Below, piece by piece: positions 1-45,145 of a DNA stretch of 45,145 bases (within the stretch, counting starts at the first letter, position 1; every line of letters begins with the position of its first letter). The position numbers and the translations under genes are program-made. The stretch is taken from contig JAFURF010000056.1 in the NCBI GenBank assembly GCA_017471965.1, positions 1-45,145 of the forward strand, written 5' to 3'. A model generated the notes under the pieces. It saw nothing but the letters and a program-made list of their open reading frames with translations, was not told the DNA's origin and did not search any database. Source of the stretch: Bacteroidales bacterium (GTDB taxonomy: Bacteria > Bacteroidota > Bacteroidia > Bacteroidales > UBA932).

Positions 1-189
1 ATAACCTGGACTGACAGTGAATCCATAAGATCCAAAATCAGGCTTGCCCCATCCTTGAAAATCAGCACCGGTCATATTGAATTCTGTTGTAGTATAGAAA
101 TGAGAAACTTTTTCTCTTTTTGATTCCTGTGCTGAAGCACTGATGACAGCTATTAAGATTGCTGCGAAGATTGTTAAGATTCGTTTCAT
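1..189 (-). CDS. Secreted protein, N-terminal fragment (gene runs off the window)
   Basis: The first 63 codons of a minus-strand gene are present; the rest lies beyond position 1. The protein starts MKRILTIFAAILIAVISASAQE, a typical Sec signal peptide with likely signal peptidase I cleavage after ASA. It has no lipobox cysteine, unlike its lipoprotein neighbours, although the first seven residues (MKRILTI) are the same. The visible mature part is rich in Gly, Phe and Tyr and could be the start of an outer-membrane beta-barrel, but too little is visible to assign a family. It is the last visible gene of the minus-strand operon that starts near 4339, separated from the previous gene by 149 bp. 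Confidence 0.7.
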   Translation of the reverse strand, partial: MKRILTIFAAILIAVISASAQESKREKVSHFYTTTEFNMTGADFQGWGKPDFGSYGFTVSPGY

Positions 190-259
190 ATGATATATAT
201 CGTTTTGATTTGTCAGATACTTCTGTATAGATGCATTCAAGGGGTCTTTCGTCCAACTG

Positions 260-352
260 TTACTCGAAATCCTTCACAGTTTTTGTCTTGTCATAGATGA
301 TTTCCACGCCTTTAGGGCGATAATCAACCGTTTCATGATTATTCTTTTTCTC
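260..352 (-). other. Out-of-frame coding-like tail after the 339-755 gene
   Basis: Immediately after the stop of the 138-residue membrane protein, another frame reads ETVDYRPKGVEIIYDKTK and ends KTVKDFE plus a stop codon at 260-262. The two frames meet at the short A run in GAGAAAAAGAAT (minus strand). The composition looks like a real cytoplasmic tail. It may be the lost C-terminus of that gene after a frameshift, or the product of a -1 ribosomal slip. It has no start codon in its own frame. Confidence 0.35.
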
Positions 353-755
353 TTGTTATGATATTAGAAACCGCTGATATGCATAATACAGATGCGGCGA
401 ACATGATTTCATTGTAATGCGGTGTACCTGTCGCAATCTGAATCACGAAATATGAGAATACCACGCAAAGTGCTATCGGCGTAAAGTGTTTTGTGATCCT
501 ATGAACGATGTATTTGAAATTGCCGGCCTTGTCCGGATTCTGTTCCTTGAAGTCGCTGTAGACAATCTGTGCCACATAGGCACAATAGGTCATGGCGAGT
601 GTCCAGAATGAGTTCCAGAACACCATGTCATATTCCTTGACCTTGTCGCTCTTCAGGTAATTCAGGAGCAGAAGAATTGCGAGAAATGCAACACCGAAAA
701 TGATGGCCCTGACAAAGAATCTGGGTTCCCAGCGGAGTCTGTATTGTTTTTTCAT
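339..755 (-). CDS. Hypothetical multi-pass membrane protein, 138 aa
   Basis: I do not recognise the family. The protein has a short basic N-terminus (MKKQYRLRWEPR), then hydrophobic segments at about residues 14-33, 45-65, 90-107 and 115-133, so three or four membrane passes. It follows the 780-1391 lipoprotein gene by 24 bp in the same operon. The reading frame ends REKE-stop, but a different frame continues with coding-like sequence to 260, so the natural product may be longer, or the gene may have suffered a frameshift. Inner-membrane location is inferred from hydrophobicity only. Confidence 0.7.
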   Translation of the reverse strand: MKKQYRLRWEPRFFVRAIIFGVAFLAILLLLNYLKSDKVKEYDMVFWNSFWTLAMTYCAYVAQIVYSDFKEQNPDKAGNFKYIVHRITKHFTPIALCVVFSYFVIQIATGTPHYNEIMFAASVLCISAVSNIITREKE

Positions 756-779
756 GATATTGACATACTCGGACGTGGT

Positions 780-1391
780 TTATCTGGCGAATGTATAGTA
801 CAGATAATTGTCATTCAATTTCTGAGAACCGTCGGCCTTGTCATTCGGAAGAGTGCAGTGCAATCCTATCTTGAAGCAGTCATCGTCGAAAGATTCGACA
901 TATACGCTTATGCTCTTGATGCCTGCAAGGAAAATGTCCTCCTGCTCGACATGTCCCGGATATATCCAGCAACTGTTCTCCATGAGTTTGAACGTCTCTT
1001 CTGTTCCTCTTACAGTCAACTTGAAACTACGGATATCGGTGCAGAGCCATTTGTCTTCAGATAGTATGAAGTTAGGATATGGAATCGTTACATTGAATGC
1101 CACAGCCGGCTCTGCCCATGACTCCTCTTTGCTGAATATGATGCCGTCACTGACATCTGCAACGTAGTCAGGCTCGAAATATCCGATTTTGTTCTGAAAT
1201 TCGTTCAGCAGGTCCCAATATCCTGTATCATCATAATTAAGATTTACAGGAAGGCCGTTCCAATGGATGTCAGACAACATATAGTTGCCATATAACTTCT
1301 GGACATTGCTTTCAAATGTGTTGACAGTGCTGTTCTTTTCACATCCCCAAAGGCAGACGAGCGACATCATGATTGTCAGGATACGTTTCAT
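780..1391 (-). CDS. Putative lipoprotein, 203 aa, unknown function
   Basis: The leader MKRILTIMMSLVCLWGCEK is a lipoprotein signal peptide with lipobox LWGC and the lipidated cysteine at residue 17, followed by acidic and basic residues. The mature part is soluble, rich in aromatic and acidic residues, and looks beta-rich (for example SFKLTVRGTEETFKL). No known domain is recognisable by eye. The leader is nearly the same as in the genes at 2547, 6161 and 6608, while the mature parts differ. It follows the 62-residue membrane protein gene by only 3 bp, so the two are probably translationally linked. Confidence 0.75.
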   Translation of the reverse strand: MKRILTIMMSLVCLWGCEKNSTVNTFESNVQKLYGNYMLSDIHWNGLPVNLNYDDTGYWDLLNEFQNKIGYFEPDYVADVSDGIIFSKEESWAEPAVAFNVTIPYPNFILSEDKWLCTDIRSFKLTVRGTEETFKLMENSCWIYPGHVEQEDIFLAGIKSISVYVESFDDDCFKIGLHCTLPNDKADGSQKLNDNYLYYTFAR

Positions 1392-1394
1392 ATT

Positions 1395-1583
1395 CTAGTC
1401 TTTTTTCTTATAATTCATATTGTAGATACTGACCCAAAGCCATGCTATGGCAGTAACGATATAGATCCACGCTCTTACTGAATGGCCATCATCAGCAATT
1501 TCCCATATGCCGAGAATAAGCCAGGATACAGCAAGGATCAGATCCAATATTCCTTGCTTAGGGTTATTGATTTTATTTAGCAT
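1395..1583 (-). CDS. Small two-TM membrane protein, 62 aa
   Basis: This short gene starts with ATG at 1583 and encodes two hydrophobic segments (about residues 12-28 and 37-55) joined by a short polar loop, ending in a basic tail YKKKD. No family is recognised. It is packed between the transglutaminase-like gene (28 bp upstream) and a lipoprotein gene (3 bp downstream) on the same strand, which supports it being real. Confidence 0.65.
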   Translation of the reverse strand: MLNKINNPKQGILDLILAVSWLILGIWEIADDGHSVRAWIYIVTAIAWLWVSIYNMNYKKKD

Positions 1584-1611
1584 GGTTGTTCGGATTTTAA
1601 TGTCGTACTTA

Positions 1612-2532
1612 TTATTTCCAGAACTTGTCCGGATCGTGAGTTACAGTGTAGACAATATCTCTGAACGGCTCGAATCCTTCAGGTACGAGTGCGTAGTAAC
1701 GGTTTCTAAGAGCCGAATGAGGGAGGGTTGTGTAATCTTCCTGATAGAATCCCAATGCTCCCCAGCAGCAGAACCAGTATGTGTTCTTGGCCATGTATGC
1801 ATAGTAGTCGGTCTTCTTGGAACTTCCTTTTTCAAAGGCAGGATAGAACATCATCTTTTCACCATTTATGTATTTCTCACGCATTTGTCTGAGAGAAAGC
1901 AGGTTGCCGTCAAGGTCTGTGACATAATGTCCTCCCATGTCAGTATCAAGCATTGCCCACTGTCCTGTCTCGGGCAGCCAGACCTCATTGACGACATGGC
2001 AGTCATTATCATTCTCATCCTGTGGCAGGCAGGTTATGTATCTTGCCTTGATTCCTGCTGCAGTCAGAAGTTCAAAGGTCATGATACTGTGCAGACGGCA
2101 GTTGAATGCTGGAGCAACATTCCTGGTGTACTCCCATAGACCGATGGCATTCTTGTATTCCGGCTGTACCTTCTGATTGTCGTGAGGGATATTGAACGCG
2201 ACAAACTTGCCGATTGCGAGAGCCTTGTCCCAGGTGGAAGCCGCACCATTATACAGAGTATCCAACTGGAAATAATCCATGATCTCCTGTGCGCGTACGC
2301 TGTCTTTTATGTATTCAACATCAACGAATGTCGAGTCAGGACTGTACACACCGCCAGTTCTGAGCAGATCAACTCTTTCCTCAAAGCGGGCCAGGTTGCT
2401 TTCATTGAAGTTTACACTTACGTAATAAAGTTTTGAGGTATTGATGAAGATGATAAACGCTACAGCCAATGCTCCGATGGCTGCCAGCAGATATAATATT
2501 GTCTTGAGGAGGATCTTGAATGTTCGTTTCAT
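1612..2532 (-). CDS. Membrane-anchored transglutaminase-like protein, 306 aa
   Basis: The protein has a short basic N-terminus, one membrane helix (about residues 10-30) and a soluble domain presumably facing the periplasm. The domain shows the order of the transglutaminase-like (papain-fold) triad: Cys145 in FNCRLHS, His179 in CHVVNEVW and Asp196 in AMLDTD. Members of this superfamily are proteases, amidases or cross-linking enzymes; the substrate cannot be told from sequence. It starts MKRTFKILL, which resembles its neighbours' leaders in the first three codons, but there is no lipobox. It lies 14 bp after the lipoprotein gene at 2547-3233, so it probably acts in the envelope with those lipoproteins. 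Confidence 0.8.
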   Translation of the reverse strand: MKRTFKILLKTILYLLAAIGALAVAFIIFINTSKLYYVSVNFNESNLARFEERVDLLRTGGVYSPDSTFVDVEYIKDSVRAQEIMDYFQLDTLYNGAASTWDKALAIGKFVAFNIPHDNQKVQPEYKNAIGLWEYTRNVAPAFNCRLHSIMTFELLTAAGIKARYITCLPQDENDNDCHVVNEVWLPETGQWAMLDTDMGGHYVTDLDGNLLSLRQMREKYINGEKMMFYPAFEKGSSKKTDYYAYMAKNTYWFCCWGALGFYQEDYTTLPHSALRNRYYALVPEGFEPFRDIVYTVTHDPDKFWK

Positions 2533-2546
2533 TGCCGTTTTAATTG

Positions 2547-3233
2547 TTAATAGTACTCGATCTGTCTGGTTATAGTTATGTCTCCATTGGGAGTGGATAT
2601 GCTTATGAATAAAGGATTGCCATTTTCATCAAACTCATCGTATGCCAGTTCAGTATACAGACTAGGTGTTTCGTCGGCGAAGGTGAAGCCAAAATGGGGC
2701 AGTCCGTTACTGTAATATAGATACTCTTCGATGTTATATCCATTCTCTATACCTGCAAGGGAAACCGGAGCGTTGTTTACATAACATCGTACTTTTGTGA
2801 ACCTTCCACTGCTTCTGTCCCATTCGTACTCTATTTTCTTCTCTACCTCATGAGTTACGACACCATTTTCTGTAACTGAAACAGTCCTGGTTTCCGTCCG
2901 GTTGTCGTATTTCGTCCAGTCATCTGGAAATACAAAATCAGCATAGGTTCCGGCAATGCACGGAAACATGATGCACCTTAAATCTGCATAAAGTCCCAGT
3001 TCTTCTCCATCCCATGAATAGGATACAAGTTTACCGGATTTGTCGAAAGTATATGATTCTGTATGTGTACTGAACTCACTTGCAATAGTTTCATGTATTG
3101 TCTTGACATCCCCTTTCAGAAGTAACTGATCATACATCGGTATGTCGGGCTGCACATCATGATCAGACTTATCAGTCTTTTCGCATGCACCAAAGCAGAC
3201 AAGCGCTGCCAGAATTGTAAAGATCCGTTTCAT
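2547..3233 (-). CDS. Putative lipoprotein, 228 aa, unknown function
   Basis: The leader MKRIFTILAALVCFGACEK has lipobox FGAC with the lipidated cysteine at residue 17, then an acid-rich stretch (TDKSDHDVQPD). Such acid-rich stretches next to the lipid anchor are often seen in surface-exposed Bacteroidota lipoproteins, so surface display is possible but not shown. The mature part resembles proteins that parse text-like repeats of the form 'TYTFDKSGKLVSY' and 'EFDENGNPLFIS', as in YD/RHS-like or MORN-like beta-repeat proteins; this is a weak similarity seen by eye. It sits 21 bp after the DUF2007-like membrane protein gene. Confidence 0.75.
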   Translation of the reverse strand: MKRIFTILAALVCFGACEKTDKSDHDVQPDIPMYDQLLLKGDVKTIHETIASEFSTHTESYTFDKSGKLVSYSWDGEELGLYADLRCIMFPCIAGTYADFVFPDDWTKYDNRTETRTVSVTENGVVTHEVEKKIEYEWDRSSGRFTKVRCYVNNAPVSLAGIENGYNIEEYLYYSNGLPHFGFTFADETPSLYTELAYDEFDENGNPLFISISTPNGDITITRQIEYY

Positions 3234-3254
3234 ATAATTTGTGGTTTCTCTTAC

Positions 3255-3890
3255 TTACTTTATGACCTCTTCGGCTTTCAGCAGATCCTTCCTGCATACC
3301 TGAATCTGAACATGGGAACTGTTCCCTTTGATATATACAGGACTGTCCTTTTCAATTACCATAGCCTTGATGCCGTTGTTTTCAAGTCTGCTGCAGATGT
3401 CTTCTGCAGTCTGCATGTCTTCGCATTCAGCGGCTACGACAAGTGCATTCTCATCTTCCTGTATCTTCTTTTCATTATTCTTCTTGATAAGTTCATCAAA
3501 CAGTGCTACGGCAAGAGCAAATGAGAGCCAATGAACCATTCCAAGAGAGAAATCCTCATCCGAGAACTTCTGGATCAGCCATTCGATCACCAGCGAGCCG
3601 CAGAACATGACTGTAGTCGTGGTCAGTACACGACGGCAGATCCTTATGATTTCATCGCTTCTGTCGACTCCCTTCTTCCTGCTGTTGATAATGTCGCCAA
3701 CGACGAATATTACCGTAAGAAATATGCAAGTCGCAATCGTACTTAGGATGCTTACACCATCTTCACCACCAAACAGATTGAATATCAGGTCGATGACAAA
3801 AGCGATCACAAAATATATCAACATCAAGGTAATGGACATCAGACAATATGCCAGAACCTTCTTAAGGATAGTTTTAGTTTTCTGAGTCAT
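3255..3890 (-). CDS. Membrane protein with C-terminal DUF2007-like domain, 211 aa
   Basis: The N-terminal two thirds carries about four hydrophobic segments (near residues 12-37, 45-65, 90-106 and 118-133). A charged linker follows, then a C-terminal domain of about 65 residues starting near ALVVAAECEDMQTAEDI and ending QVCRKDLLKAEEVIK. This pattern (a strand, a helix with 'A..i...L...GI.a.v', then a final 'v..eDl.kA.evi') matches the small DUF2007 'putative signal transducing' fold, whose role is not established. The gene start overlaps the end of the 127-residue protein gene by 17 bp, which argues for co-translation. Confidence 0.7.
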   Translation of the reverse strand: MTQKTKTILKKVLAYCLMSITLMLIYFVIAFVIDLIFNLFGGEDGVSILSTIATCIFLTVIFVVGDIINSRKKGVDRSDEIIRICRRVLTTTTVMFCGSLVIEWLIQKFSDEDFSLGMVHWLSFALAVALFDELIKKNNEKKIQEDENALVVAAECEDMQTAEDICSRLENNGIKAMVIEKDSPVYIKGNSSHVQIQVCRKDLLKAEEVIK

Positions 3891-4257
3891 AAGCCTTCTT
3901 TGCTTTGTAGAGAATGATATGATTCAGCAGATTGTAGATGGTGACGAATGTAAATGCGAGATTCATCCAGAATGAACCAAGTCCTAGAATAAGTCCTGTC
4001 GCGCATATACCAAGCACTATGACCATCAGGACTGCATTCATGATTACGTAGCCTTTATTGTATTCGGCCAATGTCTGCGGGTGGTCCTCCCTCTTTATGT
4101 TGGCGATCAGACTGGCCGGTCCGATGACAAGAAAGAATACAAGCACGGTAATCATCGCCCAGTCATATCCGGCATCACCTTGTGGCAGGCATGAAATCAT
4201 AAAGCATAGGAGTCCTGCTGTCATTGCCAGCAGACGGAAAAGTTTCAGTGTCTTCAT
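3874..4257 (-). CDS. Hypothetical four-TM membrane protein, 127 aa
   Basis: Four hydrophobic segments are visible (about residues 9-24, 33-50, 70-90 and 95-115), with basic residues in the loop between helices 2 and 3 and in the C-terminal tail KAKKAYDSEN. No family is recognised. It is the first sizeable gene after the G-tract promoter at 4360-4390, preceded only by a predicted 20-residue peptide. Its end overlaps the following membrane protein gene by 17 bp. Confidence 0.7.
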   Translation of the reverse strand: MKTLKLFRLLAMTAGLLCFMISCLPQGDAGYDWAMITVLVFFLVIGPASLIANIKREDHPQTLAEYNKGYVIMNAVLMVIVLGICATGLILGLGSFWMNLAFTFVTIYNLLNHIILYKAKKAYDSEN

Positions 4258-4276
4258 ATCATTATGTGTCTATTTG

Positions 4277-4339
4277 TCATCTGGCGATCAGGCTGGCTAT
4301 CGTCACGCCGATCGTGGTTCCGAGAATTACTGCTATCAT
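4277..4339 (-). CDS. Tiny hydrophobic peptide, 20 aa
   Basis: A 21-codon frame starts with ATG 21 bases after the -7 element at 4360-4367 and encodes MIAVILGTTIGVTIASLIAR. The peptide is a single hydrophobic helix ending in arginine, the size of a one-pass membrane peptide. It ends 19 bp before the 127-residue membrane protein gene. It could be a functional small membrane peptide or a leader that couples translation. Its size makes it easy to obtain by chance, so the call rests mainly on position directly after the promoter. Confidence 0.45.
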   Translation of the reverse strand: MIAVILGTTIGVTIASLIAR

Positions 4340-4359
4340 GATCAAGTCCGTTTATTCTG

Positions 4360-4390
4360 CAAAGATAATGGGGGGGGGGTAATATCCAAA
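4360..4390 (-). promoter_or_regulatory. Bacteroidota promoter with G10 spacer, candidate phase-variable promoter
   Basis: Read on the minus strand, TTTG (4387-4390) and TATCTTTG (4360-4367) are separated by exactly 19 bp, matching the known -33/-7 consensus TTTG-N19-TAnnTTTG of Bacteroides-type housekeeping promoters. The spacer contains ten consecutive C/G pairs. It would drive the minus-strand operon from 4339 to at least position 1. Confidence 0.7.
4370..4379. repeat. Homopolymer tract G10
   Basis: Ten consecutive G on the plus strand lie in an otherwise AT-rich intergenic stretch, inside the promoter spacer. Such tracts slip during replication, and a change of one base alters the -33/-7 spacing. 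Confidence 0.95.
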
Positions 4391-4402
4391 TTATTTTTTA
4401 TG

Positions 4403-5992
4403 TTATTTTACAATTTTCATCTTCAGAAGGTCCTGGAGGAAGATCGAGAGGTTCGTGTCGTTTTCAGCCATGCCCAGTTTCCGTCTCACCTCGCTGCTGT
4501 CCTTGTACAGACTATTGAAACTTGTGTAGTTCTTTATGTCTGTTCCCTTCATTCCGATAGCATACAGACAGCAGAAGTCTATTTCCTTCTCGCTCAGACC
4601 CTTGTCCTTGAGGTAGGCAATGAAGTCGCTGTTTCTTTCTTCAAGGGTGAGTCTTGTCGTCCTCATGAACGCATCACGGTCAGCAATCAGGTCTTCGATC
4701 TCCTGATTTGCCTTCCTTGCGTCGGATGCCCTGTCGGAGATATGTGAGATGACCACCTTGTCCAGCACTCCCAGTCTTCTGTTGATGATGTCCATGGTCC
4801 TGGCTCTTCTTGCCATCATCCGGTTTCTGATGACAATGATGACAATGCCGACAGACAGCAGGATGACTATGCACAGAAGTATGGTGACCTTGACAGTCAG
4901 TTCCTTGTTCCGGATGATGGCCTGCTGCTCTGATGACTTGATATCCAGAAATGCTACATATGCATCCTGCAGCGGCGCTGTAAGGGTCCTCTTCAGGCTT
5001 GCTTCTTCCATTTCAAGTATAGCCTCATGCTTCTGCAGGGCATTTCTGTAGTCACCTTTGCCTGCCAGTAACTTGTATTCGGCAAAAAGCACGGATATGG
5101 AATCGTTGCTGCTCTCTGCAAGGTTCCATGCCTTTCCCATCAGTTCCCGACATGAGGTGTCGTCACCTTCAGTTCCGTATCTGTATCCGAGCCCGAGGTT
5201 TACCCAGAATGAAGAAGGAAGGCAGTCGACCCCATATCCTCTGATGCATTCGTCAATCAGTTCCGGTTTGTCTTTGGTCATGGACATTAGGAATATCAGG
5301 TCAAAGCATTCTGCACAGACATCGAGTCTTCCGTTGTCATGGCCCCATTGCAGGGCTTCCCTGATCATGGACAGTCCTTTTTCGTATTCTCCGATATCAT
5401 TATATATTGGCCCCATGCTGATCTTTGTGTAGATCTTGTGGCTTTCCATTCCGGCCTTCTCGTAGTGCTCATATGCTCTTTCAAAGAACTCAAGGGATCT
5501 GGTGTTGTTATAGTATGTCCTGTAGAGGTTTCCTATCTGGGCGTAGAGCAGGGCCTTTGCAAAGTCATCATCTGTTCTGTCGGTCAGTTCATCTGCCTTG
5601 AGGTAGGTTTGCATGGAATCGTTGTAGTTCCCTGCATTGAAATGAACGCGTCCAAGGTAGTAGTACGACTTGAACAGGCTTTCGTGATCCTTTGTCTTTT
5701 CATAGAATCTGACGGCCTTGGAGATGATGCTGTCTGACTGGAGGTCGATGTAATTCTTGTCCAGAGCCTGTGACAGAAGCAGGGCATGACGTGCCTTGAG
5801 TCCCTTTGTCCGGAGTCCTCCTTCGTCCATGTTCCGGAGGATCATGAGGGCGCTGTCCGGCCTTTCGTTCATGATGTCTTCTGCCCTCTGCAGGAGTGCT
5901 TCTGTCCCTCTGTTTCCCGTGCAGGAAAGCAGTGCCGATGCGGCTACGGCCAGCAATGTGATATGTGTGATGAATCCGGATGCTGTCTTCAT
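4403..5992 (-). CDS. Membrane-tethered TPR regulator with C-terminal HTH, 529 aa
   Basis: This is a one-protein sensor-regulator of a type common in Bacteroidota. An N-terminal signal peptide with lipobox-like LLSC (Cys24) is followed by TPR-like helical repeats (about residues 30-350, for example YYYLGRVHFNAGNYNDSM and AQIGNLYRTYYNNTRSLEFF). One membrane helix follows (about 367-389), then a coiled-coil stretch and a C-terminal LuxR-like helix-turn-helix (about 465-511, LSEKEIDFCCLYAIGMKG). The TPR part is expected in the periplasm and the HTH in the cytoplasm. I chose ATG 5992 rather than the in-frame ATG at 6019 because AGGA lies just upstream and the signal peptide then starts correctly. 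It lies between two groups of lipoprotein genes with matching leaders and ends 13 bp from the -33 box of the G-tract promoter, so it may regulate them; this is inference. Confidence 0.8.
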   Translation of the reverse strand: MKTASGFITHITLLAVAASALLSCTGNRGTEALLQRAEDIMNERPDSALMILRNMDEGGLRTKGLKARHALLLSQALDKNYIDLQSDSIISKAVRFYEKTKDHESLFKSYYYLGRVHFNAGNYNDSMQTYLKADELTDRTDDDFAKALLYAQIGNLYRTYYNNTRSLEFFERAYEHYEKAGMESHKIYTKISMGPIYNDIGEYEKGLSMIREALQWGHDNGRLDVCAECFDLIFLMSMTKDKPELIDECIRGYGVDCLPSSFWVNLGLGYRYGTEGDDTSCRELMGKAWNLAESSNDSISVLFAEYKLLAGKGDYRNALQKHEAILEMEEASLKRTLTAPLQDAYVAFLDIKSSEQQAIIRNKELTVKVTILLCIVILLSVGIVIIVIRNRMMARRARTMDIINRRLGVLDKVVISHISDRASDARKANQEIEDLIADRDAFMRTTRLTLEERNSDFIAYLKDKGLSEKEIDFCCLYAIGMKGTDIKNYTSFNSLYKDSSEVRRKLGMAENDTNLSIFLQDLLKMKIVK

Positions 5993-6016
5993 TGTGTCCT
6001 TTGCAATTATCTTTAA

Positions 6017-6047
6017 CAAATATAGAAATACAAAAGTTTTCCATCAA
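6017..6047 (-). promoter_or_regulatory. Promoter of the TPR regulator gene
   Basis: On the minus strand TATATTTG (6017-6024) matches the -7 consensus TAnnTTTG, with TTG (6045-6047) 20 bp upstream. The predicted transcript starts about 20 bases before the chosen ATG at 5992. Confidence 0.55.
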
Positions 6048-6064
6048 GATGTTCTGATGGAAAA
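6037..6064. repeat. 10-bp perfect inverted repeat overlapping a -33 box
   Basis: TTTTCCATCA (6037-6046) and TGATGGAAAA (6055-6064) form a perfect 10-bp inverted repeat with an 8-base loop. On the minus strand it lies about 100 bp past the end of the lipoprotein gene at 6161 and is followed by CTTTTG, so it could be a weak terminator. It also covers the TTG (-33) of the TPR regulator promoter, so it could be an operator. A second, shorter repeat (ACTTTTG at 6110-6116, CAAAAGT at 6126-6132) lies nearby. Confidence 0.5.
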
Positions 6065-6160
6065 ACCTTGTTTTTAACCCGTTGATTACCAGTTAATAGG
6101 GAAAATCGGACTTTTGTGATGAAATCAAAAGTTTAACGGAGGAGCATTTTGACGGAATTT

Positions 6161-6595
6161 TCAGTCCTGGCTGATGCTGATGCTTGTGAAGACGTCTCCA
6201 GCCGTCATCTCGATGATGGCTTCGCGACGGGCGCCGGTACCGTTTGGGGAAACTTTGAATATGGCTCTGTTGCTGCGGCTGATGTCAGGCACTGTCACCT
6301 GATACCATCCTCCGTCCAGTATGTCATACGTACATGTCTCATCTCCTCCGGAAGAAGTCGGATGGATGTAGTCCAGGTATCCCCATCTTCCATCTGTCTT
6401 GTCGATACCGGAATATGCTCCGCTGATCCACCAACTGCTGTAGTTCAGCACGACCACAGCCTGTTCTCCGCCCTCTTGCGGGAAATTGAGATGTGTCTTG
6501 TCCAGTTTCATAGGCTTCCAAGCGCCGTCAAGAGCCATTTCCTCACACGCGCACATACATGTGACAACCGCCATTATAGTCAATATCCGTTTCAT
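6161..6595 (-). CDS. Lipoprotein with BACON-like domain, 144 aa
   Basis: The leader MKRILTIMAVVTCMCACEE has lipobox MCAC with the lipidated cysteine at residue 17. The mature part of about 120 residues fits the BACON-type beta-sandwich pattern of Bacteroidota. Features include a start like LNFPQEGGEQAVVVLN, a Trp-rich middle (WWISG, GGWYQVTVP), an Asn/Gly turn followed by RREAIIEMTAG, and a last strand ending in SISISQD. BACON domains are linked to carbohydrate or mucin binding in larger enzymes; here the domain stands alone on a lipid anchor. It follows the 6608 gene by 12 bp on the same strand. Confidence 0.75.
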   Translation of the reverse strand: MKRILTIMAVVTCMCACEEMALDGAWKPMKLDKTHLNFPQEGGEQAVVVLNYSSWWISGAYSGIDKTDGRWGYLDYIHPTSSGGDETCTYDILDGGWYQVTVPDISRSNRAIFKVSPNGTGARREAIIEMTAGDVFTSISISQD

Positions 6596-6607
6596 ATTCT
6601 ATGTTTT

Positions 6608-6976
6608 TTATTCAAGGAGCATCTTCTTCAATTCGACAACACGTCCGGCCTCATCCGTCCAACTGAGTGTTATCTTTCCATCAGACAGCCTGCCCGTGTA
6701 ATCCTGTTCGGATGAGGTCCCTGTTCCTTTCATCAGAATGAAAGTCTTGAACTGTTCCTGAACATATACATGATATGTACTTCTGTTCATACTGCAACTT
6801 CCATCTGTCTTGGCGCGACTCACAGTACATTCTGCCCCATCTGAAGAGAACTGAAGCCCTATCATAGAAGTTTCATATTCTCCGTACCAGAAGCCGGAAA
6901 GCCAGTGACCCTGATCTGCCTTCTCACATGCGCAAAGATATAGGGTAATGCTTAAAATTGCTAATATCCGTTTCAT
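6608..6976 (-). CDS. Small lipoprotein, 122 aa, unknown function
   Basis: I start the gene at ATG 6976, not at the upstream in-frame codon at 7027, because this gives the leader MKRILAILSITLYLCACEK with lipobox LCAC and the cysteine at residue 17, just as in three nearby lipoproteins. The mature part is short and beta-rich: FWYGEYETSMIGLQFSSDG, a central cysteine pair, and GKITLSWTDEAGRVVELKK. This resembles small lipocalin-like or META-like barrels seen in Bacteroidota lipoproteins, but I cannot assign a family. It is the first gene of a two-lipoprotein unit and is divergent from the sigma factor gene. Confidence 0.7.
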   Translation of the reverse strand: MKRILAILSITLYLCACEKADQGHWLSGFWYGEYETSMIGLQFSSDGAECTVSRAKTDGSCSMNRSTYHVYVQEQFKTFILMKGTGTSSEQDYTGRLSDGKITLSWTDEAGRVVELKKMLLE

Positions 6977-7014
6977 GTTTTTCTTATTTACATCTCTATA
7001 ACGTCCGGTTTCCC

Positions 7015-7066
7015 GGAATACTTCCATAAGTGTTGGTCAATATTGTGTACATTTGCGGAAGTATTC
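7015..7066. promoter_or_regulatory. Paired GGAA-N3-TTCC-like sites in the divergent sigma-factor promoter region
   Basis: GAATACTTCC (7016-7025) recurs as its exact reverse complement GGAAGTATTC (7057-7066), 41 bp apart. The first copy is itself a palindrome GGAA-TAC-TTCC (7015-7025). The pair brackets the TACATTTG -7 element, so it could be an operator or ECF-type -35 elements for autoregulation. Confidence 0.4.
7048..7055 (+). promoter_or_regulatory. -7 element of the ECF sigma factor gene
   Basis: TACATTTG matches TAnnTTTG exactly. No good -33 TTG is present at the right distance. The expected transcript start near 7061 would lie downstream of the in-frame TTG at 7043, favouring the later start at 7100. 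Confidence 0.45.
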
Positions 7067-7099
7067 TTATCCTCATTCCGTTATATAGCTGAAATACAA

Positions 7100-7660
7100 T
7101 TGGCAGAGAAGAACAACATAGAGGACATCGGACTGGCGAAACTTTGTGCCCGAGGGGACGAGACGGCCAGAAAGGAACTGTATACGAAGTATGCGGCTTA
7201 CCTTTATGCGCTCTGTATCAGGTATGTAGGGGATAGGGATGAGGCTCGGGACCTTATGCATGACAGCATCATAAAGATCTTTGATACGATCGGGAAGTAT
7301 CGTCCTACTGGCAGTCTGAAGTCCTGGTGCTCAAGGATTACTGTAAATCTTGTCATAGACAGCATGCGGAAGAAGAAACGCTTTGAAACCGTCTGCCTGG
7401 ATCAGACAAATGAGAATATTCTCGAGCCGCAGAAGGACGAGATACTGAAGATTCCCAAGACGGAACTGATGAGGATGGTCGGAGAACTTCCGCAGACTAA
7501 GAGGGTGGTGTTCAACCTCTATTGCGTGGAAGGATATTCTCATAAGGACATAGCGCAGATGCTTGATATAAAGGAGAAGACATCATCATCGCTTCTGTTC
7601 AAGGCAAGGGCCCAGTTGGCGAAAGATATCAGGGACTATATAAGGAGAAACGGATTATGA
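7100..7660 (+). CDS. ECF-type RNA polymerase sigma factor, 186 aa
   Basis: The protein shows sigma-70 region 2 (about residues 8-75, with LYALCIRYVGDRDEARDLMHDSI and the KSWCSRITVNLVIDS helix). Region 4 (about 120-180) has YSHKDIAQMLDIKEKTSSSLLFKARAQL, the HTH that reads the -35 element. The length fits the ECF (group 4) family. There is no in-frame ATG near the front; I chose TTG 7100 because the earlier TTG at 7043 lies upstream of the probable transcription start. The stop overlaps the ATG of the next gene (ATGA), a translationally coupled pair with a predicted anti-sigma factor. Regulation by that partner is therefore likely. Confidence 0.88.
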   Translation: MAEKNNIEDIGLAKLCARGDETARKELYTKYAAYLYALCIRYVGDRDEARDLMHDSIIKIFDTIGKYRPTGSLKSWCSRITVNLVIDSMRKKKRFETVCLDQTNENILEPQKDEILKIPKTELMRMVGELPQTKRVVFNLYCVEGYSHKDIAQMLDIKEKTSSSLLFKARAQLAKDIRDYIRRNGL

Positions 7661-8865
7661 TGGAAGACTGGACAGATATCATAGGCGAGGAACTCGAAGG
7701 CATCGAGGAATCCCTTCCTGCTGATGACTGGAACGTCCTTCAGCAGAAATATGCTGCATCCCGGAAGAAGAGGGCTGCCCATTTGTATGCATGGTCTGCC
7801 GGTCTTGCGGGCATAGCCGCATCTGTCGCACTGCTGCTGTTCCTTTTCCGGCCGGATGCTCCTGTCGTGGACCGAAGTCTGATCGCTGATGAACTGCCGC
7901 CGGCTGAAGAACCTGTGACGGTTGATACTGTTGCGACAGAAGACTTTGCTGATGATCATGCAGATCCGTCAGATGTACCGGAGGAAACTGTACCATATGC
8001 TGGTGGAGGGCAGCAGGCACCGATATCGGTTGATGCGGATGATGTTTCAGATGATGTCCTGATTGCAGAAAATGTCACTGAAGTTAAAACGTCTGATGTT
8101 TCGGATGCAGACGATGAAGTTGTTGATATAGTGAAGGATACGGTGCATGTTACAGAAACGCTTCTGGCCTTTGAGGACCTTCCGGAAGAAAGACCAGTCC
8201 GCAGGAGAAGACCGATGTCAGTCGGACTTTCGGGTTCTGTTTCTGATGCTCCGATATTCTCTGCAATGGATGAGATGAGTCCTCCTATGGGTGATCCGTC
8301 ACCTCCGGATTATACGGGTCCTTCAGATTCTTCTTTCGTTGAACAGCCGAAACAGTCGCCTGCCATGATGAGACGGAGCGGTGATTATAACGAGTCGTAC
8401 AAGCATGAACTGCCTGTTTCCGTAGGAGTCTCATTCAGGTTATTCCTCTCTGACAGGTTCACTCTGAATACAGGACTCAACTACACAAGATATGTGTCTG
8501 CAAGAGGCAGGACGTATTACTCCGGAGGATATGAAGAGGACAGGCAGTATGCTCATTATCTTGGAATCCCGCTCAGACTGGACTGGATGGTGGTCAACAT
8601 GAAATATTTCAATATCTACCTGGGTGCCGGCATGCAGATGGACAAATGCGTCTATGCGAAAGTCGGAGACGAGAGGTTGCGTGAGAACTGTCTCCTGTTC
8701 AGTGTCAATGCTGCAACGGGACTGCAGGTCAATCCTGTGCCTAAGGTCGGTATCTACCTTGAACCTGAGGTCTCGTATGCCCTCAATGACGGAACCATAC
8801 AGACTTTCCGCTTGGAAGAACCGTTCGTGTTCACGGTCCGCGCCGGTCTCCGCTTCACCTTCTGA
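7657..8865 (+). CDS. Predicted dual-membrane-spanning anti-sigma factor (N-terminal anti-sigma, C-terminal beta-barrel), 402 aa
   Basis: The cytoplasmic N-terminus (about residues 1-42) has the short acidic, Trp-containing pattern of Bacteroidota anti-sigma factors. It is followed by one membrane helix (about 43-64). A long acidic, Pro-rich linker of about 120 residues could cross the periplasm. The C-terminal third (from about 245) has alternating amphipathic strands ending in RAGLRFTF, with a C-terminal Phe as in outer-membrane beta-barrels of the PorT/OmpA-like type. This architecture matches the Dma (dual membrane-spanning anti-sigma) proteins described in Bacteroides, which connect outer-membrane state to an ECF sigma factor. 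A strong AAGGAG site (7642-7647) supports ATG 7657, which overlaps the sigma gene stop. Confidence 0.8.
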   Translation: MMEDWTDIIGEELEGIEESLPADDWNVLQQKYAASRKKRAAHLYAWSAGLAGIAASVALLLFLFRPDAPVVDRSLIADELPPAEEPVTVDTVATEDFADDHADPSDVPEETVPYAGGGQQAPISVDADDVSDDVLIAENVTEVKTSDVSDADDEVVDIVKDTVHVTETLLAFEDLPEERPVRRRRPMSVGLSGSVSDAPIFSAMDEMSPPMGDPSPPDYTGPSDSSFVEQPKQSPAMMRRSGDYNESYKHELPVSVGVSFRLFLSDRFTLNTGLNYTRYVSARGRTYYSGGYEEDRQYAHYLGIPLRLDWMVVNMKYFNIYLGAGMQMDKCVYAKVGDERLRENCLLFSVNAATGLQVNPVPKVGIYLEPEVSYALNDGTIQTFRLEEPFVFTVRAGLRFTF

Positions 8866-8955
8866 TCGCACGGTGTGCAGCAATTTTGCCCACAGTGAGT
8901 GATTGTTACATTCTATGTTTCTGGAAAGTGCTGATGAGGATTGAGAGAAAAATCG

Positions 8956-8963
8956 TAACTTTG
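8956..8963 (+). promoter_or_regulatory. -7 element upstream of the DUF389 gene
   Basis: TAACTTTG matches TAnnTTTG and lies 22 bp before the ATG at 8986. The -33 box is weak: CTG ends at 8933, 22 bp upstream. Confidence 0.45.
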
Positions 8964-8985
8964 TTTTCGATTAACATTATTTGCT

Positions 8986-10338
8986 ATGGGTATATTTGGC
9001 CGGCTCACTTCTCAATTGAAGACTACACTTAATCTCAGCGGATACATCGATGTGGATGCAGCAGAAAGAAACATCCGCAGCAATATTATCTTTCAAGGTC
9101 CCAATGCATGGATTCTTGCAGTCGCCATCATAATAGCCTCGGTCGGACTCAATGTGAATTCCATTCCTGTGGTCATCGGTGCCATGCTCATTTCACCTCT
9201 CATGGGCCCTATCTTCGGAATAGGACTGGGACTGGGCGTCAATGACATCGAACTGATGAAGTCATCAGGAAAGAACCTGCTTGTGATGGTATTCATAAGT
9301 CTCGTCGTATCATTTATTTACTTTCTCATAACTCCTTTGAGCCTGAGCAATCCTACAGAACTCCTTGCCAGGACTTCTCCTACTTTCTATGATGTGCTTA
9401 TCGCTCTGTTCGGCGGATTTGCCGGAATCCTGGAGCAGTGCAGAAAGGATAAGGGAACAGTGTTCTCGGGAGTTGCAATCGCCACTGCCTTGATGCCTCC
9501 GTTGTGTACTGCCGGCTTCGGTCTTGCAAGCGGCAACTTCAGTTATTTCATCGGTGCGCTTTACCTGTTCGTCATCAACTGTACATTCATAATGCTGGCG
9601 ACTTATGCCGGCGTGAAGTACTTCAAGTTCCGTCAGACAGAATACAATGACGCTTCCATCGGAAAGAAGACCAAAAGGATTTCCACTGCTTTGATCATCA
9701 TATTCATCATCCCAAGCATATGGTCGGCAATTGTGCTTATCCGTGAAAATAATTTTGAAGTGAACGCCACCGCGTTTGCAGAGCACCGTAATCTGTATGG
9801 AAAAAGCATCCTGTATGATTACCGCATCGACCATTCGGAAGGAATGTGTCTCACCATGTTCTTTACCGGTGAACAATTGACAGAAAGAGACCGCGATGAA
9901 CTGTATGATGCAGCGTTGAAATATGAAATCAGCAGCGACCGTATAGTCATAAGGGATTATTCTGCTGAAGAACAGATGGATATGAGTGCCTTCAGAGACA
10001 TATACGAAAAGAAGGACAATGTCATTGCAGACAGGGAAGAGGAAATTGCCAGACTTAAGAATGAACTTGAATCCATCAGAAGAAATCAGATTCCGTACGA
10101 CAAGGTGTCGAAGGAAATCTTCAGGCTATGGCCGGATATATCAAGGATTGCCTTGACCAGCGGAAATTCGTACATGCGTGATTCGTCGTCATCAACCGGC
10201 CTCATATCTGTAAACATCAAGACTTCAAAGGCCCTTGATGAAAGCGAACTTAAGGAGATAAAGGAGTGGCTGAAGATCCGTCTGGATACAGAAGACCTCA
10301 TCCTCAACGCGGTGCATGCAGATACCCTTGCCAGATGA
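8986..10338 (+). CDS. DUF389 / TIGR00341-type membrane protein, 450 aa
   Basis: The N-terminal half contains about six membrane helices starting near residue 38. It carries the family hallmarks NVNSIPVVIGAMLISPLMGPI and ATALMPPLCTAGFGLA, two Pro/Gly-rich re-entrant-like motifs. The C-terminal part (about 250-450) is soluble, with a coiled-coil stretch near residues 345-365 (EEEIARLKNELESIRR). DUF389 proteins are conserved inner-membrane proteins without an established function. The gene has its own promoter and is followed 15 bp later by the radical SAM gene, suggesting a two-gene unit. Confidence 0.85.
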   Translation: MGIFGRLTSQLKTTLNLSGYIDVDAAERNIRSNIIFQGPNAWILAVAIIIASVGLNVNSIPVVIGAMLISPLMGPIFGIGLGLGVNDIELMKSSGKNLLVMVFISLVVSFIYFLITPLSLSNPTELLARTSPTFYDVLIALFGGFAGILEQCRKDKGTVFSGVAIATALMPPLCTAGFGLASGNFSYFIGALYLFVINCTFIMLATYAGVKYFKFRQTEYNDASIGKKTKRISTALIIIFIIPSIWSAIVLIRENNFEVNATAFAEHRNLYGKSILYDYRIDHSEGMCLTMFFTGEQLTERDRDELYDAALKYEISSDRIVIRDYSAEEQMDMSAFRDIYEKKDNVIADREEEIARLKNELESIRRNQIPYDKVSKEIFRLWPDISRIALTSGNSYMRDSSSSTGLISVNIKTSKALDESELKEIKEWLKIRLDTEDLILNAVHADTLAR

Positions 10339-10353
10339 TGCAGGAGATCTGAT

Positions 10354-11997
10354 ATGAAGATTCTGTGGCTTGACATAAACAGTTCGTATTCCCATTCATC
10401 GGTTGCTCTTCCTGCGATTCATGCGCAGGTCCGGGAGCGAGGGGAGTGGGAATGGTGTGTGGTGCGGGGTACCATCAACGACAGTCCCGGGGCGCTCGCT
10501 GCTGCTGTTGCAGGGCATAAGCCTGACGTGATTGCCGCGACCTTCTGGCTCTTTACCCATCAGATGCAGATCGAAGTGCTCTCGCGCGTGGTACAACTCC
10601 TGGATGGAGTGAAGGTCGTATGCGGAGGACCGGAGTTTCTTGGAGACAATGAGGATTTTCTGCGAAGACATCCTTTCGTTTCTGCAGTAATCAGGGGTGA
10701 GGGGGAAGTTGCGCTTCCGGAATTTCTGGATGCCGTCGACGCGGAATGGAATTCCATCGAAGGACTGTGCTGGATAGGCGGGGATGATGAGTATCATGAC
10801 AACGGCAAGGCCATGGTCGGGGACTTTGCCTCACTCAAGTACCCGGAAGAAAGTGAGTTCTTCAACTGGGACAAGCCTTTCGTGCAGTTGGAGACCACAC
10901 GAGGCTGTTTCAACACCTGTGCATTTTGCGTCAGCGGGGGTGAGAAGCCGGTAAGATCCCAAAGTATGGAGCAGGTGAAGTCGCGTCTGGATAACATACA
11001 TGCCCATGGCATCACCGATATCAGGGTTCTTGACCGGACATTCAACTACGATACTCACAGGGCATGCGCAATGCTGGACCTCTTTGCCAGGTATCATGGA
11101 AAGATGCGTTTCCATCTCGAGATACACCCGTCGCTGATGTCTGATGCCCTGAAGACAAAGATTGCGGGCCTTCCGCATGGACTTCTTCATCTTGAGGCCG
11201 GAATACAGAGTCTTGACAGTGCGGTCCTGAAGGAAAGCGGGCGCAAAGGCAGCCTGAATGCTTCTCTACAGGGTCTGAAGTTCCTGTGTTCTCTGACCAA
11301 TGTCCAGACTCATGCCGACCTTATAGCAGGCCTTCCTTGCTATACTCTTGAGATGCTCTGCAACGATATCGTCGAATTGGTGAAGATCGGTGTCGATGAA
11401 CTTCAGGTAGAGTCTCTTAAAGTGTTGCCTGGTACCCGTTTGCGTGAAATGGCTTCAGTCAAGGGACTGAGATTTTCCCCATTGCCGCCATATGAGATCC
11501 TTCAGACTCCGTCCATCAGTCCGTCTGAACTCAGGACATCTCAGCATGTGTCAAGGATGGTGGACCTTTATTACAATTGTCCGGCCTGGCAGAAAGTGAC
11601 TGGCACCCTCATCACTCAAGACATCGGGTTCCTGATGGACTTCACCGCGCATCTTCATGACATGATGGTCCTGGATTCACCGGTGAGTGTCGAAAGACGA
11701 GGAGTGATCCTGTATAATTATTGCCGCGAACGTCATCCTGAAATGCTCATGTCGGTTTCGATTGCATGGATCAAGGCGGGCCTTTCATTGAAGAAGGAAC
11801 AGGCAGGCAACATCATCAAGGTCAAGAACATAGATGCCTATCTGACGGATAATGACCTGACGATGGCTGTCGAATACGGAACTTTCAACGCTTCCGACCG
11901 CCACTATGTCCTGACCTCCGGTACATTCCGTTTCCTGTTCGGCTATGATTCCGAGATACACCATCCGGAACCTGTCTTCATGGCGTCATTGAAATAG
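10354..11997 (+). CDS. B12-binding radical SAM protein (DUF4080 type), 547 aa
   Basis: The N-terminal domain (about 1-140) has the Rossmann-like layout of cobalamin-binding radical SAM enzymes (MKILWLDINSSYSHSSVALP, then VVCGGPEFLG). The radical SAM domain follows, with the [4Fe-4S] motif CxxxCxxC at Cys185, Cys189 and Cys192 (TTRGCFNTCAFCVSG). The C-terminal 180 residues match the layout of proteins carrying DUF4080. The substrate is unknown; related enzymes are methyltransferases or ring-modifying enzymes. An AGGAG site precedes the ATG. It ends 2 bp before the convergent end of the kinase gene, so there is no room for a classic terminator between them. Confidence 0.88.
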   Translation: MKILWLDINSSYSHSSVALPAIHAQVRERGEWEWCVVRGTINDSPGALAAAVAGHKPDVIAATFWLFTHQMQIEVLSRVVQLLDGVKVVCGGPEFLGDNEDFLRRHPFVSAVIRGEGEVALPEFLDAVDAEWNSIEGLCWIGGDDEYHDNGKAMVGDFASLKYPEESEFFNWDKPFVQLETTRGCFNTCAFCVSGGEKPVRSQSMEQVKSRLDNIHAHGITDIRVLDRTFNYDTHRACAMLDLFARYHGKMRFHLEIHPSLMSDALKTKIAGLPHGLLHLEAGIQSLDSAVLKESGRKGSLNASLQGLKFLCSLTNVQTHADLIAGLPCYTLEMLCNDIVELVKIGVDELQVESLKVLPGTRLREMASVKGLRFSPLPPYEILQTPSISPSELRTSQHVSRMVDLYYNCPAWQKVTGTLITQDIGFLMDFTAHLHDMMVLDSPVSVERRGVILYNYCRERHPEMLMSVSIAWIKAGLSLKKEQAGNIIKVKNIDAYLTDNDLTMAVEYGTFNASDRHYVLTSGTFRFLFGYDSEIHHPEPVFMASLK

Positions 11998-11999
11998 GA

Positions 12000-13208
12000 T
12001 TATTTGAAGAGCAGGGTGAAGACGGTGCCTTTTTCGTCGCTTTGGGTGAGGGAGAGTGTACCGTTGTGCATGCGCATTATCTGTCGTGAGAGACTGAGGC
12101 CGATGCCGGTGCCTTCCTGTTTGGTGGTGAAGAACGGTACGAAGATCTCTTCCTGGCTTTCCTTGCTGATCGGGCGTCCGTCGTTGAATACGCTGATCAT
12201 AACCTGTTCTGACTGATTGATGGTCGCAGTGATCGCGATGTGTCTTGCTTCTGCCTGAATGGCATTCTTGACCAGGTTTATCATTATCTGGGTTATCTGG
12301 CCTTCATCAGCATAGAGAATGATGTCGTCGGCCTTCTCCATGTATGTGCATTCCGCGCCGGAAACGACGGCATGCTCTCTTGTCAGATTGATCACCCTTT
12401 CAGCCAGTTCCCTGAAATAGAACGCCTTCTTTACCGGTGGGGCCACTCTGGTGAGGTTCCTGTATGAATCCACGAATTTTATGAGCCCTCGTGATGACTG
12501 GGAAATGGTGCTGAGACCGTTCCTGACCTCCTCGCTTACTTCATCAAACCCTAGAAGGGTCTCGCTCAGGGAGGCGATAGGAGTGACGGTGTTCATGATC
12601 TCATGGGTCAGTACCCTGATCAGTTTCGACCATGACTGCTGCTCGTTTTCAGCAATCTCGCTGCTGATGTCGTTGAATGCGATGACCCTGACTTCCGTCT
12701 TGCCTATGGTGGCCGCTGATGCAGTCAGGGATATGGTCATCTTTCCGCTCTCGTTGTAGTAACTGGCCCTTTCTTCCGCCCCTTCCGTAATTGTCTGGAA
12801 TGCGTTGTACAGGGACTCGCTTACAGGACGCAGTTGCCTTATGTGACCGAATGTCGCTATGCCCAGAAGCGCCAGTGCAGTGTTGTTGCAGTAATTGACG
12901 CGTCCGTCAGGCTCGATGACGGCGACTCCTGTCCTTACATGGTCCAGCATGAGTCCGAAATACTTTTCCTGTTCGATGATCTCATGTCTTTCCTTGTCGA
13001 AGATGTTCCTGAGGCGGTTGAGGGTCCTGTTGAATCTGCGTCCGAAGAGACGGCGTTCGTCGAAACGGAAATTGAGTTCCTTGTCTTCAAGGGCGTCCAG
13101 CATATAGGCGACCTTCCGTCGCATCCTGCGGGATGTAAGCACTGAAGTGACCGCAGCGGTCAATATGACCGTTGCCACTATCAGTGATATGACGGAAGTT
13201 CCTGTCAA
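12000..13208 (-). CDS. NtrY-like sensor histidine kinase, 402 aa
   Basis: One N-terminal membrane helix (about 4-24) is followed by a HAMP-like linker and a PAS domain (about 82-180, GVAVIEPDGRVNYCNNTALALLG). Then come the HisKA box with His202 (LTHEIMNTVTPI) and an HATPase domain with N box NLVKNAIQA and G box GTGIGLSLSRQI. It has almost no periplasmic part, so it probably senses a membrane or cytoplasmic signal. The start is TTG at 13208, overlapping the TGA of the response regulator (TTGA), so the two are translationally coupled. With that partner it forms a two-component system of the NtrY/NtrX type, placed last in the permease-regulator-kinase unit. Confidence 0.88.
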   Translation of the reverse strand: MTGTSVISLIVATVILTAAVTSVLTSRRMRRKVAYMLDALEDKELNFRFDERRLFGRRFNRTLNRLRNIFDKERHEIIEQEKYFGLMLDHVRTGVAVIEPDGRVNYCNNTALALLGIATFGHIRQLRPVSESLYNAFQTITEGAEERASYYNESGKMTISLTASAATIGKTEVRVIAFNDISSEIAENEQQSWSKLIRVLTHEIMNTVTPIASLSETLLGFDEVSEEVRNGLSTISQSSRGLIKFVDSYRNLTRVAPPVKKAFYFRELAERVINLTREHAVVSGAECTYMEKADDIILYADEGQITQIMINLVKNAIQAEARHIAITATINQSEQVMISVFNDGRPISKESQEEIFVPFFTTKQEGTGIGLSLSRQIMRMHNGTLSLTQSDEKGTVFTLLFK

Positions 13209-14557
13209 ATGTTATATTTCTTCAGTTTGGCGTACAGGGTAGGCCTGCTTATTTCCAGTGATCGCGCGACCATCGACAGATTGCCTCCGAACCTTGCCAT
13301 TGCCGCTCTTATCGCCTTTTCTTCGGTCTCTTCCAGAGTTTCATTTCCGCTCATAGGAGTTTCCTGTGAACTTGTACGGCCTTGCGGAAGTTCTATGTCA
13401 GATGCCGTAAGTGTCTCTCCTTCAGACATGATCACAGCCTTTTCGATGCAGTTCTGCAGTTCGCGGATATTGCCGGACCATATATGGCTTTTAAGTAGGT
13501 CTGCGGCGTCCGGGGTCAGTCCCTTCACTGTCCTTCTGTACCTGTCGGCATATTTTGCGATGAACATTTCTGCCAGCGGAGTGATTTCGTCCATCCTCTC
13601 GCGCAGGGAGGGGAGGTGCAGGTGCATCGTGTTGATGCGGTAATAGAGGTCCTCGCGGAATTCCCCGTCGCGGACCATCTTTTCGAGGTCCTTGTTGGTG
13701 GCGCAGATAAGTCGTATGTCGATCGGAATTGCCTTGGTATCGCCTACGCGAGTGATGGTCCTGTTCTGAAGGGCACGCAGAAGTTTTGCCTGCAGATGCA
13801 GAGGGATGTTTCCTATTTCATCGAGGAAGAGGGTGCCTCCGTCCGCTTGTTCGAATTTTCCGACATGGTCGGCATGGGCGTCTGTGAATGCTCCCTTGAC
13901 ATGACCGAAAAGTTCGCTCTCGAAAAGAGTTTCAGTCAACGCTCCTGCGTCAACGCATACCATGGGCTTCATGGTTCTCAGGGACATCCTGTGGATCTCT
14001 CCCGCAAGCACGTCCTTTCCGGTTCCGTTCTCTCCGGTGATGAGTACGGTGGCGTCGGTCGTGGAAATCTTCTCGACGGTCCTGCGGATCGCCGTCATGG
14101 CCTGCCCCTTTCCCCAGAGCATCGGTATGGTCGAGGCCGGAACGGCATCTGCTTCACGAGCCTCCTTGCTGCGGTTTTCATATGCCGCCTTAAGCGTCTC
14201 CACAAGTTTGTCGTTGTCCCATGGCTTGACGATGAAGTCGAAGGCTCCGCGCTTCATTCCCTCCACGGCCAACTGTATGTCCGCGTATGCCGTGAAGAGC
14301 ACGACCTCGATGTCAGGACGGACCCTCTTTATCTCACTGAGCCAATAGAGACCCTCGTTTCCTGTGTTTATGTCGGTGTGGAAATTCATGTCCAGAAGGA
14401 CTACGTCAGGACGGAACTCAGCAATCCTGCTCACCAGTTCCTTCGGTGACGGAATCAGTTCCACCTGAGCGAAATGCATCGGCAGAAGCAGTTTGAGAGC
14501 CGCTCTGATCCCGCTGTTGTCGTCCACAACCAGTATCTTTCCTTTGCTTTTAGCCAT
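13205..14557 (-). CDS. Sigma-54-dependent response regulator (NtrC family), 450 aa
   Basis: The order is receiver domain (about 5-120, acidic pocket Asp12/Asp13, phospho-acceptor Asp56, Lys in FIVKPWD), AAA+ domain and Fis-type HTH. The AAA+ domain (about 145-375) has Walker A GENGTGKD, Walker [11 protein letters not shown] and arginine-finger region [11 protein letters not shown]. The HTH is at the C-terminus ([21 protein letters not shown]). The sigma-54 contact loop reads GAFTDA instead of the textbook GAFTGA. It is encoded 33 bp after a MacB-like permease in the same unit. The three palindromic upstream sites at 17029, 25899 and 31233, each with a -24-like box, are the natural candidates for its targets. 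Confidence 0.92.
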
Positions 14558-14590
14558 AAGTCAATGTCTTCAACCTACAAAAATAGTAAA

Positions 14591-16921
14591 TTATTCTGTC
14601 TTCAGCGTCTCTGATGGATCTGAATTAGCAGCCTTCAGGTATTGCAGGGCAACTATGCCCAGGGTCAGGAGCAGAATCAATGCATATGCTGCAGCAAAAG
14701 GCCAGAGGTTCATCGGCACCTTCTCCACAAACCCTTCCATCCATGCGGAGACGGCAAGCCATGCGGTCGGAGCAGCGACTGCGAATGCCGAAGTCACCAT
14801 GACCACGTATTTCACCAGTCCTTCCTTCAGCACTCTCGGGGTGTCGGCACCATATACTTTCCTGATGGCGATGTCGCGTCTGCGGTACTGCACGTCCAGA
14901 AGTGCCTGACCGAAGATGCCTATAAGGGACAGAAGTGAAGCAAGGATCGAGAACAGCGAGATTACTCTGCTCTGACGGGTCTCTGACGCATAAAGTTCAC
15001 CGGTCACCTCATCATAGAACTGAACTTCATAAATGTAGTCCGGATCCATTCTGGTCAACACGGAATTGATCTTGTCCAATGCTGCCTTCCTGTCACATCC
15101 TTCCTGAAGCCTGATATATGCCCAGTTCATAAGTGCGTATTCATTAGGAATCAGATAATAGCAGAACGGGGCGATATCGCGTCGGAGAGAATTGATGCGT
15201 ACGGGACCCGTGATGCCGATGATTCCTCCGCCATCAGTATTCTCGTCGACCTTTGCTCCATACTCCTTCATCTTCTGATTCACGATCAAGGAACCCATAT
15301 CGGAATTTCTGAAATTACGTCCTTCCACCACCGGTATTCCCATGACATCCAGGAAATTGGCGGAACAGTACAGCGTGTAGAACTGCACGTCTTTTCCGTC
15401 GTATTCCATCGTAGATGTGGAATATTCGTCATTGCCTCCCATCAATTCCATCGAAAACGCCACATCTGTCACTTCCGGCAGTGCCTTCAGGGACTCGGTA
15501 AGGTATTCCGAACTGTTCTGGATATGGCTTTGCGAAAGTTCGACGACAGCGAGGTCTTCCTTTGCGAACCCGCTTTCGTATTCCATCATGAACCTGTTCT
15601 GCCTGTTGATGAAGATCACGAAGATCAGCAGGATGAATGATATTACATATTGGAACACGAGCATGCCCGTACGGAATCTTCTGCCACCGGCCGAGAATCC
15701 GAAGTCGCCTTTCAGTGCGAATGCAGGGGGCAGGGAAGTGACGTATATGCTAGGATATAGTCCAGCCACAAGACCTATAAGAAGAGCGGCGCCTGCAGAA
15801 AATGCCATCACTTTCCAGTTTGTCGCCAATGAGAATGAAGCCATTATCAGACCGTCCGATGTCAGAGACCGGGTGACCGGACCTACAAGGCATGATGCGA
15901 GGATGAAGGCACATACGCTGAATAGGGCGGATTCGGTCAGGAGGGCGAGCCGCAATGACTTCAAGGAACTGCCCAGGACCTTCTGCGTGTTGATGCTTCT
16001 GATGCGCAAAGGTGCGAGTGCTGTGAAGAAGGTCGCATAGTTGATGCCTCCGACGAGCATTATCAGTATCGATATGCATATCATTATCCACATCTGCCTG
16101 ATGCTTCCGCTCTTGAATGCACTGCCTTCACTTTCACCGAAATATATGTCTTCGATGGGCGTGAGTTCCATGTCGGTGAGCCAGGTGCTGTCGTTGTAGT
16201 TGTGGGTACGGTTGAAGTTGTCCTCCACAAGTTCCTTGCTGTCAGGCGAATCTAGCAGGAGCCAGCAGATGCAGTTTGCACCTCCGTAACTTCCTTCCTG
16301 GATGCTTCCGATATGCATGTATATATCGTTGTCGAACTGCGAATTTGCCGGCATATCCTCGTATATGGCACCGATGACAAGTTCAGGAGCCCTGAATGCT
16401 CCTATCTTGTACTGCTCGTGGTGGAACAGGATCTTTCCTATCGCAGATTCATTGCCGTAGAGGGTGCGTGCAAGTGATGACGGTATTGCAATCGTCTGAA
16501 GGTCATTCAAGGCCTCTGCGCTGCCTTCTGTAAAACGCACTCCGAAAATATCGAACAATGCCGGATAGCAGACATTGCATGAATGTCTGAAGGTATGTCT
16601 TCCGTCCTTTTCATCTGTTGTCAGCACGAGTTCACCCACATACGGAACCGACATGCTTCCCGCTATGATATGAGGAGAGGATGTGATTATGTCGTCTGCA
16701 TAGCCTCGCGGTAGGATGTTCCGGAAGATGTCGTCCTTTGCCACTCCTACCTTATCCACTCGGAAAATGCGTCCGGTTGTAGTGTAATGCCTGTCGAAAC
16801 TCAACTGATTCTCTACTTGAAGCATCAGTGCCATGAACGCCGTGAAAGCGAGCACAAGACCTGCAAAGTTCATCAGCATGGCGAGTCTGTACCGCCTTAA
16901 TATCGCAAGAAATCCTTTCAT
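14591..16921 (-). CDS. MacB/FtsX-type ABC transporter permease, 776 aa
   Basis: This is a permease with two FtsX-like halves: TM1 (about 10-32), a large periplasmic domain, TMs near 280-305, 330-355 and 370-395, a central TM (about 425-445), a second periplasmic domain and three C-terminal TMs. The conserved cytoplasmic stretch YRRRDIAIRKVYGAD and the C-terminus DPSETLKTE are typical. Such proteins couple ATP hydrolysis to periplasmic movement rather than passing substrate themselves. No ATPase gene is next to it, so it probably uses the one at 25100-25780. It is the first gene of a unit that continues into the response regulator and kinase and is preceded by the TTTGGCAC/palindrome control region. 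Confidence 0.88.
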   Translation of the reverse strand: MKGFLAILRRYRLAMLMNFAGLVLAFTAFMALMLQVENQLSFDRHYTTTGRIFRVDKVGVAKDDIFRNILPRGYADDIITSSPHIIAGSMSVPYVGELVLTTDEKDGRHTFRHSCNVCYPALFDIFGVRFTEGSAEALNDLQTIAIPSSLARTLYGNESAIGKILFHHEQYKIGAFRAPELVIGAIYEDMPANSQFDNDIYMHIGSIQEGSYGGANCICWLLLDSPDSKELVEDNFNRTHNYNDSTWLTDMELTPIEDIYFGESEGSAFKSGSIRQMWIMICISILIMLVGGINYATFFTALAPLRIRSINTQKVLGSSLKSLRLALLTESALFSVCAFILASCLVGPVTRSLTSDGLIMASFSLATNWKVMAFSAGAALLIGLVAGLYPSIYVTSLPPAFALKGDFGFSAGGRRFRTGMLVFQYVISFILLIFVIFINRQNRFMMEYESGFAKEDLAVVELSQSHIQNSSEYLTESLKALPEVTDVAFSMELMGGNDEYSTSTMEYDGKDVQFYTLYCSANFLDVMGIPVVEGRNFRNSDMGSLIVNQKMKEYGAKVDENTDGGGIIGITGPVRINSLRRDIAPFCYYLIPNEYALMNWAYIRLQEGCDRKAALDKINSVLTRMDPDYIYEVQFYDEVTGELYASETRQSRVISLFSILASLLSLIGIFGQALLDVQYRRRDIAIRKVYGADTPRVLKEGLVKYVVMVTSAFAVAAPTAWLAVSAWMEGFVEKVPMNLWPFAAAYALILLLTLGIVALQYLKAANSDPSETLKTE

Positions 16922-16967
16922 GCCAGTCGTGATTTATGTCATTTTGTCCCTTTGATTCACTACTGCT

Positions 16968-17056
16968 GTGCCAAAGTAGGTAATATGTTGATTTGTAGGG
17001 ATATGCGCTAATTTAACTGATGTGCAAATGTAAAGATATTTTACAAAACTGTAAAG
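16968..17056 (-). promoter_or_regulatory. Control region A: TTTGGCAC box plus upstream palindrome, before the permease-regulator-kinase unit
   Basis: On the minus strand, TTTGGCAC (16968-16975) matches the -24 part of sigma-54 promoters; the -12 part (TAGT at the expected spacing) is poor. Starting 53 bp further upstream are the 17-bp palindrome TGTAAAATATCTTTACA (17029-17045), a 4-bp gap and a half-site (TGTAAAG on the plus strand, 17050-17056). The same layout occurs at 25837-25926 and 31171-31260. Confidence 0.65.
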
Positions 17057-17093
17057 CAAAGATTTATTTTAATATGACTAAAATAAATCTTTG
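17057..17093. repeat. 15-bp perfect inverted repeat (CAAAGATTTATTTTA arms)
   Basis: CAAAGATTTATTTTA (17057-17071) and its exact reverse complement (17079-17093) are separated by 7 bases. It abuts the upstream half-site of control region A and lies about 120 bp before the BECR-like gene. Neither side has a T run long enough for a convincing terminator. It could be an operator for the gene at 17211 or a remnant of an insertion. Confidence 0.75.
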
Positions 17094-17210
17094 TTCCTGA
17101 ATGACAGACAAAGAAAAGTGCAATGAAGATAAAAAACAGAAAAATCTTCCGGATTTGGCCACATAATTTTCTTCAGACCGGATACATTCGGGAACTTCAT
17201 ATGAAAAAAC

Positions 17211-17690
17211 ATGAAGTATTATCGTCTTGCCGTCGATGAGAACGGCTCCCCGTTCGTGCTGAACAGCAAAGGTTCCATCGACTTCGGGTACATCACCGAT
17301 GAAATGAACCTCCCGCCTGCACCTATCCGGATTGCAGAAGGTGCAACTGGTCCTAAAGGATATGGTCTGAAGCATATCATCGAGGGACATTCAAAAGAAA
17401 TCATAGGCTCCGGCTATGAAACAGTGAATGATTTCATTGAAGATGTCGCAGGTACTTTTACCGAAATCAAGGAGGGGAGGGCCGGGTCATTTCTTTTGGA
17501 AAAAGGAGATATGTATCACAATACTCTTTTTATCGCATTGTCGAAAGAAGGAGACTACTGGAAGGTGATAAGCGGAGGAGTATTTCGAACCAGATATTCA
17601 AAAAACAAAAGGATTATCCATTCTGCCTCCGAAGTGCTGAAATCTTCTCCTGCCGAAGATGATCTTTCGCCATTTGAAGATATAGGATAA
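17211..17690 (+). CDS. Lone BECR-fold (barnase/EndoU/colicin E5-like) nuclease-domain protein, 159 aa
   Basis: The sequence fits a domain often found at the C-terminus of phage head-morphogenesis and polymorphic-toxin proteins (PBECR families). It has a start like GSIDFGYITDE, then APIRIAEG, the hallmark GYGLKHIIEGH (His in HIIEGH), the helix GYETVNDFIEDVA, and strands ending DYWKVISGGVFRTRY. These families are predicted RNases; activity here is inferred. The gene covers only this domain and has an in-frame stop three codons before its ATG, so it is not a visible fragment of a longer reading frame. It is on the opposite strand to every neighbour, divergent from one permease and convergent with another, and no immunity or antitoxin gene follows. 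Transfer from a mobile element is possible. Confidence 0.65.
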   Translation: MKYYRLAVDENGSPFVLNSKGSIDFGYITDEMNLPPAPIRIAEGATGPKGYGLKHIIEGHSKEIIGSGYETVNDFIEDVAGTFTEIKEGRAGSFLLEKGDMYHNTLFIALSKEGDYWKVISGGVFRTRYSKNKRIIHSASEVLKSSPAEDDLSPFEDIG

Positions 17691-17787
17691 CAGGACTCTT
17701 CAAATGCTACCGGTAGATCTGGACTATCCCTTTAATTCTGCAAATATATCAAAATTCATTCAAAACCAATGAATTTACAGAATATTT

Positions 17788-20169
17788 CTACTCCTTCTTC
17801 AACGCCTCTGCAGGATTGGTGCGGGCGGCGCGGAGGGTCTGCCAGAGGACGGAGGACAGGGAAATCATCAGGGCGATGAGAGCGGCGGCGACAAATGGCC
17901 AGGCGGTCAGGTCTATCCTGTACGTGAACTGCTCGAGGTAGCGCACACTGAGTGACCATGCCACAGGGATTCCTACGACGCATGCCGCCACGGTGATCAG
18001 CATATATTCGAGCATGCTGCGTCCGGTCTCGCTCGCCACGGTGCCACCGTAGACCTTTCTTACCGCAATGTCCTTTTCCCTTTCGACTGCAAAATGAGTG
18101 CTCATCGCAATGAGCCCGAGAGCCGAAATTAGGATCGCCAGAAGAGTGAATATCTCGATCATCTTCATCGTGTTACGGATCTCCGTGTAATCGTCGGCAA
18201 TGAGGTCTTCAATATATTTTCCGTCCCATTGCGGAATGACCACTCCATAATAATCCAGCGAGAACCTGTCATACAGTTTCAATATCTCGGACAGGGCCTC
18301 CTTTCTGTCTATGCCTTCGGTCTCTATCAGAAGGTCGCTGTTGTATATACCCATGTCCGCCTCAGACATGACGAAGACTGCCGTATTCGATTTCTCGATG
18401 CTTCCGGAAATGGCGTTCTCGCTTATCACGTTGCCGATTACACCGCCGAGATGGTCGACCTTTGCCTGATTGAGACCTCCGTTCCATTTGTTCATCAGTT
18501 CCTCAGCCTTTTCCCTTGATCCTAGTAAACGGTACAGGTTGTCAGATATCCAGAACGAATGCGAAAGGTCGTCACTGAATTGTTCCTTTATCTCGAAATT
18601 CCACATTCTGAATGCTTCAGGGTCGCAGAACAGCAGGTCCACCTGAACTGTCTCTCCTGTCTCATCGACACGAAATCCACTGTTGAAACTTTTCCTTGTC
18701 GGATATCCTCGTGCGAATGAAACGTTCTTCACGAAAGGCAGTTTCCTGATTTCGTCCCTCAGCGGCATCGCCTCATGTGAATATGCCACGCATGTATTGA
18801 TCATGATCTTATCTGTAATGTCCGCCCCGACCGGCATCTCCATCATATGCTTCATCTGCATCTCCATCACCACGCTGATGGCGACCAGTACTACAGCGAG
18901 TACGCCCTGAAGGCCGATGAATATCTTGCTGAAGACCATTTTCCTTCTTCTGCGCCACGTGCCGTTGACTATGTCTATAGGCATGATGGAAGATGTTGCA
19001 AAGGCCGGAATGATGCCGCAGATGCATCCTGCCGCCATGATGACGGATGTACATATCAGTACGCCTCTCCATGTCACCGTCATCCTGACGCCGCCTTCAA
19101 GGAATGTCCCCGCCACAGGGGCAACCGCCCAAGCCAGAGCAAGAGCGATGATGAAGCATACGGCAGTGAAAAGGACGGATTCACGGATATAGGAGAAGAT
19201 GATGCGGTGTTTTTCCGAGCCGACAAGCATCCTTGTCGCCATTTCCTTTGCCCTTTTGCCGGTCAGTGCAAGGTTGAGGTTGATGTAATTGATGACAGAC
19301 GACAGCAGAAGCAGCAGTACCACTACAGAAAGTATGTTGACCACTGATTTACTGCAGGTCTTGAACGAGAGGTCACCCTCATTCTCTTCTGTAAAGTATA
19401 CCTCGTCAATCCTCTTGACATTCACACGTTCCTTATATTGAGGGTGGTTAGGGAAATGCGGGGTCAGTGCATCCTTGATGATGGATATGGCCTTCACGGT
19501 GACTTCTTCCTTTGCCAGATCATCAGGCACTTCAAAGAAGATCATGGATGAAGCATTGCTGAATGGATATGTCCATCCGCTTTCGTTCAGTCCGCACTCT
19601 GCGTGGCAGAAGAAGTCTACCTGCCTCCATATCCGGTCATCACTGTCTCTGACCACTCCCTTCACGGTGAAGGTTTCTGCGCTGTTCATATCCGTTTCCA
19701 CCACAGATACGCGCATGCCCATGGCGTCAGCCGGAGCAACACCCAGTTTCGCCGCCATGCGCTCGCTGATGAATATGTCTTCCTTGCCCTGCATGGCTGA
19801 TGCCGATCCTTGGATGAATTCATATCCGAACATCTCGAAGAAATCATATCTGACGGCAAGACAGTTCAGGAGGTGATTCATGTCATCGCCGGACACCACG
19901 ATCTCATCGAATGAAACAGCATATGCAATCTTTTCAATTTCCGGCATCTGCTCCTTCAGCACGTCAGTCAGGCCATACGCTACCGTCGACCCTCCATACA
20001 TTCCCGGAACATATGTATTCCTGTAATCCGATACCTTTCGGGAAATGTTCTTGTGTTCCAGCACATACGATCCTATCAGCAGCACGAACGCCAGCGCCAC
20101 ACTCAATCCCACCGCCTCTATTGCCGTGTACATCTTGTTTCTGCTCAGAAATCTCAGGTAACTCTTCAT
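17788..20169 (-). CDS. MacB/FtsX-type ABC transporter permease, 793 aa
   Basis: The start MKSYLRFLSRNKMYTAIEAV leads into TM1 (about 15-38). A large periplasmic domain follows, then three TMs in the middle (about 290-310, 335-355, 375-395), a fourth (about 422-440), a second periplasmic domain and three C-terminal TMs. REKDIAVRKVYGG is the typical cytoplasmic motif and the protein ends NPAEALKKE. It is the last gene of the ATPase-permease-permease-permease unit, 27 bp after the 20197-22545 gene. The first 90 or so bases of these two genes are about nine-tenths identical, though the rest has diverged, pointing to an old duplication with a conserved or gene-converted front. Confidence 0.88.
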   Translation of the reverse strand: MKSYLRFLSRNKMYTAIEAVGLSVALAFVLLIGSYVLEHKNISRKVSDYRNTYVPGMYGGSTVAYGLTDVLKEQMPEIEKIAYAVSFDEIVVSGDDMNHLLNCLAVRYDFFEMFGYEFIQGSASAMQGKEDIFISERMAAKLGVAPADAMGMRVSVVETDMNSAETFTVKGVVRDSDDRIWRQVDFFCHAECGLNESGWTYPFSNASSMIFFEVPDDLAKEEVTVKAISIIKDALTPHFPNHPQYKERVNVKRIDEVYFTEENEGDLSFKTCSKSVVNILSVVVLLLLLSSVINYINLNLALTGKRAKEMATRMLVGSEKHRIIFSYIRESVLFTAVCFIIALALAWAVAPVAGTFLEGGVRMTVTWRGVLICTSVIMAAGCICGIIPAFATSSIMPIDIVNGTWRRRRKMVFSKIFIGLQGVLAVVLVAISVVMEMQMKHMMEMPVGADITDKIMINTCVAYSHEAMPLRDEIRKLPFVKNVSFARGYPTRKSFNSGFRVDETGETVQVDLLFCDPEAFRMWNFEIKEQFSDDLSHSFWISDNLYRLLGSREKAEELMNKWNGGLNQAKVDHLGGVIGNVISENAISGSIEKSNTAVFVMSEADMGIYNSDLLIETEGIDRKEALSEILKLYDRFSLDYYGVVIPQWDGKYIEDLIADDYTEIRNTMKMIEIFTLLAILISALGLIAMSTHFAVEREKDIAVRKVYGGTVASETGRSMLEYMLITVAACVVGIPVAWSLSVRYLEQFTYRIDLTAWPFVAAALIALMISLSSVLWQTLRAARTNPAEALKKE

Positions 20170-20196
20170 GGTTTCAATATTTTGTGTTCTTCAATG

Positions 20197-22545
20197 TTAT
20201 TCCTTCTTCAGAGCCTCGGAAGGATTCGTGCGCATCAGACGGAAGGCCTGGAAACTGATGGAGGCAATGACTACGGTCACGACGATGATGACTGAAGCGA
20301 CATATATCCATGCGGTATTTTCGATCCTGACAGGGTACTTGGAGAGCCATCTCTCGATATACAGATATGCCAGTCCTATCGCTATGACAGAGCCTGCCAG
20401 CACCGGAATCAGAAATCCTTTGACCATCTGCCAGAAGACCTCTGCATTCGAACTGCCGAAGACTTTGCGGACAGCGGTATCGTGAGTGCTCATCTGAGCG
20501 GAATAAGAACTCAGAGCGATGATCGCCATTATCGTTGTCAGGATGCTCAACAGAGCGAATACGCCTATCATGGCGAACACCTTCTTCTCTTCCTTGAATT
20601 TTTCTTCGACAAGGGAATTCAATGTGTCTATCTGAGGCATGTGTTCGGCATCCTTGCGCTCGCTGTAGAAATCGCGTATCTTTTTCAGAGCATCTTTTTC
20701 ATTCCCTTTGACCTTCACAAGCAGGCCGTAAAGATATGAGTCGGTGTCAGTCTGTATTGTGTAGTACTGATATGTGTTCGGGTCGTATTCCTTGATCGAC
20801 ATCGTCCTGAAATCGGATACGACTCCGTCTACATTCACTGAAACATCCAGTCTGATCATGTTGTTCTCATCGATATGCGGTTTCAACTGTTCATATGAAC
20901 TCTTGCAGATCATGCTCTTGCGTACAGATCCGCTACGCATTGCAGTTGAAGTTCCGAAATCCTCAAGAATCTCGATTCCAAGTATTTCAAGTGCCTCGGC
21001 ATTTCCAGACATGCCCATCATGGTGTGGTCCTTACTCAGGTACATCATCAGTCCGAACTGGGTCGGAGGGGATGCCAGGTCTCCGATCCTGTCCACATAA
21101 CTCTCGGCGAGAAGTTCGTCCTTGAACCTGAGGTCGTCTCTTGTAACGAAGTCCACATATATGATGTTGTCGGTTTCATATCCCATCGGGGTGTCGATCA
21201 TGTGCCTGGTCTGGGCATATATCGCCAGAGTCACCGCAATCGCAGCAATGCTGAGCAGGCCTTCCAGTCCGATGAATATCTTTCCCAATGTGACCTTGTC
21301 ACTCTTTCTTGCTTCTCCCTTTATGACCTCGATAGGTTTGTAACGTGACATCACCAAGGCAGGCACAAGACCTGCGGCCAGGGAGAGAACTATGACGGCC
21401 GATATCGTGAACACCCACATTGCAGGCGTATTGAACAAGTCGATGTTGCTGCCGAGAAGTTCTCCTACGATGTCTTTCAGGGCAAATGCAAGCGCCAGGG
21501 CAACGGCAAATGACGCAGTCACGAGGGTTGCCGCCTCTGATATGCATTTGACATAGATTCCTGTCTTTGTAGTGCCGAGGAGTTGTCTTGTCGCCATCTC
21601 CTTTACTCTGAATCGGGAGAATGCCATGGTCAGGGAAATGTAGTTCAGACCGGCGAAAACGAGAAGTATAAGACATGCAAACATGAATGTATGGTACAGG
21701 TCTACGTCTGTCATGTTGTCGAAATGAGTCTTTGAAATTCCGCCAGTGTGGTGGATCTCATCGAATGGAATGAGGTCGATCCTGGTATATCGCGAAAATT
21801 TCTTGTCAAGGTCGCTGTCGTTGTCCTCAAGAAGGAACTTTCCGATCTTTTCTATGTCTGCCCCTTCTGACAGTCTTACATAATGGACGGAACTCGGGCG
21901 TCCCAGTCTCATCCTTATGTGTTCCGGATATCCGAGGTTGTCCAGATTGTTGATGAAATCAAGATTCAGGAACATTCCACGGTCCTGAAGAACCGTCTTG
22001 CCCATATCCTTGTAGACTCCGGTCACCGTCAGTTCCACTTCCTTGAGCCTGGGTTCGTATATGATGAGCATCTGTCCGACAGGATCCTGACCCGGAAACA
22101 TCATGTTCGCAACCTCTTCTGAGATGACGGCGGCGTTCTGCTGATCCATCACTGTCTTCGGGTCTCCGTACTTGAGGTCGATTCCGAAGAAATCGAAATA
22201 GTTGCCACGAATCAGGACAGGGGTGATGTCCATCTTCTGCTCTCCGGAAGCCGTCTGGATATATTGGGTCTTACCGTCGTATGCGGAATGAATGATGACA
22301 TTGCACCAGTCTTCTATCTCCGGTACCTTAGGGAATACCACTTCAGGGTCCGGTCTATAGAAACTTGCATCATCAGGCAGTACCAGGTAAATGCCCTCAG
22401 CGTTCCTTATCTTGCTGTCGCAACTCAGGTCGTCGAATACGACATTTCCGAGAAGCAGCACGAATGCCAGCGCCACGCTCAATCCCACCACCTCTATGGC
22501 GGTGTATAACTTGTTTCTGCTCAGGAATCTCAGGTAACTCTTCAT
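20197..22545 (-). CDS. MacB/FtsX-type ABC transporter permease, 782 aa
   Basis: This is a paralogue of the 17788-20169 gene with the same front (MKSYLRFLSRNKLYTAIEVV) and the same layout of TM1, periplasmic domain, four central TMs, periplasmic domain and three TMs. The motif is THDTAVRKVFGSS and the protein ends NPSEALKKE. The Thr/His replacing the usual acidic/basic pair before AVRK is a small deviation. It lies 36 bp after the 22582-24996 gene in a four-gene unit headed by the ATPase. Substrate cannot be read from sequence. Confidence 0.88.
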   Translation of the reverse strand: MKSYLRFLSRNKLYTAIEVVGLSVALAFVLLLGNVVFDDLSCDSKIRNAEGIYLVLPDDASFYRPDPEVVFPKVPEIEDWCNVIIHSAYDGKTQYIQTASGEQKMDITPVLIRGNYFDFFGIDLKYGDPKTVMDQQNAAVISEEVANMMFPGQDPVGQMLIIYEPRLKEVELTVTGVYKDMGKTVLQDRGMFLNLDFINNLDNLGYPEHIRMRLGRPSSVHYVRLSEGADIEKIGKFLLEDNDSDLDKKFSRYTRIDLIPFDEIHHTGGISKTHFDNMTDVDLYHTFMFACLILLVFAGLNYISLTMAFSRFRVKEMATRQLLGTTKTGIYVKCISEAATLVTASFAVALALAFALKDIVGELLGSNIDLFNTPAMWVFTISAVIVLSLAAGLVPALVMSRYKPIEVIKGEARKSDKVTLGKIFIGLEGLLSIAAIAVTLAIYAQTRHMIDTPMGYETDNIIYVDFVTRDDLRFKDELLAESYVDRIGDLASPPTQFGLMMYLSKDHTMMGMSGNAEALEILGIEILEDFGTSTAMRSGSVRKSMICKSSYEQLKPHIDENNMIRLDVSVNVDGVVSDFRTMSIKEYDPNTYQYYTIQTDTDSYLYGLLVKVKGNEKDALKKIRDFYSERKDAEHMPQIDTLNSLVEEKFKEEKKVFAMIGVFALLSILTTIMAIIALSSYSAQMSTHDTAVRKVFGSSNAEVFWQMVKGFLIPVLAGSVIAIGLAYLYIERWLSKYPVRIENTAWIYVASVIIVVTVVIASISFQAFRLMRTNPSEALKKE

Positions 22546-22581
22546 ATCTTTATTTTGCGTGTTTTGTAAGTTCTTGTGTTA

Positions 22582-24996
22582 CTATTCCGTCTTCAGCGCT
22601 TCGGCAGGGTCGGCGGTGGCAGCCTTCCAACTTCTGATGATCACCACGCCGATGGTCACAGCCATTACGGCAACAAGTGCCAGGGCGAAGACCCACCAGT
22701 ACATAGGGCACCTATGCGCGAAGGTGGCGAGGTAACGGTCAACGATGACCCATCCGATCGGAGCGGCAACGGCGAAGCAAACGAGCACGATCTTCACGAA
22801 TCTGCTGCAGAACATTGCCAGTATCTCACCTACGGTTGCGCCGTTTACTCTGCGCAGAGCGATCTCCCTGCGGCGGTACTGGGTCTCAAACATCACCAGA
22901 CCGAACACTCCCATAAGAGAGATGATGATGGCAATAGCAGTGAAAATGCTGATCAGTTCCGACAGAGCCTTCTCTTTCCTGTAAATCGAATTGATGTTCT
23001 CTTCAAAGAAATATATGTTCCATTCTTCAGGAGAGATGCTTCCGCTCCATTCGCTGAGGACTGTTCCTATATGTTTCATTACGTGCTTATAGTCAGCCCC
23101 CGCTGCAACACGTATGAAAGCAGTGCCTGGATGCCACCACGGGTCGTTTCCGAACACAAACAGAGCGAATGGTTTCACATCTTCCTTCAATGTCGTGAAA
23201 CTGAAGTCCTCGCAGAAACCTGCAATCTCGGTTTCGTCCTTATGGCCGCTCACCTTGTCTTCGAGCGTCAGTCCGAACTCTCTGCGTGCCGTTTCATTAA
23301 AGATGAATACTCCGTTTTCGGAGTTGTGGTCCGATTTGCTGAAGGTCCTGCCTTCAGTTATATCGATCTTCATGAATTCCAGGAAATCGTATGCCACGGG
23401 GTAGCATTGGAAGGTGATGCTCTTGCCTTTGAAGTCACGGCCCCAGCCCATTCTCTCAGAAGCGAGCAGGTTTCCTGCTGCCCATGTGACATCCAGAATC
23501 TGAGGGTCTGTCTTGAGCCTGTCCTCGACAGCGTCTGCGTTGGCTCCTATATATTCTCCCACATGGACATATAGCAACTGTTCCTTGTCAAATCCCATAT
23601 CGAAATTGACCATGTAACTGCGTTGGAGACTGATGAATGCCGAACTGATGATGAGCACAGTAGATATTATGAACTGAAGTCCGATAAGGAGATATCTAAG
23701 CCTCTGACCTGTCTTAGTGCCGCTGAATGAACCCTTGAGAACCAAGGCAGGCTCGAATGAGGTGATGTAGAACGCGGGGTACAGGCTCGACACTATTGAA
23801 ATGGCAATCGCGGTCATCACGGTCAGTATCGTCATGCCGACATTGGCACTGAAAGCGCATGACGTGCTGATGAGATGGGTCAACTGACTCATATTGAACA
23901 TCATGACGAATACAGATGCCAGTACAAGTGCTAAGGCGATAAGTGCCACACTTTCTGTAACCGTGCTGATGATAAGTTCGCGACGTGTGCATCCGAGCAC
24001 CTTCTTTGTGTTCACGGCTCTGATACGTTCAGGAATCTGTGCGAAGAAGAAGTTGATGTAGTTGATGAAGGCTATGCCGACGATGAGGATCGCCACAATC
24101 AGGAGTATGATAGTCGTAGTACGGTTTCCGTGCTCCAGAATCATGTTTATTTCGTCAGTGAAATAAAGGTCTTCGATCGGAAAGAGATGAGGCCTGCTCC
24201 GTTCAACCAATTCCTTTATAAGGTCATCTACCTCTTCCTGAGTCATTCCCACCTCTTCAAGTGAAGTGACGTCCTTGAGAATGAGGTCACTATAATATTC
24301 TGCAGTCACTGAGAACATCTGTTCTTCTATAGTCTCAATCGCTTCAGGGTCATAAACCTTTATGAAATAATTGTAGCCCCATTCCGATACGTTGTCTATA
24401 CCTTTCTCTCCGATATTCCTCAGAATCTCAAGGTCTCCGAAATGAGAGTTCTCAGACATATCCTTGAATATCACTGCTACAGAACATGGCTGGGTCCCCC
24501 AGTTGAGCCTCATTCCGACCTCAAGTCCGAATTTCTTTGCAACCCTCTCGCTAACAGCCAAAGCCATATAGTCGATGACATCATCAAAAGAGCCTGCAAC
24601 TGCTTCAAAACCGAAATCCTCAAGATGGTTTCCACTGAAATCGATCACCTTTGTCTTGATGACCTGTCGTTCGCCGTTCCGCTCCATATGGAAACTCTGT
24701 TCCTGGACGTTTGTAAGGCGTATCATTGAATAGCATTCTATGTCAGGAGAGGCCTGCAAGGCTGCTTCGGCCATGGGTCTATTGTAATATATGCTCTTCT
24801 TTCCCGGATTTTGCCAGTCGTTCGCACCAAGAATATAGACTCTTTCAGAGTCTTTGATGTCCTTATTGAAGTTAAGGTCGTGATTGACCTGAACGAGAAT
24901 GATATAGAATGCCGCAAAGGCTACTGCCATACCCAGTACATTGAGTATGCCTGACATTGCCGATCCGCCTTTTCTGAATATGTTGAATGGTGCCAT
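22582..24996 (-). CDS. MacB/FtsX-type ABC transporter permease, 804 aa
   Basis: The front, MAPFNIFRKGGSAMSGILNVLGMAVAF, differs from its two downstream neighbours and is closer in style to the permease at 14591, so the locus holds at least two subtypes. It has the usual eight-TM layout with two periplasmic domains, the motif YRRREIALRRVNGATVGEI and the ending DPAEALKTE. It follows the ATPase by 103 bp. That gap contains a GGCAC box but no palindrome, so I treat it as part of the ATPase unit. Confidence 0.88.
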   Translation of the reverse strand: MAPFNIFRKGGSAMSGILNVLGMAVAFAAFYIILVQVNHDLNFNKDIKDSERVYILGANDWQNPGKKSIYYNRPMAEAALQASPDIECYSMIRLTNVQEQSFHMERNGERQVIKTKVIDFSGNHLEDFGFEAVAGSFDDVIDYMALAVSERVAKKFGLEVGMRLNWGTQPCSVAVIFKDMSENSHFGDLEILRNIGEKGIDNVSEWGYNYFIKVYDPEAIETIEEQMFSVTAEYYSDLILKDVTSLEEVGMTQEEVDDLIKELVERSRPHLFPIEDLYFTDEINMILEHGNRTTTIILLIVAILIVGIAFINYINFFFAQIPERIRAVNTKKVLGCTRRELIISTVTESVALIALALVLASVFVMMFNMSQLTHLISTSCAFSANVGMTILTVMTAIAISIVSSLYPAFYITSFEPALVLKGSFSGTKTGQRLRYLLIGLQFIISTVLIISSAFISLQRSYMVNFDMGFDKEQLLYVHVGEYIGANADAVEDRLKTDPQILDVTWAAGNLLASERMGWGRDFKGKSITFQCYPVAYDFLEFMKIDITEGRTFSKSDHNSENGVFIFNETARREFGLTLEDKVSGHKDETEIAGFCEDFSFTTLKEDVKPFALFVFGNDPWWHPGTAFIRVAAGADYKHVMKHIGTVLSEWSGSISPEEWNIYFFEENINSIYRKEKALSELISIFTAIAIIISLMGVFGLVMFETQYRRREIALRRVNGATVGEILAMFCSRFVKIVLVCFAVAAPIGWVIVDRYLATFAHRCPMYWWVFALALVAVMAVTIGVVIIRSWKAATADPAEALKTE

Positions 24997-25099
24997 TTGT
25001 TGTCGTTATAGAGTTGTCCGTGTCTATCTGATAAGTCTTGTAAATAAAGGCAGTATCTCACGACAGTGCCGTTATCTTTTATTTATGTTTAACAATCTA

Positions 25100-25780
25100 C
25101 TAAAGTTCGTTCTTTACGTCTGATACGATCTGTCCGTCGAAGAGGTTCACGACCCTCTGAGCCACGGACGCATCCTTCTGGGAGTGAGTCACCATCACGA
25201 TAGTCGTGCCTTCCTTGTTGAGTTCAGTCAGGAGATCCATCACCTCCTTGCCGTTCTTAGAGTCGAGGTTACCGGTAGGCTCGTCGGCGAGGATCAGTTT
25301 AGGGTTCGATACCACTGCTCGTGCGATTGCCACACGCTGCTGCTGACCGCCGGAAAGTTGCTGAGGGAAGTGCTGTGCGCGATGGCTGATGTTCATCCTC
25401 TTGAGCATCTCTGTCACGCGCTGCTTGCGCTCTGATGCGCTGATGTTGAGATAGCGGAGGGGGAGTTCCACGTTCTCGAACACGTTGAGTTCGTCGATGA
25501 GGTTGAAACTCTGGAACACGAAGCCGATGTTGCCCTTGCGGAACTTGGTGCGGTCCTTCTCCTTGAGTCTGGCCACTTCCTGTCCGAGAAGCATATAACT
25601 TCCTTCTGTAGGGTTGTCAAGAAGTCCGAGGATGTTCAGGAGGGTAGACTTGCCGCATCCTGAAGGGCCCATGATGGCTACGAATTCGCCGTCCTTGATT
25701 TCAAATGAAACCTTGTTGAGTGCTGTTGTCTCGATTTCCTCTGTACGGAAAACCTTGCTGAGGTCTGTTACTTTGATCAT
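25100..25780 (-). CDS. ABC transporter ATPase (LolD/MacB-type), 226 aa
   Basis: This is a complete nucleotide-binding domain: Walker [10 protein letters not shown] (38-46), Q-loop near [18 protein letters not shown], signature [14 protein letters not shown], Walker [13 protein letters not shown] and switch His in VMVTHSQ. The length and the DEPTGNLD motif are typical of the LolD/MacB/FtsE group that works with FtsX-like permeases. It is the only ATPase in the locus, so it probably serves all five permeases. It heads its unit, with control region B upstream. Confidence 0.95.
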
Positions 25781-25836
25781 GATATTGTTATTTAAATTGT
25801 TTGTTTCGGATTATGCTTCTTTATATAGTTACAACC

Positions 25837-25926
25837 GTGCCAAATGTGTCAAGTTGTTGATATGTAATAATTTAGTTTTGTGATTTTCGGCGTTGCGGTG
25901 TAAAATATCTTTACATTGTTGTAAAG
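25837..25926 (-). promoter_or_regulatory. Control region B: TTTGGCAC box plus upstream palindrome, before the ATPase unit
   Basis: TTTGGCAC (25837-25844, minus strand) lies 54 bp from the palindrome TGTAAAATATCTTTACA (plus strand, 25899-25915), which is the exact reverse complement of the region A palindrome as read on the plus strand. After the same 4-bp gap comes the half-site TGTAAAG (25920-25926). The -12 position reads TAACT, a partial match only. The half-site ends 4 bp before the stop codon of the upstream permease gene. Confidence 0.65.
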
Positions 25927-25929
25927 TGC

Positions 25930-28275
25930 CTATTCGTTCTTAAGCGATTCGACAGGATTGCTGCGGGAGATGCGCAGGCTGTTCAGGACGACGCAGCAGG
26001 TCACAAGCAGTAGTATCACTATGTCAGGGATTACGAAGTACCATGCTGAAAGCGTGATCCTTTCCGAGAAATTCTTGAGCCAGATTGTAGCGGCAAAATA
26101 CGCACCGGCATTTCCGATGATAATGGCAGGTATGCTCAGACGCATTATTTCCATGGCATAGATGCGGAGGATTTCATTCGATGTAGCACCGTTGATCTTG
26201 CGCACAGCCATCTCCTTGCTTCTGCGCTGCGACTCGTCACGGATGTATCCTATCAGGCCGAAGAGGGCGATGATGATGGATACCAGACATCCTATGATGA
26301 CCGTATTCCTCATCCTCCTTTCGCTGGAATAGGCATCCCGCATAGAGTCCTTGTAGGATTTCACGACCACATCCTTGTTCTCGATTCTAGCCTGGATCAC
26401 TTCTTCCACCTTAGCCATCATCTCTGTAGTTACCTCCGTCACCTTGATGAGCATGAGCGGCATATAGTCCTTGCCGACCTCTCCATGGAACCTGATGCTC
26501 GCACGTGTGTCCTGGTTGGTCAGAGTGTTGATCCTGTAGTCCTTATAGACCCCGCTGATCGTGAATGCCCCGTGATCATAGTCGTGTTCGGTGATGTGTA
26601 CCTGCTTGCCGACTGCTCCGTCGCTCCAGTCCTGATATTCCATCATCTTCTTTACGAAACTTTCGCTTACTGCCATTTCCGATTCCGATTGCGGATATCT
26701 TCCTTCGATAAAAGGAATCCCGAGCATGTCAAAGAGTCCTTCAGAACCCCAATACTGGTCCGCAATGTTGAAAAGTTCCTGATAACCGCTATCCATCATG
26801 AAGACATTGTTGCCTGAAGAATAATCGAGAGGGAGGCTATACGACATCTGTACGTCTGTTACCTCGGGCATAGCCTTCAGATCGTCAATGATACCCTGAT
26901 GCACACCATTATCAGTACCTCGAAGTCCTGTATAAATAAGATCCTCGTATTCATATCCCGGCTTGTCATTCACAGCCTTGTCGTACTGTGCGGAAATCAC
27001 ACTCATCAATGTGAGCAGAAGAGCACATATTCCGGTCTGGATGAAAAGAAGCGCAAGTTTCCAGACACGTTTGCTTTCGCGATAATTCCTGATGGCTGCC
27101 CCTGCAGGAATCTTTGAATAGAGATATCCGGGTACAAATGCTGCAATAAAGAATACTGCCAGTATGACACCGACAGAAGTCATATATGTCCCTCTCACCA
27201 GAAGGGCATCGACAGGAACTCCGACGATATCCTCGATGACTGTCTGAAGAGAAAGCACGATAACCGCAGCCACGAACAATGCCGCCGCTACATCAACTGC
27301 CGCTTCCTTGAACAAGATGCCGTAGATGTTTCCCCCGGCTGCACCATAGCACTTGCGGACTCCCATCTCCTTTGATCTCTTCACCAGAGCGGATACCGAC
27401 ATCAAAATATAGTTAAGGAGCGAAATCATGATGAGAAGTATGGCTACTATGGTCATAATGACCATCATATTCCTGATGTTGTCAGAAGAAGTATATTCTT
27501 CAGTTAAAGGAGATAGAATGAAATGAATGTCAATTCCAGATTCTTCTGCCATCTTTATGGCTTCAGGAGAATAATTCTTTTCCTGCATAAGTCTGATTGC
27601 CGGAGCAAGCATTTCCGGATCAGTACCATCTTCAAGTCTTACATATCCCTTGTAACGGTCGTTGCCGATCCAGTTTTCCGTAGATCCTTTACCGTATGAT
27701 TCCATCGACAGAAGTACATCATACTTTACCGAACTATGATAAGGGAAGTCTTTGAATACTCCTTCTATAGTCATGGTGAACTGTGGCAGTTCTTCGTTTG
27801 CAATGACCTTTCCGATTGCTTCAGAGACACCTCCCATCTTTTGTGCAAAACTTTCGGAAACCATCACCGCTGCCATCTTTCCAAGTGTCTGTTTAGGATT
27901 GCCCGCAAGTATTTCCGTGTCAAAGACATCAAAGAAGCAGGTGTCAGCGATTATCACTGAGCCATTTATGATATTCTTGTCTTCGTCCAGGAACCTGTCA
28001 CTGCTCCAGATGAAAGTAGTTCGTGTCGCCGTCCTGACTCCAGGAACATATTGCTTGAATCCTGGTGCGACCGCTCCTGGAATCTGTCCATAATCATGTT
28101 CTTCGCCCTGTTGTGTGTATAATGTGCGGATCTTGTAAATCTGCCCATAATCCGTGTAGCATTTGTCATGGCTCATCTCATGACATACCTTGGCGATGAG
28201 CAGCAGCCCGACTGCCAGTCCTGTGCCCAGAGATAAGGCCTTTATTATAGTGTCTTTGATTCTTGTATGATTCAT
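25930..28275 (-). CDS. MacB/FtsX-type ABC transporter permease, 781 aa
   Basis: This is the most divergent of the five permeases. It starts MNHTRIKDTIIKALSLGTGLAVG with TM1 at about 12-30 and keeps the overall layout with two periplasmic domains and the motif RRSKEMAVRKINGATSNEI; it ends NPVESLKNE. It is the third gene of the tolC-type, hlyD-type, permease unit and is separated from the adaptor gene by 105 bp. Together with the adaptor and the outer-membrane channel it could form a MacAB-TolC-like exporter once joined by the ATPase of the next unit. Confidence 0.88.
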   Translation of the reverse strand: MNHTRIKDTIIKALSLGTGLAVGLLLIAKVCHEMSHDKCYTDYGQIYKIRTLYTQQGEEHDYGQIPGAVAPGFKQYVPGVRTATRTTFIWSSDRFLDEDKNIINGSVIIADTCFFDVFDTEILAGNPKQTLGKMAAVMVSESFAQKMGGVSEAIGKVIANEELPQFTMTIEGVFKDFPYHSSVKYDVLLSMESYGKGSTENWIGNDRYKGYVRLEDGTDPEMLAPAIRLMQEKNYSPEAIKMAEESGIDIHFILSPLTEEYTSSDNIRNMMVIMTIVAILLIMISLLNYILMSVSALVKRSKEMGVRKCYGAAGGNIYGILFKEAAVDVAAALFVAAVIVLSLQTVIEDIVGVPVDALLVRGTYMTSVGVILAVFFIAAFVPGYLYSKIPAGAAIRNYRESKRVWKLALLFIQTGICALLLTLMSVISAQYDKAVNDKPGYEYEDLIYTGLRGTDNGVHQGIIDDLKAMPEVTDVQMSYSLPLDYSSGNNVFMMDSGYQELFNIADQYWGSEGLFDMLGIPFIEGRYPQSESEMAVSESFVKKMMEYQDWSDGAVGKQVHITEHDYDHGAFTISGVYKDYRINTLTNQDTRASIRFHGEVGKDYMPLMLIKVTEVTTEMMAKVEEVIQARIENKDVVVKSYKDSMRDAYSSERRMRNTVIIGCLVSIIIALFGLIGYIRDESQRRSKEMAVRKINGATSNEILRIYAMEIMRLSIPAIIIGNAGAYFAATIWLKNFSERITLSAWYFVIPDIVILLLVTCCVVLNSLRISRSNPVESLKNE

Positions 28276-28380
28276 AACTCTTTAATTCATAGTGTTTCAG
28301 TTATCTTGTCCTGCCATCCTTTTCTTGCAGGTCAAACCACCTTATTGCTTGATATTCAGCATTTTATATATCACGCTATG

Positions 28381-29637
28381 CTAGAATACCAGCACCTCGT
28401 TGTCACCGAAACTCTCATATCCTGATACAATGACCTTTTCGCCAGGGGAGAGGCCTTCGAGGACTTCATAGAACTGCGGATTCTGACGGCCGATGCGGAT
28501 GTCGCGACGTACGGCTTTTCCTCCTTCCGGCACTACCACATATATCCATTTGCCTCCGGTCTTCTGGTAGAATGTGCCTCGAGGGATAAGGACTGCGCTT
28601 TCCGGCTGGCCGAGCTGGAGATTCAGGTAGTAGGTCTGGCCGGTGCGGATGTTGGTTGGCTGCGCCCCGCTGAACTTGAAGTCCGCCTGGAACTTGCCTC
28701 CTCGTACCTCCGGATATACCTTGCGGATGACTGCATCGAAAGTCTCGTTCTGACGCTCGAATGTCGCTGTAAGACCTGCAGAGACCCTGTCAATATAATG
28801 CTCGTCGATCTGTGCCTCGATCTTGTAACTGCCTAGTTCGTTGATCTGGCCTATTTTGGTGCCGCTTCCGATGGACTGGCCCAGGACCACCTCGAGAAGT
28901 CCGAGTTCTCCATCGATAGGTGCCTTGACCGAAAGATTCTCCTTTCTTCGGCGGATCATCTGCATGTTGACCTTCATGTTTTCAAGGCTTTCCTTCATCT
29001 GTTTGATCTGCACGTTCCTGTACATGCTGTCCTGCTCGGCACGAGCCAGCGTCACCTCCAGTTTCTTGCAGAAGAGCACATAGTCCTCTTCCGAACGGAG
29101 AAGTTCCTCCTTGCCGATGAGTCCGTCCTTGAACAGCCTTTTCTGTGATTCCAGAGTGCGTCCCTTGCGCTTCACTTCTGTTTCAAGTTCAAGAATGTTC
29201 AGGCTCAACTGCATCTTCTCCTGCTCCATCTGGATCATGGTGTTGCGCAGGGCATTTTCCTTCTCTGCAAGATTGGCCTCAGAGTTGAGTATCTCAAGGT
29301 CCAGGTCATCATTGCTCAGACGTACGATGACGTCTCCGGCCTTTACAGCAGTTCCTTCTTCAATAACTATATCCTCTACGATTCCGGCTTCACGCGGGCT
29401 TACCTGGATGGTCGTCATCGGCTGGACCTGTCCGCTTATGCGGATGTAGTCGTTGAATTCTCCCGACCTTACTTCGCTGACCGACAGGGTGTCACCGTTT
29501 ATGCGCAGGGTGCTGGAGTCGTCGCGCAATATGAGCCAGGCGATGAATATCACCACAAAACCTCCGAACCAATAGGGCAGTGCCTTCCTGCTGAATACCA
29601 GCGCAAGCCCTTTCTTCTTTTCCAATACTTTATCCAT
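28381..29637 (-). CDS. HlyD/MacA-type periplasmic adaptor protein, 418 aa
   Basis: A short cytoplasmic N-terminus and one TM (about 20-40) are followed by a first half-lipoyl motif (GQVQPMTTIQVSPREAGIVED, EEGTAVKAGDVIVRL). A long coiled coil covers about residues 110-235. The second half-lipoyl stretch (LSVKAPIDGELGLLEVVLGQSI) and beta-barrel/membrane-proximal domains (NIRTGQTYYLNLQL to GEKVIVSGYE) complete it. This is the membrane-fusion family that bridges inner-membrane transporters to TolC. It lies 18 bp after the TolC-like gene, as expected for a tripartite system. Confidence 0.92.
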   Translation of the reverse strand: MDKVLEKKKGLALVFSRKALPYWFGGFVVIFIAWLILRDDSSTLRINGDTLSVSEVRSGEFNDYIRISGQVQPMTTIQVSPREAGIVEDIVIEEGTAVKAGDVIVRLSNDDLDLEILNSEANLAEKENALRNTMIQMEQEKMQLSLNILELETEVKRKGRTLESQKRLFKDGLIGKEELLRSEEDYVLFCKKLEVTLARAEQDSMYRNVQIKQMKESLENMKVNMQMIRRRKENLSVKAPIDGELGLLEVVLGQSIGSGTKIGQINELGSYKIEAQIDEHYIDRVSAGLTATFERQNETFDAVIRKVYPEVRGGKFQADFKFSGAQPTNIRTGQTYYLNLQLGQPESAVLIPRGTFYQKTGGKWIYVVVPEGGKAVRRDIRIGRQNPQFYEVLEGLSPGEKVIVSGYESFGDNEVLVF

Positions 29638-29655
29638 TGTCTTTATCTTTTATTC

Positions 29656-31131
29656 TTATTGAATCATTTCCTTTACATCTATTTCAAGGTCACAGCCCTT
29701 GATGAAGTCATACAGGGTAAATTGTCGAAGCCTGTAATAGAATATCCAGAAATTGCTGATGTCGCTTATATATTGCCTGAGGGCACTGTCGTTTTCGGTC
29801 TGGGCCATGTTCAGGTCTGTCACGGTAGCATTTCCTTCTCTGAATCTGTGCATCGTGAGTTCATAGCGCTCAGATGCGATTTCCTTTGCCTTTTCTGACA
29901 CCAGGCATTGCTGACGCTGATTGTTGAACTGACTCACGGCGGTATACATCTGACGTCGGAAGTCATTTTCGGACTGCTGCACCTGGGCCCTGACCACTTC
30001 CTGCGCAGCCTTTGCCTTCTGCACCTTGCCTTTGCCTAGTCCCCAGTCAAAGATCGGTATGCTGAAAGTTATTCCCACTATTTCCTGATCCAGAAGGTTC
30101 TTGTATGCCTGTGGAAATTCAGGACCGGTCTGTGACATGCCGAAACGGGCATTAAGTGCAAACGAGTAGCCGCGCGACGCCTTGGCCTGAGCGACTGCAG
30201 ATTCCGCATTCAGAAGACTGAGTTCGTTTGAAAGCATGAAACTTGAATTATCAAGAGATTTCTGCATGACAAGGTCATAGTCCATCTGAATTGCCGGCAG
30301 GTGTTCCTCGATCTGCGGAATGATTTCAAATGACTCGTCATAGCCGAGCAGTGAATTCAGGACCATCTGCGCTTCGCGGACCTGTACCGCAGTTTCATTG
30401 ATGGAGATGCTGTCATTCAGCATCCTGAGTTCGAGTTGGAGGTAGTCTGCCTTGGTGACATTGCCCAACTGGAGCCTTTCCTTGGCGATTCTGAGCATTT
30501 TGCCTGAGTTGTCGAAATTGCTTTTGCTGATCTCATTGTTCATTCTTGCAAGAAGCAGATTGTGGTAGGCATAGACTGCATCTATCGTAATGCCTTCCAT
30601 GGTCTCAAGGTACTGTCTTTTTCCTTTTTCATACTCCTTTGGCTCAATCTTCTTGTCCCATTTGAACTGATTGTATGTGAAGAGAGGCTGATAATATGAT
30701 ATTGTCACAGGACGTGAATACCATGTAAGACTCTTGTTGTTTCCGAACTGGTCGATACGCGAAAGGTCGGTGGAGACGGAGAGGGTACCTCCGGTGAATG
30801 TGACATTCTGATTGACCTGCAGGCCGACTCCATTCTGCAGATTGTTTGAACTTACATATTTCAGGGAACCGTCCTCAGGGTTCTGCAGAAGAGTGAGGGA
30901 CCTGTCGAAATTCATAAGTTCTCCATACATATGGAAAGAGGGGAGTCTGCTCGCCTTATAAGACCGGTATGCCCAATATGTAGATATGAAGGCCTGCCTT
31001 GCTTCAAGGGCTTCTACGGACTGATGCCTTGCAGTATGAATGACGTCTGGCAGACTCATTTCATCCTGGCCGGCAAGTCCCGCATACATAGTGATCAGCA
31101 GTGTGAAAGTTAATGTTATTCTTTTGGTCAT
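29656..31131 (-). CDS. TolC-family outer-membrane efflux protein, 491 aa
   Basis: A signal peptide (MTKRITLTFTLLITMYAGLAG, cleavage near AGQ) is followed by two OEP halves rich in long helices. Examples are NFDNSGKMLRIAKERLQLGNVTKADYLQ in the first half and AKEIASERYELTMHRFREGNATVTDLNMAQ in the second, the repeated helix-turn motif of TolC proteins. The length fits the family. It heads the unit tolC-type, hlyD-type, permease, which starts after control region C, and probably supplies the outer-membrane channel. Confidence 0.93.
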   Translation of the reverse strand: MTKRITLTFTLLITMYAGLAGQDEMSLPDVIHTARHQSVEALEARQAFISTYWAYRSYKASRLPSFHMYGELMNFDRSLTLLQNPEDGSLKYVSSNNLQNGVGLQVNQNVTFTGGTLSVSTDLSRIDQFGNNKSLTWYSRPVTISYYQPLFTYNQFKWDKKIEPKEYEKGKRQYLETMEGITIDAVYAYHNLLLARMNNEISKSNFDNSGKMLRIAKERLQLGNVTKADYLQLELRMLNDSISINETAVQVREAQMVLNSLLGYDESFEIIPQIEEHLPAIQMDYDLVMQKSLDNSSFMLSNELSLLNAESAVAQAKASRGYSFALNARFGMSQTGPEFPQAYKNLLDQEIVGITFSIPIFDWGLGKGKVQKAKAAQEVVRAQVQQSENDFRRQMYTAVSQFNNQRQQCLVSEKAKEIASERYELTMHRFREGNATVTDLNMAQTENDSALRQYISDISNFWIFYYRLRQFTLYDFIKGCDLEIDVKEMIQ

Positions 31132-31170
31132 GATGTTTTGGTATGTTTGCCATACCTTGTATCACTACCT

Positions 31171-31260
31171 GTGCCAAAATAAATAAAGCATTGACAATCA
31201 CTGGGTTGTCAATGCTTTTGAGGCTTGTACTCTGTAAAGAAACTTTACAGATGTGTAAAG
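31171..31260 (-). promoter_or_regulatory. Control region C: TTTGGCAC box plus upstream palindrome, before the TolC-HlyD-permease unit
   Basis: TTTGGCAC (31171-31178, minus strand) lies 54 bp from the perfect palindrome TGTAAAG-AAA-CTTTACA (31233-31249), followed after 4 bp by TGTAAAG (31254-31260). The half-site ends 6 bp from the trkA stop codon. The -12 position reads GTGAT. Confidence 0.68.
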
Positions 31261-31266
31261 TCGGAT

Positions 31267-32625
31267 CTATTTGAAGAACTTGTCGACCTCCTTCACAGCC
31301 TGAGGCAGTGCGAAGACGGCTACACGGTCATAGGCCTGGATGTGGGTGTCGCCGACCGCAATGAATGATTCGTTGCCTCTGATGATGCCACCGATGATGG
31401 CATCCGCAGGGAAGCCCATGTCCTTCAGAGGACGCTTGGTGATGGCTGTATCAGGCGCCACGATATATTCAAGGACCTCGGCATTGGTTCCGCTCATGTA
31501 TTTGACGAACCTTACCTTGTTGCTCAAGGTGAACTTGAACAGACGGCCTGCTGTGATGAGTTTCTTGTTGATGACGGCATCGACTCCCATGCTTTCGGCG
31601 AGCCGTATATATTCGATGTTCTCGACTTCTGCAATCGTTCTTCCTACACCGAGGCTCTTTGCTGCCACACATGCGAGGATGTTTGTCTCCGAACTGTTGG
31701 TGACGGCCACAAAGGCATCGTATTCACGGATGTTCTCTTCTATGAGCATGTCGGAATTACGCCCGTCTCCGTTTACGACGATCACATTGCCCGGAAGTTT
31801 CTCCGAAAGGTCCAGACATTTCTCCTTGTTCATTTCGATGAGTTTCACACTATCGATCTGCTTGGACAACTGCTTTGCCACCATCTCGCCGATAGGACTT
31901 CCGCCAAGAATCATGACTCTGTCCACTTCAACATTCTTCTTGCCGAGATATTTCATGAGCATGTCCATTCCCTCCCTCTTGGAAATGATGAAGACAAGGT
32001 CGTGGTACTTGAACTTGGTGTCGAATTTAGGAATGATGGTCTGGTCGCTTCTGGAGATGGCCACAACTCTGAATTTCAGTCCGTCTGCTGCTGCTATAGC
32101 GCTGAATTCTGCCATATTCATTCCAAGCATCGCAGATTCTTCCTCCAACTTGAAGACTGCTATCTGAAGTTTGCCTCGAGCAAAATCAAGGGAGTCGGCA
32201 GACGCACTCCTCTTGAGGAGTTCCACGATCTCTCCTGCAGCAATCTTTTCCGGATAGAACATCAGGTCTATGCCCATTTCCGTGAACAGGTACTTGTTCT
32301 CATAAGAGAGGTATTCCTCGTTGTTGATTCGGGCCGTAGCCTTCTGGCATCCGAGTTTCTTCGCCAGCATGGCGCTGACTATGTTCACGTCCTGGGATAC
32401 GGAAGGATGGACGGCAATGAACAGGTCCGCATGCTCGACCTGGGCTTCGCGCAGGGTGCATATGGCTGACGGGTTACCTTCTACAGTCACCACATCGGTA
32501 TGCGCCCTCAGTGCATCGAGCCTTTTCTGGTCCGAGTCAATGACGGTGATGTCGTTTGCCTCATTGCTGAGCATCTTTGCAAGGTGAGAACCTACTTCAC
32601 CTGCTCCTGCGATGACGATCTTCAT
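31267..32625 (-). CDS. trkA: TrkA: potassium-uptake regulatory NAD-binding protein, 452 aa
   Basis: Two RCK halves are visible, each with a Rossmann nucleotide motif (IAGAGEVGSHLA at about 4-15; ILGGSPIGEMVAKQL near residue 235) and a following TrkA-C domain. The length of about 450 is typical for TrkA, the cytoplasmic gating subunit that binds NAD(H) and controls the TrkH/TrkG potassium channel. No trkH is in the window, so the channel must be elsewhere. It lies 4 bp after the glycosyltransferase gene on the same strand. Confidence 0.93.
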   Translation of the reverse strand: MKIVIAGAGEVGSHLAKMLSNEANDITVIDSDQKRLDALRAHTDVVTVEGNPSAICTLREAQVEHADLFIAVHPSVSQDVNIVSAMLAKKLGCQKATARINNEEYLSYENKYLFTEMGIDLMFYPEKIAAGEIVELLKRSASADSLDFARGKLQIAVFKLEEESAMLGMNMAEFSAIAAADGLKFRVVAISRSDQTIIPKFDTKFKYHDLVFIISKREGMDMLMKYLGKKNVEVDRVMILGGSPIGEMVAKQLSKQIDSVKLIEMNKEKCLDLSEKLPGNVIVVNGDGRNSDMLIEENIREYDAFVAVTNSSETNILACVAAKSLGVGRTIAEVENIEYIRLAESMGVDAVINKKLITAGRLFKFTLSNKVRFVKYMSGTNAEVLEYIVAPDTAITKRPLKDMGFPADAIIGGIIRGNESFIAVGDTHIQAYDRVAVFALPQAVKEVDKFFK

Positions 32626-32629
32626 AATC

Positions 32630-33751
32630 TTAAATCTTATAGAAATCTTTCTCCTTTATTCCTTTTGCAGTGTCTCTGCCGTCTATCAGAGACTGCAGGA
32701 CAATCCATCTGCGGTATATGCCCTTCACTTCCGCACTTTTCCTGACCCTGCCGAGATACCCTTTCATGTCTTCCTTGCTTATGTCTGTGCGTAGCGAGTT
32801 GCAGTCTTTATGTGCCTTCAGCACTGCCTTGAAACAATCCCATCTGAAGGTCATCAGATAGACAATTGCAGAGAGCCCGTCCAGACATTTTCTCTGGAAT
32901 ATCAATCTTCCGGCCTTTCTGAGGCCCTTTTCTGCAGCATCTTCAGCATTCATTCCGCTCCTGGACATCTTGAGTGCATATGTCTTTGCAAGGTTGTTGC
33001 CGAGCATCAGGAGGTTGTTGCGGTAGTTGAGGTAGAGTTTGAACGGTGAAGTGGCCGGTAGAGTGCCTCCTCCGACATGGTAAACCACGGATTGCGGCAC
33101 CACGGTCACTTTCCATCCTTCCAACTGCATCCTCCAGCACAAGTCTATCTCTTCCATGTGGGCGAAGAATCTCTCGTCCAGACCTCCCAGACTTTCAAAT
33201 ACCCTGCTCCGTACCATCAGACATGCTCCTGTTGCCCAGAACACATCGGCAGGGGAGTCGTACTGCCCGTGGTCTTCCTCGAGATGCTTCATGATGCGTC
33301 CCCTGCAGAAAGGATAGCCGAACCTGTCGATGTATCCTCCTGCAGCCCCGGCATATTCGAACTTGTCCCTTTCCTGCCAACTGTGCAGTTTCGGTGCGCA
33401 TGCTCCGCAATCGGGATGACTGTCCATCCATTCAACAAGGGGGCCGAGCCAGTCTTCAGTAACTTCAATGTCCGAATTTATCAGCAGGAAGTATTCCGGC
33501 CTGTCTGTATCCCTAAGTTCCCTGAAAGCCCTGTTGTAGCCTCCGGTGAAACCAAGATTCTTCTCGAAAAGCAGAGTCTTCACCTGCGGAAACTCTTCGG
33601 ACATCACTTTTATGCTTCCGTCAGTCGATGCATTGTCGGCAACGACGACTTCAGCGCCTTCCACCTTCGCCACAGAACGCAGAAGACCCGGAAGGAAATC
33701 CCTCAGGAATCCTTCCGTGTTCCAGTTCAATATGACGACGGCAGTCTTCAT
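32630..33751 (-). CDS. Family 2 glycosyltransferase, 373 aa
   Basis: The GT-A fold is clear: VVILNWNTEGFLRDFLPGL, VVVADNASTDGSIKVM, a DxD-like site in LLINSDIEVTEDW, and the acceptor region FFAHMEEIDLCWRMQLEGWKV. The C-terminal 100 residues are basic and helical and may lie on the membrane, without clear TM helices. It resembles rhamnosyltransferase-type GT2 enzymes that act on cell-surface polysaccharide; donor and acceptor are unknown. It lies between the FKBP gene (6 bp) and trkA (4 bp) on the same strand. Confidence 0.9.
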   Translation of the reverse strand: MKTAVVILNWNTEGFLRDFLPGLLRSVAKVEGAEVVVADNASTDGSIKVMSEEFPQVKTLLFEKNLGFTGGYNRAFRELRDTDRPEYFLLINSDIEVTEDWLGPLVEWMDSHPDCGACAPKLHSWQERDKFEYAGAAGGYIDRFGYPFCRGRIMKHLEEDHGQYDSPADVFWATGACLMVRSRVFESLGGLDERFFAHMEEIDLCWRMQLEGWKVTVVPQSVVYHVGGGTLPATSPFKLYLNYRNNLLMLGNNLAKTYALKMSRSGMNAEDAAEKGLRKAGRLIFQRKCLDGLSAIVYLMTFRWDCFKAVLKAHKDCNSLRTDISKEDMKGYLGRVRKSAEVKGIYRRWIVLQSLIDGRDTAKGIKEKDFYKI

Positions 33752-33757
33752 CTCATA

Positions 33758-34357
33758 TTAATGGCAACCGCATCCGCAGTCACCGTCGTGGTCTCCGCAG
33801 CCGCCTTCACATCCGCCACAGTCGCCGTCGTGTCCGTGACATCCGCCACAGCCGCAAGAATGAACATATTCGCCATGCAGGCCTTCAGTGAGTTCCTTCT
33901 CGGTGGCCTCACGGACAGTCAGAACCTCACCCTTGAAATGGAGGGTCTTGCCTGCCATCTGATGGTTGAGGTCCATCCTGACGCTGTCTTCGCTCACTTC
34001 GAGTACCACGCCAGGGATGACCGCTCCCATGCTGTTGAGCATAGGGATTGTGTTGCCAGGCACGAGAAGGTCTTCGCGGACTTCTCCGTTCACTTCGAAT
34101 GCTGTCTTGGGGAGATCTATGATCCTTGTCGGGTCAACCTCGCCATAGCCGTCTGCAGGAGAGAGAGTCACGTCGAAAGTGTCTCCCGGTTCCATGCCTT
34201 CGATATGTGCTTCAAGTTTAGGAAGAAGGCTTCCGGTACCATGTATGTAGTCAAGAGGTCTTTCCTTTGTTGTCTGGTCGACCACCTGGCCGTCCACTTC
34301 AAGTTCGTAGCAGAATTCCACTACCTTGTTTTGTCCTATTTTCATATTTTCTAACAT
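33758..34357 (-). CDS. SlyD-like FKBP-type peptidyl-prolyl isomerase with metal-binding tail, 199 aa
   Basis: The FKBP domain with the SlyD-type inserted flap covers about residues 5-150 (KVVEFCYELEVDGQVVDQT, PLDYIHGTGSLLPKLEAHIEGM, DVTLSPADGYGEVDP, QMAGKTLHFKGEVLTVREA). The last 40 residues are almost entirely Gly, His, Cys and Asp (HSCGCGGCHGHDGDCGG and more), a metal-binding tail like that of SlyD, which delivers nickel in other bacteria. Expected location is the cytoplasm. The true start may be the fifth codon (ATG at 34345, MKIGQNKVVEF), which matches family members better; both are in frame. Confidence 0.92.
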   Translation of the reverse strand: MLENMKIGQNKVVEFCYELEVDGQVVDQTTKERPLDYIHGTGSLLPKLEAHIEGMEPGDTFDVTLSPADGYGEVDPTRIIDLPKTAFEVNGEVREDLLVPGNTIPMLNSMGAVIPGVVLEVSEDSVRMDLNHQMAGKTLHFKGEVLTVREATEKELTEGLHGEYVHSCGCGGCHGHDGDCGGCEGGCGDHDGDCGCGCH

Positions 34358-34446
34358 TATATCTTTATTTCACTTCAATCAACTTATAACTGTTTTCCAG
34401 GACGTGCATAAATATTAAAATATTATAGCCGCCAACTTCGTGGTGT

Positions 34447-35811
34447 TCAGGCGGAGAAGGAGACGTTGTCGAAGGCAACGGTCGGTACCTGCCATCTCGC
34501 GCTCGGCCGGACGTCCGTTCCGACAATTGTCAGACTGTTCCACAGTTCCACCATATTGCCCGTGATCAGCATTTCCCTGACAGGATGCGTGATCCGTCCT
34601 TTACTGAAGGCAAAGCCTTCGAGGCCTAATGAGAAGTCACCAGTCGCCGGGTTGCAGTTGCCTCCGTTGAATCCTGTCACATATATTCCGCTTGAACATC
34701 TGCGCAAAATATCCTTCAAAGATAAATCTTTTTCCTGTGATGGCAAGTCTTCACCCTTCACATATGGCATCAGGCAAGGACGGCTCATGTCTTCCACAGT
34801 CGGAACGAGCCCCATCTTCTTGGACATATATGTGTTTATAAAGTATTGTTTGACAATGCCGTTCTCTATTATTGCGGTGTCTTTCGTCGCCACTCCTTCG
34901 GTGTCGAAGAGTCGTGATCCGTTCTTGCCGGGGGTGCGTGGCATATCCATGAGGGTCATGCCTTCTGAGAAAATCTTCTTTCCTTCCGTACCTTCGAGGA
35001 AGGATACCTTCTGCTGGATGGATGAGGCATTGAGGGCCGATACTATAGGTGCTATGAGTCTGGATGCCACGCTGTTGTCAACGACCATGCGGTATCTTCC
35101 AGAACGGCGTTTACGTGGACCTATCTGTGATACGGCCTTTTCGAGCGCCTTTTCTGCGCATCCTTCCTTCTTCAGGCCGGCCTCCTTCTGGGATGCATCC
35201 CACCAGAAACCGCTGAACTTGCTGCCTTCCGGAGTCTCGATGGTAATCTCTGTGAAGCAGTAGAACATGGTTTCAGTGTGTCTGCCTTCAAATCCTTGAG
35301 AATCAATCAGGAAATTGTCGTCTACTGACTCGCTGTATTCGCATTCCTCCGATATGATCCTGTATCTGTCTGACGGTGCTGCCGTCCGATATATGCTCAT
35401 TCCCAATGCCTTCTGGAGTCTGTCGTCTGCTGATGCGTTTCCGTATCCTTCACCATACAGGTCCAGTTCACGGCCTGTCCTGGCTCCCTTTTCCGTCCTT
35501 TCCGGATCGGGAAGACACCTGCATTCATCTTCTCCAAGCATCCTGGTCATGGTCACAGCCTTTGCTATGAAATCTTCTATCTCCTTCTTTTCCAGCCTGT
35601 TGGTGGAGAAGGTTCCATAACGTCCGTCTACGAAAAGATAGATGAACACCGACCTGTCGGCCGAATGGGTGACCTTGTCGAGTCCTCCGTTGAGGATGGT
35701 ACATCCGTCCATCACGCTCTTGCTCAAGGATACTCTCGATGCTGATGCGCCCAGCGCCTTTGCCGTCTCTATGCAGTATCGTGCTATGTTTATTTCATTT
35801 TCTGTGATCAT
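34447..35811 (-). CDS. pmbA: PmbA/TldE metalloprotease-complex subunit, 454 aa
   Basis: The sequence shows the TldD/PmbA fold: KSVMDGCTILNGGLDKVTHSADRSVFIYLFVDGRYGTFSTNRL in the N-terminal domain (written here only as a guide to about residues 30-75) and FDTEGVATKDTAIIENGIVK near 305. The C-terminal signature is GFNGGNCNPATGDFSLGLEGF. It lacks the HExxxH zinc motif found in its partner, as expected for the TldE subunit. TldD/TldE form a heterodimeric protease that trims peptides such as modified antimicrobial peptides. Its start overlaps the stop of tldD by 4 bp (ATGA). Confidence 0.92.
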   Translation of the reverse strand: MITENEINIARYCIETAKALGASASRVSLSKSVMDGCTILNGGLDKVTHSADRSVFIYLFVDGRYGTFSTNRLEKKEIEDFIAKAVTMTRMLGEDECRCLPDPERTEKGARTGRELDLYGEGYGNASADDRLQKALGMSIYRTAAPSDRYRIISEECEYSESVDDNFLIDSQGFEGRHTETMFYCFTEITIETPEGSKFSGFWWDASQKEAGLKKEGCAEKALEKAVSQIGPRKRRSGRYRMVVDNSVASRLIAPIVSALNASSIQQKVSFLEGTEGKKIFSEGMTLMDMPRTPGKNGSRLFDTEGVATKDTAIIENGIVKQYFINTYMSKKMGLVPTVEDMSRPCLMPYVKGEDLPSQEKDLSLKDILRRCSSGIYVTGFNGGNCNPATGDFSLGLEGFAFSKGRITHPVREMLITGNMVELWNSLTIVGTDVRPSARWQVPTVAFDNVSFSA

Positions 35812-37226
35812 TGCTCTCCTCCTACTGTAAGGTTACTGATGAGGACTGTCGGCATTCCGCATGATACCGGAACGCTCTGCTCCTTGCCGCAGGTCCATGT
35901 GCCGTTGTCGATCTTGAGGTCATTTCCGACCGCAAGGATATCCGCCAGAGCCTGCGGGCCGTTGCCGATGATGTTGATGTCCTTGACCGGCATGGTCAGA
36001 CGTCCGTTCTCGATGAGGTAGCCGCTCTTGACGAAAAATGTGAAGTCTCCTTCTCCGATCTTTACCTGACCGTTGGAGAATTCGTCGACATATACGCCTT
36101 TCTTGACATTTGCCAGAATATCCTGAGGATCAGCGTTTCCGCTTTCCATATAGGTTGCCCTCATTCGGGGTATAGGATTGTATCTGAAATTCTCGCGTCT
36201 TCCGTTTCCGGTTGACGGCACTCCGTATCTGTTTGCACTTATCCTGTCGTGGAGATATGAGGTAAGGACGCCGTCTGTGACCATGTAGGTCTTTTCCGCA
36301 GGCACGCCTTCGTCGTCGTAATTTCCTGATCCTCTGTTGAATGCCACAGTACCGTCATCTACCACGTTCACTCCCTTCGGGCAGACCTGGCAGCCCATCT
36401 TGTCTGAAAATATCGACTGTCCCTTGCGGTTGAAGTCGGCCTCGAAGGCATGTCCCATGGCCTCGTGAAGGAGGATTCCGGATGCTCCGGCACCCATCAC
36501 GACGCTTATCTGTCCACCTTTCGGACGTCTTGCCTCGAATCTGTCGTCAATGCCGCGCACCACGTCGTCTGCAAGTTCCTTGGCAAGAGCAGAGGTGATG
36601 AGTTCCGCACCGATACGGAAACTTCTTGAAGCAGTCTTGTTTTCTGTCCTTCCGTCCTTTTCGAATACGGCAGATACAGTCACGCTTCCCATCGGGCGTG
36701 TCTCGTATGTCAGTTCACCCAAAGAGTTGAACATCAGTATGTCGCTGACCGAATCCGACATGCGTGCCACTACCTTGATGATCCTGCTGTCACGACTCAT
36801 GACTTCCTTTTCCAGTTCCTTCAGAAACGGAAGGAAGGCATCTGCACCCATATCCCTCCAGTTGGTCTTCATTGGGTAGAAGTCATGCTTCCGGTCTGTG
36901 ACTGAGGCATATTGCATCTCTCCGACAGTGCCGATCGCAATCGCCGATGCTGCCTGGGCCGCCTTGAGCATGTCTGACATTGCTGTGTTCTCGGAATATG
37001 CATATCCTGTCTTTTCTCCCTTAAGGACGCGTATGCCCACGCCGAAGTCGGTATGGAAACCGCCGGAGGACACTACTCCGTCCTTCAGAAGCAGGTTGAA
37101 GAATGTCGTGTGTTCGAAATACAGGTCGGAGAAGTCGCCGCCGTGCCTGAGTGCTGTCGCCGTCAACGTCTGCAACTGATTTTCCGTGACCTGGAACAGG
37201 TCGAGATAATATTGTCTTGTATTCAT
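35808..37226 (-). CDS. tldD: TldD metalloprotease, 472 aa
   Basis: This is the catalytic partner of PmbA/TldE: the zinc motif HEAMGH is present (LLHEAMGHAFEADF, near residue 258), with the downstream CQVCPKGVNVVDDGT region and the C-terminal Cys/Gly stretch VSCGMPTVLISNLTVGG. I use ATG 37226 (MNTRQYYLD) rather than the in-frame TTG at 37232. The gene overlaps pmbA by 4 bp, so the two subunits are made in step. It lies 10 bp after the zeta-toxin-like gene, apparently in one unit. Confidence 0.93.
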   Translation of the reverse strand: MNTRQYYLDLFQVTENQLQTLTATALRHGGDFSDLYFEHTTFFNLLLKDGVVSSGGFHTDFGVGIRVLKGEKTGYAYSENTAMSDMLKAAQAASAIAIGTVGEMQYASVTDRKHDFYPMKTNWRDMGADAFLPFLKELEKEVMSRDSRIIKVVARMSDSVSDILMFNSLGELTYETRPMGSVTVSAVFEKDGRTENKTASRSFRIGAELITSALAKELADDVVRGIDDRFEARRPKGGQISVVMGAGASGILLHEAMGHAFEADFNRKGQSIFSDKMGCQVCPKGVNVVDDGTVAFNRGSGNYDDEGVPAEKTYMVTDGVLTSYLHDRISANRYGVPSTGNGRRENFRYNPIPRMRATYMESGNADPQDILANVKKGVYVDEFSNGQVKIGEGDFTFFVKSGYLIENGRLTMPVKDINIIGNGPQALADILAVGNDLKIDNGTWTCGKEQSVPVSCGMPTVLISNLTVGGEQ

Positions 37227-37236
37227 TTCCAATCAT

Positions 37237-37854
37237 TTATAGAGACAGGATGTCTCCGCTTTCTTCCACATGTCTGCGCCTTTCCTGTGCTATCGCCTTT
37301 ATCTTCTCGTATGTTTCTTCGTCCCTGATGTTGATCACATCGTCCTTCGAGCCTTCTGCAATCACGCGGAAAGGTATCTGCGAATTGTCTGCCAGGATCC
37401 ATCTTTCGCATATCGGGGCATAATAGTGGAAGAAATAGTCTATGCCCACATGATATCGTCTGCGGATGGTCTCTTCCGGGATGTTGTGGCCTCCTGTCTC
37501 GACCCTGGCCTTTACCCTTTCTATTGCGAGTTCCGGAGTGTTGAGCCAGAAGTAGAGGAGTGTCACGGTGTAGCCCGCGTCCTGCGCTAGTCTGGCTGTC
37601 TTCAGGAGCGTCCTTGTGGCGAGGGTAGTCTCCACGGCGAAATCCCTCTGCTTCTTCAGAAGATATCTGATCTTCATAAGCATGTATCTGCTAGCCTGGA
37701 TAGACGCCTTTTCGGGGTTGAAAGGGGAAAGTCCCTTTGCGAACTCATCCGAGTTCACGAATTCGCTGCAGTCGAGCATTTCAGGCAGCAGTGAATAGGA
37801 AGCGGTGGTCTTTCCCGCTCCGTTGCATCCTGATATTATATATAGTCTTGGCAT
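37237..37854 (-). CDS. Zeta-toxin-like P-loop kinase, 205 aa
   Basis: The protein opens with Walker A GCNGAGKTT (residues 9-17), followed by FVNSDEFAKGLSPFNPEKASIQASRYML and VETTLATRTLLKTARLAQ. It also has a basic motif VKARVETGGHNIPEETIRRRY, the usual layout of small stand-alone zeta-toxin/AAA proteins in Bacteroidota. Zeta toxins phosphorylate UDP-N-acetylglucosamine, but many stand-alone relatives have no proven toxicity. No epsilon-type antitoxin is next to it; upstream is a TIGR02757 gene (44 bp) and downstream is tldD (10 bp). A housekeeping kinase role is as likely as a toxin role. Confidence 0.82.
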   Translation of the reverse strand: MPRLYIISGCNGAGKTTASYSLLPEMLDCSEFVNSDEFAKGLSPFNPEKASIQASRYMLMKIRYLLKKQRDFAVETTLATRTLLKTARLAQDAGYTVTLLYFWLNTPELAIERVKARVETGGHNIPEETIRRRYHVGIDYFFHYYAPICERWILADNSQIPFRVIAEGSKDDVINIRDEETYEKIKAIAQERRRHVEESGDILSL

Positions 37855-37898
37855 ATTGTATCCTCTCGCGCCTTGTTCTTGCGCAGTTTCTAAAATTT

Positions 37899-38600
37899 TT
37901 ATTTATGGGTGACTCCGTATCCGAATAGGGCGAAATCCCCTTTGCATGGGTCTTCAGGCCATATTTCCCTGAATGCGTCAGTGATCTCCTGTGCTGTCAC
38001 GATGTCCTTCTGGTGTCGCGATGTCAGTCCCAGGGCCGTGGCCTGCGAGTAGACGTGGACATCAAGAGGCAGGATAAGGCTCTTCTTGTCGGAATTCTTC
38101 CATACTCCAAGGTCCACCTTGCCGTCATCGCGTACAAGCCACCTCCGCATCATGCTTATCTTCTTGTTCGGTGCCTTCCTGTCTTCCTTCTGTCCGAATA
38201 TCCTGCATCTGACTTCCATGTCGGAAAGACCCTCGATGGTGTCAGTCGTGCCGTAGATGACCTTTAGGCGGCCGCATATTGCAGCGAAGTCTCTCCATTT
38301 GATAGTACGGTGCATGCTTGCATCCTCGTCCCTGTATTCGCCGTTCATCACGTAGTCGTACGGTCTCCAGTCCATTTCGTCGAACATCCTGCTGCAGTCG
38401 CGGACAATCATTGCTCTCCGTCCCCATGCGAGGTGGGATGACAGAAGTGCCGCGATTTCCACATCCGCGACAGACGAGCCTCCTTCAGAAAGAAGACGCG
38501 CAAAATGTCGTGGGAAGATTATCGGGTCTTCCTCGAAATATTTCGGGTCATTATATTCTTCTGCCCACCCGATAAGGGTCTCCTTGAGAGTATTTTCCAT
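37899..38600 (-). CDS. TIGR02757/DUF2400 family protein, 233 aa
   Basis: The sequence matches the family layout: an N-terminal stretch with DPIIFPRHF, then EIAALLSSHLAWGRRAMIVRDCSRMFDEM, a basic middle (NKKISMMRRWLVRDDGKVDLGVW) and LILPLDVHVYSQATALGLTSR near the C-terminus. The family is widespread in Bacteroidota and some proteobacteria, and its function is unknown. A TATATTTG element lies 9 bp before its ATG. It is probably the first gene of the unit running through the kinase and tldD. Confidence 0.88.
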   Translation of the reverse strand: MENTLKETLIGWAEEYNDPKYFEEDPIIFPRHFARLLSEGGSSVADVEIAALLSSHLAWGRRAMIVRDCSRMFDEMDWRPYDYVMNGEYRDEDASMHRTIKWRDFAAICGRLKVIYGTTDTIEGLSDMEVRCRIFGQKEDRKAPNKKISMMRRWLVRDDGKVDLGVWKNSDKKSLILPLDVHVYSQATALGLTSRHQKDIVTAQEITDAFREIWPEDPCKGDFALFGYGVTHK

Positions 38601-38608
38601 AGAACTTA

Positions 38609-38643
38609 CAAATATAATAAAAAGGTCGGTTACTTTTCAGCAA
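38609..38643 (-). promoter_or_regulatory. Possible promoter of the TIGR02757 unit, overlapping the upstream terminator
   Basis: TATATTTG (38609-38616) fits the -7 consensus and TTG (38641-38643) lies 24 bp upstream, somewhat farther than usual. The spacer is largely the first arm and loop of the terminator hairpin at 38622-38651. The predicted leader is only a few bases long. Confidence 0.35.
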
Positions 38644-38651
38644 CCGACCTT
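38622..38651 (-). terminator. Rho-independent terminator after the POT transporter gene
   Basis: AAGGTCGGTT (38622-38631) pairs perfectly with AACCGACCTT (38642-38651) around a 10-base loop. On the minus strand the stem is followed by TTTATTATAT. It lies about 50 bp after the transporter stop codon. Confidence 0.85.
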
Positions 38652-38698
38652 AAAAGATTCTTCGCTTCGCTCAGAATTAAGTGAGTATGTCCGGAAAA

Positions 38699-40363
38699 TT
38701 ACTTGGCAACCTTCTCAAGCCACTTCACCATACCGAGCATCACGCCCATCGAGATGAGGCAGAAGCCTGCGAAAACTGCCCAGCACATCCACTGCTGAGG
38801 GAAAGAGTTGAGCATGTTCACTCCGAGGAAGATGAACAGGTTTCCGATGGCTGTTGCAGAAAGCCAAAGTGCCTGACAGATACCCTGGAGATGCTTAGGA
38901 GCGATCTTCGATACGAAAGAAAGTCCGAGTGGCGAGATGAAGAGTTCCGCTACAGTGAGGAAGAAGTATGTTGCTATGAGTACTGTAGGGCTGCACTTCA
39001 TGGCCATCTTCGCGCTGTCGCTGAGCATCCTGAACTCGTTTCCTGAAGGATAGTTCTGGATGATTGCAACGATTGCGAGAAGGATGTATGCGCATGCTGC
39101 GATGAACATACCGATAGCGATCTTTCGTGGTGTAGATACTTCCTTGCCCTTGCGTGCGAGACTTCCGAACACCCACATGATGAGTGGAGTGAGGAGAATC
39201 ACGAAGAGCGGGTTGATGCACTGCCAGATTTCAGGCGGAATCGCTGCTGTAGTGACGAAGTCACGTGCAAAGATTGAGAGTGACTGACCGTTCTGGTGGA
39301 ATGAGAACCAGAAGAATACTGCAACTCCGAGAACTGCGAAGAGAGCGTAGAGTCTCTGCTTGATCTCCTTTGCGTTTGCTGCTCTTTCCTCTGCTGTGTA
39401 CTCCTGTGCGGCCTTCTTCTCCTTCTTCTCAGGATTAGGAAGTTTGTTCTTGATCACGAGGAATACTGCAAGAGAAAGAAGCATTGCGGCAACTGATGCG
39501 ATGAACGAGAAGTGTACGCCAGTGTTGAAGATCTGAAGATAATCGTTGCAGAACGCTGCGTCCACAACACCTGAGTGACCTACCTCTGCAGCGAGTTTTG
39601 TAAGGTTCTCGGCGTCAGTTCCTGTCACTGCACCCTGATCCTTGATGAAGAGGTGGCACAGACGTGGGAGGTCTGAGTTGTATGCGAGGTTGTGGATCTT
39701 GAGCCAGAAACTTCTGAGAAGCGGCGCGATGAACGGAGCGATCACACCACCGATGTTGATGAACACATAGAATATCTGGAAGCCGGAGTCACGCTTCTCC
39801 TTTGCGCTTGCAAGAGCCTCAGGACCCTTCTTTGCTGCCTCTGCCTCGAAGTTGTCGTACATCTGGCCAACGAGAGCCTGGAGGTTGCCCTTGAAGAGAC
39901 CGTTACCGAAGGCGATGATAAGGAGTGCGACACAAGTGAGGACGAGTACCCATGAGAAGCCGGCATGTGCTGCGAATACAGGAACAGAAAGGATTCCGTA
40001 ACCTGCAGCCATCACGAGGAGACCTGCGATGATGGTGCCCTTGTAGTTCTGGGTCTTGTCGGCAATTATACCGCCAGGAAGGCTGAGCACATAGATGAGG
40101 AAGTAGAATACTGCATAGATCACACCTGCAACGCTGTCGCTGATACCGAACTTGGAGCAGATGAAAAGCAAAAGGACTGCGTTCATGATGTAGTATCCGA
40201 AACGCTCTCCCATGTTGCTCAAGGCTGCAGCAATCAGTCCCTTAGGATGTTCCTTGCGGGCCTTGCTGATGTAGAATACCATGAAAGGTATCACAACGAT
40301 CAGGATGGCGAGCAGGATCGCCATAGGACGGTTGTTTGCCCAAAGATTTGAAATGAATAGCAT
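38699..40363 (-). CDS. POT/PTR2-family proton-coupled peptide transporter, 554 aa
   Basis: This is a 12-14 TM inner-membrane transporter of the major facilitator superfamily. Family hallmarks are SLPGGIIADKTQNYKG (loop after TM2) and FQIFYVFINIGGVIAPF (the PTR2 FYxxINxG signature). A long charged cytoplasmic loop lies in the middle (NPEKKEKKAAQEYTAEERA). POT proteins import di- and tripeptides using the proton gradient. It has its own promoter (40418-40425) and a strong terminator, so it is a single-gene unit. Confidence 0.93.
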   Translation of the reverse strand: MLFISNLWANNRPMAILLAILIVVIPFMVFYISKARKEHPKGLIAAALSNMGERFGYYIMNAVLLLFICSKFGISDSVAGVIYAVFYFLIYVLSLPGGIIADKTQNYKGTIIAGLLVMAAGYGILSVPVFAAHAGFSWVLVLTCVALLIIAFGNGLFKGNLQALVGQMYDNFEAEAAKKGPEALASAKEKRDSGFQIFYVFINIGGVIAPFIAPLLRSFWLKIHNLAYNSDLPRLCHLFIKDQGAVTGTDAENLTKLAAEVGHSGVVDAAFCNDYLQIFNTGVHFSFIASVAAMLLSLAVFLVIKNKLPNPEKKEKKAAQEYTAEERAANAKEIKQRLYALFAVLGVAVFFWFSFHQNGQSLSIFARDFVTTAAIPPEIWQCINPLFVILLTPLIMWVFGSLARKGKEVSTPRKIAIGMFIAACAYILLAIVAIIQNYPSGNEFRMLSDSAKMAMKCSPTVLIATYFFLTVAELFISPLGLSFVSKIAPKHLQGICQALWLSATAIGNLFIFLGVNMLNSFPQQWMCWAVFAGFCLISMGVMLGMVKWLEKVAK

Positions 40364-40417
40364 AAGTTGATGTTATTAATTAGTTTATGAATATTGTCAT
40401 ATGGTCATAAAACCGGG

Positions 40418-40425
40418 CAAAGATA
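40418..40425 (-). promoter_or_regulatory. -7 element of the POT transporter gene
   Basis: TATCTTTG on the minus strand matches the consensus exactly, 55 bp before the ATG at 40363. A -33 TTG at the right distance is not evident. Confidence 0.45.
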
Positions 40426-40473
40426 ATAAAATTAATTTACAGGTAAAATATCGGAAATAACGAGGAAAAACGG

Positions 40474-40481
40474 TATATTTG
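40474..40481 (+). promoter_or_regulatory. -7 element of the acyltransferase gene
   Basis: TATATTTG matches the consensus exactly and lies 76 bp before the ATG at 40557. The -33 region is weak. It is divergent from the transporter's element at 40418. Confidence 0.45.
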
Positions 40482-40556
40482 CTTTTCTGTAAGATGCCGT
40501 TGTCTGGCGATAGGTCTGTGATGTGAGCCAGCGGTGTGCGTATATGGTTGATAATT

Positions 40557-41462
40557 ATGGATTTGAGAGTAAAGATAGTCCGTGGTTTCATGGTTCTCCT
40601 TGCTAAGTTTCCCTTGAAGTTTCATTATTTCATGGGAGATATTCTGTCGTGGATCGTGAAGAAACTTTTGAGATATAGGGCAGATGTGGTGATGGTCAAT
40701 ATTGCCAGATCCTTTCCTGAGAAGAAATACCGTGAACTGAAGAGGGTCTATAAAGACTTCTATCGTCATTTCGGAGAGTTGGTGGCCGAAGGCATATGGT
40801 TCGGAGGAAGCAGTTATGCCCGTCTGAGGAAGCAGAAGATTGTTACTCTGGTCAATCCGGAGGTTCTGACTGATATGTATCAGAAGGCCCCTAGCGTGAC
40901 TGTTCTGAGTACCCACTGCGGCAATTGGGAACTTCTGGGCGGACTTCCCGGATATGAATCGGAGGACGGCAGGATGTTGGGAATCGGTGAAAAGGCCTTT
41001 ACGGTCGTGTACAAGCCCATGAGCAGCAAGGTTGCTGATAGAGTGTTTGCCTTGAACAGGATAGCGCCCCTTGAAGTGGTCGGCCTCGAATGCGAGGTGG
41101 AGTCAAGGAACATACTGAGGTTTTCGTTGAAGCATAAGGATGAAAAGAGGATATATATCTATCCTGCCGATCAGGCGCCGTACTACAAGTCGGGCCCTCA
41201 TCCTATAGGTGAATTCATGAGTCAGCCGACTATGGCTATGACGGGAAGCATGGGCGTTGCATGCAAGTTGTCGCATGCTGTGGTCTATATGAAGATGAAG
41301 AGGGTAAGGAGGGGACATTATGAGATGGCTTTCATCCCAATATGCGAGGATGCTTCCGTCCATACCCCTGAGTCCCTTATAAGAAGGTATTATGACCTGC
41401 TTGAGGAGGAGATCAGAGAGACTCCTGCCAACTGGCTCTGGTCACATAAAAGATGGAAATAG
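40557..41462 (+). CDS. Lipid A biosynthesis-type (LpxL/HtrB family) acyltransferase, 301 aa
   Basis: The protein starts with a hydrophobic, basic N-terminal helix (about 1-40). It carries the family's catalytic motif HCGNWE (HxxxxE, in TVLSTHCGNWELLGG), then YPADQAP and a late SLIRRYYDLLEEEIRETPANWLWSHKRWK-type end (last 29 residues) typical of the family. It acylates lipid A or a related lipid at the inner membrane. I chose ATG 40557; a GTG at 40536 is also in frame, but the family usually starts near the later site. It is followed 15 bp later by the DUF4831 gene. Confidence 0.9.
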   Translation: MDLRVKIVRGFMVLLAKFPLKFHYFMGDILSWIVKKLLRYRADVVMVNIARSFPEKKYRELKRVYKDFYRHFGELVAEGIWFGGSSYARLRKQKIVTLVNPEVLTDMYQKAPSVTVLSTHCGNWELLGGLPGYESEDGRMLGIGEKAFTVVYKPMSSKVADRVFALNRIAPLEVVGLECEVESRNILRFSLKHKDEKRIYIYPADQAPYYKSGPHPIGEFMSQPTMAMTGSMGVACKLSHAVVYMKMKRVRRGHYEMAFIPICEDASVHTPESLIRRYYDLLEEEIRETPANWLWSHKRWK

Positions 41463-41477
41463 TTAATTGTTAGGAAT

Positions 41478-42530
41478 ATGAAAAAGTTTTCCGGATTTGT
41501 TTTTGCAATGGCGCTGGCGGTCATCCCGTTTGTTGCGTCTGCCCAGAAGACCTCTGATCCAGAGGGTTATCTGACTTATTCTTTGCCTTCGACCGCCATC
41601 GTGCTCGATGTGGAGGCGGTTCAGGAGAAGTTCCACGCGGGACCGTATGCAAGGTATGCTGAAAAGTATCTCGGCATCAAGGCACGTCAGAAGGACGAGA
41701 CCTCGTGTAATATCGTGCAGGTGTCTATGACTCCTCTGGTGGAACCGGATCTCGCTAAGAGATATACACTTGCGGTGAAGAAGAGTGTCGTGGATGCAAC
41801 TTTCCTGAAGTTGTCGTCTGCAGGTCTGGTTTCGTTTGCCGACGGCAGTTTCGGTGATCCGGTGATGTGGCGTTTCCCGACTTCCGGTGATGCTGACTTT
41901 TCCGGTAAGGGTGTGTCTTCCAATCTGACTTCCGAGTCCGCTACACTTTACAGGAGCGAGAAGAAGGAGTCAGAATACAGCAGGGTTGCCGTGCAGCAGA
42001 GCATGGTTGTGGAAAAGACTCTGGAGCAGAAGGCTGCTGAGGCTGCTCAGATGATACTTCGCCTCCGCGACCACAGGCTCAAGATCGTTACAGGAGATAC
42101 TGACGCGACTTATAGCGGTGAGGCAATGGCTGCTGCCATTCAGGAACTTTCATCTCTTGAGAAGGAATACATGTCTCTTTTTGTAGGATATTCGGATTTC
42201 AATGTGCAGAACATGAGGTTCGACGTGGTGCCTTCTGCCGAGAGGGAGAGCCAGATGTATGTGGCCTTCCGTATTTCTGACACAGCGGGCCTTGTTCCTG
42301 CTGATAATCTTTCAGGAAAGCCTGTCGTGATGGAGATCGTTCCGCAGGAGGTGGCTGCTCCTGTATCGGAAGGAAAGCCTGGTGCAAAGGTAGGTTGCGT
42401 ATATTATCTGCAGCCTGCGACATGCACGGTCAAGATAAAGGAAGGCAACAACCTCCTTGTGCAGGGCAGGATGCCTGTATACCAGCTCGGCCGTCTCGGA
42501 TCTATGCCGGTAAATACGACTTTACAGTAA
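41478..42530 (+). CDS. DUF4831-type secreted protein, 350 aa
   Basis: A signal peptide (MKKFSGFVFAMALAVIPFVASAQ) is followed by the layout of the Bacteroidales DUF4831 family: LTYSLPSTAIVLDVEAVQEKF near the front, KYLGIKARQKDETS, the helical stretch EKTLEQKAAEAAQMILRLRDHR and SSLEKEYMSLFVG. The C-terminal end is GCVYYLQPATCTVKI to GRMPVYQLG. The function is unknown; expected location is periplasm or outer membrane. It sits between the acyltransferase and pepD, 15 and 23 bp away. Confidence 0.82.
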   Translation: MKKFSGFVFAMALAVIPFVASAQKTSDPEGYLTYSLPSTAIVLDVEAVQEKFHAGPYARYAEKYLGIKARQKDETSCNIVQVSMTPLVEPDLAKRYTLAVKKSVVDATFLKLSSAGLVSFADGSFGDPVMWRFPTSGDADFSGKGVSSNLTSESATLYRSEKKESEYSRVAVQQSMVVEKTLEQKAAEAAQMILRLRDHRLKIVTGDTDATYSGEAMAAAIQELSSLEKEYMSLFVGYSDFNVQNMRFDVVPSAERESQMYVAFRISDTAGLVPADNLSGKPVVMEIVPQEVAAPVSEGKPGAKVGCVYYLQPATCTVKIKEGNNLLVQGRMPVYQLGRLGSMPVNTTLQ

Positions 42531-42553
42531 CATAATTAATAAACATACAAGAC

Positions 42554-44038
42554 ATGACAATCAAAGAACTTGATCCACAGATCGTGTGGAAGAACTTTTA
42601 TGAACTGACTCAGATTCCGCGTCCTTCGAAGCATGAGGAACTTGCGGTGGAGTATATGTACAACTGGGGAAAGTCTCACGGACTTGAGACCATCAAGGAT
42701 GAGATCGGAAATATCGTCATTCGCAAGCCTGCGACTCCGGGTTGTGAAAATATGAAGGGTGTGATACTTCAGGGCCATATCGATATGGTACCTCAGAAGA
42801 ACAATGATACCGTACATGATTTCGAGAAGGATCCTATACAGACATGGATCGACGGAGAGTGGGTGAAGGCAAAGGGTACCACTCTCGGTGCCGACAACGG
42901 ACTTGGAGTTGCCATGGGTATGGCTGTACTCGAGTCTGACAACCTCAAGCATGGCCCTATCGAACTTCTCGTGACAGTGGACGAGGAGACAGGTATGACT
43001 GGAGCCAACGCTCTGAAGCCGGGCCTCCTTCAGGGAGACATCCTCATCAACCTCGACTCTGAGACGGAGGGCGAACTTTATGTTGGCTGTGCCGGCGGTC
43101 TCGACGCTTCAGCATCCGCTGCATATGTGCCTGCAGAGCCTCAGGAAGGCTGGGAGTGCTGGTCATTGGCAGTCAAGGGCTTCAAGGGCGGTCACTCGGG
43201 AATGGACATCATCCTCTACAGAGGAAATGCCAACAAGGTCGCTGCGCGTATCCTATATGCCCTTATGACTGAGGCTGATGTGAAACTTCTGGATCTTGAA
43301 GGCGGTACATTGAGGAATGCCATCCCACGCGAGGCTTTCGCAACTGTTTATGTCCCTGCTGACAAGGTAGACGCGGCAAAGACTGTGTTCGAGCGCGTCG
43401 CTGCTGAGGTGAAGGCTGAATATGCCGGTACGGATCCTGATTCTGAGTTTATCTTCAAGCCTTATGAATGTGCAGAAGGCGAGTGCTGCTGCCACGGTGA
43501 CGAGTGCAAGTATGTTCCTGAGGCTGATGCTCTTCGTTTTGTGCGCGCAATCATCGCTTGTCCTGACGGCGTTGAGCGCATGAGCAGTGAGATGGCAGGT
43601 CTCGTCGAGACTTCGAACAATCTCGCCATGGTGAAGATCGAGGCCGGTGAGTTCTCGGTGAAGACCCTTATGAGAAGTTCTGTGGATACGGCAAAGGAGG
43701 CTCTTGCACAGAAGTTCGAGGCTGTGTTCGGCCTTGCAGGCATCGCTGTTTCATTTGCAGGCGGCTATTCGGGCTGGGCTCCTAATCCTGAGTCAGCCAT
43801 CCTCGCGACCATGAAGAATGTCTACAATGACCTCTATGGCAAGGAGCCTGCAGTGATGGCTATCCATGCAGGTCTCGAGTGCGGTATCCTCAGCGGTGCA
43901 TATCCTCATTGGGATATGGTGTCATGCGGTCCTACCCTCATGAGCCCTCACTCTCCTGACGAGCGTGCCAACATCCCTTCTGTGGCAAAATGCTGGGAAT
44001 TCCTCAAGGCTGTTCTTGCGAACATTCCTGTGAAGTAG
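42554..44038 (+). CDS. pepD: Aminoacyl-histidine dipeptidase PepD (M20 family), 494 aa
   Basis: Zinc ligands of M20C peptidases are visible: His in LQGHIDMVPQ, Asp in LGADNGLGVAMG, the Glu pair in VDEETGMTGA, Asp in INLDSETEG and the late His in AIHAGLECGIL. The lid domain region KGFKGGHSGMDI is also present. The enzyme splits Xaa-His dipeptides such as carnosine in the cytoplasm. One oddity is a Cys-rich patch near residue 310 (CAEGECCCHGDEC). The next gene starts 4 bp after its stop. Confidence 0.93.
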   Translation: MTIKELDPQIVWKNFYELTQIPRPSKHEELAVEYMYNWGKSHGLETIKDEIGNIVIRKPATPGCENMKGVILQGHIDMVPQKNNDTVHDFEKDPIQTWIDGEWVKAKGTTLGADNGLGVAMGMAVLESDNLKHGPIELLVTVDEETGMTGANALKPGLLQGDILINLDSETEGELYVGCAGGLDASASAAYVPAEPQEGWECWSLAVKGFKGGHSGMDIILYRGNANKVAARILYALMTEADVKLLDLEGGTLRNAIPREAFATVYVPADKVDAAKTVFERVAAEVKAEYAGTDPDSEFIFKPYECAEGECCCHGDECKYVPEADALRFVRAIIACPDGVERMSSEMAGLVETSNNLAMVKIEAGEFSVKTLMRSSVDTAKEALAQKFEAVFGLAGIAVSFAGGYSGWAPNPESAILATMKNVYNDLYGKEPAVMAIHAGLECGILSGAYPHWDMVSCGPTLMSPHSPDERANIPSVAKCWEFLKAVLANIPVK

Positions 44039-44042
44039 AGAC

Positions 44043-44900
44043 ATGAAAAGAAGCCTCATATCCATATTGCTGCTTCTTCTCCATGCGGTCGTTCTGTTCG
44101 GCGGATCTTATACGGTGAATACCGACGTCCTTAATGTGCGCTCGGCTCCGGACAAGTCTGCGTCTGTGATGGGAGTTCTGCGCAATGGAGATGTCATTGA
44201 AGCGGAGGCAACAGCCGATCCTATGTGGCATGAACTCGAGTATGGCGGCAGGACTGCCTACGTCGCATCTGCCTATCTGGTCCCTATGGCTTCTGATGAA
44301 GACGAGACTGGTTTCTCATGGGAAAGCCTGACCTTGACGGATATCCCGGATATGGATGTGTTGATTCTGTTTGCCTTGACAGGAGTGTTTCTGCTTGTGA
44401 CATGTCTGATTCCAGCCCGATGCTGGTGGTTGGGGCTCATGTCGCTTCTGACTGCATCTGTCCCCACGATTTACGTGATTTTCATGTATATGACAGAGGA
44501 AACTCAACTGCGGTTTGGTGGCAGTCTGGGCATCGTTATCGAATTCATTGTATACGGATTGCTGTCTTTCGGCTATCTGTATGCAGTTCTGAAGACGCTC
44601 ATCAATGCTGTGGATAAGAATTATGTGTCTGTCCGCTGGGAATGGGGATGGATTCCGTTCCTGATAGCATCTGTGCCTGTCGCTCTTGCCTATTATTATC
44701 AATGGAATATTTCACTGGTGATTCTGGTGCTGGCGGCTTATCAGGCCGGATTCTGTATCTGGACATTCATCAGATTCGCTCGAAGCGGCAAGACGTTAGC
44801 ATCCATTCCGATAATCATCGTCTATCTGATCTCTTCTGCAGCATCTTCGGCGATGATATCGTCATTCGTCACTTTGTTCACTTATGGAATATGGATATGA
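44043..44900 (+). CDS. SH3b-domain protein with multiple C-terminal TM helices, 285 aa
   Basis: A signal peptide or first TM (about 1-20) is followed by a bacterial SH3 domain (about 22-82: YTVNTDVLNVRSAPDKSASVMGVLRNGDVIE and so on to TAYVASAYLVPM) and then about six hydrophobic helices from residue 100 to the end. Such SH3 domains often bind peptidoglycan, so the expected layout is a periplasmic SH3b domain on a polytopic membrane anchor. No established family name comes to mind. It is 4 bp after pepD and likely co-transcribed. Confidence 0.78.
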   Translation: MKRSLISILLLLLHAVVLFGGSYTVNTDVLNVRSAPDKSASVMGVLRNGDVIEAEATADPMWHELEYGGRTAYVASAYLVPMASDEDETGFSWESLTLTDIPDMDVLILFALTGVFLLVTCLIPARCWWLGLMSLLTASVPTIYVIFMYMTEETQLRFGGSLGIVIEFIVYGLLSFGYLYAVLKTLINAVDKNYVSVRWEWGWIPFLIASVPVALAYYYQWNISLVILVLAAYQAGFCIWTFIRFARSGKTLASIPIIIVYLISSAASSAMISSFVTLFTYGIWI

Positions 44901-44923
44901 TGCAAAATCAGAGTGGATATTGT

Positions 44924-44954
44924 TTTGATAATTAAATAATTATTCCTATATTTG
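44924..44954 (+). promoter_or_regulatory. rpsF promoter (TTTG-N19-TATATTTG)
   Basis: TTTG (44924-44927) and TATATTTG (44947-44954) are separated by exactly 19 bp, a full match to the Bacteroidota consensus. Transcription should start near 44958-44962. Confidence 0.8.
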
Positions 44955-44957
44955 CAG

Positions 44958-44990
44958 CCCATTTTGGTGGATTGAGTCCTCTGAAATGGG
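44958..44990 (+). promoter_or_regulatory. Hairpin at the 5' end of the rpsF leader
   Basis: CCCATTTTGG (44958-44967) pairs with CTGAAATGGG (44981-44990), allowing two G-U pairs, then after one mismatch GGA pairs with TCC around the loop TTGAG. It forms the very start of the predicted mRNA, 35 bases before the ATG, so it could bind a ribosomal protein (S6 or the S6:S18 complex) or protect the 5' end. No T run follows. Confidence 0.5.
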
Positions 44991-45025
44991 CGCAAATTAT
45001 TATCAAACAATTAATTACAAACAAA

Positions 45026-45145
45026 ATGCTTAAACAGTACGAAACCGTTTTCATTGCAACTCCCGTTTTGTCTGATGCTCAGATGAAGGAAGCGGTCGCA
45101 AAGTACACTAACTACCTCAAGGAGCGTGGTGCAGAGATTGTGTAC
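45026..45145 (+). CDS. rpsF: Ribosomal protein S6, N-terminal fragment (gene runs off the window)
   Basis: The first 40 codons read [20 protein letters not shown] and continue [20 protein letters not shown], the classic bS6 N-terminus (YETvfI..P.lsd.q...). bS6 is a small-subunit protein that pairs with bS18. In Bacteroidota rpsF is normally followed by rpsR and rplI; these would lie beyond the window. It has a strong promoter at 44924-44954. Confidence 0.95.

What the first reader, a model, noticed from the sequence alone, without database searches (positions are those of the whole stretch)
16968..31260. Three identical control modules define a local NtrC-type/sigma-54-like regulon
Three transcription units start with the same arrangement: a 17-bp palindrome TGTAAAG-N3-CTTTACA, a 4-bp gap, a half-site TGTAAAG, and a TTTGGCAC box 53, 54 and 54 bp from the palindrome (17029/16968, 25899/25837, 31233/31171). 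Fixed spacing in three otherwise unrelated intergenic regions is hard to explain by chance. The locus itself encodes an NtrC-family activator and kinase, and TTTGGCAC is a good -24 element. The -12 element is degenerate in all three (TAGT, TAACT, GTGAT), so either the -12 rule differs in this lineage or another polymerase form is used. A bound activator only about 80-100 bp from the start would be close for a sigma-54 enhancer.
Basis: partly seen in the sequence, partly recalled or inferred. Interest (0 to 1): 0.8.

Follow-up and report, generated by a model that had tools for sequence, protein, structure and literature searches.

The report
Sigma-54 switch for envelope ABC exporters
Three promoters in a gut Bacteroidales bacterium carry the same on-switch, apparently read by a regulator encoded beside them and used to turn on a cluster of ABC export pumps; the parts are of a known type, and the regulator, its DNA code and its targets are matched here by sequence comparison alone.

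Summary
Three minus-strand promoters share CTTTACA-N4-TGTAAAG-N3-CTTTACA, 53-54 bp, then TTTGGCAC; the palindrome is exact only in the third. In the held genome (64% complete) the composite occurs at these three places and nowhere else with 2 or fewer mismatches. The genome encodes sigma-54; the window encodes an NtrC-type activator and kinase.

In the window plus 80 loci with close relatives of the activator, 41 of 401 non-redundant TGGCAC boxes have two or more half-sites 40-140 bp upstream, against 2 of 401 downstream. Those 41 have a -12 element (TG at -14/-13: 29 of 41, against 25 of 342 boxes without half-sites), and half-sites keep helical phase to the -24 box. First genes downstream are TolC-like or FtsX-type in 44 of 56 cases.

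So this is a local sigma-54 regulon: a new member of a known kind. A different -12 rule for the lineage is not needed, and the enhancer position, about -83 to -110, is ordinary. Unexplained: orientation-variable half-sites, TT at -36/-35, and a second TGGCAY box 22-23 bp downstream in some relatives.

The parts
17029..17056 (-). Module 1 enhancer: three half-sites CTTTACA / TGTAAAA / CTTTACA (palindrome 17029-17045 with 1 mismatch, extra half-site 17050-17056); about -83 to -110 from the predicted start
16958..16975 (-). Module 1 -24/-12 promoter TTTGGCAC-N6-AGTG (weak -12); predicted start near 16947 (inferred)
   Evidence: -12 region score equalled or beaten by 16 of 342 background boxes, combined with -36..-27 by 0 of 342
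25899..25926 (-). Module 2 enhancer: CTTTACA / TGTAAAG / TTTTACA (1 mismatch)
25827..25844 (-). Module 2 -24/-12 promoter TTTGGCAC-N6-AACT (weak -12); predicted start near 25816 (inferred)
   Evidence: -12 region score equalled or beaten by 13 of 342 background boxes, combined by 0 of 342
31233..31260 (-). Module 3 enhancer: CTTTACA / TGTAAAG / CTTTACA (exact)
31161..31178 (-). Module 3 -24/-12 promoter TTTGGCAC-N6-TGAT; predicted start near 31150 (inferred)
   Evidence: -12 region score equalled or beaten by 1 of 342 background boxes, combined by 0 of 342
31185..31218 (-). Terminator-like hairpin (13 pairs, T-rich tail) between the module 3 enhancer and its promoter; probably ends the TrkA-like gene upstream (inferred)
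   Evidence: 15 terminator-like sites in 16900-31400 against 10.9 in shuffles, so a consensus match only
29656..31131 (-). TolC-like outer-membrane efflux protein (PF02321), first gene of the module 3 operon
28381..29637 (-). HlyD/MacA-like periplasmic adaptor (best NCBIfam score DarC, below its cut-off; over the cut-off of the general RND_mfp model)
25930..28275 (-). FtsX-type permease
25100..25780 (-). ABC ATPase (best NCBIfam score DarD, below its cut-off), first gene of the module 2 operon
22582..24996 (-). FtsX/MacB-core permease
20197..22545 (-). FtsX/MacB-core permease
17788..20169 (-). FtsX/MacB-core permease
14591..16921 (-). FtsX/MacB-core permease, first gene of the module 1 operon
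13205..14557 (-). NtrC-type response regulator (receiver, sigma-54 AAA+ with GAFTDA loop, Fis-type HTH); proposed reader of the TGTAAAG half-sites; second gene of the module 1 operon, so probably autoactivated (inferred)
12000..13208 (-). Histidine kinase (HATPase_c and PAS_8 over cut-off; HisKA below cut-off), presumed partner; overlaps the regulator gene by 4 bp

Best explanation
The three modules are sigma-54 promoters, each with an enhancer for the NtrC-type regulator 13205-14557. When its kinase (12000-13208) senses an unknown signal, perhaps envelope or antimicrobial stress, the phosphorylated regulator binds the TGTAAAG half-sites on one face of the helix about 83-110 bp upstream of the start, oligomerises, contacts sigma-54 polymerase at the TTTGGCAC/-12 promoter and uses ATP to open it. 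This turns on a tripartite ABC efflux system and a set of FtsX/MacB-type permeases, and through module 1 its own operon (positive feedback). Shown by sequence: the modules, the RpoN gene, the domain make-up, recurrence of site, promoter, phasing and target type in relatives, and linkage to the regulator gene. Inferred: binding, phosphorylation, start sites, operon limits, signal, direction of regulation and exported substrate.
For: RpoN of 470 aa with ARRTIAKYRDQ near its end (that this is the RpoN box is recalled). Regulator with Response_reg, Sigma54_activat, AAA_lid_14 and HTH_8 over cut-off. In window plus 80 loci with relatives of the regulator (65-98% identical) the exact half-site occurs 382 times and clusters with itself, most often at 10-11 and 21-22 bp; 8 control heptamers of the same base make-up occur 29-276 times and give 0-3 pairs within 40 bp each. 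42 of 55 half-site clusters have a TTGGCAY/TGGCAC box within 130 bp, against 200 of 3000 random positions. 41 of 401 non-redundant TGGCAC boxes have two or more exact half-sites 40-140 bp upstream, 2 of 401 downstream. In these 41 against 342 boxes without any: TG at -14/-13, 29 against 25; T at -11, 29 against 102. Half-site distances are phased at about 10.5-10.75 bp (R 0.63; 0 of 2000 shifted nulls reach it). A matrix from 38 of these promoters, window and L018 left out, scores each window promoter above all 342 background boxes when -36..-27 and -20..-10 are combined. Linkage: composite in 13 of 119 family genomes, reversed pattern in 0; 12 of its 20 places lie on the same contig as, and within 17 kb of, a regulator match, or 9 of 17 without the window's own three. 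12 of the 13 clusters without a box start within 155 bp upstream of the regulator gene itself, and 10 of 24 loci printed show the exact palindrome pattern there. The HTH end [12 protein letters not shown] is nearly unchanged, as is the half-site. First genes downstream.
Against: No binding, footprint or start-site data. Modules 1 and 2 have weak -12 elements. Only 40 of the 81 sequences hold a cluster of two or more exact half-sites; many of the rest are short contigs, but I did not test why. 13 of 55 clusters have no TGGCAC-like box within 130 bp; looser boxes such as GGGCAC or GGTAC were seen there in some only by eye. 8 of 20 composite places are not on a regulator contig; 4 of the 13 genomes with the composite gave no regulator match at E 1e-120. 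39 of the 48 genomes with a regulator match have no copy of the composite within 2 mismatches, so this layout is not universal. TTTGGCAC alone is not enriched in the genome. The 80 loci include several from one assembly, so some relatives are paralogues.
Confidence: 0.86

Rival explanations
1. The palindromes are sites of another regulator (for example a CRP/FNR-like or other winged-helix protein) that merely shares the neighbourhood, while sigma-54 acts with a different activator.
For: Palindromic TGT-N11-ACA is a shape used by several protein families (recalled). 8 of 20 composite places are not on a regulator contig. The genome has a second protein with a strong sigma-54 activator domain, L120, with a GAFTSA loop.
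Against: Helical phase to the -24 box and presence upstream but not downstream; linkage to this regulator gene and clusters next to its own start in relatives; of 30 canonical sigma-54-like boxes read from family genomes (30 of 49 matches) only 1 had a half-site within 200 bp upstream.
Confidence: 0.09
2. TTTGGCAC is not a sigma-54 box; the operons start from ordinary Bacteroidota promoters (-33 TTTG, -7 TAnnTTTG) and the palindrome is a repressor or activator site for those.
For: -12 elements of modules 1 and 2 are weak; TTTG is also the published -33 box (PMC7366714, passages).
Against: Boxes with half-sites show a -12 element in relatives; none of the three window promoters shows TAnnTTTG just downstream, by eye; RpoN present; canonical sigma-54-like boxes exceed the reversed pattern 49 to 6 in the family.
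Confidence: 0.04
3. Recent duplication: the three modules are copies spread with paralogous permease genes and carry no shared function.
For: The permeases belong to the same families, so promoter copies could have travelled with them.
Against: The 53-54 bp between half-sites and box differ between modules, the three first genes are a TolC-like channel, an ATPase and a permease, and the pattern recurs in loci whose regulator is only 65-70% identical.
Confidence: 0.01

Closest known systems
NtrC-family two-component activators with sigma-54 promoters (best NCBIfam scores: TIGR02915 PEP-CTERM regulator, AtoC, ZraR, NtrC)
   Same: Domain order, AAA+ and HTH_8 domains, partner kinase, half-site enhancer upstream of a -24/-12 promoter
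   Different: Below the cut-off of each of the 25 models shown of 75 (432.1 against 502.6 bits for TIGR02915); GAFTDA instead of GAFTGA; half-site TGTAAAG; targets are FtsX/MacB-type exporters
Sigma-54 regulome of Desulfovibrio vulgaris (PMC4641369: sections 6 and 13 read in full, other passages)
   Same: Small co-localised regulons (one to four operons for the majority), the biggest fraction of promoters within 100 nt of a site, TGT-N9/11/12-ACA motif groups (this one is TGT-N11-ACA), a site with three half-sites tested by gel shift, GAFTDA listed among loop variants that would maintain activation
   Different: Other phylum; no FtsX/TolC exporter regulon of this make-up in the parts read
Predicted sigma-54 control of FtsX/COG0577 ABC permeases in Bacteroidia (PMC12316311, passages)
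   Same: The same class of target genes in the same class of bacteria, predicted from -24/-12 boxes
   Different: In the passages seen, no activator or enhancer site is named for them; here both are paired with the targets
Darobactin exporter DarBCD (NCBIfam models)
   Same: ATPase and adaptor score highest on DarD and DarC; the permeases score on DarB but higher on the ADOP permease model
   Different: All below the curated cut-offs; no evidence that this locus exports darobactin

Membership tests
Sigma-54-dependent promoter | TGGCAC at -24 | tested here: met
   exact in all three modules
Sigma-54-dependent promoter | -12 element (G at -13, Y at -12) at fixed spacing | tested here: inconclusive
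   module 3 good, modules 2 and 1 weak: 1, 13 and 16 of 342 background boxes do as well; present in relatives
Sigma-54-dependent promoter | RpoN encoded in the genome | tested here: met
   PF04552 E 9.7e-54, 470 aa
Sigma-54-dependent promoter | Transcription lost without rpoN; start about 12 bp after the -12 element | not testable with these tools
   needs RNA work
NtrC-type (group I) enhancer-binding protein | Receiver + sigma-54 AAA+ + Fis-type HTH | tested here: met
   over cut-off
NtrC-type (group I) enhancer-binding protein | GAFTGA loop or a working variant | tested here: met
   variant G[AS]FTDA in 80 of 80 relatives; GAFTDA is listed as a variant that would maintain activation (PMC4641369, passage)
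NtrC-type (group I) enhancer-binding protein | Binds the proposed enhancer | not testable with these tools
   only linkage, phasing and conservation
MacB/FtsX-type tripartite ABC exporter | Permease, ATPase, adaptor and TolC-type channel encoded together | tested here: met
Darobactin exporter DarBCD | Scores over the equivalog cut-offs | tested here: not met
   DarD 293.2 of 375, DarC 204.7 of 450, DarB at most 74.9 of 700 bits

The most novel reading that the evidence does not exclude
The enhancer is read as a helical ladder and not as a string of dimer palindromes: TGTAAAG half-sites may point either way so long as each lies on the same face of the helix and in fixed phase to the -24 box, so that single HTH subunits seed an AAA+ ring close to the promoter. 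With the GAFTDA loop, the relaxed -12 and the TT at -36/-35, these would form a distinct short-range sub-class of sigma-54 promoter.
Probability: 0.2. Interest if true: 0.55.

Novelty: new member of a known kind. Interest (0 to 1): 0.33.

Why it matters
Sigma-54 control in gut Bacteroidales seems little charted in the papers I could search. This pairs one regulator with its half-site code and with a clear set of targets (envelope ABC exporters) across dozens of relatives, so that a regulon can be predicted from sequence in uncultured species. It also gives a natural set of aligned promoters for asking how strictly an enhancer placed this close must lie on the same side of the helix.

Tried and rejected
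Genome-wide TTTGGCAC alone: no enrichment, 23 against 39 reversed. TTGGCACNNNNNNTGCT with 1 mismatch in the own genome: 22 against 35 reversed, so not usable for finding further promoters.

Is TT at -36/-35 a general sigma-54 feature? In 27 non-redundant canonical boxes from a phylum sample, 4 of 27; perhaps half of those boxes are chance, as 29 matches stood against 14 reversed. In 27 non-redundant canonical boxes from the family (30 loci read of 49 matches), 9 of 27. In this regulon 33 of 41, background 21 of 342. So it is strongest in this regulon, and its cause is open. A family search that required the TT gave 73 against 43 reversed.

Second TGGCAY box 22-23 bp after the first: 7 of 41 promoters against 0 of 342 at those offsets (4 of 342 at other offsets from 25 to 37). 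Where I checked by eye (L045, L053 and the group of L074) it lacks a -12, so I do not call it a second promoter.

Period from the nearest half-site alone: not resolved, R is 0.54-0.64 for all periods tried from 9 to 12 bp; the period rests on whole arrays.

An altered -12 rule for the lineage: rejected. An enhancer too close to the start: rejected (PMC4641369, section 13).

Paper searches. None listed a TGTAAAG enhancer for a Bacteroidales NtrC-type protein (one search gave one Paracoccus paper, seen as a listing only; one search gave none). Searching PMC12596196 for sigma-54 words found none. Most subscription papers are not held, so this is no proof that it is not in print.
Full report
What was claimed and what is there. 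All three are present at the stated coordinates, on the minus strand, in front of the genes that start at 16921, 25780 and 31131. In promoter direction each reads CTTTACA-N4-TGTAAAG-N3-CTTTACA, then 53, 54 or 54 bp, then TTTGGCAC. The palindrome is exact in module 3 and has one mismatch in modules 1 and 2. The palindrome with up to 2 mismatches is expected 0.06 times per window by shuffling. The 19-base composite is exact at these three places; the five other matches in the held genome have 3 mismatches, and the reversed pattern gives 3. The held genome is 2.32 Mb in 85 contigs and about 64% complete, so further copies could be missing.

The genes. Module 3 heads a TolC-like channel, a HlyD-type adaptor and an FtsX-type permease. 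Module 2 heads an ABC ATPase and three FtsX/MacB-core permeases. Module 1 heads another such permease, then an NtrC-type response regulator and a histidine kinase. Operon membership is inferred from gene order and strand. The ATPase and adaptor score highest on darobactin-exporter models and the permeases on the ADOP permease model, all below those cut-offs, so the substrate is unknown. The genome encodes RpoN, 470 aa. Four matches to the sigma-54 activator domain were found: this regulator, one other strong one (L120, GAFTSA loop), and two weak ones of 34 and 22 bits.

Comparison with relatives. A scan of genome contigs gave 80 loci with relatives of the regulator, 65-98% identical, nearly all uncultured Bacteroidales assemblies, many from ruminant guts. 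In window plus 80 loci (1.25 Mb) the exact half-site occurs 382 times and clusters with itself: facing pairs at 10 bp (27), back-to-back pairs at 11 bp (9), same-direction pairs at 21 or 22 bp (33 in all), with smaller peaks elsewhere such as 14 and 33 bp. Eight control heptamers of the same base make-up gave 0 to 3 close pairs each. Clusters of two or more half-sites number 55, in 40 of the 81 sequences. 42 of the 55 have a TTGGCAY/TGGCAC box within 130 bp; for random positions it is 200 of 3000. Of the 13 without a box, 12 start within 155 bp upstream of the regulator gene (positions), where looser boxes such as GGGCAC-N5-TTGTT can be seen by eye in some (24 of the 80 loci printed).

Promoter test. 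After removing near-duplicates 401 of 461 TGGCAC boxes remained; 41 have two or more exact half-sites 40-140 bp upstream, 2 have them downstream, and 342 have none within 20-200 bp upstream (18 fall between and were left out). Among the 41 against the 342: TG at -14/-13, 29 against 25; pyrimidine at -12, 32 against 157; T at -11, 29 against 102; TT at -36/-35, 33 against 21. A matrix built from 38 of these, with the window and its near-identical relative L018 left out, ranks each window promoter above 342 of 342 background boxes on positions -36..-27 and -20..-10 combined. On the -12 region alone, 1, 13 and 16 of 342 background boxes do as well as modules 3, 2 and 1. So modules 1 and 2 have weak -12 elements of a real promoter type.

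Phasing. Half-sites lie mostly at 53-55, 61-64, 71-73, 83-84, 93-95 and 104-105 bp before the TGGCAC, a period of about 10.5 to 10.75 bp (R 0.63; null mean 0.15, maximum 0.37 in 2000 random shifts of each array; the observed maximum was taken on a finer grid of periods than the null, but R is 0.63 at 10.5 on either). Some half-sites are off phase, for example six at 97. The nearest half-sites alone do not resolve the period. Orientation varies between promoters while the phase is kept. Distances are not independent within one array; the null shifts whole arrays to allow for this.

Linkage. In 119 genomes of the family the composite (2 or fewer mismatches) is in 13 genomes at 20 places, overlapping matches on the two strands counted once; the reversed pattern is in none. 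The regulator (E at most 1e-120) is in 48 of the 119. 12 of the 20 places are on the regulator's contig within 17 kb: G000 three, G004 two, G011 two, G031 two, and one each in G034, G049 and G086. The other eight are on other contigs or in genomes without a regulator match; some of these assemblies are fragmented. 9 of the 13 genomes with the composite have a regulator match, against 39 of the other 106. So the exact three-half-site layout is a feature of some relatives, while others use other arrays of the same half-site.

Targets in relatives. For 56 box-with-half-sites cases, duplicates included, the best match of the first open frame is TolC-like 19, FtsX-type 20, ATPase 2, adaptor 1, and 14 have no match to the window's proteins. 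Five of those 14 were scanned and all five are outer-membrane efflux proteins, which makes 44 of 56 TolC-like or FtsX-type; four had no open frame of 100 aa. Some TolC-like matches are weak (about 20% identity over 300 residues). A few of the 56 are second boxes of the same promoter or probably chance.

Mechanism. The sites and the promoter are shown by sequence; that the regulator binds and activates is inferred from established knowledge of NtrC-type proteins. The array spans about -83 to -110 from the inferred start. [quoted passage not shown] The same paper reports TGT-N9/11/12-ACA motif groups, a site with three half-sites tested by gel shift, mostly regulons of one to four operons, often beside their regulator, and GAFTDA among the loop variants that should work. 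The regulator here has G[AS]FTDA in 80 of 80 relatives and a nearly fixed HTH end. Sigma-54 control of FtsX/COG0577 permeases in Bacteroidia has been predicted (PMC12316311, passages). In Flavobacterium psychrophilum a -24/-12 motif was found at mapped start sites and tested by mutation at one operon (PMC9723704, passages).

Verdict. A local, probably self-activating sigma-54 regulon for envelope ABC exporters: a new member of a known kind, with the regulator, half-site code and targets now matched. Open points are the orientation-variable, helix-phased arrays, the TT at -36/-35, and the second box 22-23 bp downstream in 7 of 41 promoters.

Noticed in passing
window 31185-31218, minus strand: A terminator-like hairpin lies between the module 3 enhancer and its promoter, so the enhancer probably sits in the 3' end of the upstream TrkA-like transcript.
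   Followed up: partly
window 17057-17093: A perfect 15-bp inverted repeat with a 7-base loop (CAAAGATTTATTTTA / TAAAATAAATCTTTG) directly abuts the outer half-site of module 1 (read by eye).
   Followed up: no
L045, L053, L055, L060, L062, L074, L084, L090, L095, L096: A second TGGCAY box 22-23 bp after the first; in the non-redundant TGGCAC set 7 of 41 against 0 of 342.
   Followed up: partly
downstream of the promoters in window and L018-L097: TGTAAA between about -6 and +29 of the predicted start in 9 of 41 regulon promoters against 3 of 342 other boxes, which may hint at a downstream operator.
   Followed up: no
41 promoters in window and L018-L097: TT at -36/-35 (often TTA) in 33 of 41 against 21 of 342; 9 of 27 in canonical sigma-54-like boxes of the family.
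   Followed up: partly
L072, L076, L080, L089: A half-site palindrome ends about 5-15 bp before the regulator's own start codon, a place that would suit autorepression.
   Followed up: partly
window 17211-17690, plus strand: A 159-aa open frame between the exporter operons with no Pfam match at E 0.001.
   Followed up: no
window 37237-37854, minus strand: A 205-aa open frame matching the Zeta_toxin and AAA_33 models.
   Followed up: no
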